Shown here: positions 1 through 64,000 of the stretch, in pieces
How the letters are laid out: every line of letters begins with the position of its first letter
Position numbering within the stretch: the first letter of the stretch is position 1
Assembly: GCA_028554795.2 (NCBI GenBank)
Contig: CM068832.1
Span: forward strand, 89,646,511 to 89,710,510
Source of the DNA: Sinohyriopsis cumingii
Lineage: Eukaryota; Mollusca; Bivalvia; Unionida; Unionidae
Reading direction: 5' to 3'
Length of the DNA stretch: 64,000 nt
Notes under the pieces: generated by a model
Told to the model about the DNA's origin: nothing
Database searches by the model: none
What the model saw: the letters and a program-made list of their open reading frames with translations, nothing else
Made by a program: the position numbers and the translations under genes

Positions 1-3000
1 GTCAGAGTCGCTACGGATTCGTTTTATATCAATAAAATGATACAGGATTGCTAGAACAACTACATATTGGCACTTATGCATCATGTGGTGAATGGAGAAA
101 AAAAACCCTAGAGAATATACTCAATTATTCTGAATTCGCCGACGTTGAAATTAAGGATATTTATTACCAAAAAAATCAAATATCAAAATTGCCATCAGCA
201 CTGTCGGTATATGATCCTATAGCTAGACATGAAACAGTTTATCTCAATAGGCCTGCTGGTTGTGGTAAAATAAGCCTTTGCGGAGTTATCCCTATCTTCT
301 CTCATTCATTTTTGCGAAACCGTTATATGTGAACTTTATTGAAATGATCATTTCCTGCAACTAGACTATGGATGACATATATATTATTCACCACATGTAT
401 AACATCATACTAAATTACCCATATTACGTATTTGTTATAAACGAAACCTTATATTGTCTTTGAAGTTACTAAACATTTTTTAAATAAACGGAAACATGAC
501 TATTTCAGTATGGCGAAAATTAACTTGGACATAATTTTGACATTATTGTTAAATACTAATATAAAATAATACAATGCATTATTAATATGCCTGCTGTAGG
601 CATAGTAATCTGTTTGGCATCGGCAGAAATATATGCCTGAAGGGTTCGCAAGTACCCTCCTTCTTTGGCTAGTGGGGATGGAAAGTTGTTTTGATCCCTG
701 AGCACATACATACAGCAATATTCAAGCAAGAGAGACAGGCATTGTAAGAGATCGTAACCGAGGAAGAAAAGCCATGAAATACAGAGGTGCAGATATCTTT
801 GACTGAATAGGTATGAAGTCCACCAGATAACATTTCAAATTCAACGCTAGGAAGGGTCATTATGGAAAACGCAATCGGTACCAGTGGAAAGGGCACAAAA
901 GTTATCATACCGAAACAGGAAATGTAATAAAAAATATATCAGACAGATGGAGAGATAGAAGATGAAACAGTGTCCTAATATTATACACTCCGCTGCAAGG
1001 AAAGTGTATACAACTGTACTATGTACTTCCCTCTCATTGTGCTTCTTCCAAAGCTCGGGAGGGGGTGATAGGTTTGAGAAGGTCCTTCCTCTAGACATTA
1101 ACCGAATTTGTTGATGAATACAATATATTTGATCTTTCATCGATAGTCTATTGTCTTATTTGCTCACTGAAAGGAAGTTTCAAAGAAATGAAACTTCATG
1201 TATGGAACACGGTGAAGATATAAAAAAATGTATTATTGTTTTCAGTGTTCGTCTATCATTCGAGTCCTAAAATACATAATTTAAAAACTGATTTAAAAGA
1301 CTCCCCTACTGAGAGCTCACTTAGAAATATGCCAGTACAACGTTAAGCTCATAACATTCAATGCTGCATAAAAGATCACCCAACAGGTATGACACTGATA
1401 ACAAGACACTTTAATCTTTAGACTCTTTTGGTGAAATTCCTTCTTTGTGTATCAAAATATGTTTGTCATTCGCTATTAAAGCATATTGTATATATAATGT
1501 ATTGCTTAGCATAGAGTTGAATCGCATACCTGATGACAAGACAAAAATCCATTTGCATGATCTGTTATGATAATTGTTCAAACAATACTGTACGTTTTCT
1601 TCTGGCTTGTCTGACACTTTTATTTTATTAATGGCAATATGTAAATATCATGCATTTGCATAAGTACATCAAATCTAATGCCTCTTTAACTTTTGGTGTG
1701 TACGCATAATACGCCGTGAATCAAAGATATTATATAATGAGGTATGCAATACTTGTTCATTCCTGATACAAATTTCTTTCCGCAAAAGGAGGTGACAGAC
1801 ACAGTTTATTATTATAAATGCACCTGACACTTCAAAGCAGTCAGAAATAATTTTCAAGGCTTCTGTAAGGTTTATTATCTAAAAATATTACATGAGTGTC
1901 TTTATGTGCTAATATAAAAATTAAGCTTTGATGCAAACATTATTGAACTTTCGTACTTTCTCTACATAATATAACTACATCAAGAAATAGTGGTACCAAA
2001 ATTCTCAACCACCGGGGCGGTCGTAACTGTCGGGATTGATTGCAGTAAAAATATGTTAGGAAAATTAAGCAAAGATACTAATGAAAGAAGACAATAGTAA
2101 TCGGACATTTGACGTCACATTGTAAAATTCACAATTTAAGGAAGACAACTTGATTGTACGAACCTTTGATATAAGTATGCGTTATCTCCCCTGGACTGGA
2201 GTGATGTCGATGTTACAAAAATAAGCTGACATCGCAGCTAAATTAAACTTTTCACATTCATGGATAAATTCTAGCAGTCTGCGTCGATCACACAATGCGT
2301 ACATGATGCTAGTGACAAAAAAGTCCAATTACTTTGGGTTATTTGTCATTATGGCTGGAATATTTCTACCTTCCAATCAAAGAAATTATTTGCTCTTCCT
2401 TATCCCAGACAGGAGTGACGATGTATATTTTGACTATTCAATGGATATGCACCCCAAAGATGAGTAGTTCGAATGTAGCAAAGGCAGATATTGGTCAAGG
2501 TGATGCCACTGGTGGCCAATTGACTACATAAAGAATGTAAAGGCATCAAACCGAGTATCCTCAATGCTCAGAGTAATAGCTATATAAAATAGTGAAAGTA
2601 TAGTTCATATACAGGTGATATATACTACCATATATACCAGTAAGTATGTTCATCTACATTAATTGTTTACATGATTGATATTGAAAGTGTTATTTACCAT
2701 GGATTGACAATATAACCATTTGATTAATTTTCAGCTTAAGATTTCACAAATGCTACTTCATTCTTAGCGGTAATGTGTGCAATGATTATGGCTCTCCTGA
2801 ATGAATATCATTGTTAATATTGACCTGTATGTTTCATGAATGCTCTCCATGCAATTATCCGGATAGATCTCTTGATAATTGGTTAATATCAGCATGTTGT
2901 ACGGGTTAATTGCAAATTCATGTTGGGGAGAAAATTCTCGTCAATTCAACACACAACAATCGCCAGTGGGTGGCGACACATACATAAAAAATCCCAGCAG

Positions 3001-3296
3001 TGTAGTACGCATTTAGTTTTCAAACATTGACCTATTAGCTTTAACGTTCAGCAGAATACTTAAGAGAGAGGCCATCTTGTGAATTAGCTACTTAGGATTT
3101 ATGGCATAGTGAGCAAACAAAAATAATATTATAAATCTCCACCATATCGTCATTTCACGATAACACAAAAACATAATACAACGATGGTTTAAACCATCTC
3201 TGTATTACCCACGCACAGACAGGAAAACCTGAGTGAATGATACGTGTAATTGAAACATAATACTCAGTTTAGGAATTACGTTGTTTTTGTTGTTTC

Positions 3297-3350
<54 letters not shown>

Positions 3351-4657
3351 GATAGAGACTAATACACCCAATATTGTCTACAATATACCCATTGGAAGGT
3401 AATCAGATAAGCAGCTTCATATTCATTAGGACCTTACTTGAAATCTTTGGCATTAAGATTAGAAAGATGTTTCAGGTTTGGGTAAGGACGCCATAGTCAA
3501 TTCTAACTTATGATTACAAAGATTACAATGTTCAAATGAGGGCAAGCTATGCATCATAGCATGACCTCGAATGCATTAGACCAAAACAAGCACGTATTTT
3601 ATTTTGTTGATATGATTAATAGCTCGTATCTGTCTGAAGATGATTTGACTATGTCTAAGGTCATGCTTAGCAATTACATTTCCAGTATCATTAAAATATA
3701 CGTTTTGACACAATATACTCTTAAGGAAAATGTTTAAACACGTAATAGAGACTATCTAGCCAAATTTATTAGAGCAATGTGCCTTTCAAGGGACACGCTG
3801 TTGCTTTGAGCATGAACATTGTTTTGCATGATTTGATATGTATCATTCTGATTTGACTGTCCAGCATATTGACCACTACCATACCGTGATCATGAATTAG
3901 TGATATGAGAAAAATGATGTCACATGACGTCTTAAAGGGTCTGTTATAATCTACGGATCAAAATGATAAAATAACACATTACTTCTACACACTTGCATCT
4001 CTGTTGTCCGCGTATCCCCATAAATTGCATTGAAGTAAAATATGTCTTTCCATTCCTAAGACGTTTCATTAAGATGACAGCACTGTCATGTACATATACT
4101 AATCTACTCAGTGGCTATTTATTTGATGAATATAAGTTGACAAAGTAGTGGCTTCATGTGTCAATAAAGCAGTTTTCTATTCTAAAGAAGGTTTGTAATA
4201 ATTCTTTCTGATGATGATATCTGCCTCAACTTGCATATTATTCCTTAGTAAGGTTCGTCCTTTACGACGTATATTAATTCATAACACAATACCGCTATTT
4301 TCCCATAGAACATTACCTATATTAAAAGGCAAGCAGCTAAAAGAAATGATAAGGTGTAGATGAGTAATGTAAAGGTTAAAATAGCCGCCATCATACAATA
4401 CATTGTAACGGAAACTAATATAGCGTAACGTTTGAAAGGGTCTGTCATTTATAATCCACGGACCAATATGTTCAATAACATATTACATATATACACTTGC
4501 ATTCTCATGAAATTTAGTCAAGTAAAATACATCTTTCCAATCCGATGAAATTGTATAAGGACGACAATATTCTAAGCAGAACTGATTAGACACGTATTCG
4601 TGATTATCGCCATATTGAATATATATTTACCAGCACAACCATTTAACACCAACACAA
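1..4657. other. AT-rich stretch without a recognisable gene
   Basis: I see no gene I can support here. A 94-codon open frame at 48-332 starts at a TTG and has no family signature I recognise; it could be the relic of an exon or repeat. The rest reads as intergenic or intronic DNA with frequent stops in all frames. The only clear structure is the GA microsatellite listed separately. Confidence 0.5.
3301..3347. repeat. (GA)n microsatellite
   Basis: An uninterrupted run of GA dinucleotides of about 47 bp. Confidence 0.95.
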
Positions 4658-4810
4658 ATGTCGATTGGTGCATTTATAATGTTTGATGGTGTAGTTGCTC
4701 TAGCCACACCTATGCCAACCGTTGCTGCCGCGGCCATTGCACAACTTAAATTAGCACGAAGACTTGCACGTTTGTATTTTACAAGTAACTTGGTTCTCTT
4801 GATGATTTAA
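4658..4810 (+). CDS. Small ORF, alanine-rich then Arg/Leu-rich; unrecognised
   Basis: An ATG-started 50-codon frame in a locally GC-richer island. The product has a hydrophobic N-terminus, a run of alanines near residues 22-28, then a basic amphipathic stretch (LKLARRLARL) and a hydrophobic tail. I recognise no family. It lies about 1 kb left of the viral-type block and could be a decayed part of it, a host exon, or chance. Confidence is low because nothing beyond the open frame and composition supports it. Confidence 0.15.
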   Translation: MSIGAFIMFDGVVALATPMPTVAAAAIAQLKLARRLARLYFTSNLVLLMI

Positions 4811-5766
4811 TTTTGGCAGTTGCAGTTCCGCTTCCGTTAGGTTTTCACGTCGATAACACTTCGGATCTATCATATTTCCTGTTTTAATAATGTAATCGCT
4901 AGTACATTTATCTCCCTCCTAAAACATAGCATCGATGTGCAACACCCAAACTAGCCCAGACGTACCGATTCTTACTGATATAACTGTCATATAATCATAA
5001 ATAGTTTGCCTGAAGAATGTTTCATTTTTCATCAGTTCTGACTTATGGGAACATGGCATTGTGCTTATTTAGAAATATACTGGCTGCACCGGTGTCTAGT
5101 GTATTGAAAGAGCGTTCTCATTTCCGTCCAATAATTGTTACGCAAGCACGTGTCATTGATGATTAATAATGAAATCTGTTTTGTCTCAACTGAGCCAATG
5201 GTGATGTTACATATTCATTGGAAGAGGTACAGTGGTGATTTCCACTTCATCGTTTTATGAACAGTACATGATGATGCCGCTAACGACAGGATGTTTTTGC
5301 GTTCGAATCCTATACCACGAACATGGTATCGGCTTGGTATTGACACATTAGAGTGGTTCCGACAATCAGTTTATATTTAACTTTCAACAATATCATATTT
5401 ATATTGTATATGAGGGTCTGGTAGAACACTCTGAAACGGATATTTGTTGACATGCTTATCAAAATCAAAACTCAATAATGTTGTCATCAAAGATCAAAAG
5501 GTCTATCACCCATGGGTAGGTTCCAAAACCTCATTACCACGGTCATCATGTCTAAACGTATATGTAATGATAAATTTAATTATAAACATAAACGCCAACG
5601 ATAGATACAAATCCGACTGGAAGATCTACAATGCTTCAAACTTATTGCTGTCTTTAGGTATCATAGATCATGATCTCAACAGATTGAATAAAGCAGACAC
5701 TTGCGCCATCTTGTCTTCGTTATTCCGTAGAATGACGCGAACGACGAACGCTATGCGTTCTTTAAT
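4811..5766. other. Stretch without a supported gene, left of the viral block
   Basis: Contains a plus-strand open frame (about 5444-5824, non-ATG start) whose translation resembles no family I know. It overlaps promoter-like motif copy A on the opposite strand. I treat it as unassigned. The left limit of the viral-type element probably lies in or near this stretch, but I could not see a terminal inverted repeat. Confidence 0.4.
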
Positions 5767-5800
5767 AAAAAAGCACGGAAGTGAAGAAAAACATCCCCTA
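5767..5800 (-). promoter_or_regulatory. Copy A of a repeated promoter-like motif
   Basis: On the minus strand this reads GGGATGTTTTTCTTCACTTC followed by CGTGC and a TATA-like TTTTTTATTAAAG. Two further copies (6702-6740 and 11719-11759) have the same layout: a GGGATGTTTTYCTTCA core, a GTCYGYGCTTT-like block, then an AT-rich TATA-like box. Copies B and C each precede a small gene that ends in a histone-type stem-loop, so I infer an upstream promoter element. For copy A I could not find a convincing downstream reading frame, so it may be an orphan left after decay. Confidence 0.5.
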
Positions 5801-5865
5801 CTTTTGTCATCTCATATTATATAATATTCACACAAAGGTGATGAGCCATATAATCTAACCTAACT

Positions 5866-6070
5866 ATATCCTATCCACACACTGGATGCTGCAAAATCAA
5901 ACCCAAATATACTATCCGCACACGACAAGCAGCAAACACGTAACCCAAAGATATTATCCACACACTGGAAGCAGCAAAATCAAACCCAAATATACTATCA
6001 CCACACGACAAGTAGCACAAACATAACCCAAATATACTATCCACACACATGAAGCAGCAAAAAGAGTGAG
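5866..6070. repeat. About 42-bp tandem array at the edge of the viral-type block
   Basis: Five degenerate units of about 41-42 bp, each with an ATAYTATCC-CACAC start, an AAGCAGCAAA middle and an AACCCAAAT end. The array begins about 75 bp downstream of the outermost left stem-loop (6145-6160), in the same relative position that the 24474-24705 array has to the right-block stem-loop. Confidence 0.85.
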
Positions 6071-6144
6071 TGTTTATATTTACACTAAGCCACATTTTCA
6101 CATTGGCAAATTAAATATTTTTTTTATTTTCTAGAGTTTTGGTA

Positions 6145-6160
6145 AGCACTGTAAAGGGCT
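6145..6160 (-). terminator. Degenerate histone-type 3' stem-loop (copy 4)
   Basis: The minus strand reads AGCCCTTTACAGTGCT: a six-base-pair stem with one mismatch and a TTAC loop, followed by TACC and then CTCTAGAAAATAAA, which resembles a histone downstream element. The stem has drifted from the canonical GGCCCTTTTCAGGGCC, which fits the decay of the gene in front of it. It ends a minus-strand gene whose probable stop is at 6188. Confidence 0.6.
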
Positions 6161-6187
6161 GTTTATATGGAACTCCAGAGGTATCTG

Positions 6188-6648
6188 TTAGTGGCGACAC
6201 CTCCACGGCATGGCACCGCACACGCATCTCCTACTCCAGTCTCCTTCCCAGTTTACTCTTGTGGCTGGGAGCGCAGAGTGAGGATGATTTGCTTCATCAC
6301 CCCAATCCTCTGTTTCTGGAATGTTCTTGTGGTGCCACTATTGGTTGTAGCATCCTTACTGATATTGTTTGTGGAGCTGGGAGAGGCTGCGGTACAGGTA
6401 GTGGTTGTGGCGCAGCCATTGCCTGTGCAGGTAACATCACCAATGGCTTCAATTCGCAAATGTTTTACCATTACGTGAGGCAGGATTCCTTGATTTCTTT
6501 TCCTCCTCTTCTTACTTCTTCTTCTTTTCTTCCTCTTCCTCTTTTCTTGCTGCCTTTTCTACAAATTCCATGGCGAGTTCTCCCAGGATGTGCCTGGCAT
6601 ATTCCAGTGCATCTGGAGTTCTAAAATCTTCGTAAGTCTGCTGTTCAT
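6188..6648 (-). pseudogene. Decayed small viral-type gene ending in a histone-type stem-loop
   Basis: No family recognised. On the minus strand there is an ATG at 6648, about 55 bases after promoter motif copy B. The coherent coding signal then runs in a different frame: a helical stretch (LEYARHILGEL, VEKAARKEEEEE) that ends in a Glu/Lys run, a Pro/Gln-rich segment (PQPLPVPQPLPAPQ) in another frame, and a basic Trp/Arg/Cys tail ending RRCVCGAMPWRCRH before a TAA at 6188-6190. Moving between these requires at least two frame changes, so the gene is broken. Its layout (acidic or helical front, basic tail, stop 27 bases before a stem-loop) parallels the neighbouring gene at 7026-7404. A small packaged or core protein is one possibility, but that is only inference. 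Confidence 0.5.
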
Positions 6649-6701
6649 TTTGTAGTGTTGATCAATCAACAAGGGTAGTCAGACTGCCCAGCGGTTTCGT
6701 A

Positions 6702-6740
6702 TTTTATGAAAAGCACAGACTTGAAGGAAAACATCCCCTA
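6702..6740 (-). promoter_or_regulatory. Copy B of a repeated promoter-like motif
   Basis: The minus strand reads GGGATGTTTTCCTTCAAGTC, then TGTGCTTTTCATAAAATA. It lies about 55 bases upstream of the ATG at 6648. Just downstream is GGGCAGTCTGAC, which has a counterpart (GGCAGTCT...TCTGAC) after copy C, so the shared region covers both the promoter and the start of the leader. Confidence 0.6.
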
Positions 6741-6975
6741 AGACAATAAAGTTATATTACCTAGATCATTACCCAAAAACGCGCGGACCTAAAAGAAACA
6801 CTCACCTTTTTAATGCCCATCACTGTTTTACAAAATTGCATTAACCTCTTAAAGAAAATGCTTATACACTCATTTTCTAACCAAGATAAATAATTCATGT
6901 GTTTATTGACGCACTTCTAATTTTTTCTAACTTATCATAGGCAATGGATTGTTATTTCTTTTCTAGAGTATGGGT

Positions 6976-6991
6976 AGCCCTGAAAAGGGAT
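6976..6991 (-). terminator. Histone-type 3' stem-loop (copy 3)
   Basis: The minus strand reads ATCCCTTTTCAGGGCT, the canonical metazoan histone stem-loop with one mismatched pair, followed by ACCCA. About 12 bases on is TCTAGAAAAGAAAT, which resembles a purine-rich histone downstream element. It starts 34 bases after the TAA at 7026-7028 of the upstream gene. Confidence 0.75.
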
Positions 6992-7025
6992 GTTTTTTGT
7001 GTGAACTTGAAGCCATAGCAATCTT

Positions 7026-7404
7026 TTAGGATCTAAGATTGCGACCTCCTCTGGCGACAGGCTTTCTCACGGAATAAGGTCTGCTTCTTCGGAAAGAGAA
7101 GGAGAACTCTTTTGTGTCGACACGACAGTCGACAAAACATCTTTCAAGTTCATGCTGCTGCTGGTCTTGCTGCTGTCTCTGATATCTCGCTTGTTTCTGA
7201 AGTCTGTACTTTTCTGTCCATTCTTCTTCTAATTTCTTCTCTGAAGAGCTCTTGTATCAGGTCTTCAGTGACTTTTAACATTCTAGCATTCTCTATCTCT
7301 TCAGGCTTTGGTATCAGACTTTGTCGGACACGATGCAAATTCACGTAGGCTTCGTTCAGCTTAGCTAGTCTTGAGCACATCTTCCTAAGAGGATGAGTCG
7401 ACAA
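7026..7404 (-). pseudogene. Decayed coiled-coil/basic-tail gene ending in a histone-type stem-loop
   Basis: No known family. The first part (from about 7404) reads as a helical, charged protein (LAKLNEAYVNLHRV, KVTEDLIQELF). Near 7230 the coding signal moves to another frame, with a Gln/Arg-rich coiled-coil (KQARYQRQQQDQQQHELERC) and a strongly basic end (FRRSRPYSVRKPVARGGRNL) before TAA at 7026-7028. The frame change marks it as a pseudogene. The 5' end is separated from its promoter motif (copy C, 11719-11759) by LINE 7419-11694: the 11-bp target-site duplication lies in the leader. The Arg/Gly-rich tail suggests a nucleic-acid-binding or condensing protein; this is inference from composition only. 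Confidence 0.55.
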
Positions 7405-7407
7405 TGG

Positions 7408-7418
7408 ATGGTCAGACT
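7408..7418. repeat. Target-site duplication, left copy (ATGGTCAGACT)
   Basis: ATGGTCAGACT occurs here and again at 11695-11705, exactly flanking the 5'-truncated LINE. This defines the insertion boundaries and shows that the viral gene and its upstream region were contiguous before insertion. Confidence 0.85.
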
Positions 7419-10400
7419 TACTTACTTTCTTACTTACTCACTTAGTTGGATTAAAGTGATTTTCGCTCCAATAGAGCATGTATCACTGTTTTATGTATAC
7501 ACAGCGTGCTATTTAATTACTCCTGGGTGAAGGAATCAGAGCCACATCTCCCAGGCTTTTATGTGTTCGTGGAGCACTTATTATTAGGCCGTCAGATCGA
7601 GGTACTATTTAGTTCCTAGCGATCTGGATGTATGGTCGAGGTGAGTGGGATTGGACCCAGCACGCACTCATTGGTTAGGTTGCATTGATTGGTTGATTGA
7701 GACGAGCGGGAATGGACCCTAAGCGCACTCGTGAATATTGCTATGGGGGCGTGCAGTGCACGCTTGATGTTTTGATGTCCGGTCGTGGTGGAGGAGGAAC
7801 AGGCTTATGGATCGGGAGGCGGTTCATGGCACATTTTTGGCGTTTCTAAGTTCCAGTGTATAGTTTCTAAAAGTGTCGTCCTGCATAATTTGGAGGATAA
7901 CTCTGTGATGTTATAAGAGTAGGTTAAGGATACCCAGGTTGACAGCCATGGGTGTTGATGTTGTCACCTTGTGTAGCTGGCCCTGATGGTCTTGGGTATT
8001 TGAGTCCACCTTGATTGGTATTGGTTTTTAGGGTCTTGATATTCTATTTAGTGCTGTTTTTCGTTGCAGCATTGTGCTGCTGGATCTGATGGTCTTTGGG
8101 TTGTAGACCACCTTATACCTATTAATTAGGGGTTATACTTCCATAAGCAGAGAGTTTATTATTTGCAGCCTTGTGCTGCGGGATCTGATAGTCTTTGGAG
8201 TTTAGACCACTTTATATATTGATAATTTGGGGTCGTATTGTTCCTAATCTGTTTTAGTGAGGACGATAATGATGGTCTGGGTTCAAGACCAACTTATATA
8301 ATCTGATGCTGGGTCCTGTCGGCAATTATAGGTATTTGTTGATTGATGGATGTCACCTGGGTTTGCATGTGGTCGTATAGGTGTTAATTTTCCCGCCAAG
8401 AAACTATAAGATGGTTAAAGAGTAAGATAGGAAGAAGGTATAGATAACAAGAAAATGCCATTTTTTTATTTTTTATTTTGTATTTTTTTCTTCTTATTTC
8501 TTTTGTTTTAAATTATAATCATTATTAAAACAAAATTTACGTCTTGAATTCCTTATTTATTGTTATCCGTTATCTTAATGGTTTGGAGTGAGAAAAAAAT
8601 GTTATAGTTATTTGTATGTTATTGTGTAGTCCTGTTTGAATTAATGCCTATTTTCCTATTTTAAGTTTTTGTGGTCTTAATACTACTGCCCTATTTGAGG
8701 CTAATTGGTCTGTTTTACTATTGAGCCAGATAATAATCCTTGTCGACTAATCGAACCTTATAAGAGGAGTCAAGGACATCAAATCTGGTTGGTCCCTATT
8801 GCGTTTTCCCTATTTTTGTCCTTTATTGGTTTTTATTATTCGGCCTATGAACGGCTGTGTCAGTATGTGAACCCACGAGACCTAGGCGGCCGTCATAATT
8901 CTGTAACAGTGATTTTGTAATATTTTGGACAGGTCTTGATAAGCGTTTTTTTTTTTTTAGAACAAATTTAATTAGATTAGTTTCGTGTATAAAACTTATG
9001 ATGTTTTCGAATGTTAGAATGATATTGGGGTTTGTGTTCATCAATAATTATGGGTATATGACTGGGAATCCAATATTAGGTTGTTTATTTTAAACTTAGT
9101 CCTTTCTTTTTCAAGTGTGTGGCAGTTGTTAAAAATATGCTCTAGGTCTAATGGGACCCTTCAGTGGTAACAGTTAGGGTTATGTGGTTCTGGTCCTATG
9201 TACTGTCCGAAGCTGTTAGCCAGTTTGGTTTCGCCTGTGATTATTCTATATATGAATTTTTGGTCATTTTTGGTCATTGCCTTGTGTTTTGGTTGATTTG
9301 CTATTTCTGCAGACTTCTTTAATATTGTTCTTTTAGTTTCCTGCCTTGGGTGTTTGTGTTCCATAATTCCTGGCATTTATTGTCAATGAGAATTTTAGAT
9401 ATGCTATAGAGTTCACATATGCTATAATCTAGTTTGATGTGAGTGGTTTCGTTTAGTTTTTGTTTAGCTGTTACATGTCGTTACTTGGTATGTTAATATG
9501 GGACGGTATTCACATAAATTATACTTGTAAGTTATTATTGTTTAGTTGCTTTTAACAATAGATTGGATTGTCTACGAAAATTTTCTCTTGATTTGGTCTT
9601 ATTATTAAGTATGGAGCTTATGACGCTTAGCGAGTCTCTTATTATTACCACATGGGGTATTTTGTTCTCTTCAATCCATTTGATTGCTTCAAGTATGACC
9701 ATAATTCAGCTGTGTATATGGAGCAGAGGTTAGGTAGTCTTCGTCCTACTTTAATGTTAAGTTCGGGAATTACGTAAGCTACTACTGTTCTGGGGGGTTC
9801 TGTTTTAATGTAGTTGCAATATTTTGAGTTGATCTCTTCTGTACAGATTGTGTTTAGTTTGAGTTTTTGTTCGTTTTTATTTCCATATTTCGTAATGAGG
9901 GTGTTAACTGAGTTCTTGGTATTTACCCATGGTTCTTTGTCATAGTGATTTGCAATTTCTGCTTGGAGGTTGTCTATAGGAAGTTGTTTAACTAATTGAT
10001 GGACTTATTTCCCTGCTGGTATGTTTTTTGCTAATTTAGTTCTAAAAGGTAGGTTGCATTTATTTATAGCTAGCCGGGTGGGGTGTGTGTCGTGGTGTTT
10101 TGTTAACCTGGCTCAGTATCTAAGGGTGAGTTCCTGTCTTCTAAGGTGGAGCTGCAGTTCTCCAGTTAAGATTTGAAGCTCCACCAGTGATGTGGATGGT
10201 AGTGCTCCAGTGCAAATAAGTAAGGCCTTTATTTGTATGTTATCTAGTTTCTTGAGGTTATTTTGGGGTGCAGAGTTGTAAATTTGGCATCCGAAATCTA
10301 GCTTAGATCTAATTAATGATTTATATTATGCTAGTAAGGTTTCTTGATTGGATTGCCAGGTGGTTCCTTTAAGGTTTGTAAAAAGGTTAAGGTCTTTATT

Positions 10401-11694
10401 GCACCTTTTGACTAGTTCGTTTATGTGATGTCCCAGTTTAAGTTAGAGTCATAGTACATTCCTAGAAATCGTGCTACCTTTACGAATTTAATTTCTTGAA
10501 TTTGGATGGAAAGTTTTGGAAACTGATTTTGTGATTTACGTTTGGCGATGTACAGTACTGTTATGGTTATTGCATGGGATAATTTGAATCCCCATTGATC
10601 AGCCAATTTCCCTATTTTGTTTAAATTAGTTTGAATGTCGCTGATTACTTTGTGGTTGGAGGGGTTTCCTGCTCTCCATAGTCCACTGTCATCAGCAAAT
10701 TGTGAGAGTTCAATTAGTTTTGATGTTAAGTTGGTGTCCAAGTCATTAATCATAATGTTGAAAACGGGTGGGATGAGTACGCTCCTTTGTGGTGTACCGT
10801 TTTCAAGTGTATGTGGTTCAGAGTAGGTGTCGCCGACTGGTTGTTATTTTACGGTCGGCGAGGAAGTTTTCAATGAAGTTAAGCATTCGACCTGTGATGG
10901 CATTGTGGTTGAGTTCTGCTAAGAAGCCTTTTTTCCATGCAACGTCGAATGCCTTTTCGAGGTCAATATATACTGCAATTAAATTCCTATCAGCTTTGCG
11001 TTTGGAGTTGAACGCTAATTTGATTGCGGTTTCCAATCATATTAGTCGATCCGTGGTAGATATTTTGTTTCTAAATCCGCATTGATTATTGCTCTCTAGG
11101 TGGTGGTTGAGTCGGTTGGTGTCTATGGTTTCCATGATCTTACAAATGTTGTTTGTTAGGGAAATGGTTCTGTAAGAGCTAATATCGTTAGGGTCTTTTC
11201 CTTGCTTGGGTATTAAAATTACTGTTGCGTGTTTCCATTTATCGGGTAGTTTGCCTAAGGTCCATATTTGGTTTAGTAATTTAGTAATTGTTTGTTTAAT
11301 GTTATTTGGGATAATTTTGTATATTGTGTATCCTATTTGATCTTCCCCTGGGCTAGTTTCGTTTTTGGTTTTCAGTGCTAGGTCCCATTCATAAGTTGTA
11401 ATATCTTTATTTAGGTTCGAGACTTTGGGACCGAGGTCTTTAAATGTGTATGTGTTCTTTCTACTTTGCCCCTATCTAATTGAAATCCCGGGGTGTGGCA
11501 GGTGTTACTACTCATTTCTCAGACGTGCTGAGCTAGTCGGTGAGCTTTTTCTTTATTAGTAATGATTCCCGCTATTTGTTGGGTTCGTGTTAGTTGTCTT
11601 CCCTCTAATTGATTATGTTTTTAAGGGTTTTCTCCCTTTGTTTATATGTAGTGAAATCAATAAAAGTTTTCCTGGGTTTGAATTTATTGAGGGC
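7419..11694 (-). mobile_element. 5'-truncated I-superfamily LINE with RT and RNase H remnants
   Basis: Minus-strand non-LTR retrotransposon. The clearest protein is at 10421-11036: an RT segment with AVYIDLEKAFDVAW, then a GTPQRSV block and MINDLD...LSQFADDSGLW, matching the more complete copy at 14677-21840. Further on, fragments near 9590-9720 match RNase H (IYTAEL, a DSLSV block) and 9161-9376 matches the C-terminal region. The endonuclease and ORF1 are missing. The 3' UTR contains a copy of the GTGAACCCACGA...GGCCGTCA block seen twice in the other element, and the 3' end is AATCCAA plus a short (AAGT)n tail. Many stops and frameshifts make it inactive. An 11-bp target-site duplication flanks it. 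Confidence 0.85.
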
Positions 11695-11705
11695 ATGGTC
11701 AGACT
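11695..11705. repeat. Target-site duplication, right copy
   Basis: The second copy of ATGGTCAGACT, at the 5'-truncated end of the LINE and 13 bases from promoter-like motif copy C. Confidence 0.85.
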
Positions 11706-11718
11706 AGAGACTGCCAAG

Positions 11719-11759
11719 GTTTTATTGTCAAAGCGCGGACGTGAAGGAAAACATCCCTA
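11719..11759 (-). promoter_or_regulatory. Copy C of a repeated promoter-like motif
   Basis: The minus strand reads GGGATGTTTTCCTTCACGTC, then CGCGCTTTGACAATAAAAC, followed by TTGGCAGTCT. It lies between the polyadenylation signal of the protease gene (11883-11888) and the LINE insertion. Without the LINE it would sit a few tens of bases upstream of the gene at 7026-7404. Confidence 0.6.
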
Positions 11760-11882
11760 CACGATTTTCGAGTCGGACCGTTCAAATAGTGTGATATGAA
11801 GGATAGTAAGAAGTCAAAGAGAATGGATTATGTTACCTATAGTAAAACAGACGACAAAGACATTTTTTCTCAAAACAACATT

Positions 11883-11888
11883 TTTATT
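11883..11888 (-). terminator. Polyadenylation signal AATAAA after the protease gene
   Basis: AATAAA on the minus strand, about 100 bases after the last stop of the protease reading frame at 11989. The region between is AT-rich and non-coding. The structural genes thus appear to use ordinary polyadenylation, unlike the small stem-loop genes of the same element. Confidence 0.5.
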
Positions 11889-11988
11889 CAAATCACTTAA
11901 CAATAACAAATATTTTTTTATAACAATAACCATTCAATATAATATTAAACACTTTTTAAATAACAAACATCTTTTCTCGAATAAAACT

Positions 11989-12486
11989 CTACTGTGAACA
12001 GGGATGACAATGTTGTGAATGAAATTGTGATTTCCACTGTTGGAAGTCATTAGGCCATTGATGGACACTACGTTTCCTAGCTAAAGACAAAAGATAAGCA
12101 TAATGGTCACAAAACCATCGATCTACTTTCTCATCATTTCTAGAAGAAAATAAGTCACTAAATATTCTAAAGAATATCCCAGACTGCGATGATGCAGAAA
12201 ATACAGACAATATTGTCCACACACCGAGGAATATTTGCCTTCTAATCTCACATTTTTGAATCGTGTGGTCTGAGCATTTCTTCTCATAAAGTCAATGATA
12301 TCGTCTTCCTGGGAGATGACTGTTGTCCGTGTTGATCACATAAGCTTGATGGTCTTAAGGTTTGCGATGACGGAGTTCATCTTTAGCACATACGACATGA
12401 TTCCAAGAAGCAGTATACGAACTGTGGTTGAACAGATAATAAAGTTCCCAGGCATCTATGTTTGTGTTCTTTTTCTTCACAGCTAA
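11989..12486 (-). pseudogene. Adenain-like (C5) cysteine protease, Polinton type, broken
   Basis: Remnant of the maturation protease that cleaves capsid precursors in adenoviruses and Polintons. Reading down the minus strand, short frames give a PGNFII segment near 12445, then SWNHVVCAKDE near 12400 (likely catalytic His), then DDIIDFMRRN and, at about 12235-12185, a VCGQYCLYFLHHR block that matches the catalytic Cys region of the family, with an upstream basic FKNVRLEG segment. The tail (NDEKVDRWFCDHY) is in yet another frame and ends in TGA at 11989. At least three frame changes and several stops make it non-functional. It follows the capsid and the Cys-motif protein in the same direction and is followed by a polyadenylation signal. 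The CGQYCLYFL block is the strongest evidence; the His assignment is less sure. Confidence 0.7.
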
Positions 12487-12878
12487 TGATAAGTGATGAC
12501 TTCGATCCAGATGTTCTCTTGGAAAATGTTTGACAAGTAAAGGGGTACTAGATCCGACTTCGGACCCTGGTTCACGATAGCTTCGATGCGACGGATCTCC
12601 AGAGGAGTTAATGTTGGACAAGAATGTTCACGGAAGCCTTGATACCACTGATGAAGCACGTATTCTATCACGATGAGACTCCAAGCTTTTTCCAGATACT
12701 CGTCCAATTTTTCTTCTTGACTCAGCATCAGGCATTTATCGTGTTGAATTTGACTAGGATGATCGTTTTGACATCCATAGCAATCTTTCTTGACCAATTC
12801 TTTCATTTTATCTCCCAGCACTGTAGCAAAACAGGAGACTAAATGGGCTTCTTGTTCTGGCCATCGGGACTTCATCAT
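12483..12878 (-). CDS. Conserved-looking protein with a CYGC...HPSQ...H.KC motif
   Basis: An uninterrupted 131-codon frame starting at a true ATG (12878). Residues about 32-50 contain CYGCQNDHPSQIQHDKC, a compact Cys/His pattern that could bind zinc. The rest is predicted helical and Trp/Tyr-rich (WSLIVIEYVLHQWYQGFREH). I associate this motif with small proteins encoded beside F54H12.2-like capsid genes in invertebrate virus-like elements, but I cannot name a function. It sits between the capsid gene and the protease on the same strand, and the protease coding signal begins within a few bases of its stop, so the two may be fused or overlapping in the intact element. Confidence 0.6.
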   Translation of the reverse strand: MMKSRWPEQEAHLVSCFATVLGDKMKELVKKDCYGCQNDHPSQIQHDKCLMLSQEEKLDEYLEKAWSLIVIEYVLHQWYQGFREHSCPTLTPLEIRRIEAIVNQGPKSDLVPLYLSNIFQENIWIEVITYH

Positions 12879-12999
12879 GATGACTTTTTCGTCTTGGTCT
12901 TGATGTTCTCATTCCATGGTCTCCTCACATTCCATGTCCAAAGTTTCTCCACTAGGTAAAGAGGGATAACAGTCTTCCATGGCTTCTAATAGTCTATAA

Positions 13000-14056
13000 T
13001 GACTTCTCTTAAACTGTTGATTTATATCGTATTGTCGAATTATGCATGCAGGATGTCGTTTGCCGTTTCATCAGGGTATCAATTTGCAAACTGAATTTCC
13101 ACACGAATCTGACCGGATTTTATAGGGTGGACACGTCCCTCGTCGCTGCCTTGGTCTGGAGTGAAATCAAAATCCCACAAAGCATAGCCTCCTTCATAAT
13201 CCTCGTACGTAATGCGATGACTGGTGTTGGTTCCTAACTGTCCGGTGGATTCGTGCAGGGACAAATATGACCTCAATTAATTATTCTGGGCAAAGTTAGG
13301 TTCGTAAGGTCGGGTACATAAGGTTTTGCCATCGCGGCTGGACACGCCAAAGTGTTGAAAACAAAACGGTTTTCGTCGGAGGCTCCACTGAAGGCTGAAT
13401 TCTCGACCATACCAATGATTAAACGTTTGGGTAACTGACTTTGGAACAGATGATCTTCGATCATGGATCGCTGACCCCTGGGAATGGTGAACGTCGTATC
13501 GGATACTTGGCAGTCATTCTGCTCAACGTGTGGCTGATGTCGTTTCCCACTTTAGGTAACACTTCCACACGTCGTACGTAGAGCCTGGCTTCCTCGATGA
13601 CAGTTTTGCAATTGTCAGCAGCAGCATTAGCCAACAAATGAAAACTGCTGCGATTGAGTCTCAGGCGGACATCCACAGCGTTCAGCAAATACTTGTCTTG
13701 CAACCACATGTCCAAATGCAAGCGATCCATCACTTCTACACTTCGGCTTCCAGTAATTTTCTTTTTAAGCTCTTTAAGCCCCTCATTTTCCGCATCTAAG
13801 ATTTTAAACTTGTTTCGTGTGTCAGGTTTCCATACCACACAGACATCCATATGGGTGTTAGTGGCTTCTTTTCCGTACGTCAAGAGATTTTCCAGGTACG
13901 CCCGATAAGAGTAAGTATCCATGCTGCTACTGACTAGTTTGATATTCTTAGTACTAATCCACTGAGATGAACAAGGAATGCATGAAATTGTTGACGAGAG
14001 CTATTACCTCATCGCCATCTAGGTCTAGTGCAAGTAACTGATATAAAAATCGATTA
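13000..14056 (-). pseudogene. F54H12.2-like capsid protein gene, broken and truncated by the gap
   Basis: Minus-strand remnant of a capsid-type protein seen in Polinton/adintovirus-like elements and annotated in animal genomes as F54H12.2-like; a jelly-roll virion protein is the usual interpretation. Next to the gap is NNFMHSLF (N-terminal region). Then, after a frame change, come TYSYRAYLENLLTYGKEA, DRLHLDMWLQDKYLLNAVDV, VIEEARLYVRRV and KYPIRR (13461-13922); next QLPKRLIIGMVENSAFSG (13273-13464); then YEGGYALWDFDFTPDQ (13079-13276). These blocks are in the expected order but in different frames, with stops between them. The N-terminal part is lost in the 100-N gap. Sequence similarity is strong; the structural role is family knowledge. 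Confidence 0.8.
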
Positions 14057-14156
14057 NNNNNNNNNNNNNNNNNNNNNNNNNNNNNNNNNNNNNNNNNNNN
14101 NNNNNNNNNNNNNNNNNNNNNNNNNNNNNNNNNNNNNNNNNNNNNNNNNNNNNNNN
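14057..14156. other. Assembly gap of 100 N
   Basis: Exactly 100 N, a conventional placeholder for a gap of unknown size. It interrupts the N-terminal part of the capsid gene. The distance and even the order between the flanks are not guaranteed. Confidence 1.
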
Positions 14157-14676
14157 TTTTTAAGGTAGAAGGCATGAACCTAATTATCACAAGCCTAGCA
14201 TTTATAAATTTACACATAAGCTAAATCTATAATGTGGTTCAGATTTACTTTGAGTTAGGCATGGAAATAGGTTGGCTTGTTGGTGACTGCCTGTCACAGT
14301 TAGATGAGCATTGGAGATCATATGCGTAACTTAGTCTGCAAATGAGCTGCCGACTTTTATTTGTGTCTGCTACAGAGGTAAATATAAAAAAATCTTGATG
14401 GTAGAGGGGTGATGAAAAGTATGCTAATTTGTTATAGTACTAGTGAACTTTATTCATGCATAAGGCACATACTGATTCTTTTAGTTGCCTTGTCACAGAA
14501 AAATATTGAAAATAGCTATTTCTAGTAAAAAATGAATGTAAAATGTACCTGCATCCTTTGACCCTACCAGAACCAAACTAAAAGCTCAAATTTGTGCAGC
14601 TGCTTTTGCTCATCACAAACATAATTGGGAGTATAACTGCTAACCCTACCCTCTAGCACACATTTCATTCATTCAT
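14157..14676. other. Non-coding stretch between the gap and the LINE 3' end
   Basis: No coding signal on either strand and no viral-type motif. The sequence resembles the host-like DNA at 21.9-24.4 kb. Just before the LINE 3' end is a short (ATTC)n run at about 14664-14675, which is the LINE tail. Confidence 0.5.
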
Positions 14677-15923
14677 TGGATTAAAGTCACGTGCACCTTT
14701 CGGTATGTGCGACTGTTTAGTTTGTACACGCTTGTGTACTTTTTGAATTTAGCGATTAACTTATACAATGCCCCCAAGCAAGCAAGCCGAAGCCCAGGTG
14801 CCCCAAAAGGTCCCGCCCAGGCTCTCATCGCTGCAACCTTCTCCATCGTTGTACTCCGTTGGTGGTCTGTTTCTGCATCCTGCATCTCCTTCCTCTCTCA
14901 TTTCAGGCAGTAACCGAAGCACACCAGCAGCAGTATTATGAAATTTTCGTTGCAATCAATGCCCAGTTCCCTATATTTATTGGGCTATTCCTGTACTATC
15001 TTGCCAAACATGTGATTGTCACATACGCTTCAGATATTCCTGAGTTGTGAATTTTCCTATCTTTTGTAAGGTCTATTAAATTTTGTGTACTTTGCGTACT
15101 TGAATTTTCCGAAAATTTTTTCACATCTAGTAGGCTTTTAGTAGCCCTTTATTTTGTTTTGGAGATCTCAATTTGGTTAAGTATTTCGTACGTGTGGCTT
15201 TAAACCAATCAGTGTGTTTCAGGGCCAGTAAGTTGTTGGTCAAAAGAGGGCTTTCGTGGGTCAGAATGAAAGCCCTATGTGGTAAAATTTGTTTGTAAAA
15301 AAAGAAAAAAAAAAAGAAAAGAAAAGAAAAAAAAGGTGGGTAGGGAGTGTGTATGCTATATTTGTGTGATGGCTATAGACATTTTTGTTCGTTTTTCTGC
15401 TTTTCCCACATATCCCGACAACACACATTCACGCTCACTTTCTCATTCACACTTATAAGTAGATGTGGGGGGGGGGGTGGCCTTATTTCTTTTGTTTGAT
15501 TTCGGGAAGGCAATTCTTTTCATACTGGGGGGTGGGGGTGGTTTGATTATTTGAGGCATACTCTTTTCATTGTTTCTGCCTTCATTCCCCAAGGTCTGCA
15601 AGTGTCCTGTTCTTTCTTCTTTTACTGCCTTAGGACGTTTAACTTCATCCTGTGCCTTTTCCTGCTCTTCTTTATTTCAGCTCTTTCTGCCTTATCCCGT
15701 GTCCGTTTCTATTTTGGTCTTCTCGTCCTTTTGATACTGCCATGTTCGCCGTGAGATGTTTTCTTCGAGGGAGGTGGTTTGATTGCCTTTGTTTCCCTTC
15801 GCTTTGACCACTTGGCTATTTACCTGTTATTTTTGTTTAGCTTAGCTATTTGTGATTTATTTTAATGTATATTTTTTTTATTTTTATTTTTTTTTATTTT
15901 TTTTTTTTTTTTTTGATCCTACG

Positions 15924-16345
15924 GGACCTAGCATGCCGTTATAATTCCGAAACAGTGATTTTGTAATATTTTGTCCTTATCTGGTTTTTATTGTTCGGGT
16001 TATGATCGGCTGTGCCAGTCTGTGAACCCACGATACCGAGCCGGCCATCACAATTCCCAAACAGTGATTTGTAATATTTTGACTGGTCTTTGATTTACTT
16101 TTTAATATTTTTTTTTTTTGTTTTTTTTTTTTTTTTTTTTTTTTTCATTTTTTTCTTTTTTTTTTTTTTTTTTTGAACCTACGGGGCCTAGCATGCCATT
16201 ATAATTCCAAAACAGTGATTTTGTAATATTCGTCCTTATCTGGTTTTTATTGTTCGGGTTATGAGCGGCGGTGTCAGTCTGTGAACCCACTAGCCCGAGC
16301 CGGCCGTCACAATTCCCAAACAGTGATTTGTAATATTTTGATTGG
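15924..16345. repeat. Duplicated about 160-bp block in the LINE 3' UTR
   Basis: Two copies (about 15924-16085 and 16181-16345) share GACCTAGCATGCC, TTATCTGGTTTTTATTG, a GTGAACCCAC block and CAATTCCCAAACAGTGATT. They are separated by a T-homopolymer tract. A single related block is present in the other LINE at about 8815-8935, so the duplication arose in this lineage. Confidence 0.85.
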
Positions 16346-16432
16346 TTTTTTTCTTTTTTGGTTCGATCTTTTAGGTTTATTGGTTTTAATTTCTTTACAT
16401 GGTCTCTCTTTATACCCAACCCTTCATTCGGT

Positions 16433-19400
16433 TTAGATTTGTCCCCTTTTGCCTATTTTGTTAATGAATGTCATGATGTTATTATAGGTCATTCCTATGT
16501 TATTGTTTTTTGCCACAAGTAACTCCGGGTATGTCCACCGTTCTCCTATTTGTTCCTGTTGAGATTTTAGTTCGGCCCTTTCCTGGTTGTATTTGGGGCA
16601 TATATTTATTAAGTGTGCGATTGTTTCTGGAGTTGGGCAGTAGGGGCAGTTTTCGGTTGGTCCCCTTTTTATGTGTTTCCCTGCGCATCCTGCCAATAGT
16701 GTTTTACCTGTTCTTATTCTATTTATTATTGTTATATCGTATGGATTTTTGAAGGTCGGACTTTCGACTTTTCTACTTACTTTTTTCATCATCATGTGTA
16801 TTAGACTGTTTGCATCCGATTTTTCCCATAGCTCTTGCCACATGTCATTGATCTTGTCCCATGTTATTGATTTCAGTGACGCTGTATGCTATATTTTGGG
16901 CTTTTGGTTCGTTTGTGGCGTTTTTTGCTTCTGCATCTGCTTTGTCATTGCCTGGGATTATGGATGTGAGAGGGTATCCATACGAATTCAACGTGTTTGT
17001 TGTTTTTTTCAATCTCTTTAAGTAGCGATCTTGCATGATTAATCATATTAGGTCTGCTCTTGGATTGGTCTGTTGCTAACGATTGTAGTACACTGTAAGA
17101 GTCGCTTAGAATGACTGCCTTAGTTGTGGGGTATGTTTTGACGTATGTTAATGCCATTAGTATTGCCATGAATTCTACCGTGTATATAGCGCATTGGTCT
17201 GGGAGTCTTTTTCCAACGGCGACATCTAATTTTGGGATCACTATCCCTGCTGCAGTTTTATTTGGATTTTTGGTTTTTGATCCATCTGCGAAGATTTGCG
17301 TGTATGTCTCGTATTTGTTGTCAATGTACGTTAGTATTGATGCTCTTAGTCCTATCGGGTCATTTTGTTTTTGTCCTAGTTTACGTAAGCTAAGATCTAT
17401 TTGTGGTGTGGGACAGGTCCACGGGGGGTCTGGGTAGTACCTTATTTTTTCTGGGTTGATATTTGCGATTTGAAATTTCCTTTTTAATTCTATAATTATT
17501 TTCCCACTAGGTATTTTTTTATTTTTTCCTTTTGTATCGAATGGTTTGTCGCATGCTAAGAGGGCTTGTAGCGTGAGGTGGTTGGGTTGGTGTATTGATA
17601 TTCGAGTCGAGTATCGCAGCATCAATTCCTTCCGCCTTAGGTCTAGCGGGGGTTCTCCTACTATTATTAAGATATCTTGTGTGGGGGTACCATTTAGGAC
17701 GCCGGTGCATACCCTTAGCGCTTTTGATTGGACTGTGTCTAGTTTCTTTAGTAACGTGGCGTTCGCCGCTCCATATACCTGGCAACCGTAGTCCAATTTT
17801 GCTCTTATAAGTGCTCTATATAGGGTAACGAGTGTTTTTTGATCAACCCCCCAATTCACCCCTCTGAGGTTTCTGTGGAGGTTGATGTCTCGTTTGCACT
17901 TCGTTACGAGTTCTTGGATATGAGCTGCCCACGTGAGTTCGTGGTCGAATACCATACCTAGGAGTGTCGCTTGTTTTTCGAATTTGATGGGTACCCCCTT
18001 TAGGGTTAAGTTTGGAGTGGGTGGGGGGTGGCCACCTCCCGGATTGAAAACTATGCCTACTGTTTTTAGAGGTGACAATTTAAATCCCCATTTATCTGTC
18101 CAATTTCCTATATCGTTTAGTCCTTTTTGTAAGTGCTTGGTCGTTTCTCTGCTGGCTGGGTTGCCAGTTTTCCATACGGCGCTGTCATCAGCGAATTGGG
18201 ATAAGTCAAGGTGGTTGGGTTTTACCGCTGTTTCCAGGTCGTTTATCATTATATTAAATAAAGTTGGGCTGATTACGCTTCATTGTGGCGTGCCATTTTC
18301 CAGTTTGTATCGTTCGGAGTAGTCTTGTCCTAGTCTGACTTGTATCTTTCTATCGGTTAGGAAGTTAGCAATAAATTTGTATATATTGCCAGTTATTCCG
18401 TATGGTTTAAGTTTACTTATCAGTCCCTTAGTCCACATTAGATCATATGCTTTTTCCATGTCTAAGAAGATGGCTGTAACATATCTGGATTTTTAAAATT
18501 TTTCTCTAGATGCTAATTTGACAGCGGTTTCTAGTCTCATGAGTTGGTCTATTGTGCTTCGGTAGTTGCGAAACCCGCTCTGTGTATTAGCTAGTAGTCC
18601 TTTGCTTTCTAAATGGTATTTCAGCCTGTTGTTTACCATAGTTTCCATTATTTTACATATATTGTCTGTTAGTGATATGGGCCTGTATGATTTTATATTG
18701 CTTGAGGGTTTTCCAGGCTTAAGAATCGGGACCACTACTGCCTTTTTCCATCTTATAGGTATGGTACCGGTTTCCCATATTTTATTAATGAGGTTAAGTG
18801 CAATTGTGACAAGTTTTTTGGGTAGGTTCTTGTACATTTCATACCCCAAAGTATCCTCCCCGGGGGATGTGGTCTTTTTTGCCGGCGAGGGCCTTTCTCC
18901 ATTCGGCTTCTGTAAACGGAAGGTTTAGTGGGCCGTCATTATTTCCTGCTTCCTTTATGTTGTCAGAGTTGCTTTCCTCAAATTGCCTTTTATGATTTTT
19001 AAACTTATCCTCTAAGTTGGTATTGCTACACATGTTGGCGAAATAGTTTGCGAATAATTCTGCCTTATGTTTGTTGTTTTGTCCAGGTATGTTGGGGGTT
19101 ATTGATTTAGTTTTGCCTCTCATTTTTTTAATTCTTTGCCACACCTCCTTCGATTTTGTGTTAATATCTAGTTTTGAGCAGAATTCTCTCCATGAGTTTT
19201 GTTTAGCTATCATAATAGTTTGTTTGGCAGTTTTTTCCTTTTCCTTGTAGTAGTTAAAGTCCCTATTATTTTTAGTTCTTTTGAATTTGTTTAGAGCTCT
19301 TTTTTTCTCTTTAATTGCTATTTTACATTCATTATTCCACCAGGGCACCGTGGGTTTGGGTGCTACTCCTTTAGTTTTAGGAATTGTTTCTTGGGCCATT

Positions 19401-20257
19401 GTGTTAATGGTTTCTATTAATTTGTCATTAAAGGTGTCAATGTCCCGGTGATATATGGTTTCTGGGTCGATTGAGTCACCTATCTGTTTGAACCTAATCC
19501 AGTTGGCCTGTTCGTATTTCCATCTTGGTGTGAAGGACGCTTTATTTTGAGGTATTCTAATTTGTATTTCTATATTTATAAGGTAATGGTCACTTCCCAT
19601 AGGGTCGCTTTCATCAACTTGCCAATCAGAAATGCCTGTTAATCTTGGTGTGCATAGAGATAGGTCTATTGCTGATGTGTGGCCTGTTCTGTCATCTATC
19701 CGGGTGTGCATTCCGTTGTTTAGAAAAACTAAGTTGCATTTTTGTGCCCATTTTTCTACAATTTTTCCTTTAATGTCCGTCTTTTGACTCCCCCATAGTT
19801 CATTGTGCGCATTGAAGTCCCCGCATATTACCACCCATTCTCCACAGTCTTTAATCATTTTGATTGTTTCGTCTGCACTTAAATTGCGCTGCTCATTTGT
19901 TTCATAGAGGTTAATGATTAGTACCTGCTTAGTTTGAGCGGTTATTTTGACTATCTGTATTTCGAAGTCATTGGGCGGTCTACTATCTGTTAATTTATGC
20001 ATTTCTGATGTAATTCCATCTCTAACAAAGGTTGCTAACCCCCCTCCTCTTGCTGTGGGGGATCGATGCTTTAGGTATTTGGTGTTGTAGCCTATGATGT
20101 TTGGGATACGTGAGGTATCATTTAGGTGGGTTTCCTGTATGCATATAACATCTGGTTTTCTTTCCTGTTCAAGTATTTTGTTATTTAGTTGGTCAGCGTG
20201 GGCCCTAAGGCCGCGTGCATTCCATTGCCATATTTTGATTTCTGCTCTGGAATCCAT
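16433..20257 (-). pseudogene. LINE ORF2: endonuclease, reverse transcriptase, RNase H, C-terminal CCHC
   Basis: Starts at ATG 20257. The endonuclease domain shows IWQWNARGL, CIQETHL, GDFNAHNELWG and GSDHYLI (20257 to about 19550). The frame shifts at an A6 run near 18865. RT follows with VPILKPGKPSSNIKSYRPIS, AIFLDMEKAYDLMW and FADDSAVW; a TAA interrupts at about 18494, and a TGA replaces a Gly codon in the GTPQ-SVISP block near 18285. RNase H shows FADGSKTKN, YTVEFMAILMAL and ILSDSYSVLQSL, with a frame change near 16950 before GNDKADAEAKNA. The C-terminus has CPYCPTPETIAHLINIC, a CCHC-type finger usual in I-like elements. About four disruptions make it inactive, but domain order and length fit the family. 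It would make the cDNA at a nicked chromosomal target. Confidence 0.9.
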
Positions 20258-20344
20258 CTCTAGTGCAAAAAGTCTTAATAGTTTGTTTAATTTACTGTTG
20301 TTTTCGTTTTATGCGTGTTTCCTACCAGTGAGGGTGCTACCTAT

Positions 20345-21697
20345 TTATTTTGTTTTTGGTATCCTGATTTTTGTTTTGGCCTGCTTATAGTTTACCCCAT
20401 GGGAGATCATATATTCGACTATTAGGGCTTCTCTAAGAGCCCTGGGGCATTCTGCGTGGTTTGGTTTGTGGTTACCACTACAGTTAGCGCAGTGCTGATT
20501 GGTGGCGCTACATGTTTTCCGGTCTGGGTGGTGAAGACCACATTGATTGCACCGGAATAGGTTTCCGCAACTCTTAGAGTAATGCCCCCAATTTTTGCAG
20601 TTGCCACAGAACCGTGGTTTGTTTTTGAAAGCAAAAATTTTTTTAGCCTCGAGTTTTTCGGCTATTTTGATAGTTTCTGGGGTGGCGCCCTTAAAAAAGA
20701 GTACCACTGCAGTGCTATCCTTTCCCCTTCTTGTTTTTAGGCGGATTGCTTTCTCTACTTCCTGTCCTTTACTCCTTATGTAGTCTACTATTTCATTGGT
20801 TTTATTTTGAGTTGATACGTATATGACTCCTTTGTTGTGTGTTTTTGGGGGGTTTGGGTCTATGTGTTGTTTTGTTCTGTTGTGTCTAGTGACCTGAACA
20901 TTTATTTGGTCTATTCTTTCAATTTCCATATATTTGGCAATCTGTTGTTCAGTGGTGCATTTGATTATCAGCAAGTCGTCTCTAGTGCTTTTAAGCGTGA
21001 ATTCTCCTTGGTGATGTTTGTTCAATTGCCATGCTATGGTTTTAAAGGCTAACTTCGTTATTTTGGAATTTACTCCCTTGACGAAGAGAGTCAGTTCAGC
21101 GGGGTGTTTCTTGTTTTGGATATTTTGCAGACTGGTCTTTTTTCCCCTGGTGTTTGTCTCTTTAGCTGACTTTGTTTCGTTGTCCATAACCAGCTTGCTG
21201 GGTCTTGTATTCTGACAGTTAGTGTGTTCCTTATTCTTTCTAACTGGTATTTGGGATTTGGTTTTCCTATTATTCTTACCTTTTGTTGAGTCGTGTGTGA
21301 CTGCTTTATTTGTGGTAGGGTGAGGGCGTTCTGTTTCATCTAGTAGGTTCTCAGTTTGAGTCCCCTGGCTGCTAGTGTTTTTAACCAGCGTGGTCTGGGT
21401 TGTTTTTGTGCTTGTTGAGTATTGTTCCTCAGTTTGGGTACTCATGTCGGATGTAGTTTTGCGGTTACTCGGTAGATTGTCCACATTCTCGTTTACGCTT
21501 GGTGACAGGTAGAGTCTACTCATCGAGTCAGTTGGGGTCGAGTTGAAAATTGGCGTTAAGAACTGTATCTGTCGTTTTTCTCTTAGGGGGGATGAGACTG
21601 CTTCGGAGTAAGTTTGCCTTAGTTTATCTGCCTTTAGGTTGACCAGGCAGCTGAGATAACTATTTGATGATGTGACATTAATTTTGTTGTTATCCAT
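20345..21697 (-). CDS. LINE ORF1: nucleic-acid-binding protein with zinc knuckles
   Basis: An uninterrupted frame of about 450 codons. I chose the ATG at 21697 (MDNNKINV) because the longer frame upstream begins at TTG. The N-terminal half is Ser/Thr/Lys-rich and low-complexity. The middle has a compact domain (LTLFVKGVNSKITKLAFKTI, then IKCTTEQQIAKYMEIERI). The C-terminal part holds three zinc knuckles: CGNCKNWGHYSKSC, CNQCGLHHPDRKTC and CANCSGNHKPNHAEC. This is the usual ORF1 of I/Jockey-type LINEs, which coats the RNA in the ribonucleoprotein particle. It ends 87 bases before the ORF2 start. Confidence 0.9.
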   Translation of the reverse strand: MDNNKINVTSSNSYLSCLVNLKADKLRQTYSEAVSSPLREKRQIQFLTPIFNSTPTDSMSRLYLSPSVNENVDNLPSNRKTTSDMSTQTEEQYSTSTKTTQTTLVKNTSSQGTQTENLLDETERPHPTTNKAVTHDSTKGKNNRKTKSQIPVRKNKEHTNCQNTRPSKLVMDNETKSAKETNTRGKKTSLQNIQNKKHPAELTLFVKGVNSKITKLAFKTIAWQLNKHHQGEFTLKSTRDDLLIIKCTTEQQIAKYMEIERIDQINVQVTRHNRTKQHIDPNPPKTHNKGVIYVSTQNKTNEIVDYIRSKGQEVEKAIRLKTRRGKDSTAVVLFFKGATPETIKIAEKLEAKKIFAFKNKPRFCGNCKNWGHYSKSCGNLFRCNQCGLHHPDRKTCSATNQHCANCSGNHKPNHAECPRALREALIVEYMISHGVNYKQAKTKIRIPKTK

Positions 21698-21840
21698 CTT
21701 GAGTTTCTTTATTTGATGTAAGGTATATATGACGGGATATTTCTTTAGTTTTAATCCTGGGTTTGTTTTGATTTCTTGCAATTTATTTGAGTTTAATTCT
21801 AGCTTAAAGCTATCTGTCTTAACTATACTTTATTCTACTT

Positions 21841-23460
21841 AGTACTATGAAAAAGCAACAGCTGTAAGGGGATATGCAAATAGCTTTTATTCTGATTTGT
21901 GTAATTAATTATTATATTACTATTATCCAATTTAAACTTATTGAAAATTATTTTCTAGCCAAATGGTCAAAGTAAAAGGTTTTACTTACCCCGATCCAAT
22001 TTTCTTTTTAAGATCTTTAGAGTTTTTAAATACAGCCTTCTAATTATACAAGTTTCATTACATTGGTCAATAATTAGTCACATGTGATGACACTTGTAAC
22101 TAATCAAACCACAACAACTGAGAGCAGACTAAGCACTGATATTTATATGGTACAGTGGCAATATACAGTCTGTCTGCCGCAACACATGAAACAAACTGGA
22201 CAAATCTGAAAGCCTTGAATTTGACTTTATTTATCTGTATGGTAGAACAGAACCTGAGTTGAAAAGCTTTTAAAGAAAGACCTTGATATCAAACCTAATA
22301 ATAACTGCAGGAGTTATATTATGGATAATTAACCATTCTCTCAGTTTCAAACTGGGCATTCCATCCCATGGGGTTCTAAATGTAAACCAAGTGTAACTGA
22401 TATCCTAATGAACTGTAAAGACCATAGCAGCACAACAGCAGGGGACCAGGTATGTCCAGATCCAGAAATCACAGACCAGTTTCAAACTGATGATGAACCA
22501 CATAAAAATTACACATCTGCTAGAACTTATGTTATGAAGATAACTTAAATTGCATTATTATTAATCCTCCTCCTCACATTCATCATAATTGAGATGCATC
22601 ATATATGTTTTATTGTAAAATAGTTTATGCAACATAATTCAGTGAAGACCTTTGCTGCCAATTTACCAGTGAACCATTTGTTTCAATGAACATATTTTAT
22701 GTTGTAACAAGGAGCATCATTTAAACATTATGATACACTTATCATACCTGTATATGAAATCTTAATACTAACACTTATACTTGCAATACTACTACTAATA
22801 AAAACACCTGCATTGATAATTTGATTATGTTCAATTGGACTTGTATCTAAATGATCACCAGCTGTATGAAAAGACATATTTTAATATATAGATATTGGAT
22901 GGAATACTAGTTACCACAATTGAATAGTCATATGATAAATGATATATTATTTTAAACAATTTATATTTGCAGTGAAACATACTTTTACATTATTTTCACT
23001 TAAATTTCATTTATAGAGCAGTATACTCTGCATTCATTAAATTACTGAAATGGTTATAATACAACAACAAATACTGCAACTTCCAGAATCACAAAAATCA
23101 AAAGATATAAACAAAAACTTCCCTACATGTATCAACAGTTGTCACTTAATAGACAGAACTCTGAAGATTTAGAATAGGATGTTAACAAATTAGGTATTCA
23201 AGTTAAAAAGAAAAAAATACCAAGTAAGCTTACTACCAAAAAATCAAACAATAACAGTGAATTTTAGTACATTCCCAGGAAACAGAATATATGATTTTTC
23301 TTAACTTGATCTGATACATCTTAAATCTATAGAAAATGATTCATATTGTATGACTAAAATATTATGTAAACAAAAATTCCATCACTTTTTTCAGATGCAA
23401 CATGCATACCCCAACCCATCCTTCTTGATCATAAAGTATACCAGCATTCCACTATAAGAT
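21841..23460. other. Host-like AT-rich DNA without a gene
   Basis: Stops in all frames, no family signal, no repeat array. It separates the LINE from a SINE and from the right viral-type block, so it is either host DNA or a very decayed part of the element. Confidence 0.5.
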
Positions 23461-23650
23461 GGGGAGCTGTAGTGGCTCAGTGGTTAGCTTTCTGGACCTG
23501 TGAAATAAGGTAGGTTCAAATTCTACCATCAGACCAACCTGGGTTAGCTACCATGGTGTGTCCTTGGGCAAGGCACTATACTTAAAGTGCCTTGGCACTA
23601 AATAACTTACTTGTGTTGGTTTACCATAAAAGGCCAAACCAAACACAAAA
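23461..23650 (+). mobile_element. tRNA-derived SINE (family C)
   Basis: The head is tRNA-like: GTAGTGGCTCAGTGGTTAGC (A box region), then GGTTCAAATTC (B box). The body contains TGTGTCCTTGGGCAAGGCAC, a core found in animal SINEs, and the end is CCAAACCAAACAC plus an A-rich tail. No clear target-site duplication was found. Confidence 0.7.
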
Positions 23651-24473
23651 AAACAACAACTTTAAAATATGAGTTTTGTCAATACTAAGTAATTGAAAAT
23701 CATACTGAAGAAATGTTTTTGTTAATACAGATTAATGGATCTAAAAAATCTCTTTCTTCTGCAGGAGTTTAAAATGTTAAATTAAAAAGGTCATGGTACA
23801 CATTGCTTTGTTCGTACACATCAGGCTCCGTAACCCATATCCAACTAAAAATTTTAGTAGAGTCTGAATAAAACGTATTTTAATCTGGATGATAATATTC
23901 TTTCTCCATTCATATATTACACCACCAAGATTGATCCAAATAAGATTACATTTTACTATAACACTGAGGATGAGTATGCCTCTTAACAACTTACAAATGT
24001 GGAGAGAATGGAGTTAAACTGAACTTTGATTTCTTTTCAACCATAGCACAAGATGATCATTTATTATGAAAAAACCTGAATAAAGTTGGAGTTCATAACC
24101 ATGACAGTCTTGATACAATATAAATTCAATATATTATTGTTGTCTTGAGGTATAGTTCTGTATATTACAATCTCACACAAGATCAGGGTATATTTTAGTA
24201 CCATACAGTTAATTCGGGATTGTATTAATACCTATTCTGGTGAATGAACATTAAATAAGATTTACTATTTTGGAACCAGTTGCAATAAAGTTTACTAAAC
24301 AAGAGAAAATATGACTTTACTATAATATCTAAAATGTAAAATCTGCAAACAGAATACTTGCTTGACTTTACACTTCAACTATATCATAATATTTATTTGA
24401 AATGAATTTATACAAACGGCATTAAATTTGGTTTCAGGCTGGTAATGACAATGGTAGTAGTGAATAGGGACGG
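23651..24473. other. Stretch without a supported gene
   Basis: AT-rich DNA. A 70-codon minus-strand frame at 23777-23989 has no recognisable content. Nothing else is visible before the tandem array that begins the right viral-type block. Confidence 0.5.
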
Positions 24474-24705
24474 TCTAGGGACTAGGGAACTTCCATGTTA
24501 AAAAGGGTATATCCACTCTGGGGACTATGTAATTTAACATGGGAGAAAAAAAAAATATCCATTCTAGGGACAAGGGGAATTTAACACGGGAGAAAGAAAA
24601 AAAACTATTCACTCTAGGGACAAGGGAAATTGAACATGGGGAATAAATCGTGGGACTGTCTTGGGACTAGGGGAAATGGAACAGGGTCGGGACCCTATTT
24701 TAATA
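24474..24705. repeat. 44-50-bp tandem array at the edge of the right viral-type block
   Basis: Five degenerate units, starting near 24474, 24518, 24563, 24613 and 24659, each beginning TCTAGGGACtAGGG and containing an AACATGGG(G/A)A segment. The array lies just past the outermost stem-loop (24852-24867), like the array at 5866-6070 on the other side of the element. Confidence 0.8.
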
Positions 24706-24716
24706 AGGTCCCGACC
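24685..24716. repeat. Perfect 10-bp inverted repeat (GGTCGGGACC / GGTCCCGACC)
   Basis: Perfect 10-bp arms with a 12-base AT-rich loop, in the last part of the 24474 array. It could form a cruciform or hairpin; its role is unknown. Confidence 0.8.
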
Positions 24717-24851
24717 TGATGGGTCTATGAAAATGGAACAGGCGAAAATTGAAACAGGGAGGGGTCTCTATTTTTTTATTATTTTTTTAAACAAAAAAAT
24801 AAAAAAAGGGGTAGGCAATTGAAAGTCAAGATCTTTTCGAGAGATAGGAAT

Positions 24852-24867
24852 GGCCCTGAAAAGGGCC
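24852..24867 (-). terminator. Perfect histone-type 3' stem-loop (copy 1)
   Basis: The minus strand reads GGCCCTTTTCAGGGCC, a perfect six-base-pair stem with a four-base TTTC loop, preceded by CCAAA and followed by ATTCC, then TCTCTCGAAAAGAT as a likely histone downstream element. In metazoans this signal is bound by SLBP and U7 snRNP and gives cleaved, non-polyadenylated mRNA ends. It begins 13 bases after the TAA of the gene at 24880-25125. The region, including about 25 bases past the downstream element (CTTTCAATTGCC), is repeated in inverted orientation at 25920-25985. Confidence 0.85.
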
Positions 24868-24879
24868 TTTGGTTTTATG

Positions 24880-25125
24880 TTAATATACCCTTAACATAAA
24901 GGGCATCTGTGACATCTTCTTCTTGACCTTAGGCTGTGCCTGACTGCAGGACCATAGATTAAGACTCTTTTGAGGCATCCTTGATGCTCCACATAAGATT
25001 CTTCGCATCCACAGGCTGGTGTCTGTCCTGTGGATAACTGTCCAGTTGGATCGGACATACATTGATATGTCCGTCCGGAACATCATCGAAGACACAAGCG
25101 TTGAAGATTGTACATCGGTCCACAT
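24880..25125 (-). CDS. Small divergent gene ending in a histone-type stem-loop; unrecognised
   Basis: An 81-codon minus-strand frame starts at ATG 25125, about 50 bases after a TATA box (CCTATAAATAAG, 25173-25180), and ends 13 bases before stem-loop copy 1. I recognise no family. The open frame is Arg/Ser/Trp-rich. Another frame over the same bases has a more protein-like composition (acidic, with IFNACVFDDVPDG and PVDAKNLMWSIKDAS) but contains two TAA codons, so the true gene may be frameshifted near its start and decayed. It forms a head-to-head pair with the gene at 25346-25910, sharing a promoter region of about 220 bases, an arrangement typical of histone gene pairs. The product is not a histone in any frame. 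Confidence 0.5.
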   Translation of the reverse strand: MWTDVQSSTLVSSMMFRTDISMYVRSNWTVIHRTDTSLWMRRILCGASRMPQKSLNLWSCSQAQPKVKKKMSQMPFMLRVY

Positions 25126-25345
25126 GTTGGGGTGCTGAGTAACAGGTGAAGGAATGCAGTGAACTGTGCTTATTTATAGGGGGAGGAAGGATTGAAACGG
25201 ATTGAGTTTGTTGACCAATCCAAACACGCGTTACAAAATTCAGTCAGCCCACGTCCAATCCGAAGAGAGCAGTCTGTGACGTCACATAGTCTATATAGAT
25301 TCGCTAGCGCCTGTGCGTAGTCAATCTAAGCGACAGTTTTTCAAC
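25126..25345. promoter_or_regulatory. Bidirectional promoter between two stem-loop genes
   Basis: The minus-strand TATA box is CCTATAAATA at 25171-25180; the plus-strand TATA box is CTATATAG at 25291-25298. Between them are two CCAAT motifs (GACCAATCC near 25210, GTCCAATCC near 25251) and a perfect CRE/ATF palindrome TGACGTCA at 25277-25284. This is a standard RNA polymerase II layout and implies transcription by host factors in the nucleus. Confidence 0.7.
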
Positions 25346-25910
25346 ATGACGGAAACTCAGAAAACGATCAGTTTGGGTGCACTGATGGTGGAGACTACCC
25401 AAGGGAACCCAGACTTACTTTCAGAAGAGGTGAATTGGGATTTTGTGGATTTTTTTACCTTGCAAGAATTTGTTCCTGAACCTTCGTCACCTTCTCCTTC
25501 ATTACCGCACATGGAAAATTTTAGACAGAGACAGAAAGAAGAATTGGAGAAATTTATACAACAGCAAAAGGAAGCGGAACAAGCTTTTCTCCTACAGCAA
25601 CAGCAGCAAGAAGAAGAGGTAAGAAAAAAACAAGAAGAAGAAGACGCAGCAGCAAAGAAACAAGGGTGTCAAAATCAAACGGTCACGGTACTGTTAGACA
25701 TTTTAGTTAAGAAGTCTGAAACAGATGTATCAGACTTCTTTATTACGGCCGAAGAGAATACGACCTTCCCAAGCTAAACACTCCAACCCTGTGACTACGC
25801 CTACTGCACCATCCTTAGTGATTTCAACGAAATCATCATCAACAGTACGCAGTCCAGAAGTAGGCCTTGGCCATGGCAAAGGCTTAAGACAGTTAAAGTT
25901 GATTGTTTAA
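25346..25910 (+). pseudogene. Coiled-coil gene with basic tail, ending in a histone-type stem-loop
   Basis: No known family. The start is ATG 25346 (MTETQKTISLGALMV), 48 bases after the TATA box; a GTG upstream extends the frame but is unlikely. The first 50 residues are acidic and contain DFVDFFTLQEFVPEP, then a long Gln/Glu/Lys coiled-coil (residues about 58-105, with QQQQQEEE). The frame closes at 25777. From about 25725 another frame stays open to TAA 25908-25910 with Lys/Arg- and Ser/Thr-rich content (RPKRIRPSQAKH, then GLGHGKGLRQLK), placing that stop 22 bases before stem-loop copy 2. I infer a single frameshift near 25725-25777. The coiled coil plus basic tail resembles the gene at 7026-7404. 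Confidence 0.55.
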
Positions 25911-25932
25911 ACTCACCCCTTACACCAAAAAA

Positions 25933-25948
25933 GGCCCTTTTCAGGGCC
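25933..25948 (+). terminator. Perfect histone-type 3' stem-loop (copy 2)
   Basis: GGCCCTTTTCAGGGCC on the plus strand, preceded by ACACCAAAAAA and followed by ATCCACG and TCTCTCGAAAAGAGAT (likely histone downstream element). Stem, loop, flanking A-rich 5' side and downstream purine element all fit the metazoan histone 3' end signal. Confidence 0.85.
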
Positions 25949-26099
25949 ATCCACGTCTCTCGAAAAGAGATAGGCTTTCAATTGCCAATAACTAAAAAAA
26001 AACATTTTACTCAATAGTACCTGTCTGTGTATGAGTGTGCGTGAGTGTAGGTTCTTATTTTAAAATCAAAACCCAAAGACACTTACCTTTTATAATTAA

Positions 26100-26105
26100 T
26101 TTATT
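26100..26105 (-). terminator. Polyadenylation signal AATAAA after the zinc-knuckle gene
   Basis: AATAAA on the minus strand, 60 bases after the stop at 26165. No stem-loop is present here, so this gene probably uses normal polyadenylation. Confidence 0.5.
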
Positions 26106-26164
26106 CTTTTATAAATATTTACAATTCACAATTCACAACAGAGCACTTTAAAAAGTTCATAGAC

Positions 26165-26621
26165 TTATTCTGTCTCATTGTTCACTCTCAGTTTTTTTAA
26201 TTTCTTCACCGTCATAGTCTTTTCCTCCTCTTCCTCCTCACTTTCTTCCCTTCTTTTCTTCTCCTGTTTCTTTTTCTTCACCTGTCTGTTTTCTTCCTCT
26301 TCTTCTTCCTCTTCCTCTGAAGAATCCCTCTCTTCTTCTGACTCCTCTTGTTTCTTTTTTGGGCAGTCTGGTGACCAATGTCCTTTTTCTTGACAATAAT
26401 AACAGGTATCTTGACTTTTGTCTCTTCTAACCCCTTTTTTTTCCTTTTTGACGGTCTGGACACTCTGAAGACCAATGCCCTTTCTTCTGACAGATATAGC
26501 AAGTATCTTGACTTTTATCTTGAAAGGAAGGAGAGTAGTCCCTCGGCTGGTCTGAAGAGAATTTTCTAATGACCCCTCGCAAAGCTCTGATGAAACGTTC
26601 AATCTTGGTAGTCTCTTCCAT
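26165..26621 (-). pseudogene. CCHC zinc-knuckle protein with Glu/Lys-rich tail
   Basis: Starts at ATG 26621 (MEETTKIERFIRALRG), about 55 bases after a TATA box (GTATATAAAG, 26677-26684). The first knuckle is CYICQKKGHWSSEC and the second is CYYCQEKGHWSPDC; both are C-x2-C-x4-H-x4-C and both follow DKSQDT, so the second arose by internal duplication. The frame breaks between them at a homopolymer run near 26435, with the second knuckle and the Glu/Lys-rich tail in another frame that ends at 26165. Knuckles of this type bind single-stranded RNA or DNA. It diverges from the DNA polymerase gene and shares its promoter region. Confidence 0.7.
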
Positions 26622-26754
26622 TGTTGTGCTCAGTTTGAGAGTGAAATGAATAGTGAAAGGACAAGACACATACCCTTTATATACGCTGGTCTGCTATGAC
26701 TATAAATTAATCCATGGTGTTTAAACTTTAGTCATTTGACTTTTTGCTATCGAG
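26622..26754. promoter_or_regulatory. Bidirectional promoter of the zinc-knuckle and DNA polymerase genes
   Basis: The minus-strand TATA box is GTATATAAAGGG (26673-26684); the plus-strand TATA box is CTATAAATTA (26700-26709), 46 bases from the polymerase ATG at 26755. The two boxes are within 30 bases, so the genes probably share upstream control. Confidence 0.65.
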
Positions 26755-29700
26755 ATGAAATGATCCAATTCATTTGAGAAGAAAGAAGAAGAAAGTAAGA
26801 GGCAGAAACGTGATCTATCGCCTCGTACTAGGGCTGAAGTCTTGGCACAAATTCATGCCAGTGATTTTGAAGAGGACATGAGTGAACCAGAATCCAAACC
26901 CTCTAAACAAAGTTTACCACCCTTAGTCAACCCTGAAAAGTACTATGACATTCGAGAGACGGAAAAGCGTCCCTCTAGAAAATTTAGAACTACGGCTTAC
27001 AAATACACAGTGAAGTTTAAAGATTTCAAGTCTGAAGTACTGTTAGAGAAAGCAAAAGGGTTCATCACCGACATGTGGGATTCTTTGCTCACCACACTCA
27101 AGCGACAATGTCAACCCAAAGAAGATGATCGCTTGAGACTTTCCATACAACATGACGGTTTGAAATCCCCTGTTTGGATCGAGTTTAGCAGCCCTGCAGA
27201 ATTGACCACTTCCAAAGTCATGGACAAGATTCAACACGTGCAACAATCTAATGACCAGTTTGACATCACCGATGGAAAAGCCACACTGGACATGACCCAC
27301 GTCTCTCCTCCTCAAGGGACCGGACAATGCAGAAAGACCTTATTGGTCAACAACCTTCGCATTACCAAAACAAGTCTTGTCCAAATTAACAATTTTCAAG
27401 ACCACATGTGTTTAGCCCGAGCCATCGTGGTGGGATGAACCTATGCCGACAAGAACGACACGGTAGAATGGAAAAGAGCCTGGGAGAACATTCGAAAATC
27501 GAACCGAGCCAAACAACGAAATGAAGCAGAACTTCTGTTACAACAAGCATGCCTGTCCAAAGACACATCCTGTGGCATTCCTGAGATGCAAAAATTGTAA
27601 GATGCCCTAGCTCCACGATACACCTTGAAAGTGCACCCTCAAGAAGTGCGCGGGTCTCTGTTGTTTCGAGGGAAAGACTTTAAGGATGGAAAATACATTC
27701 ACCTCTATCATCACGATGACCATTTCGATACCATTACCACTATCACTGGATTCCTGGGATACAAATATTACTGTGAGAAATGTGACTTATGATGGTTATA
27801 ATAATCGAGAGCAACACAAACATTGTGGATCGAAATGCTCAGGACGTTTGGCCTCTCAACCCTGTCTGAGCGAAGGGCAAGAACCAGTGCATTGTCCTGC
27901 TTGTCTGCGCACATTTGTCAGCCCTGCCTGTTACCAACAACATCTGAAGATGCAAGGTTCACAGAAGAAATGTGCTTGTCAACTCCTGAGATTGTGCCCA
28001 ATGTGTGGACAAGGTCTATGTATCAACAGTACCAAGGCACACGTATGTTCAGGAAAGAAAAAATGTCACATTTGTCACTGCATTGTGGACTTGGAACACC
28101 AATGCTACATACAAAAATACCAATCCCAACCAGAGAAAGAGGATGGTCACAAGAAGAAGAAAGGCAATTTCATCTTTTTCGATTTCGAATGCATGCAAGA
28201 GATCAGTATTCACATTCCTAATTTCTGCGTGGCTCATCGAGCGTGCGAGAAGTGATTCAAGAACCTATCTTGAGTTATTGCCCTCACTGCAGTAAGATTC
28301 CTGGAGGGCGTGAAAAAATCTTTCAAGGCCCGAACACACTAGCCGATTTCACACAATGGGTCTTAGACCCCATCGACAAGACGTGGAGCCAAGAGGACAT
28401 CGAACATTATTATGGAGATTGTCATTGTCATGCCACGGTGATGGCTCACAATTTCTCCGGATATGATGGACAGTTTCTTTTGAGATGTTATACGGAACGT
28501 GGCATCGAGCGTCCTAAAATCACTTTGAACGGAGCCAAAATCATTTTCATGTAAGTGGGACAAGTGCAGTTTAAAGATTCGATGAGCTACTTAGCCATGC
28601 CTTTGAGTCGAATGCCTAAAATGTTTGGAATGACAGAAATGGCTAAAGGGTACTTTCCACACTTTTTCAATACAGAAGCCAATCAACACGCCATTCTACC
28701 CCATTTGCCTCAGGCTCACTATTACGACCCTGACAACATGCGTACCGAACGAGAAACTTTCTACGCTTGGTACCAGGCTCACGCCTCCGACCCTTTCGAC
28801 TTTCAGGAAGAAATGCTAAAGTATCGTCGTTCCGACATGGACATTTTACGGCGATGCTGTGGAAAATTTCGAGAACTGTTCATGGAACACGGAGGGGTTG
28901 ATCATTTAAAAGAGGCTTGCACCATTGCCAAAGCGTGTTCCTTAGTCTACCGACAACGATTCATGCTTGAAAACACTGTGGCTGTCATCAGTCCTCAAAC
29001 GACCAACTATGTCAAACGTCAATACTCGGTCAAAGCCCCATGCTGGTTGCATTACTTGTGCGACAAGGAAGACAAATGGATTCAGCATGCCCGCAACGGA
29101 CAGGGCGAAAGATCATCGGAATGCATTCGGTCAATGGCTGGGACTTAGAAAACCCCAAGATCATGTACGAGTTTAACGGTTGCTTATTTCACGGATGTCC
29201 CGTCTGTTACCCTGACCGCGGCACTAAAAATCAGTTCTTACAACGAACCATGGAAGACTTGTACCAGGCCATTTGTCAGCCACGTCTAAAGTTAGAACAG
29301 GAAGGATACCAAGTGGTGGAAATGTGGGAACACAAATACAATCACCGTTTGAACACCGATCCCGAGTTTAAACGCCTCATGGAAAGTTACCAGTTCATGG
29401 ACCCCCTGAACCCAAGTAATAGTTTGTACGGAGGAAGGACCAATGCCACCTGTTTGCTGTACCAAGCTGACGAAGAGAAAGGAGAAGAAATCAAATACTT
29501 GGACGTGTGTTCACTGTATCCCTACGTGTGCCAATATTGTTGCTTTCCTGCAGGGCACCCACAATTGTTCACCGAACACATCGACCTAAAAAACATTCGA
29601 CAATACGAAGGCTTGATCAAGTGCAAAGTTTTGCCTCCCACGAACCTATACCATCCCGTCTTACCTCGCCATTGCCAAGGCAAACTTATGTTTCCTTTGT

Positions 29701-30799
29701 GCCGTACTTGTGCTGAAACGTGCAACCAAGATCAACCTTGTCATCACACCCAGGAAGAACGGGCCTTGACGGGGACATGGGTCAGCGTAGAATTGTTCAA
29801 AGCTCTGAACATGGGATACCAACTGTTAGAAGTGTACGAAATTTGCCACTTTCCCAAGACACAATAATTCCATAAGGGTGACCCCACGCAGAAAGGCATT
29901 TTCGCAGACTACGTGGATGCCTTTTTGAAACTGAGCAAGAAGCCAGTGGCTATCTGTCCTGGTGTCACACTCCCGAAGACCAAAAAACATTCAGAGAGAA
30001 ATTCTGGGCACAAGAAGGCATTACTTCAGATCACATTGAGAAAAACGAAGGCAGGCGATCGTTTGCCAAAGTGATGTTAAATTGCTTGTGGGGTAAAATG
30101 GCACAATGACCGTGTTTACCCAAGACGGAGTATTTGACCGAACCTTCCCGCTACTTTCAGATGATTCACGACAAAGCCAAATTCATGAAACACGTGGACG
30201 TCGTTCGTGAGGATTTGATCTTGGTGAATTACGAAGAAGATCTGAACTTTGTAGAAGATGACCCCTTTGGAAATGTCATCATTGCAGCTTACATGACAGC
30301 TCATGCTCGCTTAAAATTGTACGAAGCTTTAGAACTGTTAGGGGAACGTGTCTTGTACTTTGACATGGACAGTTGCATTTATATCGATCACCCGAGTCAA
30401 CAGCACCCTGACATCGAAGGAGACCGTTTAGGAGCCTGGACAGACAAGCACCCCGATGACAAGATTCTAAGTTTCGTTAGTGGTGGTCCCAAAAATTACG
30501 GCTACGAATACTGGGCCAAACAAGGAGAAGTGCACACGAAGTGTAAAGTGAAAGGACTTACTCTGAATTATCGTACCAGTCGAGTGGTCAACTTTGGCAT
30601 ATTGAAAGAAGCCTTGCAGTGTAGAGATAGTGACCACCTATCAACCCAACAAGATTGTACGTTTACCCACACACCACATCGTCAGTCGACCCTTGGAAAA
30701 AGTCTATCAAATCGTGTAGCAGAAGCGAGTGCGGCTTCCCACCCACTTTACTTTGCCGTATGGACATGTCGGTATAAAACATTGGTTGTAAGAGGATAG
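26755..30799 (+). pseudogene. Protein-primed family B DNA polymerase, Polinton/adintovirus type, heavily broken
   Basis: Replicative polymerase remnant. ATG at 26755 is followed by TGA at 26761. In order: an N-terminal domain (26842-27438), YIHLYHHDDHFDTIT (near 27690), a Cys-rich zinc-binding region (27830-28120), Exo I FFDFEC (28175-28192), Exo II HNFSGYDGQF (28447-28476), Exo III YRRSDMDILRR (from 28822), an FNGCLFHGCPVCYP insertion segment typical of the Polinton type (near 29175), polymerase motif A DVCSLYP (29502-29522), motif B KVMLNCLWGK (30068-30097) and motif C YFDMDSCIY (30356-30382). Motif C has Met where the usual sequence is DTDS. There are stops or frame changes near 27436, 27598, 27790, 28253, 28553, 29110, 29865, 29945, 30108 and 30625, so it is non-functional. 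The blocks are all present and in order, so decay is recent enough for full recognition. Confidence 0.95.
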
Positions 30800-30814
30800 C
30801 CACCCACCAGAAGG

Positions 30815-31285
30815 ATGACTTCGCCGCAGCAAGAATCGAGTGAGAAATCCAGTGAGAACTCCAAGTTCAAACCCTACCATTTTCCAGTCTTCTTACCTGA
30901 CTATTGTGATTGTGCCCGTCGATTGGACATGTTTCAAAAATGGCCTACGGATAGGGAAGGATTACCTTCTTCGTATGTTTTAGCTAGAACAGGATTTGTC
31001 TACTTCGGACCCGAGTCAGGATTGGGATACGAAGTACAGTGTTTCGCTTGCGGACTGAAGTTACGAATGGATCTATGTATCTACAAAGATTCAGCTATTC
31101 TGGAACATACTCGATGGTCTCCGCACTGCCCTTACCTTTCAATGGCCTTTCCACCCATTAAACTATGGTACAATTATGACGGTACCTTAGAGACGGTACC
31201 TTCCAAAACTAGACGTAAACACATTGCATCCTATTTCATTGTTGTTTCTTTTCCACATAATAGCTTATTTTTTATAAAATGTTAA
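30815..31285 (+). CDS. BIR-domain (IAP-like) protein
   Basis: An uninterrupted ATG-started frame of 156 codons. One BIR domain spans residues about 36-108: RRLDMFQKWP at the start, RTGFVYFG in the middle, then the zinc ligands C76-x2-C79 (CFAC), H98 and C105 (EHTRWSPHC) and PYL at the end. Spacing from C79 to H98 is 18 residues, slightly longer than the usual 16. No RING or second BIR follows; the tail is basic, then hydrophobic. BIR proteins bind caspases or other apoptosis proteins, or act in cell division; which applies here cannot be told. The gene follows the polymerase directly on the same strand. It is the longest viral-block gene without an internal stop, while its neighbour is full of them. 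Confidence 0.85.
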   Translation: MTSPQQESSEKSSENSKFKPYHFPVFLPDYCDCARRLDMFQKWPTDREGLPSSYVLARTGFVYFGPESGLGYEVQCFACGLKLRMDLCIYKDSAILEHTRWSPHCPYLSMAFPPIKLWYNYDGTLETVPSKTRRKHIASYFIVVSFPHNSLFFIKC

Positions 31286-31806
31286 ACTTTACTAATCTTT
31301 TTTCAAGATCACTTTAGTTTGCAAAAATACATCTTGTCATTTATTGGCATTCTACATTGAATTTTGTAAACTAGCTATAAACCTGACCTAATTACTCAAC
31401 TTAACTGCTGACAGAAACAGTCTACAGTAAATGTATTTCATTTCTATAGCTCGATGGATAAACATTACATCTTTTAAAGCTGTGCACAGAATAGGCCGAC
31501 ATATCACGAGTCAGGAAAACATGGGGGTGGTATCCCCTGTGTCCAAAATTAATATCATTTTGAATAGAATATTCTAGTGACAATTGCCTCTTTTCAAATG
31601 GTAAGCATTGCTTTTTTTTATTTTCATCAATCTGTCAAATTCGGTATGCATTTTGCTTTAATATTTGAGATGGAAACCTTAGGTGCATAGAAATGTCAGA
31701 CAGCATTGTACATCATGGATGGTGTCCAACATACTTTTATGATCATAAAACAAAATCCCATTTTTTAGTTATGGCCACTGATTTAAAAAATATTCATCCA
31801 AGCTAA
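31286..31806. other. Stretch without a gene, right of the viral-type block
   Basis: AT-rich DNA with stops in all frames. The right limit of the viral-type element probably lies at or near the start of this stretch; I found no terminal inverted repeat matching the left side. Confidence 0.45.
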
Positions 31807-32775
31807 ATATAATAATAATAATAATGAGGACTTTGTATAGCGCCTAATCTTTAGAAGCTCTAAGCGCTTTGCAACATTAGACAACATAAAAACATACACA
31901 ATGATATGATTACAAAAACAAACACCATGAAATTAGAAAACATAAAAAACATGCTGAGAATATTTAAGGTAGTTAACATTATTAAGTCATTAAGTTTGTT
32001 TTTGTAGTCAGAATAAGTAGTTTTGAGAGCACTCTTGAATGGGATCACTGCGTCTTTGTGTCTAAGTTCAGTGGGCAATTCATTCCATGTTGCTGGGCCC
32101 TGGTATGCAAAAGAATGCTGTCCATGTGACTTTGTTTTCATAGTGAGAATAATGAGTATATGATTGTCGGAAGAGGAGTGTAAGTATCTTGCTTGTGTGT
32201 ACACATAGGTGAGGTCGGATAGGTATGTTGGACTAGAGTCTGTCAGTGAAACGTAGCACAGAGAACTAATGTTGTGTTTGATTCTGGATCGAATGGATAG
32301 CCAGTGTTGGGTACAGAGCAGCGGGGAGGTGTGCTCTGATTGTGGTACTCTAAGTATGATCCAAGCAGCTATGTTTTGAACTTTTTGAAGTCTCTGCAGT
32401 AGATATTAAGATGAACCAGACAGAATTGAGTTACCATAGTCCAGTCTTGAAAGCAGTAATGAACACACAAGTGTTTTAGTGGCATCAGCTGAAAGATATC
32501 TGAGAATGGAGCTGATGCGTCTCAGCTCAAGATACGCAGCCTTGCATATGTTCATGACATGTTGGTGCAATGTGAGAGTACTGTCCAGAGTAACACCTAG
32601 GTTTTGTACTGATTGTGTGAATTTAATGTTGGTGTTGCTGATATTTATTGTGTGAGGTAAAGGATGTGAATGAGAAAGTCTTTGATAAGTAAGTATGGCT
32701 TGATTTAAATTGTGTTTTTCATGTGACTTGCCAGAGATTTTTAAATGAATTGATAAAGTAACTTGAGACACATTT
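31807..32775 (-). mobile_element. 5'-truncated L2/CR1-type LINE
   Basis: The minus strand encodes the C-terminal RT region: FTQSVQNLGVTLDSTLTLHQ, KTLVCSLLLSRLDYGNS and, after frame breaks, SFAYQGPATWNELPTEL. The 3' end is AAAGCGCTTAGAGCTTCTAAAGATTAGGCGCTATAC-type sequence with a (TTA)n tail at 31807-31822. The same element, in the opposite orientation and more complete, ends the window at 62.3-64.0 kb. Confidence 0.85.
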
Positions 32776-32883
32776 CAAAGTACACGTTTTAAAAATATTC
32801 CATTGATTATTGCTGGCATTTAGAAAAATGCAATGCATCCTTTGTTGTGAAACTTATTTTAAAACATTGTATTACTCATGCAG

Positions 32884-33463
32884 AAGCCTGCTTGAAAACT
32901 AATGGCAAAGCAAAGGCAAATGGAATGGAAGAGACCATATCAGAGACCCTCAAATATGCACCCAACCAACGCAGAATGATAAAAAACAAGGTAATCCAAA
33001 TGACTCTTATTTCATCAATATTGGATTCAGTTTCGTCTTTTAAAGCATAGTATTTGCAAAGCGGATGCATTTCTAAACTGATAACAAAATCAGCTTATCC
33101 TATTGCCCAGGACTATCAGAGCTAGAGTCCAGCTAACTACAATATGCATATATCTTGTCTGATCGGACAAGTGCCTCCATTTGGAATTTTTATTCACATG
33201 AAATATTTGGATGAAATAAATTCATCTTTGTGCAAATTGATTGCACCATCCACTTGCCAGAAATGACAAGTAAGTGCAAAGTTATCTTGTATCATGGCTT
33301 AACGATAGTAAGGGAAGCACAAGTGCAGTGAAGAAAATTTCATACATTTTTATAATGCTGATTAACATGACTTCTGCATATGTAACTAGTGCTGAGATGA
33401 TATGACTTTATTTAAGCATTGCAATTTTGTTTTAATTTGCAGGTGCCTGAGCAGAAGAAGTAA
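32884..33463 (+). CDS. Last two coding exons of an unidentified host gene
   Basis: Exon 32884-32990 follows TTACTCATGCAG and ends AACAAG|GTAATC. Exon 33443-33463 follows TTTTGTTTTAATTTGCAG and gives GTGCCTGAG...TAA. Joined, the frame stays open: the first exon enters with one base from an upstream exon and ends on a codon boundary, and the second adds VPEQKK and stops. The peptide is Lys-rich (ACLKTNGKAKANG, LKYAPNQRRMIKNK) and I cannot name it. A polyadenylation signal AATAAA is at 33527-33532. The upstream exon must lie further left, so the viral-type block and the L2 copy may sit in an intron of this gene, though the intron could also start right of 31.3 kb. Confidence 0.65.
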
Positions 33464-33526
33464 TAGATAAACTTTACAGTGGAGTTGGAGACTGATTCTG
33501 ATTCATAATCTTAATTAAATCTAGAA

Positions 33527-33532
33527 AATAAA
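33527..33532 (+). terminator. Polyadenylation signal of the host gene
   Basis: AATAAA 64 bases after the stop codon at 33463, with no other signal nearby. Confidence 0.6.
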
Positions 33533-34158
33533 CATTAAAGTCATATTAAAATATCTGTTGTATTGTTTCCTTCTTTCATTTTTCTCTTAAAAACAAATGT
33601 CTGAACCTTTAGTCTGTAAATTCAGTGGATTCCTTATCAGCCCATCTACTTTTACTTTACACCATGCTACTTTAAAAAAAAAATGAATTATCCCCATTGG
33701 GGTAGGTCCCCCCAACCCCCCACCCTACTTTGTCAACTTACCTGCCACATTTAAATCTAATGGAAGGCCCTGCTGTAAAGCCTGTTAGTAAAACTACCCA
33801 ACAAGAGGATTTCATACATTTGCAACTCCTAGATGGATGGTAATGTTTTCATTTTTGTAATGTAGATTTGGACATTCTTGCCACCAGTATGGAATATGTG
33901 TTTCAGAAACACAAGCAGCTTTCATCAGATTTGCATATAGGTTTTATATGTTGTGAGTATGTTGTAGGAAGTTTTTTTAAATAACATCATATGAGATGAT
34001 GCCAGTGGAAATGGCAGAAAAGTGTCTGTATTGTTCACCAACTACACCTTGTTCTTACAAAATGTGGCTGTTACACATTCCCATGATGATGTCACTGACA
34101 GCCATCAGTGAGGAATGCCCCAACAAGCATAATACAAATTGCTTCCATTGTAATTGTT
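33533..34158. other. Intergenic stretch without a feature
   Basis: AT-rich sequence with short C and A runs near 33670-33725. No coding signal. Confidence 0.5.
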
Positions 34159-34501
34159 ACAATTCCGTTCTGACCACTCCGGTGTCCTAGTGGTTAGAGC
34201 GTCCGCCTCAGAAGCGGGAGGTCATGGGTTCAAACCCCAGCCAAGTCATACCAAAGACTTACAAAAATGGTATTAACAGCTACCTCGCTAGACGCTCAGC
34301 ATTAAGAGGTTAGTGTTAGGACTGATCGGCCTGGTGTCAGGATAATGTGACTGGGTGCAACATCATACTACATGTTTGCAGCATGATGCCCCAGTGCTAT
34401 ACATCACTATAAACTGCCACACTGCAGACATCGTAGCAATATGACTGAAAAATTATTCAAGCTACGTTAAAAATCCAATCACACACACACAATTCCATTC
34501 T
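34159..34501 (+). mobile_element. tRNA-derived SINE (family A) with target-site duplication
   Basis: The tRNA-like head has TCCTAGTGGTTAGAGCG (A box region) and GGGTTCAAACCCC (B box). The body includes GCTCAGCATTAAGAGGTTAGT and GATGCCCCAGTGCTA, with a 3' end of AAGCTACGTTAAAAATC plus (CA)n. It is flanked by ACAATTCCGTTCT (34159-34171) and ACAATTCCATTCT (34489-34501), a 13-bp duplication with one mismatch. A 5'-truncated copy is at 45986-46222. Confidence 0.9.
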
Positions 34502-37500
34502 ACGATCCAGAACCAACACTAATTCCGTACTACAGTTCTTGCATTTCAATCCAATTTTGCTTTTGAAATGTAGTGCCACTCAATTCATAATGAACCCATT
34601 CATTTCAAACACTCGCAAATACTTATTATTCCTGTCTACAACTGAAAAATATCTATATAAAAAAACGTGTAACTGTGTTTTATGCAAGGGCATGGAGATG
34701 CACAAAAACTTGCACCTGAAGCTTGAATAAAACCCCGACTGTGGATAAGACTTTACCCATCGATTACCCCAGCTTGGGGATAAATTCCGACCGTGGCGAT
34801 TTATTATATATCCTATGACTGCTCCAGCTTGAGGGCAAAATCCAAGCACATCCCTAAAAAGATAACAAGTATAGCGGCTCTTTACCTTCTGTAAATGCCA
34901 CTTGAGCTTCCTGATGCTGTTGTATCTGCCATTTGACAGAATCACGAATGTGGATATATTTCTTAATTGCCTCTAGTTGTTGAGCTAGTTTAGCTGTATG
35001 AAATTCCTTTGTGCAGACTCACTCATTATTAATATTACAACAGTGATTTAATTACACATCACCTGTCAGCACACCGATGATAAGTCAGTTATTTTATAAC
35101 ACACCAACAAGCTTGCCCCTTGCACCCCCCCCCCTTTTTTTTTTATTTGGGCACCTGTGGACATGAATCTGCAAGGCTCAAATTGTCATTTTTAATATAA
35201 GATCTCAACATTTTTAAGGCCTTAATTTTAAAGACATCCTTAAAACCCCCAAAAGGTTATCAACTGGATCACCAGCCTTCGTTTAGAGTAACAGCAAGTA
35301 TATATATATATTTAGGTCTAAGGAAACACAATAAAAATGTTTGATTTAACAATGACATATTTGCCTCAGGTCTGTGATCCTGAAGTGAATATTAACTGTC
35401 CATTTATTTTCTTGGCTTTTCTTTACTAGGAAATTGATTATAGAGATTTCTGCAATGGTGAAGGCAATGTAAAAATTGGTTACTATAACATACTTTTTAC
35501 GCCATGTTTGAAAAAATAAATCCAATGGAAAGGTTATAGTCTGAAAATCTTCATTAAATTAAGTTAATATAGGGGAAAAAACTTTAAGAGTTCATAAATA
35601 TTTTTCAGTGCTGAATAAAGATATAACATAACACTTTCTGCTGTGATTTTAATAGTTTCTGAGAGCATGAAAAATTTCTAGAACTATAATGTATAAATGT
35701 TTTCAAAAGATTATATTAATATGAGGGAAAAATCTGTTATGAAATAAACTGACAAGATCTTGTATGAATTCATGTTATCTTTAAATATGATATTTGTGTG
35801 AAAATATCTGGAAGAAAAAACAAGATGGTGCCACTCACACATACAATGTGGTTGCCACAGTAGCCATATTAAGAAACTTTTTATCGCTACTTCTGAATGG
35901 ATAATTGTGTCAGCGTGTCAACATGTGTACAAAATACTTATGTTGATGTCTAGCAGGTCCTGAATGAGAATTATGGTGCTGTACAGACATCCTATAAGGC
36001 CACCAATGTGGCCATCCTGAAAATCTTGGTATAACTACTTCTCCTGAATGAATCGTCATATCAGTGAAAGACTTCTTATGTCTAGTTGGACGTAAATGAA
36101 AATAGTGCCAATCTAACCTCCAATATGGCTGTTTTAATGGGCATCTGGAAAACCCCTTCCTTGCTACTTCTCCTAGATGGCTGGTCATTTTGACATTGTG
36201 CTTTCACTAGATGACCTATTTGATGTCTGGTTGGCCATAAATGGAACTATGCATATGGTTTTGATGTCTAGTTGGTCCTAAATGTGGTTTTTGCTGCTCA
36301 TAAACTTCTAATGGTATTATAGTTGGTTCCTTAATGAAACTGCTGTACAAAATTAAAAGGCCTTCTCACTTTCTGTCAAGTTGGATACAATTATCTTTAC
36401 CAGCTAGGATTTCTTGATCCTCTTTTTTTATACATCAACCCTTCGCATATGTAGTTAGCTAAAACAGTATTTTGAACAATTAATTGCCCTCTTGCAAATA
36501 CAATCCCAATTGCATGCTTTTACCAGTGTGAGAGCTCCTTATATAAGTAGCTAAGTATTCAGTAACTGAATTTCCACATCCACATGCATCAACTCAGAAT
36601 TAAAAGTTGCAAAACATATACAAATTTGAAAATCTTGAGACATGTGTCACTTTGCATGGTGGGTGTTATGATTTAAATGCAACAAGGAAATTGAATTAGG
36701 GTTAATTTCTTTAAGCTGTATTCAATCATGGGGCCCTGGATTATAGAATGGTCTAGGCATACACATCACTAATCAACTCTCTCTAGTCCAACCAATGTGT
36801 GTATATGAGAAAGCTTGCCAGTAGCGTTATGTGTGTTGATTTCTTCCAATAAATATGTTGGCTGCCATGTAAAGTCTATGATGTCCTGAAAAATGGTGTT
36901 AAGCTCCATACAAGCAAGCTAAACAATCAATGATATAATGGAACAGTAGACACCATTTTAGCTAAATATGCCAAGAATTGATTTAGAGACTTGGTTAGTG
37001 ATGATGACTTAAAATTGGCAAGGGATTAAAAAGATAAAAGAAATGACCTTTCATGGCACTGTAATATAACAAATGAGGAAAAACAAAAGTTTATTGCATT
37101 TGAACCTTTTGTTTTTTCACAGTTTCAATTTAAGTCATAAGGCCCCTTATTTTGCCTTACCAAACATATAGCAAGTTATTACCTCAAGCCCTAGCACTAA
37201 TAATGCCTCACAAGTAAGCAGTCTTTTATGAAGTCTCAGGTCTGAGTATATGTCTAGCAATACTTATGTCCAGTTTGTTTATAAAATTCTTTCTCACATG
37301 GTACAGTTTTCAGAGAGACACGATAAATTCAACAAGTGTGGTAATGAAGGGACAGGCATTCTTTATTTATGCACACATCCCAAAGGGACATTGCTATGTT
37401 TGAATCAACACTGAACTGAAGAATGGAGCATCAGCTGCATCAATTAAAATATTGTGGCCCACACAAAATACTGCAAGGACTATAATCAATTTATGAGTGC

Positions 37501-38360
37501 AATGGGCATGAATTACTGTAGCAGACTGGAGGAAGTAATCCGAATTTATTAATATCTTGAAGCTAAATATAGTAAAGTTTTCATCTATAATCTGTGGAAT
37601 CATTTTTGCACACAGTTTGCAGGATTTGTCTTTGGGTCATCGTTTTTCTTTTTCTTCATCTTTCTAGCTTATGGTATCTTGATAAGTCTTATGGTGCTGT
37701 GCAACTGCACTTGATGATTACCACAGCCAGTGACATTGTATCAAATCTTCTGGGATCAGATGATTCAATGCAAATTCCACATAACCTATCACCATCCTCA
37801 TGTTTGCCATCTGACTTACTAAGTTATTTTGCCTAAATAATAATAAAAACAATCTGGTCTGATGTATTGATAGCGTTCTGAATGACCATAATATATTCTC
37901 TGTATCTATCCTAGAAAATCCTGAGTGGATTGCTGTTTGGTTTTAATAAACCAAAGTAATCCAATGAAAGGCATTTTACAGACACAAGTGTCTGTTTCCT
38001 GTATGCAGTGATTAAATGATAGTATTATGTCTTTATTTTTTTAAAACTGATGATACATATGATCACCTTCAATGTGCAATATTAGTTATGTTAATTAACG
38101 AGTGGGCAATATTTGAATTTCAAAGATAAAAGTGTATGCCATGATCACTTTAGTAGGATGATTTGTCAAGTGAGGTTATCTTTTCTGTTTGAATAAATAT
38201 TGTTAACTAAACTATTTTCGCAAGTTATGACATAAGAATGATTCAAAGAAAGAAAATTCATTAAATTGAACATATAAAATGTAATACTGCAACAGAGTCT
38301 AGATGAACTATTTCTTCAGAGACACAATCCAGACTCTGTGGCAGCAAAATTATCAAATAG
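34502..38360. other. Long stretch without a supported gene
   Basis: Intergenic or intronic DNA. The only structure I see is a set of degenerate units of about 140 bp at 35830-36250 (listed separately). Open frames at 34580-34945 and 37594-37836 have no family signal or splice context I trust. Confidence 0.5.
35830..36250 (+). repeat. Degenerate about 140-bp repeat units, three copies
   Basis: Units share a GCTACTTCTCCTGAATG-like start, a GATGTCTAGTTGG block and a CCAATATGG(C/T)-type block. The same family is present in the opposite orientation at 56870-57470. Confidence 0.6.
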
Positions 38361-38525
38361 GACACAACTAAGAGACAATCACATTTTCAGTCACAATGGT
38401 TTGACAATTATCAATGGCTTGAATTCATTGACTGTGAAGGCAAAGTGATTTGCAGTTACTGCAAAAAAAGTTCCCAAACTGTCACAGATTTTAAATTCTA
38501 CCAGTGGACTTGTAAGTGTAACTGA
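38361..38525 (+). pseudogene. Zinc-finger exon remnant of hAT/ZMYM-type transposase-derived protein
   Basis: A 54-codon frame reads RQSHFQSQWFDNYQWLEFID then GKVICSYCKKSS. The pattern (WF..Y.WLEF, then C-x2-C) is the TTF/BED-like N-terminal finger of hAT-derived proteins of the ZNF862/ZMYM kind. A GT donor (ACTT|GTAAGT) lies at 38510-38516. I see no transposase core nearby, so this is a fragment. Confidence 0.5.
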
Positions 38526-41320
38526 CAAATTCAGGATTTAATCAAGCAAGTCTCATGATAGTATTATACCTAATAAAGCAAAATGTAGCACAGTATATTC
38601 ATGACACTTAGGCCAGCATGTACAAAATATTCCTCAAGTTACAGTTGCTAGCACTCCACTAAGAAATGTCATTTTATAATAAATAAAAATGTAATGGAAA
38701 AAAAAAATCGATAAAGTGATTGCACTCTTTAACATAGCCTACTACCTAACTCAATAATGAAAGTGATTTGGTTCATTATATCTTTGTGTTTTATGGAATA
38801 AATGCATACATCTGATTGAATTTTAGGCAAGAGACTGAACTTTTGGGTTAAGTTAAAATGTATGTGGAACAAATGCATTTTCTAAAACTACTTGTATCAG
38901 TGTGCATTGTGACTTTTCTTTAAGATAACTCTAAATGGTACTGGGTATATATCATTTTCTTCAACTGCACACTGTTGTCTTCCATTTGATTTGATGACTT
39001 ACAGCTATACTGTCTACACAGTAGGCCTCAACGTCAGGAAAAATTCTGTATACTTCAGTTACAGCTGAAATAAGTTTTGCATTAGTACCTGAATCAGACA
39101 AAAAAGGTTGTGTTCTGGTGTGTGAATAGAAATGGCTAAAAGTAATATAGACAAAAGCCATAAGAGTACACAAGTTACATATGAAAACCACCAATTCACT
39201 TGCATGTGTGGCATACAAGTTCAAAGATTTGCTTCATGTTTATTTCTGTACACACATTGTTCAACTCATAAGATATTTTAAGAGCTATTTCTCTATTGTA
39301 TGCATAATTCATTTACAAATGTGATTAGTGGGCCACACCGAAGGCCATACTATTAGTTCACTTGGCAATATGGTAACGTCAGCTGAAAAGCATAATCATC
39401 CATTAAAAGAGCATTATGATATGAACATTAGGTATTTAGGACATATAGATTTTTCTTTTCCAAATGGAGTCCAAGTAATTATTGCCCAATCCAGGTATAA
39501 TTTTGTACACAAGTAAAGAACAAAATAAGATAAATCTTCATTTATTTGCAATTGACAATACACTTCTTAATGAATATACACTTTTGCATTTATTTTGTAT
39601 CACTTGAATAAACAATATTTCTTTCAGTTCATTTTAAACTTTTATTTTATATCACTTGAGTAAACAATATCTCTTTCGTTTCATTTAACACTTAGAAACA
39701 GGTTCTTCCAGTTACAATAATCAACTCTGGAAACAATAAACAAACTGGAACTTTTGCCCTAATTATATTACATTTACTAGGGTTAAAACAATAAATTCCT
39801 TAACATAATAAATTAACAGTTCCAGTTAATCAAACACAAAATCACCTTTTATACAGGGTGTGAACTGTTAATATTTACAGGATAAAGCTTATAGTTTCCA
39901 AATTGATTGAAGCTTACATGTTGCAGTTGCTGGCACATATCTATTTCCAGCATGGTTTGCATACATTCCACCTTTAATAATTTTGTTACTTCCCTACCCC
40001 ACCCCATTCAGTAACAAGTATCAAAAATCAGGCTCATTCTAAGGCAAAGTCTGTAACTTGTGTACCACAGTCATCAGAGAGACAAAGATGCAAAACTTTA
40101 TGATGCCTGTCAAAGGAAGAAAACAGTTTGTTGTTTACCCAAGTTTTGAACCAGTTAACTTGAATTCTCAGACCATCAATTGCTACAGCCCCACTAATTA
40201 CAATTGTTAGGGAATAATGAGAACTCACCTTCAGTTATCTGTGTATATATATAATTTTAATAACCAAGAATACCGGATGTCTGGGAACATTATAGCATTC
40301 AATGGTAACGTCAGATCTGAGATGAGAGAATTAAACAAGCATAGTACATGACATAATATATCCATAAACTATTGACTGGGAAAAATACTACAGAACACCA
40401 TTTCTGCTGGCAGTAAGATGTTGAACCTATATGTCATAAATATCAGGTTGGACATCTAGGACCAGTAATATTCATAATGGGCAGTACCCACCCCCCACCC
40501 CCCCAAGTGAGAAGGGCCTGATTTGTAATCTAAGCCACCCAACCTATCACAGCCTTTATAGTACTTGAAACAAATATTGAGTAATAGTAAAACAAACTCT
40601 GAAAGTTATTAAAACCAATTTGTTATATTTCCATAACTCTGCATAGTTAACTGTGCAAGCAGACTTAAACATATCAGTGTATGACAGTTAAATTGAGCTA
40701 TAGCATCGATTAACAGAAGCTACGAATTCATCAACAAGCAGTGAACAATCATCTTCACAATAAATGTCAAACATTAGCATCCATAAGCTGTCAAGACAAG
40801 TTGTTACACTGGATATATAATCATCCATTTATTTCAAACAAGCTGTGAAAAACGAACCTCACGTCCGCTATATGTACGCTGGCCATTGCAAAGGATGCTT
40901 TAATAGATTAATGTTTATCGTCGTGTCTTGACAACCATTTTGCGCGCGCACACCGGAAAGTCATGCTATATATTTGTTACTTGTGAACGTATTCGTGGGC
41001 AGTACGCTATATATTGTTCCCGTGACCGTATTCACGGGCAGAATGCTATATGTTTGTTCTTCGTGAACGTATTTTTGGGCAGTTACTTTGTCATCTTCAA
41101 CCTAAAGGTCAAAACTGCCCATGAAATATATATATCTGCCCACGAACCGAAAACATGAATAGGACTATAACATAAGTGTATATACTTATTTTCAACATAT
41201 ACATAATTACTATGTAAGAAATACAACCTATGTATATGTATTTTGATTTGAAATGTAAACTATATCATGTCCTTCCCGTAAACCCACTTTCGGGATGACT
41301 GCCCACAACGCACCTAAAAC

Positions 41321-41323
<3 letters not shown>
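38526..41323. other. Stretch without a supported gene
   Basis: Minus-strand frames at 38961-39224 and 40034-40228 have fairly protein-like translations (for example DGLRIQVNWFKTWVNNKLF) but match nothing I know and lack convincing splice sites. A three-copy repeat of about 45 bp (GCTATAT...GTGAACGTATTCGTGGGCAG) lies at 40968-41095. Confidence 0.4.

Positions 41324-41380
<57 letters not shown>
41324..41380. repeat. (TA)n microsatellite
   Basis: An uninterrupted TA dinucleotide run of about 57 bp. Confidence 0.95.
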
Positions 41381-41383
<3 letters not shown>

Positions 41384-42263
41384 CACCTTTACAGAAAAAT
41401 AAAAGTACACCATGTACACAAAATTCCAATCTTTTGTTAAAATAATAAAGAAAATTATACAACTCGAAAAATTTGGAAAATTGCATCGGTGGCTCACACA
41501 TTATTGGGAAAGTAAGTGTCCAATAGTAAAACTGGACGAAATTTGATTGTACGAGTCTCAGCGTTCCAGGGCGTACCAGCATCTAATGGCTCACAGCGTC
41601 ACAAGGGTGCCTTTCCTTTTTGCCTCGCCTAGACATGTCCAAAATCTCAAAATTAAGGACTGCGACACTGCACATAAAAACGGGGCTGTGGTGGTACCAT
41701 AACCACAGACCCGATTAATTAAGAATCCTGACCTTCAGGATTTAACCGGTCGCGAAAGCAGTAGCTGCGCAGGTGACCTAAATCTATTATCGAATCGTAT
41801 CGGTTAGAGGGAACTTTTGAATTTGAATTAAAGAAATATGTAATATAGATGTTTGTTTGTTGGCTCTACCAGCTAATTCATTCCCCAAAGTAGCTGCCAC
41901 CTACCCCACACAGCTACAACAGCTATGATGGCCAGTAATGTACTTACGTATCAACAGTACAGAAGAATGACTGATACAACCCCAAAATATCGTTAAGTGC
42001 ATTCACATGAATCCCGTCACAGCTATTAAATATGCAACTGTCTTTAAGTCAATTAACAATATTTCCGCGACAGTATTATTCCAATTAATCTGAAATATTA
42101 CGAGCAATATAATTCCAAAGAATGATTAAATCAAATAAATGAATCCCCCTCAATATAAGTTAAAAACATCCAAGAATCGTGGTACTAATAAGATTGCTAA
42201 GACGTAGTTACTAAAACATAAAGGTGGTTCAATGACGCTTTTACATTGCACATCAAACCGTTA
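41381..42263. other. Stretch without a supported gene
   Basis: No coding signal or repeat that I can identify on either strand. Confidence 0.5.
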
Positions 42264-42605
42264 AACGAGGTAACGTGGGTTACACTAGCTATTCAACGAG
42301 GTAACGTGGGTTACACTAGCTATTCAACGAGGTAACGTGGGTTACACTAGCTATTCGACGAGGTAACGTGGGTTACACTAGCTATTCAACGAGGTAACGT
42401 GGGTTACACTAGCTATTCAACGAGGTAACGTGGGTTACACTAGCTATTCAACGAGGTAACGTGGGTTACACTAGCTATTCAACGAGGTAACGTGGGTTAC
42501 ACTAGCTATTCAACGAAGTAACGTGGGTTACACTAGCTATTCAACGAGGTAACGTGGGTTACACTAGCTATTCAACGAGGTAACGTGGGTTACACTAGCT
42601 ATTCA
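42264..42605. repeat. 31-bp minisatellite, 11 copies
   Basis: Near-identical units of AACGAGGTAACGTGGG + TTACACTAGCTATTC. Only two unit variants are visible (CGACGAGG and AACGAAGT). Each unit contains GTAAC-GTGG-GTTAC, a five-base inverted repeat. The low divergence points to recent expansion or homogenisation. Confidence 0.95.
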
Positions 42606-42904
42606 AGAATTAGATCTGCCTAGCCCTTGCAGGAAAAAAGATGACCTCCATTCACAGCGAGTTACATCTACATGGATTCAACTTTTTAATTTTATGACTG
42701 AATATACGTATAATTAAAATTTATTTCTTTAAAGTGCAAACTTGCGATTATTATACACAATACTTTCTAATACATGACATGCTCAGTTGGGTTTGATATT
42801 GAATTTGACACCTTTAGGTTTGCAAAACTCTTCAGGAAAGATGAATATAAATTAATGTTTCTTTAATAAGAACTATATTTTCTATTTTAAGGTCAGAAAC
42901 ACAC

Positions 42905-43150
<246 letters not shown>

Positions 43151-43821
43151 AGTTACGACTCTGTGGTCCTAAACTAAGTAATAGAAAAGAGCAAAAAGCA
43201 TACGTTTTGTAAAATTCAACAAATAATTTATTTCCCTTGAACTTGTTCTTCTTAAATTATGGTAATTTTGTATTGTGTAATGTCGATGTAAGTCATTAAA
43301 ACACAAACAAGCCATATTAGCTGTTCTAGCACGTGCTATTTTATGTCAATTGCACTCAAACACAAGATTTGCACGTGCTGTTCATGTTCATATTTCATTG
43401 TGTCTAAAACTCCCGATATACGTAGCATTTTGCACAAATAATATTGATGAATTTATGTAAAGTTTTTTCTAGAGACAAAAGAAAAAAACAATATCGGCTT
43501 AGATGAACCAGAAATATCAAGAAATCTTTTAATGTCTCCTCCAGTGTTTAATGCACATGCAATGCATATAATCTTTTCTAATAAGATCGATTTTTAAATT
43601 ATCAAGATCTGGAAGATGTGGTCGCAGAAAACATGATTGTCGTATCTTCTTGTACGCTAGTTATGACATAACATATCAAATATTACTTACTGTACAAAAT
43701 TAAAAGGTATTTTTAAAAAATTATTCAAGCATTAATTAGGATCAGAACGAAGATAAAAACCTGACACTATCGATTGTGAGAGATGTGGAGGTTGGTCTGT
43801 TCGTTGTTATCATGCTCAAAT
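43151..43821. other. Stretch without a supported gene
   Basis: AT-rich intergenic sequence; nothing recognisable. Confidence 0.5.
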
Positions 43822-44293
43822 GCCATCATCGCAAGCCAAGATTCCGATATGTTAACCCTACCAAAACCTGGCGGATCGAGCAGATAATACAGTGCTTTAT
43901 CCTAGCGAAACCTATTGGATTTTATGAGTTTCCTCCGTTAGTATGTAATGATAACTAACTAACAGCGTGTAACTGCGGTGCATTGTACATCGGCTGAAAA
44001 TGGTGGAGGCAATTGACTTCCAAAAGGATACTTTGTAAGTTTAACATTGAAAGTATGATTACGTACCGAAGAGAAAATTGCTTATTTATGAGTCGATTCA
44101 AGTTGTGTGCTCCCCTTGTCTTGATAATGTAGGAACAGTGTTCAAAGTTGAACAACTTAATTTTGAATGCTTTCGGTGGCTTGCCGCCGCATCTAATGAA
44201 ATCCAGACCTGAAACATAGAAATATCTGCTCGATCCGCCAACGAGCAGCTGTGGTTTTAATAGCATATCGGAACCTTGGCTAGCGAAGATGGC
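43822..44293. repeat. Long imperfect inverted repeat, about 105-bp arms
   Basis: Left arm 43822-43928, right arm 44192-44293. Matching blocks include GCCATC-TCGC-AGCCAAG, TTCCGATATG, GGCGGATCGAGCAGATA and TGGATTT-AT-AG. The loop is about 260 bp. It could be a foldback/MITE-type element, or an inverted duplication. Confidence 0.75.
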
Positions 44294-44750
44294 TCACGTG
44301 CCATCACACACAAAAGCTCGTTTTAAGTATGTAGAGCGTTTAACCAACGACAGCACAAGGCTGTCTATATGGCGGAGATTCACGATGTATTGATTACAAG
44401 AGGCCCAAGTCAGCTTTGTAAATTGCACAACTGGAAACCAACATGAAAGAAAATTCACGTGTTGACATCGTGGAGTGTAAAGATATGTTTTCCCCCACTT
44501 AGATGCCACGTTGTCTTTTAGGCCAGGAAAACTATTTCGCATGTTTCCTGTTGTATGTAACCCCCCCCCCCCCAAAAAAAACCCCAAACAATTGCGTTGA
44601 CTGACCTGTCGTAATAACATTTCTGTTTTAACTCTCTTCCATTTAATTAAGGCAAACAACGGCTGCAAGACCTAATCGTATTCCTTTGCTACTCATTAAC
44701 ACGATGTTATGACAGTTTGATATGCAGCCGGTATAATTAGTTAAATAATT

Positions 44751-45013
44751 TGCGTGTTATTGTTGTAGGGTTTAACGCCATTTTTCAGCACACGATAGGC
44801 TATACATGGCGGCCAGTATTAATGGCGGAGGAAGAACTCGGGAAAACCCCAGAAAGAACCACCGACCCCACGAGAAGCTACTGGCAAGCTTTCTCACATA
44901 CCCACATTAGCCGAATCCGAGGCTTGAACCCAAGCAGAGAGGTGAGATGGCAGTGATCCGTAACGAAGAGCGCTTTAGACCACTCGGCCATTCACGGGCC
45001 CTGCGTGTTATTG
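44751..45013 (-). mobile_element. tRNA-derived SINE (family B) with perfect 12-bp target-site duplication
   Basis: In minus orientation the head has GAATGGCCGAGTGGTCTAAA (Ser/Leu-type A box) and GGGTTCAAGCC (B box); the 3' tail is CTGAAAAATGGCGTTAAACC. It is flanked by TGCGTGTTATTG at 44751-44762 and 45002-45013. A second copy is at 62065-62347. Confidence 0.95.
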
Positions 45014-45985
45014 AATAATGCTTTAGTCCAAGTCTGGTAGGCGTTAAAAATACTGGGAGAAGTAGGAAGTGCCTTCATATCCAATTCTGTTACCAATGAA
45101 AGAAATTAAATCTGGTCACGCCATTCAGAACATCTGGAATTCGTTTGTTATTATTTTTTTATCATGGAAAGTTTGTAGCGGTGGATTACTGACGGCAATT
45201 AAATAAGACACGTTTCAGGAGAAAAGCATTTTGGGTTAGTATTTTTATAAAACGAAAATTACAAAATTTAAAATAATTTTGTGATGAGTGTCATTTTATA
45301 CAGCAAAACTGGGACAATACAGGAAATACATTCACAAGATTTACACTCCGCCGTTTGTTTTCTAAGCTACTCTTACCGATATTTCACATACTTCCGATGT
45401 TATATTTCTATTTTATATTTATCTTCAGCTTTAAATGACAAAATTATTCAATTTCACCCACCAAACCGTAATTATCTTCCTGCTATTAAAACTATTTTAA
45501 TTAAATTTATGACTCCCGAACTACGCTTATTTGTTGAAAATGTTTTCAAACATTTTCTGCAAGGGGGAGAACTCAGCAAAACCCAAACACCTGTGATTCT
45601 CAATATCCTTCATTGCAAGCTACTTCCGCTGATTTAATAGGCAAAACTGGCAACTAAAGTATTTTAAATTTTTGTAACTGTGTCCATATCTAATAGCTGA
45701 TCAGCATCACTTGTACAAACTTGAAAATCCTCCATGCCTGATGCAGGGCCATTGCAAGTTTGCAGTGGACGAAACCGAGCCCCATTCCCCCACTCCATAT
45801 CACAAACTCCGCGAAAATGGCACCCTTACGAATGTTTCATGTCCAATTTCTCGAAAGTTTTGTTATGCATTTTTTTTTTATAGAACAAATCATTTAAAGA
45901 TTTTGATATCTTTTGTAATAATGATCATTTTTGTTCATTGATTGGCATCAATTGTGCCATTCTGAAATGTCTTCACGCCAGGACG
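45014..45985. other. Stretch without a supported gene
   Basis: An open frame of 118 codons at 45281-45637 has no recognisable domain or splice context. No repeat array is visible. Confidence 0.45.
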
Positions 45986-46222
45986 CCTTGTCATAACAAA
46001 GACTTATAACAATGGTACTAACAGCTGTCTCGCTAAATGCTCAGCATTAAGAGGTTAGTGTTAGGTCTGGGGTTAGGATAATGTGACTGGGTGGGACATG
46101 ATGCTATTTGAGACATGATGCCCCAGTGCTAGACATAACAATAAACTGACACACTGCAAGCATCGTAGTGATATGACTTAAAAATTGTTAAAGCTACGTT
46201 AAAAATCAAAATCACACACACA
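45986..46222 (+). mobile_element. 5'-truncated SINE (family A)
   Basis: Matches 34230-34490 from the CATAACAAAGACTTA block to the ACGTTAAAAATC plus (CA)n end. The tRNA-like head is missing. Confidence 0.85.
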
Positions 46223-48354
46223 CTATCTCTCTCTATTTCTCTCCCTTGTAACAGACACTTTTCTGTTACAAGCTTGGCGGTCATACATGAAGGTAGATCT
46301 ATATCATTTGTATAAGCTTGAAAGGTTTCCCAGGTATGATGTTTTATCAGATTCTGTTTTTGAGAAATTAACCTTTGTTTTCTTATCTTTAATTATAGTG
46401 GCCTTCTTTGATGGCAAATGGAAAAGTGATTTCCAGAAACGTTTAATGTAGTGATTGTTCACAGACGCATGACACACATCATGTTATAGCCTTACTTAAC
46501 TTCATGGCTAGGTTAGTTAAATATTTTATTAAAATAAAAAGATGATAAAAACCTGGAAGGTAAACCCATTAAAAAAAAACCCACAAACATGTACACAATA
46601 AAAGATGCAGATAAAAAAATATTCAAAATTCTTAAAATATTGGGTCAAAAGTCGTTATGTCCAAAATTATCTTCATCCAAAGATCATAAAAATGTTTCTA
46701 AAGCAAGTTAACATAAAAGAAATTAGTCTCACAAGGTGAGATACAACCATCCGTGGAATTCAACAAGGTGTGCATTTTGGCCATGATTTACCCGAGTTAT
46801 GTAAGTGTCCTACATGGGAATGGCACAAATCAACCAAATTTCTGTGATTTGTGATGTCATTCTCCAAAGATGGACGATATCCAGAAGCTTCGTTGTGGGA
46901 TTTTTCCCCCATTTTATTAACATTATATATATATGATTAAGCAACCAAAAGATTAACAGATCTGATCTTAAAATGTCTGCATGCTATTAACATGTTTATT
47001 AGTCAAATTTTTTTTATTTTTTATGGAGAAGTTACAAGCTCAGCCATGTACAAACAAGTCAGCAGTGACTTGACCTTGAAGTCTAATGACTGATTGTCAA
47101 ACACATTCAAGAGCGAGGACAAGTTGTGAAGTAAATACCATTATTATATGTTCATTTTCTTCTTCTCTCTGTTAACTTTACATTGTCAGAATCGTTGTAT
47201 TGCGCACCTTCATAGTGCATTCACGTGCATAAAGGAACTACTTTTCTATTGTAAACAATGGACGTAGACGTCAGCACTTTTGAATTGTAAACAAATCATG
47301 TACACTTGCATAGTAGGTGCTTTACATTTTGGTTGATGAAATTTGTTTCTGAATGAAGTAAAGCGAATGTTTCGTGGACTGTCACATACCAGCTGCTTTG
47401 GCATTAACGTTTTTGATACAATGTTTCAGATTTAGGCTAGCTATAGAGTAGATGCCAGAAAAGGTCCTTACAAATAGCATACAAGTGACAAGGCATAAAC
47501 TGTCTTCTTTAGCTGGTAATAAGAATGGCAAAAAAATAATACTTTTACATCCTGAATTTACTCAGAATGTACTTTCTTAGTAATGGAAATCCGAATTACA
47601 TGAGCCATGTCATAGGTTCTCAATCTTGATTACACATTTCAAAACTGTACTGTAATTTCGAATATAAGTGCAATTACATCCTACTTACTGCACTCAAAAT
47701 GAAATAAGCATTAAATTCCATAGCATCTTTTTGATAACTTCAATTGAAAGACTTCATATTTTTCCCGCATTATGATTTCAAACATTCAATGACAGAAACA
47801 GAAACACATTTGCAGATGTCAACACGCTTCTCCCTTGCTTCTTCAATCCTATGTATTTCATGTGGAATTGTCACATATAAATACAGCCCATAATCATGAA
47901 ATTTCATAGAATTGACCAAAAATACCAAAATCTATTCTTTCCAGGTCAAATGGAAAACTGTTTGCAATGCGCATTCATTCACAATGCGACTCCAGATTTC
48001 AATTTTTTAAGTAGACAAAATGCCATTTTCTTTCGAAACTTATGTCTAGCGCGTGACTAAGTTCAAATTTATCTGGGCAGAGTTATGTGCGCATTAATAA
48101 TGTTGTGTAATGATGAATCTGCACTTGTGTATTTAGTTTGGAATATGGCATACATTCATTTACTTTGTTTCTTGTAGTGTATTTTGTTTATAGGTAGAAT
48201 AAGGTAAAATAGAAAGGTATAAGTGGGTAGAATAAGAAAATGAGCATATAATAAAAAGGTTACTGCATTTGTATGGGAAAATATGAACGAGTTTTTTGGA
48301 TGTATTACTGCAGTGCAGTATTAACTCGTTTTGTTGGATATACTGCACTGCACT
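46223..48354. other. Long stretch without a supported gene
   Basis: AT-rich host DNA; short (TA)n near 46927. No coding signal that I can support. Confidence 0.5.
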
Positions 48355-49590
48355 GATAGTTATGTAATCTTGATGGTATAATGTAGGATGATAGTTACGT
48401 AATCTTGATGGCATAATGTAGAACAAGTTATGTAATTGTGATGGCATAATGTAAGATGAGTTATGTAATCTTGATGGCATAATGAGGGATGACAGTTATG
48501 TAATCTTGATGGTATAATGTGGGATGACGGTTTAATAATCTAGATGGCATAATGTGGGATGACAGTTATATAATCTTGATGGTATAATGTAGGATGATAG
48601 TTATGTAATCTTGATGGCATAATGTAGAACAAGTTATGTAATCTTGATGGCATAATGTAGGATGACAGTTATGTAATCTTGATGGTATAATGTGGGATGA
48701 CAGTTATGTAATCTTGATGGCATAATGTGGGATGTCAGTTATGTAATCTTGATGGTATAATGTGTGATGACAGTTATGTAATCTTGATGGCATAATGTAG
48801 GATGACAGTTATGTAATCTTGATGGTATAATGTGTGATGACAGTTATGGAATCTTGATGGCATAATGTAGGATGACAGTTATGTAATCTTGATGGTATAA
48901 TGTAGGATGTCAGTTATGGAATCTTGATGGTATAATGTGGGATGACAGTTATGTAATCTTAATGGTATAATGTAGGATGACAGTTATGTAATCTTGATGG
49001 CATAATGTGGGATGACAGTTATGTAATCTTGATGGCATAATGTAGAACAAGTTATGTAATCTTGATGGCATAATGTAGGATGACAGTTATGTAATCTTGA
49101 TGGCATAATGTAGGATGACAGTTATGTAATCTTGATGGTATAATGTAGGATGTCAGGTATGGAATCTTGATGGTATAATGTGGGATGACAGTTATGTAAT
49201 CTTAATGGTATAATGTAGGATGACAGTTATGTAATCTTGATGGCATAATGTGGGATGACAGTTATGTAATCTTGATGGCATAATGTAGGACAAGTTATGT
49301 AATCTTGATGGCATAATGTAGGATGACAGTTATGTAATCTTGATGGCATAATGTAGGATGACAGTTATGTAATCTTGATGGTATAATGTAGGATGACAGT
49401 TATGTAATCTTGATGGTATAATGTGGGATGACAGTTATGGAATCTTGATGGTATAATGTGTGATGACAGTTATGTAATCTTGATGGCATAATGTAGGATG
49501 ACAGTTATGTAATCTTGATGGTATAATGTGGGATGACAGTTATGTAATCTTGATGGCATAATGTAGGATGAGTTATGTAATCTTAATGGC
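48355..49590. repeat. About 35-bp minisatellite, more than 30 copies
   Basis: Units of GATGACAGTTATGTAATC + TTGATGG(C/T)ATAATGT(A/G)G. A shorter variant (GAACAAGTTATG...) recurs several times within higher-order blocks, for example near 48420, 48628, 49044 and 49287, showing that multi-unit segments were duplicated. Confidence 0.95.
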
Positions 49591-51210
49591 ATCATAAGGG
49601 ATGATAAAAAAACCATCTGTCTTCGGTTTGTAATCTTGATGGCAGGATATAGAATGACAAAAAATTTCACAAGTCCTGTCTTAGCTTTGCTTGATGGTAA
49701 AAAAAAGACAGAGAATACAGGTAATTTTTATTTTTGATCTTTTGACTGAATACAAGCTTGGTTTATGACAGTAAGACATTTACTTAATCTGAAATCACTA
49801 GGTGCCACAAATGCCAACTACTCAATCTAAATAATACACTGATAGTAACTGTTCAATTTTTTTATCATTAAATCTTAAAAGTATCTTAAAGATTATCTAA
49901 AGAACTAATTAGCACATACAGCACTAATTACGAGGTGCAGCACTAATCAGCATCTAAAGCACTAATTAGCACCTAATGAGGATAAAATTTACATAGTTCT
50001 TGCTGTTGACAAGATCTTTACAAAAAAAATGCAGCTTTATCAGAAAAGAAACTGTACTATGCTGATACACAAAAATGATACTCACGGTTGTATACATATA
50101 CAGATGTACAAAGCTTATTAAATTTTCCCTCATGATATCTACATAACATTACACGTTTCGTTCTGAGTTAGTGGAGAGAATGAGCTTGGCTGAAGTATTT
50201 AAATACCATATCAAAGAGTTCTTTGCCTGGCTTGGGGTGTCTAAAAAGAACCCCCCACAAATGTGATTTTGTTTATACCATATAAAAAGGGTTCTTTCCC
50301 TGGCTTGGGGTGTCTAAAAAAAACCACACACAAATGTGATTTTGTGTTTATTACATACTCCCATCAAGCTTTTTGTATATTTTTAGCATTTGCATCATAC
50401 AGACTTTTCCTCTGATGAAAAACCCATATGCCACAATATCATTAGTGTACAGTAAAGAAGGTGAACACATCTTGACAAATGATTATTATAATTTCATATT
50501 TTGTGAGAGTATTTAACATAAATAAACAATATAACCTAAGTGAAAGAATTTTACTTGCTGCTAGATATTTTCTAGATCAACATATACGCTAAAGGTTTAC
50601 AGAGCTGACCCTCTTATATGACATCCATTCAAAACAAAATCAAAATGACAAATTTGGCCCCAAAATGTACAAAATGTTAATTTGATAAAATGTTCAAAGC
50701 ACCATGAGACAATTGCTAAATCTAAAACATTTTAACACACTAGTCACAGGACTCTTTCCATGTTTTCCACAAGCTCATGGACATAAGTGTAATTTATCTC
50801 GGGATACAAGCTCTAACCAAGATGGCTCTCAAACAGTCAAACACAAGTCTGCTATCCCCATCCCATCATACTTGCCTGAGACAGTCCAATTTAAATTCTT
50901 CATGGTGACATCACGTACAAAGCATCGTGGCATCATACTGTTCGTCATGGATTTTACGGCCTCAAGGTCGTAAAGTTATCCAATTAAGTAGCACATTATA
51001 TTTGCAGGTTGGTGGTAATTTTTAATGACATGCTGACAAACTTCCAGCAATACAAAATAATTTTAATTCTACTTTTACAAACAAGAAAACAGTACAGTCT
51101 TAAGCTAACCAGATATCAATAGTTTCCTGACTTTACATTTATATGATTACTAGAAGGAAATAACAATCCATCCTGTGACGAAGATTTATGGTATAAACAT
51201 TTACGACTAT
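49591..51210. other. 3' flank of a minus-strand gene, no coding signal
   Basis: Probably 3' UTR or downstream of the exon at 51211-51404. A segment of about 80 bp with TGCCTGGCTTGGGGTGTCTAAA is present twice at 50213-50345. I could not choose a polyadenylation signal among several AT-rich candidates. Confidence 0.4.
50213..50345. repeat. Direct duplication containing CTGGCTTGGGGTGTCTAAA
   Basis: Two units, each with GGTTCTTT(G/C)CCTGGC...ACAAATGTGATTTTGT. Confidence 0.8.
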
Positions 51211-51404
51211 CTACTCATTCTCAATTGAGGGCATCTCCTCCATATCTTGTTCATAGTCCTCCATACTGGTATCCATGGCAATCATTTCTTCCGATGACCC
51301 TTCATTAGCACCATGGTCGGTCATTTCTGTCTTGCTGTCCCCCTGATCATCTAGCAGCCCCTTAAGGGACTCCTTGTTGCTCTGCCCTGATTCTGGATCC
51401 TCAC
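51211..51404 (-). CDS. Terminal acidic exon of an unidentified host gene
   Basis: Acceptor CTATTTTGACAG|GTGAGGATCC at 51405-51406, then an open frame that gives EDPESGQSNKESLKGLL, a Glu/Asp/Ser/Met-rich tail (MEDYEQDMEEMPSIENE) and TAG at 51211-51213. The exon enters with one base carried from the previous exon, matching the phase of the microexon at 58368-58382. An acidic, disordered C-terminus of this kind is common in nuclear regulators, but I cannot name the gene. Confidence 0.6.
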
Positions 51405-52544
51405 CTGTCAAAATAGCAGTCAATGAATAAGGAAGTATTCCCCCCATTATCATGCATTTACAGCAGTTAACATTTCCTTGAAACTTTATAAATAAGTCAA
51501 GTTCATAGTCATGTCAGGGTATCTGAAAATAAGATAACTTGGTTTAGTAGAAAGTTCATTATCCTAACTTGGCTGCAATACATAGGGACCTAGACTATCA
51601 TGTGATAGCATGCTTACTTTGCATTATTACCTGTCCAAATTAACATGTATTGGTAGCTGGATGCCATTTTTAAAAAATTCTGTAATTAACAATTTTGATC
51701 ATGCAGACACTTCGCATGGAAAAATATGTGCAGTTTAAAGCATCAGAGGTACTACTATAAAGTCAGTCTGGTTCTCTGACTAATTCTACTAAAGCTAAAA
51801 TGAAACCTAGGTCCAACTCCAGCATGAACGAGCCAATTATCCGGATTCTGCTGCACCAATCATATTTCTGAGGTTTTTCTTTTTATTCCTAAGTCAGTAA
51901 TTTAAGGGTTATTTTCAAAAGACTTATGAAAAAATCGTAAGGGTAGGCCAGTCTGCTAATTTTCTATCTCAAATTCAGATACGAGTATGACCAAGCTGTT
52001 CCCTGCATCAAAAGCCAGTAACTTCCTCTAGATCCAAGACAAACTTAAATCAACATCTGAGCTGTTCAAGTGAATGGAAATAGTTTTTACAAAATGAAAC
52101 CAAAATCTAATCAGGTCACAACAACAAAGCTTTCAGCATTATCCCATACCTACTGTAAACATAATTTATCATGCAGAAAATAAGTGAAGACCAAAGTGAT
52201 CTTGACAACAAAATGTTGACCCCTGTGACTAGGCATAAACAAAATAAAACAACTTAAAAAATTCATTTTTTTCTACGATATCAAAGTAGCTGTACTATAA
52301 TGAGTGAATAAAACCCCCTAAGTTAAACATTTTTGTTTAAAAAAATCTTAAAACCTGCACCAGAAACAATAATTATCCAAACTAGAGGGTAGATTTTACC
52401 AGGAACAAGTCATAGGCTTTAAGTAACTTGGAGAGACCACCAGTTTTATGCATCATTAATTATCTTAATTAGCTAATGCTTCCTAGCATTAAATGTATGC
52501 AGTCCGCTCATCCAGTTTCCTGACTCATTCAAATGTACAATGAT
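51405..52544. other. Probable intron, no further feature
   Basis: AT-rich sequence upstream (minus strand) of the terminal exon. No coding signal. Confidence 0.45.
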
Positions 52545-53860
52545 GAGGGTAACGCATCACAATATACAGTGTGCAGTGATTAATATGTCAAGTTTATCAC
52601 TGAATAACCCATCACAATATACAGTGTATTGTGATTAATATGGCAAGTTTACCATTGAATGACCCATCACAATATACAGTGTATAGTAATTAATATGGCA
52701 AGTATACCATTGAATGACCCATCACAATATAGTGTACAGTGTTTAATATGGCAAGTATACCATTGAATGACCCATCACAATATACAGTGTAAAGTGTTTA
52801 ATATGGCAAGTATACCATTGAATAGCCCATCACAATATAGTGTACAGTGTTTAATATGGCAAGTATACCATTGAATGACCCATCACAATATACAGTGTAT
52901 TGTGATTAATATGGCAAGTTTACCATTGAATAGCCCATCACAATATACAGTGTATAGTAATTAATATGGCAAGTTTACCACTGAATGACCCATCACAATA
53001 TACAGTGTCCAGTGTTTAATACGGCAAGTATACCATTGAATGACCCATCACAATATACAGTGTACAGTGTTTAATATGGCAAGTATACCACTGAATGACC
53101 CATCACAATACACAGTGTATAGTAATTAATATGGCAAGTTTACCACTGAATGACCCATCACAATATACAGTGTCCAGTGTTTAATATGGCAAGTATACCA
53201 TAGAATGACCCATCACAATATACAGTGTACAGTGTTTAATATAGCAAGTATACCACTGAATGACCCATCACAATATACAGTGTATAGTGATTAATATGGC
53301 AAGTTTATCATTAAATGACTCATCACAATATACAGTGTATAGTGATTATGGCAAGTTTACCATTGAATGACCCATCACAATATAGTGTATAGTGATTAAT
53401 ATGGCAAGTTTATCATTGAATGACTCATCACAATATACAGTGTATAGTGATTAATATGGCAAGTTTATCATTGAATGATCCATCACAATATAGTGTATAG
53501 TGATTAATATGGCAAGTTTATCATTGAATGACTCATCACAATATACAGTGTATAGTGATTAATATGGCAAGTTTACCATTGAATGACTCATCACAATATA
53601 CAGTGTATAGTGATTAATATGGCAAGTTTATCATTGAATGACTCATCACAATATACAGTGTATAGTGATTAATATGGCAAGTTTATCATTGAATGACCCA
53701 TCACAATATAGTGTATAGTGATTAATATTGCAAGTTTATCATTGAATGACTCATCACAACATACAGTGTATAGTGATTAATATGGCAAGTTTATCATTGA
53801 ATGACCCATCACAATATACAGTGTATAGTGTTTAATATGGCAAGTTTACCATGGAGTAAA
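52545..53860. repeat. About 55-bp minisatellite, about 24 copies
   Basis: Units contain CCCATCACAATATACAGTGT, AGTGATTAATATGGCAAG and TTTACCATTGAATGA. Variants lacking ACAG recur. It lies in the probable intron of the minus-strand gene. Confidence 0.95.
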
Positions 53861-53884
53861 CATACTGATCCTGCTTCCACTGGT

Positions 53885-54125
53885 CAAAAATGAACCTTCT
53901 ATGCAGGTAGGATGTACAAAGCATAAAAAAATCTATGTGGTCATCATTGGTCAGAAATGACCTTCTGTGTAGGTAATATTTATATAGCATGGAAAAATCT
54001 ATGGTCATCACTGGTCAGAAAGGACCTTCTGTGAAGGCAGGATGTAAATAACATGGACAATCTATGTGGTCATCACTGGTCAGAAAGGACCTTCTGTGCA
54101 GGCAGTATGTAAATAGCATGGTCAT
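53885..54125. repeat. About 60-bp repeat, four copies
   Basis: Units contain GGTCATCACTGGTCAGAAA, GGACCTTCTGTG(C/A)AGG and TAGCATGG. A further partial unit lies at 55255-55292. Confidence 0.85.
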
Positions 54126-55554
54126 CAGCAAAACACAATACTTCAATTTTTGTATCATAAAATGTAAGTCAGAGTGACCTTTATTGGTTGTAGGTTGCAG
54201 TTCTAACAGAAATACATCAAATTATCAAGTTCTGAGGCAGGATCTTAGGCGTATAGCTTGCCAAGAGCTTCTGTGGTCATGAGCAAAATGCAGAAACTTG
54301 TCGTCCAAGTCAGTAAAGGATGAAATATAGATCATGAGCTTTTACTGTAAAAAAAAAGTGTGATGTCAACAGAGATGCATACTGTCACCAACTTTATTCT
54401 ACTAGCATGAACATCAAATACAAAATTTAACTCGAGTCAGAGAAAGGCAAAACATGGGCCGTAATGACCTAATTGTGCAATGAGCATGTATCACTTGTAA
54501 AGCTGCATCCCCTCAACTAGTTTCAGGATTCTAGGTGTAACACTATAGTCAGTACCTAAATATAAAAACTTAATCGATGAATTCAAACTGTGAAATGTGG
54601 GTCACTGACTTTTTCATCAGATCACTAACTTTCAAGATGGGACAGTATACACAAAGTATGCACAACACCTGTGTGGTCATAACCTAAATACAAAACTTCA
54701 GTTGGTGCAATGTAAAATGTAGGTCACAGTTACTTTTCCACATGGGCGTGGTACTAATGGATGCATACAACTGTCTAGTTTAAGGAATTTAGCATGAACA
54801 GTTAAAATACAAAACTTTATTAAAACCACTAAGTAAGAAACATGGGTCAAAGTAAGATACTACTGTCACAAGCACTCATCAAGATGCACTGTGTCACCAA
54901 GTTTCATAATTTCAATTACAACTGCGTATACTGGATGCAAAAAACTACATGGTCATGGCATAAACATTAGTCACTAAAATGTGAAATACAGGTCAAGTTA
55001 TTTATTGCCATAAGGGTATGGTACTAACAGAGATGCCTAAATTGATCTAGTAACATGAGGAGTCCTTGAAAAAAAGTTTACAACACAAAACTGAACCCAA
55101 ATCAATGAAGCATGTAACATGGGTCACAGTAGCCTACTTTGGTGAAGTGGTTGTACTTAGTAAGATACATCACCTCACCAAGATTCATGATTATATGTCA
55201 CATGGTATACAGGATGCAAAAGAGCCAGTGGACATGACCAAAACAAAAACTTAACTGGTCATCACTGGTCAGAAAGAACCTTCTGTGCAGGCAGTCACAA
55301 AAACAAAAGCTTAACCCAAGCCAGTGAAATATCTTATTCAATGGTTCAAGCATTTACAGTGCTTTAAAGAAGAAAAAGCCCAACAAAGTTTAACTAAAAC
55401 CAGTGAAGCATGAAATGTGGGTGATAATACCAACTTGTGTAATGAGATGCAACACCTGTCAAAATGTACTTCACAAAGCTTCACAATTCCAGGCAGAATA
55501 GTTTGTAGATAGGGTGCCAAAAACCAGAACTAAAACAAATACTTAAAAACCAGG
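54126..55554. repeat. Degenerate units with GTGAAATGTGGGTCAC and ATGGTACTAACAGAGATGC
   Basis: Several weak units of about 150-250 bp, each with an ACAAAACTT block, a (G)AAATGTGGGTCA block and a GGTACTAACAGAGATGCAT-like block. Too divergent for exact limits. No coding signal. Confidence 0.5.
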
Positions 55555-56300
55555 TCCACGATCTAGAACCTATCACCATAGCATAAGAAAACACTGGACC
55601 CTTGGGAGTCAAACATTTGCTTCATGTTCCAACAGTTGTACAAAAAATCTGCAAACCGTTGGGCTCAAAACCTTTACCTCAGGATCCTTAAACTGTCAGA
55701 AAAAATGTGGACCCTTGGACTCAAACATTTTTATCACTTCCCTAAACTATAAAAAAAGACTCTGAACCTACATAATCAAATTTTTACCACAAATTTCCTG
55801 AGGTATGGGGAAAAACTCTGGACCCTCCTACTCAAAATTTTGCTTATGTTTCTCGAGCTATGCAAAAGGGCATCAGACCCTAGAACTCAACCTTTACCAG
55901 AGATGCTCCTCAAGCTTTGACAAAAGACTGGAACCTCGGACTCCAAAATCCAAAATCTGCCTCAAGTTCCTTGAGCTATCAGAAAATACATTGGACCCTG
56001 TGACACAAACCTGTCTCAAGTTCTCTGAGCAATCAGATAAGACCCTGACTCAAACTGTTAACTAAAGTTCCTTGAGCTATCAGTAAAGACATTATACCAA
56101 GGAACTTAAACCTCTGCCTCAAGTTCCCTGAACTATCAGAAAAGACATCTGACCCTGTGACTCAAACCTTTACTATCCTTAAGCTATCATAAAAGAGATC
56201 AGACCGTAGGGCTCAAATCATTGCCTAAAGTTCCTTGAGCTTTCAGAAAAGACACTGAACCTTGTGACTCAAACCTCACATCTAAAGTTCCAGCACGTTT
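55555..56300. repeat. Degenerate about 55-bp tandem repeat, about 12 copies
   Basis: Units contain a GTTCCTTGAGCTATCAG-like block, AAAAGACA and a TGGACCCTG(T/G)GACTCAAAC block. Much more divergent than the 52545 array. Confidence 0.75.
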
Positions 56301-58367
56301 TAGAATTTACCAAACTGTACCAGATTCCTAAAAACTTAAGCTAAACTCATCTTGGACATGAAAAGAGACCCGACTTTTAAGAGTCATTTAATCAATTTAA
56401 AGTCAGTCTAAAATTTCAGCCATTCACAATAATGGCTTCTAGACTCAAGTTTCATTCATTTGTTGTTGAAATCCAGACATATTAACTGCGAGTTCAAATA
56501 ATTTTGAACAGTTTTGCAATTTTGCAGCAGGACTGCAGACATTTGCTTTCTTTGTTCAGATCAATGTACAGTCTGCATATCAGGGGATCAGATAATCAAG
56601 GCAGAAAAGAGAGTTAGAATTCAATGACACTGTATATAATACAAAAATCTAGGAGGCTAGAATAATACAACATTTGAGTCAACATTAAACAAACAACAAA
56701 AAAATAAGAGTAAGAAAGTGGTGTGTCACGTGCCATATTTTAAGATGTAGCCCAAATTTATCTGAATTATAAGAATGTTAATAAAGAAGAGTTCCTTGAC
56801 GAGGCTGATACTCTTTTGTCCAAAATGTTTTCCCTAGAATTAAAGATATAATTATTACTGATGACTGTTGAAACCAACTCTGACATTCATGAGATTTTAA
56901 AATCTGTGGCTGTGGTAGCCATATTGGATTTAAGATCAGCCTCATTTTTATTAAGACCAAGTAGACACCATTAGAAGAATTTTGGTAAACCCCCATGCTG
57001 ATCAGGACAAACAAAAAGACCAAGTGTTTCCAGTCAGCCAACCTTCCCTGTTTTACACTGCCAACCCTATCATGTTTTCACCCTTGGGGTTATTTTTAAA
57101 AAAAATTACCTACCTACACTCCAAATTTTAAAACCATTGCAGAAACACATTTTCTTTTGCCTTACTTACCATTCTGGAGAATTGGTAACATACAAAAACC
57201 TATGTTGATATGACCATCAATTCTGATGAAGTAGCAATAAAAAGATTTTAAAGATGGCTACCATAGTGGCCACACTGATCAGCACCATTTTCATTCTGGA
57301 GTAACTAGACTCGATAACATCATTAAGGGAAAAACCCAATGCTGATATCACCATCCATTCAGGAGTTGCAATAACAAGTTTTTCAAGATGATTGTAGTGA
57401 CATACATACTAGATGTCTGAGCAGAATTTTTTTCATTAAGGACCAACTAGACCTTTGTATTATTGTGTGAGTACACTTTTCATGGCAATTCTCCAAGTAG
57501 TTTAGGGGCTGTAGTGGCCTATGTCTATAACAGGAAATTTGCCTGTCACTGAAAAAAAACTGGCTCCTTATTTTGCTGTGATTGAAATCTACCTGACAGT
57601 GACTGACAGAGGAAGCGTAATTGGCCTATTATTTAGTAAGCCATGAGACTGACCAACATGTGTGACACTGGTAACCAAGTTAGATCTATCCGACCAATCA
57701 TAATTCATATGTAGCTTATGAAACCTAACCTTTTCCAGTGTTTGTTATTGCTTATATTTTTAATTGAGTAAATGGGAAAGGGGGATTGGTGATGCAAATC
57801 TCATTTAATATTCTAAAATATTCAATTAGTCTTGCCAAAAACATTAAAATACTATTGCCAAAAATATTAAAAAATAAAAATGTTGGAGTAATGCAAATCA
57901 AACAATGATCATAGGAGGGGATGAAAAGAGATTCAGTCCAGATAAAGACTAGTTGAGAAAGATGAACAATAAAAGGGGTTCTAAATGTGAGGATGAAACC
58001 AAGCAATTCTCCATCGACAAATATGTACTACTATAAAGATACCTCCAACGGCATTTATAGAACTAACCCTGCCTACACTCCTTCATGTCATCACTGAGAG
58101 AGAATGCTAACATGCAGTCATCTATACTACAGTAGCAGGGCATTGTAAAAGCAGGCACTCAAAAAAAAAACAACCTTGCATTCATTAAAGCCATGGAACC
58201 GTTGATCAAAGAAAAGGGCCCAGACATGAAATTTTTCTTCCTGGCATCATCGTTCAAAATTTAGCCAACTTTCACTAATTCCATCAAATAGTTCTTAACT
58301 TCTTTCACTGTAACCACCAAACATACCCACACACATATACATGCATGTAATTGATTTCAATACCTAC
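56301..58367. other. Probable intron without coding signal
   Basis: Contains the dispersed repeat at 56870-57470 (listed separately). I see nothing else that I can support. Confidence 0.45.
56870..57470 (-). repeat. Inverted-orientation copies of the 35830-36250 repeat family
   Basis: Blocks such as GTGGTAGCCATATTGGA, CCATTCAGGAG(T/A)(T/A)GCAATAA and GACCAACTAGAC are the reverse complement of blocks at 35830-36250. Confidence 0.55.
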
Positions 58368-58382
58368 CTCCACTATTGTGGT
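58368..58382 (-). CDS. Candidate 15-nt microexon
   Basis: The minus strand reads ATTTTTTTTTGCAG|ACCACAATAGTGGAG|GTAGGTATTG. The acceptor has a T9 tract and the donor is GAG|GTAGGT. Its length is a multiple of three, and its entry phase (one carried base) equals that of the exon at 51211-51404, so inclusion would add HNSG and adjoining residues without breaking the frame. This is prediction from splice sites only. Confidence 0.4.
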
Positions 58383-59328
58383 CTGCAAAAAAAAATATTA
58401 ATCAGGTTTTGTAAATCCAACTGTCCTTACCATTTAAAACTTCTGCTAGAGAAATATTTGATCATGTAGTTTCTTCAATCAACTTTAATCCTGTAAATCA
58501 TTTATCTACTACGCCAATAGTAAAGCTTATTTTTGTGATATTTGAGATATATTGCCGCTTGTGTATCCAATTTCTTAAATACCTGTAATATAAATAAGAG
58601 TATCCAATTTCTTAAACACCTGTATAGAAATTTGTGTATCTGATTTCATAAAGATCTGTATATAAATCTGTGTATCAGATTTCTTAAACATCTGTATATA
58701 AATTTGAGGCTATTAAATTTGCAAGTGAAATCTTTTAGCAAACTTAGATAATATTTAGACAACACACAAACTAGAATGAGTAGTTATGGGTGCATTACAC
58801 AGGGTCTTGCTCTAAACAATTTGCTTTTAACTGCCTGACTGGTGTACACACTGAAACTTAAATCAGAACTAGTAGTAATGGGTGCTAAACAAACAGTTCC
58901 CAATCCCTACCATCTACAGTTAACTTTGTTTTCTAATGCACTTCTTGAAACAGAAACTAGAGCTCATGGTGATTGGTGCAGTACAAACAGTCCTGTTCTC
59001 TTCAATTTCTTGTCAACCCCAGCTGACTGGGGTAAATTTTGAAACTAAACCTAGCAGTAATGGGTGTATTGCAGAGGGTCTTGCTGTCTTTGATTTGCTG
59101 TCATATTTACTAGAGTAGGGTACATTTTCAAACTTAAACTAGATCTACTAGTGGTGCTTGCATTGAAAATAGCTTGGCTATTTACAGTTTGCTTGGCAGA
59201 GCTTTACTTTTGAGAAGATAGCCAATTTAGGGGGTTAAAAGAATTCCAAATGATGACAAAGAATGCTGGAAATCCAACTTCTTCAAGTTTTCATCAACAT
59301 AAAGGTGTGAGACATAAACTGCTGAAAC
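58383..59328. repeat. Degenerate short repeats, no gene
   Basis: About four units of 38-45 bp (GTGTATC-GATTTCTTAAA-ATCTGTATATAAAT) at 58555-58705, then several units of about 110 bp with CTAGTAGTAATGGGTG and GACTGGTG-like blocks at 58770-59160. Confidence 0.55.
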
Positions 59329-59613
59329 TCATCAACATAATAAAGTTATGCAAAGTTAGGTCATGTATTCAAAGGCCATATCTCTTTAAAATAATAATGT
59401 GAATCGCTTGAAATTTCATCAACATAATAAAGTTATGCCATGGAAAGCAAAGTTAGGTCATGTATTCAAAGGCCATATCTCTTTAAAATAATAATGTGAA
59501 TCGCTTGAAATTTCATCAACATAATAAAGTTATGCCATGGAAAGCAAAGTTAGGTCATGTATTCAAAGGCAATATCTCTTTAAAATAATAATGTGAATCG
59601 CTTGAAATTTCAT
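59329..59613. repeat. About 99-bp tandem repeat, three copies
   Basis: Near-identical units with CATCAACATAATAAAGTTATG, AAAGTTAGGTCATGTATTC and AATAATGTGAATCGCTTG. The first copy lacks a 14-base GCCATGGAAAGCAA-type segment. Confidence 0.95.
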
Positions 59614-62064
59614 CTCATTTAGGGTCAAATCAATATAGCTTCATGTAAAATTTGGTTCAAATGCAGCAAAACTTTGTAAAGTTAAACTGCAGAAACCAGT
59701 CATTATGATGAAAGTGCCATAATTCCTATAAATGTTGCAGAATGCAGAAATCAAAATCGCACAGGGTTTCATCAACTTGAAGAACATGCTAAATTTGGTT
59801 GAAATACAAGAACGTTTACAAAAAGTTATGCTGTAGAAACCAAGGTTGCACTTTACCTATTAAATAATATCCTGTTATATGTATGGTTTGTAGAGCTTGG
59901 CTGGCTACAAGAATGAATGGATGGACAAATGGACAGCCATACAAAAATGGGCTCCTGCATCTAATTTCTGGCCCCTAGAAACGAATATTTTAGTTTACAG
60001 TATATTATAGTATTTGCGTACTTTCCTGTTTGTTTGCACCGCCAACTAATGATTTAAAAAACATACCGCATCAAGGATATAAAAAAATGTACAAAACTCT
60101 GTCATTTTATTCATCAATTTATACTATCGCCATGGGGTCCCAAACTCTCTCAACTTGCCAGTGTTTTGAATCAAACTGCAGTTTCTTTAGTAATATGGTC
60201 ACCATATTTGCATGAATGGGTCTCTGTTTTCAGGCAACAGATGTTATATAGTTCAGCGTCTTTAATAATCTCAATAATTCTGAACATTTTTAAGCTATAT
60301 TTCTTTGAGCACATCTCTACAAGAGTTCATTTTTATTTGTTCAATTTACTTTAGAGATATTGAAACTAGACACTGCAAGTATTGGATGTAGACAACACAG
60401 TTTTTATTGAAATATACTATTACAGAAACCAGGAATGGACAGTGCACAGTCTGTATATTTGTTTACATTAAGTTTCCTTTCAGCTTGAAACGTAAATAAG
60501 TTGACAGTGTTAAGGACTTCTTGGCGACAATCAGGTTAGGAATTATGAACTGATGAATGAAAGACCAAGTTTTATGTATTTTTTATATCCTTGATGGTTT
60601 TTGTTTTAAAACTTGGATGGGAGTGCAAATAAATGGGAAAGTGTGCAAATCCTTAAGTTATCATCAATGTTAATGCTTTTGATAAAATAAAGTTCAGCAC
60701 TTAAAAATTACACATGCTATTAATTAACAGAATGAGTTGATCAAGAAAACCAGTGCAAGTGAAAGATGGTGCATAATTACTGCCAAGAGGTTAAGCATGT
60801 CCACTAGCAACAATGATCTATATAGCTTTTCATTTCAATAGCTAAGACTTAACCAAAATACAGCGGCTTCCTCTCAGAAACAAGAGATCCAAGTGAGCCT
60901 AGTTCATGTATCACTTGTAAGACCTTGCTAGTTTATACCAATTTCACTCAACACCACAATGTAAAACCCCTTCTCTCAAACACAATCTTCCAAGATTAAG
61001 GAACCAGTTTCTAAATGAAACAATGAATCTGCCCCCAACATCACTAATATGCCATGAAGTCACAAACCATAATACTCACTAACGGTAAAATTAATTCTGT
61101 GCCGGCTCGGAAAAAAATCATAAGATAATATACATCAGAAAACTAGTATTCATTTGCAACTAAATTTTTACCCCCTTTCCCCTCTGATGTCAGTAAGTCA
61201 TTTAGAAAACAACATGGGATGAAGTGTCAATAATAGCACAAAACCAAATATTGGCAAAAAGCAAAAGCTAAAGTCCGTATAAAAGAATACGGCAAAACAA
61301 ACAATCTGAACTAGGGTAGCATCACTTGCACCCGCTGATCCACACTATAAACTTGGTGACTAAAGCACATTTAAGAAACAGCTTAATCCAATGATTAATC
61401 TAACCAACACAAAAGCAACATGTGTCTGTATTAAAAGAAACCCCCAAGACCTAAAATGAATATGAATCATACATACGCCATCCTTGAAATCAGTCATATT
61501 CTAAATAAGGAGTTTTTACTTTTAACCAGTTTCTGAAAAAGAACAGTGTTCTAACACTTTTTCAAAGCTGCAGAAAGACTTTATTCATCTCTACATGTGA
61601 GATGTTTAAGTGTTCATTCAATCCTTATTGACAATACCATCAAAATCTATGCATTTACAATAGTTACATAATAAATAAAAGCTGGCAATGGAAGCCATGA
61701 AAATATCAACTTATTACTTTTTACCCTGCAATCATCAGCTTTATGTAGGATTTGAAACTGTCATAAACCTGAAGCATAATAAAACAATCATCACGACACA
61801 TGTCAAATTTTATCACCCTTCCCCCTGAAAGTAATGGGGATAGTCATGAAACACAACTTTAAATATTACCACCTTTCCCCCTGAAAGCAGTGCAAATTAT
61901 CATAAAACATAAATGTCAAATATTATCACCCTTTCCTCTGAAAGCAACGTTGAAGGAGTTTAGGTAACGGAATACTTGACTGTCAACTTGTAGCTTCTCC
62001 ACCCTGTGGGCCCCCAGCCAAACTTGTGGCACAGCCAAACCCTTCACTCTGCATTTATGCACCA
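59614..62064. other. Stretch without a supported gene
   Basis: AT-rich DNA. A three-copy repeat of about 60 bp (CTTTCCCCCTGAAAGCA...TCAAATATTATCACC) lies at 61797-61945. I could not identify further exons of the minus-strand gene. Confidence 0.45.
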
Positions 62065-62347
62065 CCCCCCATCCATATGTTGTTTTGTTGTTCTAGGGTT
62101 TAACGCCATTTTTCAGCACAAGATAGGCTATACATGGCCGCCAGTATAACTGGTGGAGGAAGAACCCTGGAAAACCCAAGGAAGAACCACCGACACCCGA
62201 GAAGCTACTGGCAGGCTTTCCCACGTACCCACGCTAGCCAAGCCTTGGACTCGAACTCACACAGACAGGGGTGAGATGGCAGTGATCTGGAACAGTGAGC
62301 GCTTTAGACCACTCAGCCACTCGGGGCCCCCCCATCCATATGTTGTT
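62065..62347 (-). mobile_element. tRNA-derived SINE (family B) with about 20-bp target-site duplication
   Basis: Same family and orientation as 44751-45013 (tRNA Ser/Leu-like head, GGCGTTAAACCC tail). Flanked by CCCCCCATCCATATGTTGTT at 62065-62084 and 62328-62347. The duplicated site reads as part of the adjoining LINE frame (HPYVVNTSLSSGEF), so the SINE probably inserted into the LINE. Confidence 0.9.
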
Positions 62348-64000
62348 AATACCTCTCTCTCATCTGGGGAATTCCCATCATTTTAAGCATAAAATGACAG
62401 TTTCAAAACTGCCATTGTAAAGCCTCTGCTGAAGAAACCAACACTAGACCATAATGATTTAAAGAACTACCGCCCAGTTTCTAATCTCCCATTCATATAA
62501 AAAAATCTTAGAAAAGGTTGTTCTATCCCAGCTTGTATCTCATCTAAATTCAAACAGTCTTTTTAACAATGTACAATCTGCATATCGCCCTTGCCACAGT
62601 ACTGAAACTACTCTTCTAAAAGTAGTTAATGACATTCTCTCTGCGTTGGATAGTGGAAAGATTACAGTCCTCACCCTCCTTGATTTGTCTGCAGCATTTG
62701 ACACAATAGACCATGATATATTACTTCACCGTCTCCAGCATGTATTTGGCATTCATGATACAGCCTTACTGTGGTTCAAGTCCTACTTGATCAACAGGAC
62801 ACAAATTGTATCTGCAAATTGAATACACTCCAGCCCAGTTGGTCTATGTTGTGGTGTTCCACAGGGGTGTATTCTTGGACCTGTTCTCTTCATTCTTTAC
62901 ACTCAGTCGCTCTCAAGTGTCATAGATCATCATCCAGTGTCTCACCAATTATACGCTGATGACACCCAAATATACAAATCTAGCCACCCAACTGAAGTTG
63001 ATGCTACCATCCAAAGTGTAGAGAGGTGCATTTCTGATGTGAAATCATGGATGACATGTAACAAGCTGCAGAAAAATGATGATAAAACTGATGCCATTCT
63101 GATCACAACACAAAGACTTTCTCATTCACATCCTTTACCTCAAACAATAAATATCAGCAATGCCAACATTAAATTCACACAATCAGTACAAAACCTAGGT
63201 GTTACTCTGGACAGTACTCTCACATTGCACCAACATGTCATGAACATATGCAAGGCTGCATATCTTGAGCTGAGATGCATCAGCTCAATTCGCAAATATC
63301 TTTTGGCCGATGCCACTAAAACACTTGTGTGTTCTTTAGTACTTTCAAGACTGGACTATTGCAAATCATTTGTGTCCGGTTCATCTCAATATCTACTCCA
63401 GAAACTTCAAAATGTTCAAAACACAGCTGCTCGGATCATACTTAGAGTACCACGATCAGAGCACACCTCCCCAATGCTCTGTACCCTACACTGGCTATCC
63501 ATTCGATCCAGAATCAAACACAAAATTTGTTCTCTGTGCTACGTTTCACTGTCGGACTCTAGTCCAACATACCTATCCGATCTTTCCCATGTGTACACAC
63601 CAGCAAGAAACTTATGCTCCTCTTCTGACAATCGTATACTCATTATTCCCACTATGAAAACAAAGTCATATAGACAGCGTTCTTTTGCATACCAGGGCCC
63701 AGCAACGTGGAATGAATTGCCCACTGAACTTAGACACAAAGACACATTGATCACATTCAAGAGGGCTCTCAAAACTCACTTATTTCGACAGCAAGAACAA
63801 ACTTAAAGACCTAATAATGTTTCCTACCTGAAATATTCTCAGCATGTTTTTTATTTTTTAATGTTTTTCTTATTTCATGGTGTTTGTTTTTATAATAATA
63901 TTATTATGTTTTTTATCTTATAGGTGTTGCCTAATGTTGTAAAGCGCTTAGAGCTTCTAAAGATTAGGCGCTATACAAAGTCCTCATTATTATTATTATC
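62348..64000 (+). mobile_element. L2/CR1-type LINE, RT region, nearly open
   Basis: The plus strand encodes [62 protein letters not shown] and LYADDTQIY, then NLGVTLDSTLTLHQ, SRLDYC, LQNVQNTAARII and GPATWNELPTEL, ending near 63806. The visible breaks are a frame change near 62500, a stop at about 62820 and one near 62930. The 3' end is GCGCTTAGAGCTTCTAAAG, GCGCTATACAAAGTC and (ATT)n at the window edge. No endonuclease is seen, so it is 5'-truncated or interrupted by the SINE. Confidence 0.9.

Follow-up and report, generated by a model that had tools for sequence, protein, structure and literature searches.

The window analyzed here is a stretch of 64,000 nucleotides from the bivalve Sinohyriopsis cumingii, in which broken copies of a mobile element with viral-type genes are found. 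A pattern search recovered two perfect copies of a 16-nt stem-loop, GGCCCTTTTCAGGGCC, at 24852-24867 on the minus strand and at 25933-25948 on the plus strand, which end two divergent genes, B and A. These and the other features of the element are as follows.

24456..24851, no strand: element terminus (5'-AGTAGTGAATAGGG) and terminal inverted repeat, inner edge abutting the gene-B stem-loop
24832..24844, minus: HDE-like purine element after gene B, TCTCTCGAAAAGA
24852..24867, minus: histone-type stem-loop ending gene B
24891..25125, minus: gene B, small basic protein, frame broken in the window copy (two tblastn pieces)
25170..25300, no strand: divergent A/B promoter region, TATA-like boxes on both sides with CCAAT motifs between them
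25346..25910, plus: gene A, acidic N-terminus, coiled-coil-like middle and basic C-terminus, frame broken near 25707
25933..25948, plus: histone-type stem-loop ending gene A (RF00032)
25960..25971, plus: HDE-like purine element after gene A, TCGAAAAGAGAT
26165..26731, minus: decayed zinc-knuckle (CCHC) gene, AATAAA downstream
26764..30799, plus: viral-type DNA polymerase B (PolB) gene, in broken pieces that were each searched separately
30815..31285, plus: BIR-domain gene
6145..6160, minus: decayed stem-loop after decayed gene D, second fragment
6191..6322, minus: C-terminal part of decayed gene D
6976..6991, minus: decayed stem-loop after decayed gene E, second fragment
7026..7437, minus: decayed gene E, in two frames
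11995..12480, minus: decayed adenovirus-type protease gene (approximate limits), no stem-loop, AATAAA downstream
12486..12908, minus: element gene X, no stem-loop
13464..14000, minus: penton-like (minor capsid) gene, broken

Layout and identity of the element

Position 24456 marks an element terminus that was also found at seven other loci, and the interior of the element, with its genes, lies to the right of it. The genes lying between 5.4 and 14 kb (E, D, protease, X and penton-like) were therefore assigned to another, second fragment of this family. The terminal inverted repeats span ~280-550 bp from the stem-loop to AGTAGTGAATAGGG and have 5'-AG ends. Gene order was assembled from the better of different copies, none of which was read whole. 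In this composite, one end reads terminal repeat, B (outward), A, zinc-knuckle, PolB and BIR, and the other reads penton-like, X, protease, E, D, C or F (outward) and terminal repeat, with stem-loops at five gene ends in each element, namely those of A, B, D and E and of the terminal gene, C or F.

The polymerase was identified in an unbroken ORF at another locus, L019, by a Pfam match to PF03175 (E 5.5e-34). The protease gave a weak match to the adenovirus endoprotease family PF00770 (E 0.0069, 16.5 bits; cut-off 21.3), and the penton-like ORF of 433 aa had no Pfam match, although we take it to resemble the F54H12.2-like proteins of Polintons. No histone match was found in Pfam for any of genes A-F; gene C gave coiled-coil matches below the cut-off, the best being TAF4 (E 0.007). 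With 16 homologues (96-230 aa) among metagenomic proteins, gene A is a real family. One homologue, P0005, continues into 'WPISGPPTSLEKR', which by eye we read as the stem-loop and purine element translated in frame. Another metagenomic protein, P0015, appears by eye to fuse the gene-A N-terminus to the N-terminal region of PolB in a deletion-like manner, which links A and PolB in another copy. Gene B has unbroken ORFs in other copies. One frame reading of it found no homologue; since the better copies read B mostly in other frames, this search is no proof that B is an orphan. No relatives were found in a viral contig collection for a PolB piece or the gene-A alignment, and the PolB piece had no tblastn match in a phage collection. 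We call the element, which is known from its two ends, Polinton-type on these likenesses, a description and not a proven membership.

Four loci (L012, L020, L022 and L025) contain two A/B ends or mixed ends, placed oppositely or repeated, which looks like the outcome of nesting or recombination of elements. The window also holds a broken retrotransposon at 15800-21830 on the minus strand, with gag-like zinc knuckles and endonuclease and reverse transcriptase ORFs, which is presumably LINE-type. In addition, it contains an inverted repeat of 666 nt (32019-32684 and 63111-63776, 92% complementary) with ORFs that we assume to be reverse-transcriptase-like.

Stem-loops in the window

Both perfect stem-loops have A-rich sequence on their 5' side and a GAAAAGA purine element (a U7-type HDE) 13 nt 3' of the stem. 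The Rfam histone stem-loop model, RF00032, scored 35.2 bits at the end of gene A (25928-25973, plus strand), above its cut-off of 34, and 33.5 bits at the end of gene B (24872-24827, minus strand), slightly below it. The original prediction, that two such stem-loops with flanking A-rich sequence and a downstream element end divergent non-histone genes, was thus borne out, also by the covariance-model search it had proposed. A loose form of the stem-loop pattern, allowing 3 mismatches, matched at 9 places in the window where 2.98 were expected. The gene-A end of the window also folds into a second hairpin across the HDE (z -3.8); the gene-B and D ends do not clearly do so, and no claim is made for it.

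The two decayed stem-loops score poorly: RF00032 gave 19.6 bits (E 1.1) at 6976-6991 and no match at 6145-6160, both on the minus strand, and on its own this pair would be weak evidence. It is made credible beyond its scores by its position next to decayed genes E and D and by the stem-loops found at 23 of 24 D and E ends outside the window. They do end two small genes of this family, as had been predicted, but belong to the second fragment rather than to the same copy as A and B. The distance from stop to stem-loop in the window copies is 22 nt for A, 23 for B, 27 for D and 34 for E.

Stem-loops across the genome

The element family is huge, with thousands of copies. In the genome from which the window comes, a perfect stem-loop was counted at 8,038 gene-A ends, against 0 for a reversed control pattern, and an 18-nt tag from the gene-A 3'UTR occurs at 6,291 sites. 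RF00032 was applied genome-wide by scoring the best 75 of 589,472 first-look candidates, which were dispersed over many contigs, and 46 of these 75 places were examined as loci L010-L055. At all 46 the stem-loop adjoins element gene A, B, C or F, with scores of up to 45.6 bits among the matches listed. At 34 of the 46 a comparison with histone sequences (8 by shared words and 26 by tblastn) found no histone gene, and the remaining 12 were annotated with element genes only; gene A and H4 share at most three 4-residue words. The best 75 of 589,472 did not include host histone genes that have the stem-loop, such as H3, and are thus no measure of how many histone genes carry one.

We then counted gene ends, excluding partial C-termini, in the window and the 46 loci. 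The stem-loop was present at 94 of 97 ends of genes A-F (A 26/28, B 32/32, C 5/5, D 15/15, E 10/11, F 6/6), and the HDE at 93 of these 94. The three ends counted as lacking it (gene A at L011 and L049, gene E at L026) have damaged but still recognizable stem-loops. In the proposed test on relatives, the better-kept copies thus carry the stem-loop after the same small genes. Because loci were chosen by their best stem-loops, the fair tests are the D and E ends outside the window, which were never the basis of choice, and gene-A ends found by the unrelated 18-nt 3'UTR tag, of which 60 of 69 in the first 21.9 Mb of contig C1 had a perfect stem-loop.

Across 20 further loci RF00032 exceeded its cut-off 33 times. 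Nearly all stem-loops lie closely 3' of a stop on the coding strand; in one set of 33 that was inspected, four had no clean nearby stop, all of them in decayed genes. A looser search of six loci placed 8 of 12 D and E ends at 29.3-32 bits (E 2.5e-4 to 2.6e-5), below the cut-off of 34. The stop-to-stem-loop distance across copies is ~15-43 nt.

Conservation of the signal

The signal consists of a 6-bp stem, a UUUC loop and ACCCA, followed 12-15 nt after the stem by GAAAAGAG or GAAAAGAAA. Two versions of the stem-loop exist, AGCCCTTTTCAGGGCT after genes D and E and GGCCCTTTTCAGGGCC after the others, and they differ by a two-sided (compensated) change at the bottom pair. In an alignment of 27 hand-chosen rows this base pair was G-C in 15, A-U in 11 and G-U in 1, and 98.8% of cells were paired, compared with 95.1% after shuffling. 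Paired cells, changed cells and the covariation score each exceeded all of 500 shuffles, whereas the other two of five measures, the numbers of covarying pairs and of pair types, did not rise above shuffles (430 and 500 of 500). Covariation is confined to one of the six pairs, and the change at the bottom pair may have happened once.

Stem-loops are also more alike between copies than the last 120 coding nt before them, with identities of.981 and.807, respectively, for A,.935 and.765 for D, and.963 and.892 for E, in a comparison that favours the stem-loop since it took in only ends already scored as having one. HDE identity was above that of coding sequence for A (.907) and D (.882) and no better for E (.891 against.892). 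For gene B the choice of loci and the terminal repeat bias the comparison further. The stem-loops of the terminal genes B, C and F adjoin the terminal repeats on their inner side and are therefore not independent.

Gene ends without a stem-loop

Five other gene kinds served as controls at the same loci (3 rows were skipped). Within 150 nt after the stop the stem-loop was absent from all 40 ends: protease 0/10, zinc-knuckle 0/9, penton-like 0/9, X 0/10 and BIR 0/2. Over the same distance AATAAA or ATTAAA was found at 10/10 protease and 8/9 zinc-knuckle ends, and at 1/10, 0/9 and 0/2 ends of X, penton-like and BIR, respectively. At least the protease and zinc-knuckle genes thus look polyadenylated. 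Several of the hexamer-poor ends (penton-like, BIR, X) are closely trailed by the next gene. With neither stem-loop nor hexamer at the penton-like and BIR ends, and a hexamer at only 1 of 10 X ends, a second mRNA class is indicated for two genes only.

The hexamers also occur within 260 nt at 11 of 26 A ends, 7 of them before the stem-loop closes, and at 10 of 32 B ends. Such hexamers arise easily from A-rich sequence. Their presence makes a fallback poly(A) tail possible for these genes. Upstream of genes C, D, E and F (at L014, L017, L015, L026 and others) we noticed by eye a common motif near GATGTTTTCCWTCACGTCCGCGCTTT, with a TATA-like box after it, which differs from the A/B and PolB/zinc-knuckle promoters.

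Comparison with host histone genes

The core histone genes of the host form tandem arrays with a repeat unit of ~8.27 kb (contig C14 at 13.10 Mb and many small contigs). We compared the element with one H3 3' end, in which the stop is followed by 28 nt, GGCCCTTTTTAGGGCC, ACACAAATGTCTA and GAAAAGAGCTAA, with the purine core GAAAAGAG; RF00032 scored it at 35.9 bits. The corresponding sequence in the element copy at L016 is GGCCCTTTTCAGGGCC, ACCCACATTTCTA and GAAAAGAGATAG. Fifteen of the 16 stem-loop bases are identical between element and host H3, and the HDE spacing of 13 nt and the purine core are the same in both, so that the element presents the host machinery with H3's own signal. The element may have captured this signal from a histone gene.

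Searches for the trans-acting factors in the host gave no convincing candidate. For U7 snRNA the best RF00066 match was 29.3 bits (E 0.27; cut-off 34), and a U7 pattern had 2 matches in the genome and 2 in the control. No SLBP domain (PF15247) was found at E 0.001; introns could split the domain, and the control genomes also gave no match. Nonetheless, a host histone gene with this signal implies a host SLBP and U7.

Interpretation

In the histone pathway SLBP binds the loop, U7 snRNP the purine element, and CPSF73 cuts after ACCCA, leaving a stable message that has no tail and is translated mostly during S phase. Our combined findings make it very probable that the stem-loops are working-type histone mRNA 3'-end signals of a Polinton-type viral transposon, processed via the host pathway. 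The signals, their placement, conservation and strand, and their likeness to a host histone gene are direct observations. The use of the host SLBP/U7 pathway, as originally proposed, gains support from the RF00032 match and from stem-loops that follow the same genes in relatives and stay in register at several ends.

Three other explanations were weighed. That the stem-loop is a DNA-level or transposition signal, acting in replication, packaging or terminal-repeat recognition and merely resembling a histone end, would fit the two of five stem-loops per element that border the terminal inverted repeats on their inner side. We consider it improbable, as the stem-loops of A, D and E are internal, nearly all lie closely 3' of a stop on the coding strand, and the UUUC loop, ACCCA and purine element are kept at the spacing of host H3, with RF00032 scores reaching 45.6 bits among the matches listed. 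A bacterial-type intrinsic terminator or a chance hairpin is already refuted by position and counts: the single look-alike in the viral contig collection, between two genes of a contig read as phage, lacks both ACCCA and the purine element, and chance does not give 8,038 matches against 0 in the reversed control.

The ends could instead have been captured together with pieces of host histone genes and be carried unused. The 15 of 16 bases shared with the H3 end speak for such an origin, as does the divergent A/B promoter region with its CCAAT and TATA motifs, which we take to resemble that of histone gene pairs. Capture may indeed be how the signal arose; disuse misfits, because copies differ less in the stem-loop than in the sequence beside it, two compensated versions of it occur, and it follows several unrelated proteins while missing after five other gene kinds. 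Carriage without use is just as improbable as the DNA-level signal. The case named beforehand as refuting, in which histone 3' ends had been captured and were unconnected with the viral genes, likewise misfits stem-loops that are kept in register at several gene ends.

The preferred reading, histone-type 3'-end processing, suggests that, for one class of genes, the element makes use of the machinery with which the host matures histone messages. From the signals we infer SLBP and U7 binding, cleavage, a tail-less message and S-phase timing. Host SLBP would bind the stem-loops of genes A-F, U7 snRNP would pair with the purine element, and CPSF73 would cleave after ACCCA, so that the A-F messages would be made without a poly(A) tail. 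The element would then give rise to two mRNA classes, histone-type and polyadenylated, of which the former would be expected to peak where SLBP is high, that is, in S phase, the early embryo and dividing germ cells. As a broader picture, we lean towards an animal Polinton lineage that runs such a two-class mRNA programme, with about five proteins made from SLBP/U7-matured, tail-less messages timed to host DNA replication.

If true, this would mean that the histone pathway is used for non-histone genes across a virus, and that the histone signal is portable, sitting on several unrelated genes of a mobile viral family. The two-class programme may have helped the family to multiply into thousands of copies while germ or embryo cells divide. 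Poly(A)-selected RNA-seq would overlook part of the transcripts of such elements, which would also provide a natural reporter for the effect of the stem-loop alone. Viral coupling of expression to S phase via SLBP becomes a directly testable question with total-RNA data.

Comparison with known systems

Histone-type 3' ends are regarded as almost private to replication-dependent histone genes. The element's ends share with those mRNAs (RF00032, SLBP, U7 snRNP) the 6-bp stem, the 4-nt U-rich loop, the A-rich 5' flank, the ACCCA 3' flank and the purine HDE. In contrast to replication-dependent histone genes, however, the genes that carry the stem-loop here are viral and non-histone, there are several such ends per mobile element, and those of D and E have an A-U bottom pair. 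With Polintons (Mavericks) and adintovirus-type elements it shares a viral PolB, terminal inverted repeats with 5'-AG and dispersed copies; the protease, by its weak adenovirus-type Pfam match, and the penton-like gene may be further likenesses. It differs from them in its small genes A-F with histone-type ends.

Adintoviruses are defined by a PolB with an OTU-like domain, a hexon and an integrase with a chromodomain (PMC11071296). The term stem-loop has 0 occurrences in the main texts of that paper and of a second on adintoviruses and Polintons (PMC11071296, PMC11071308). Among the top matches in the open-access literature we found no description of histone-type ends on viral or transposon non-histone genes, in agreement with the original remark that none was known for Polinton-like elements. 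Both components are known; their combination on several genes in thousands of copies appears to be new. Animal viruses have borrowed from histones in other ways: bracovirus carries an H4 (CpBV-H4) and adomavirus encodes 'Histoid' genes (PMC11071296). Those viruses encode a histone or histone-like protein, whereas the element described here would use the RNA signal only and encodes no histone.
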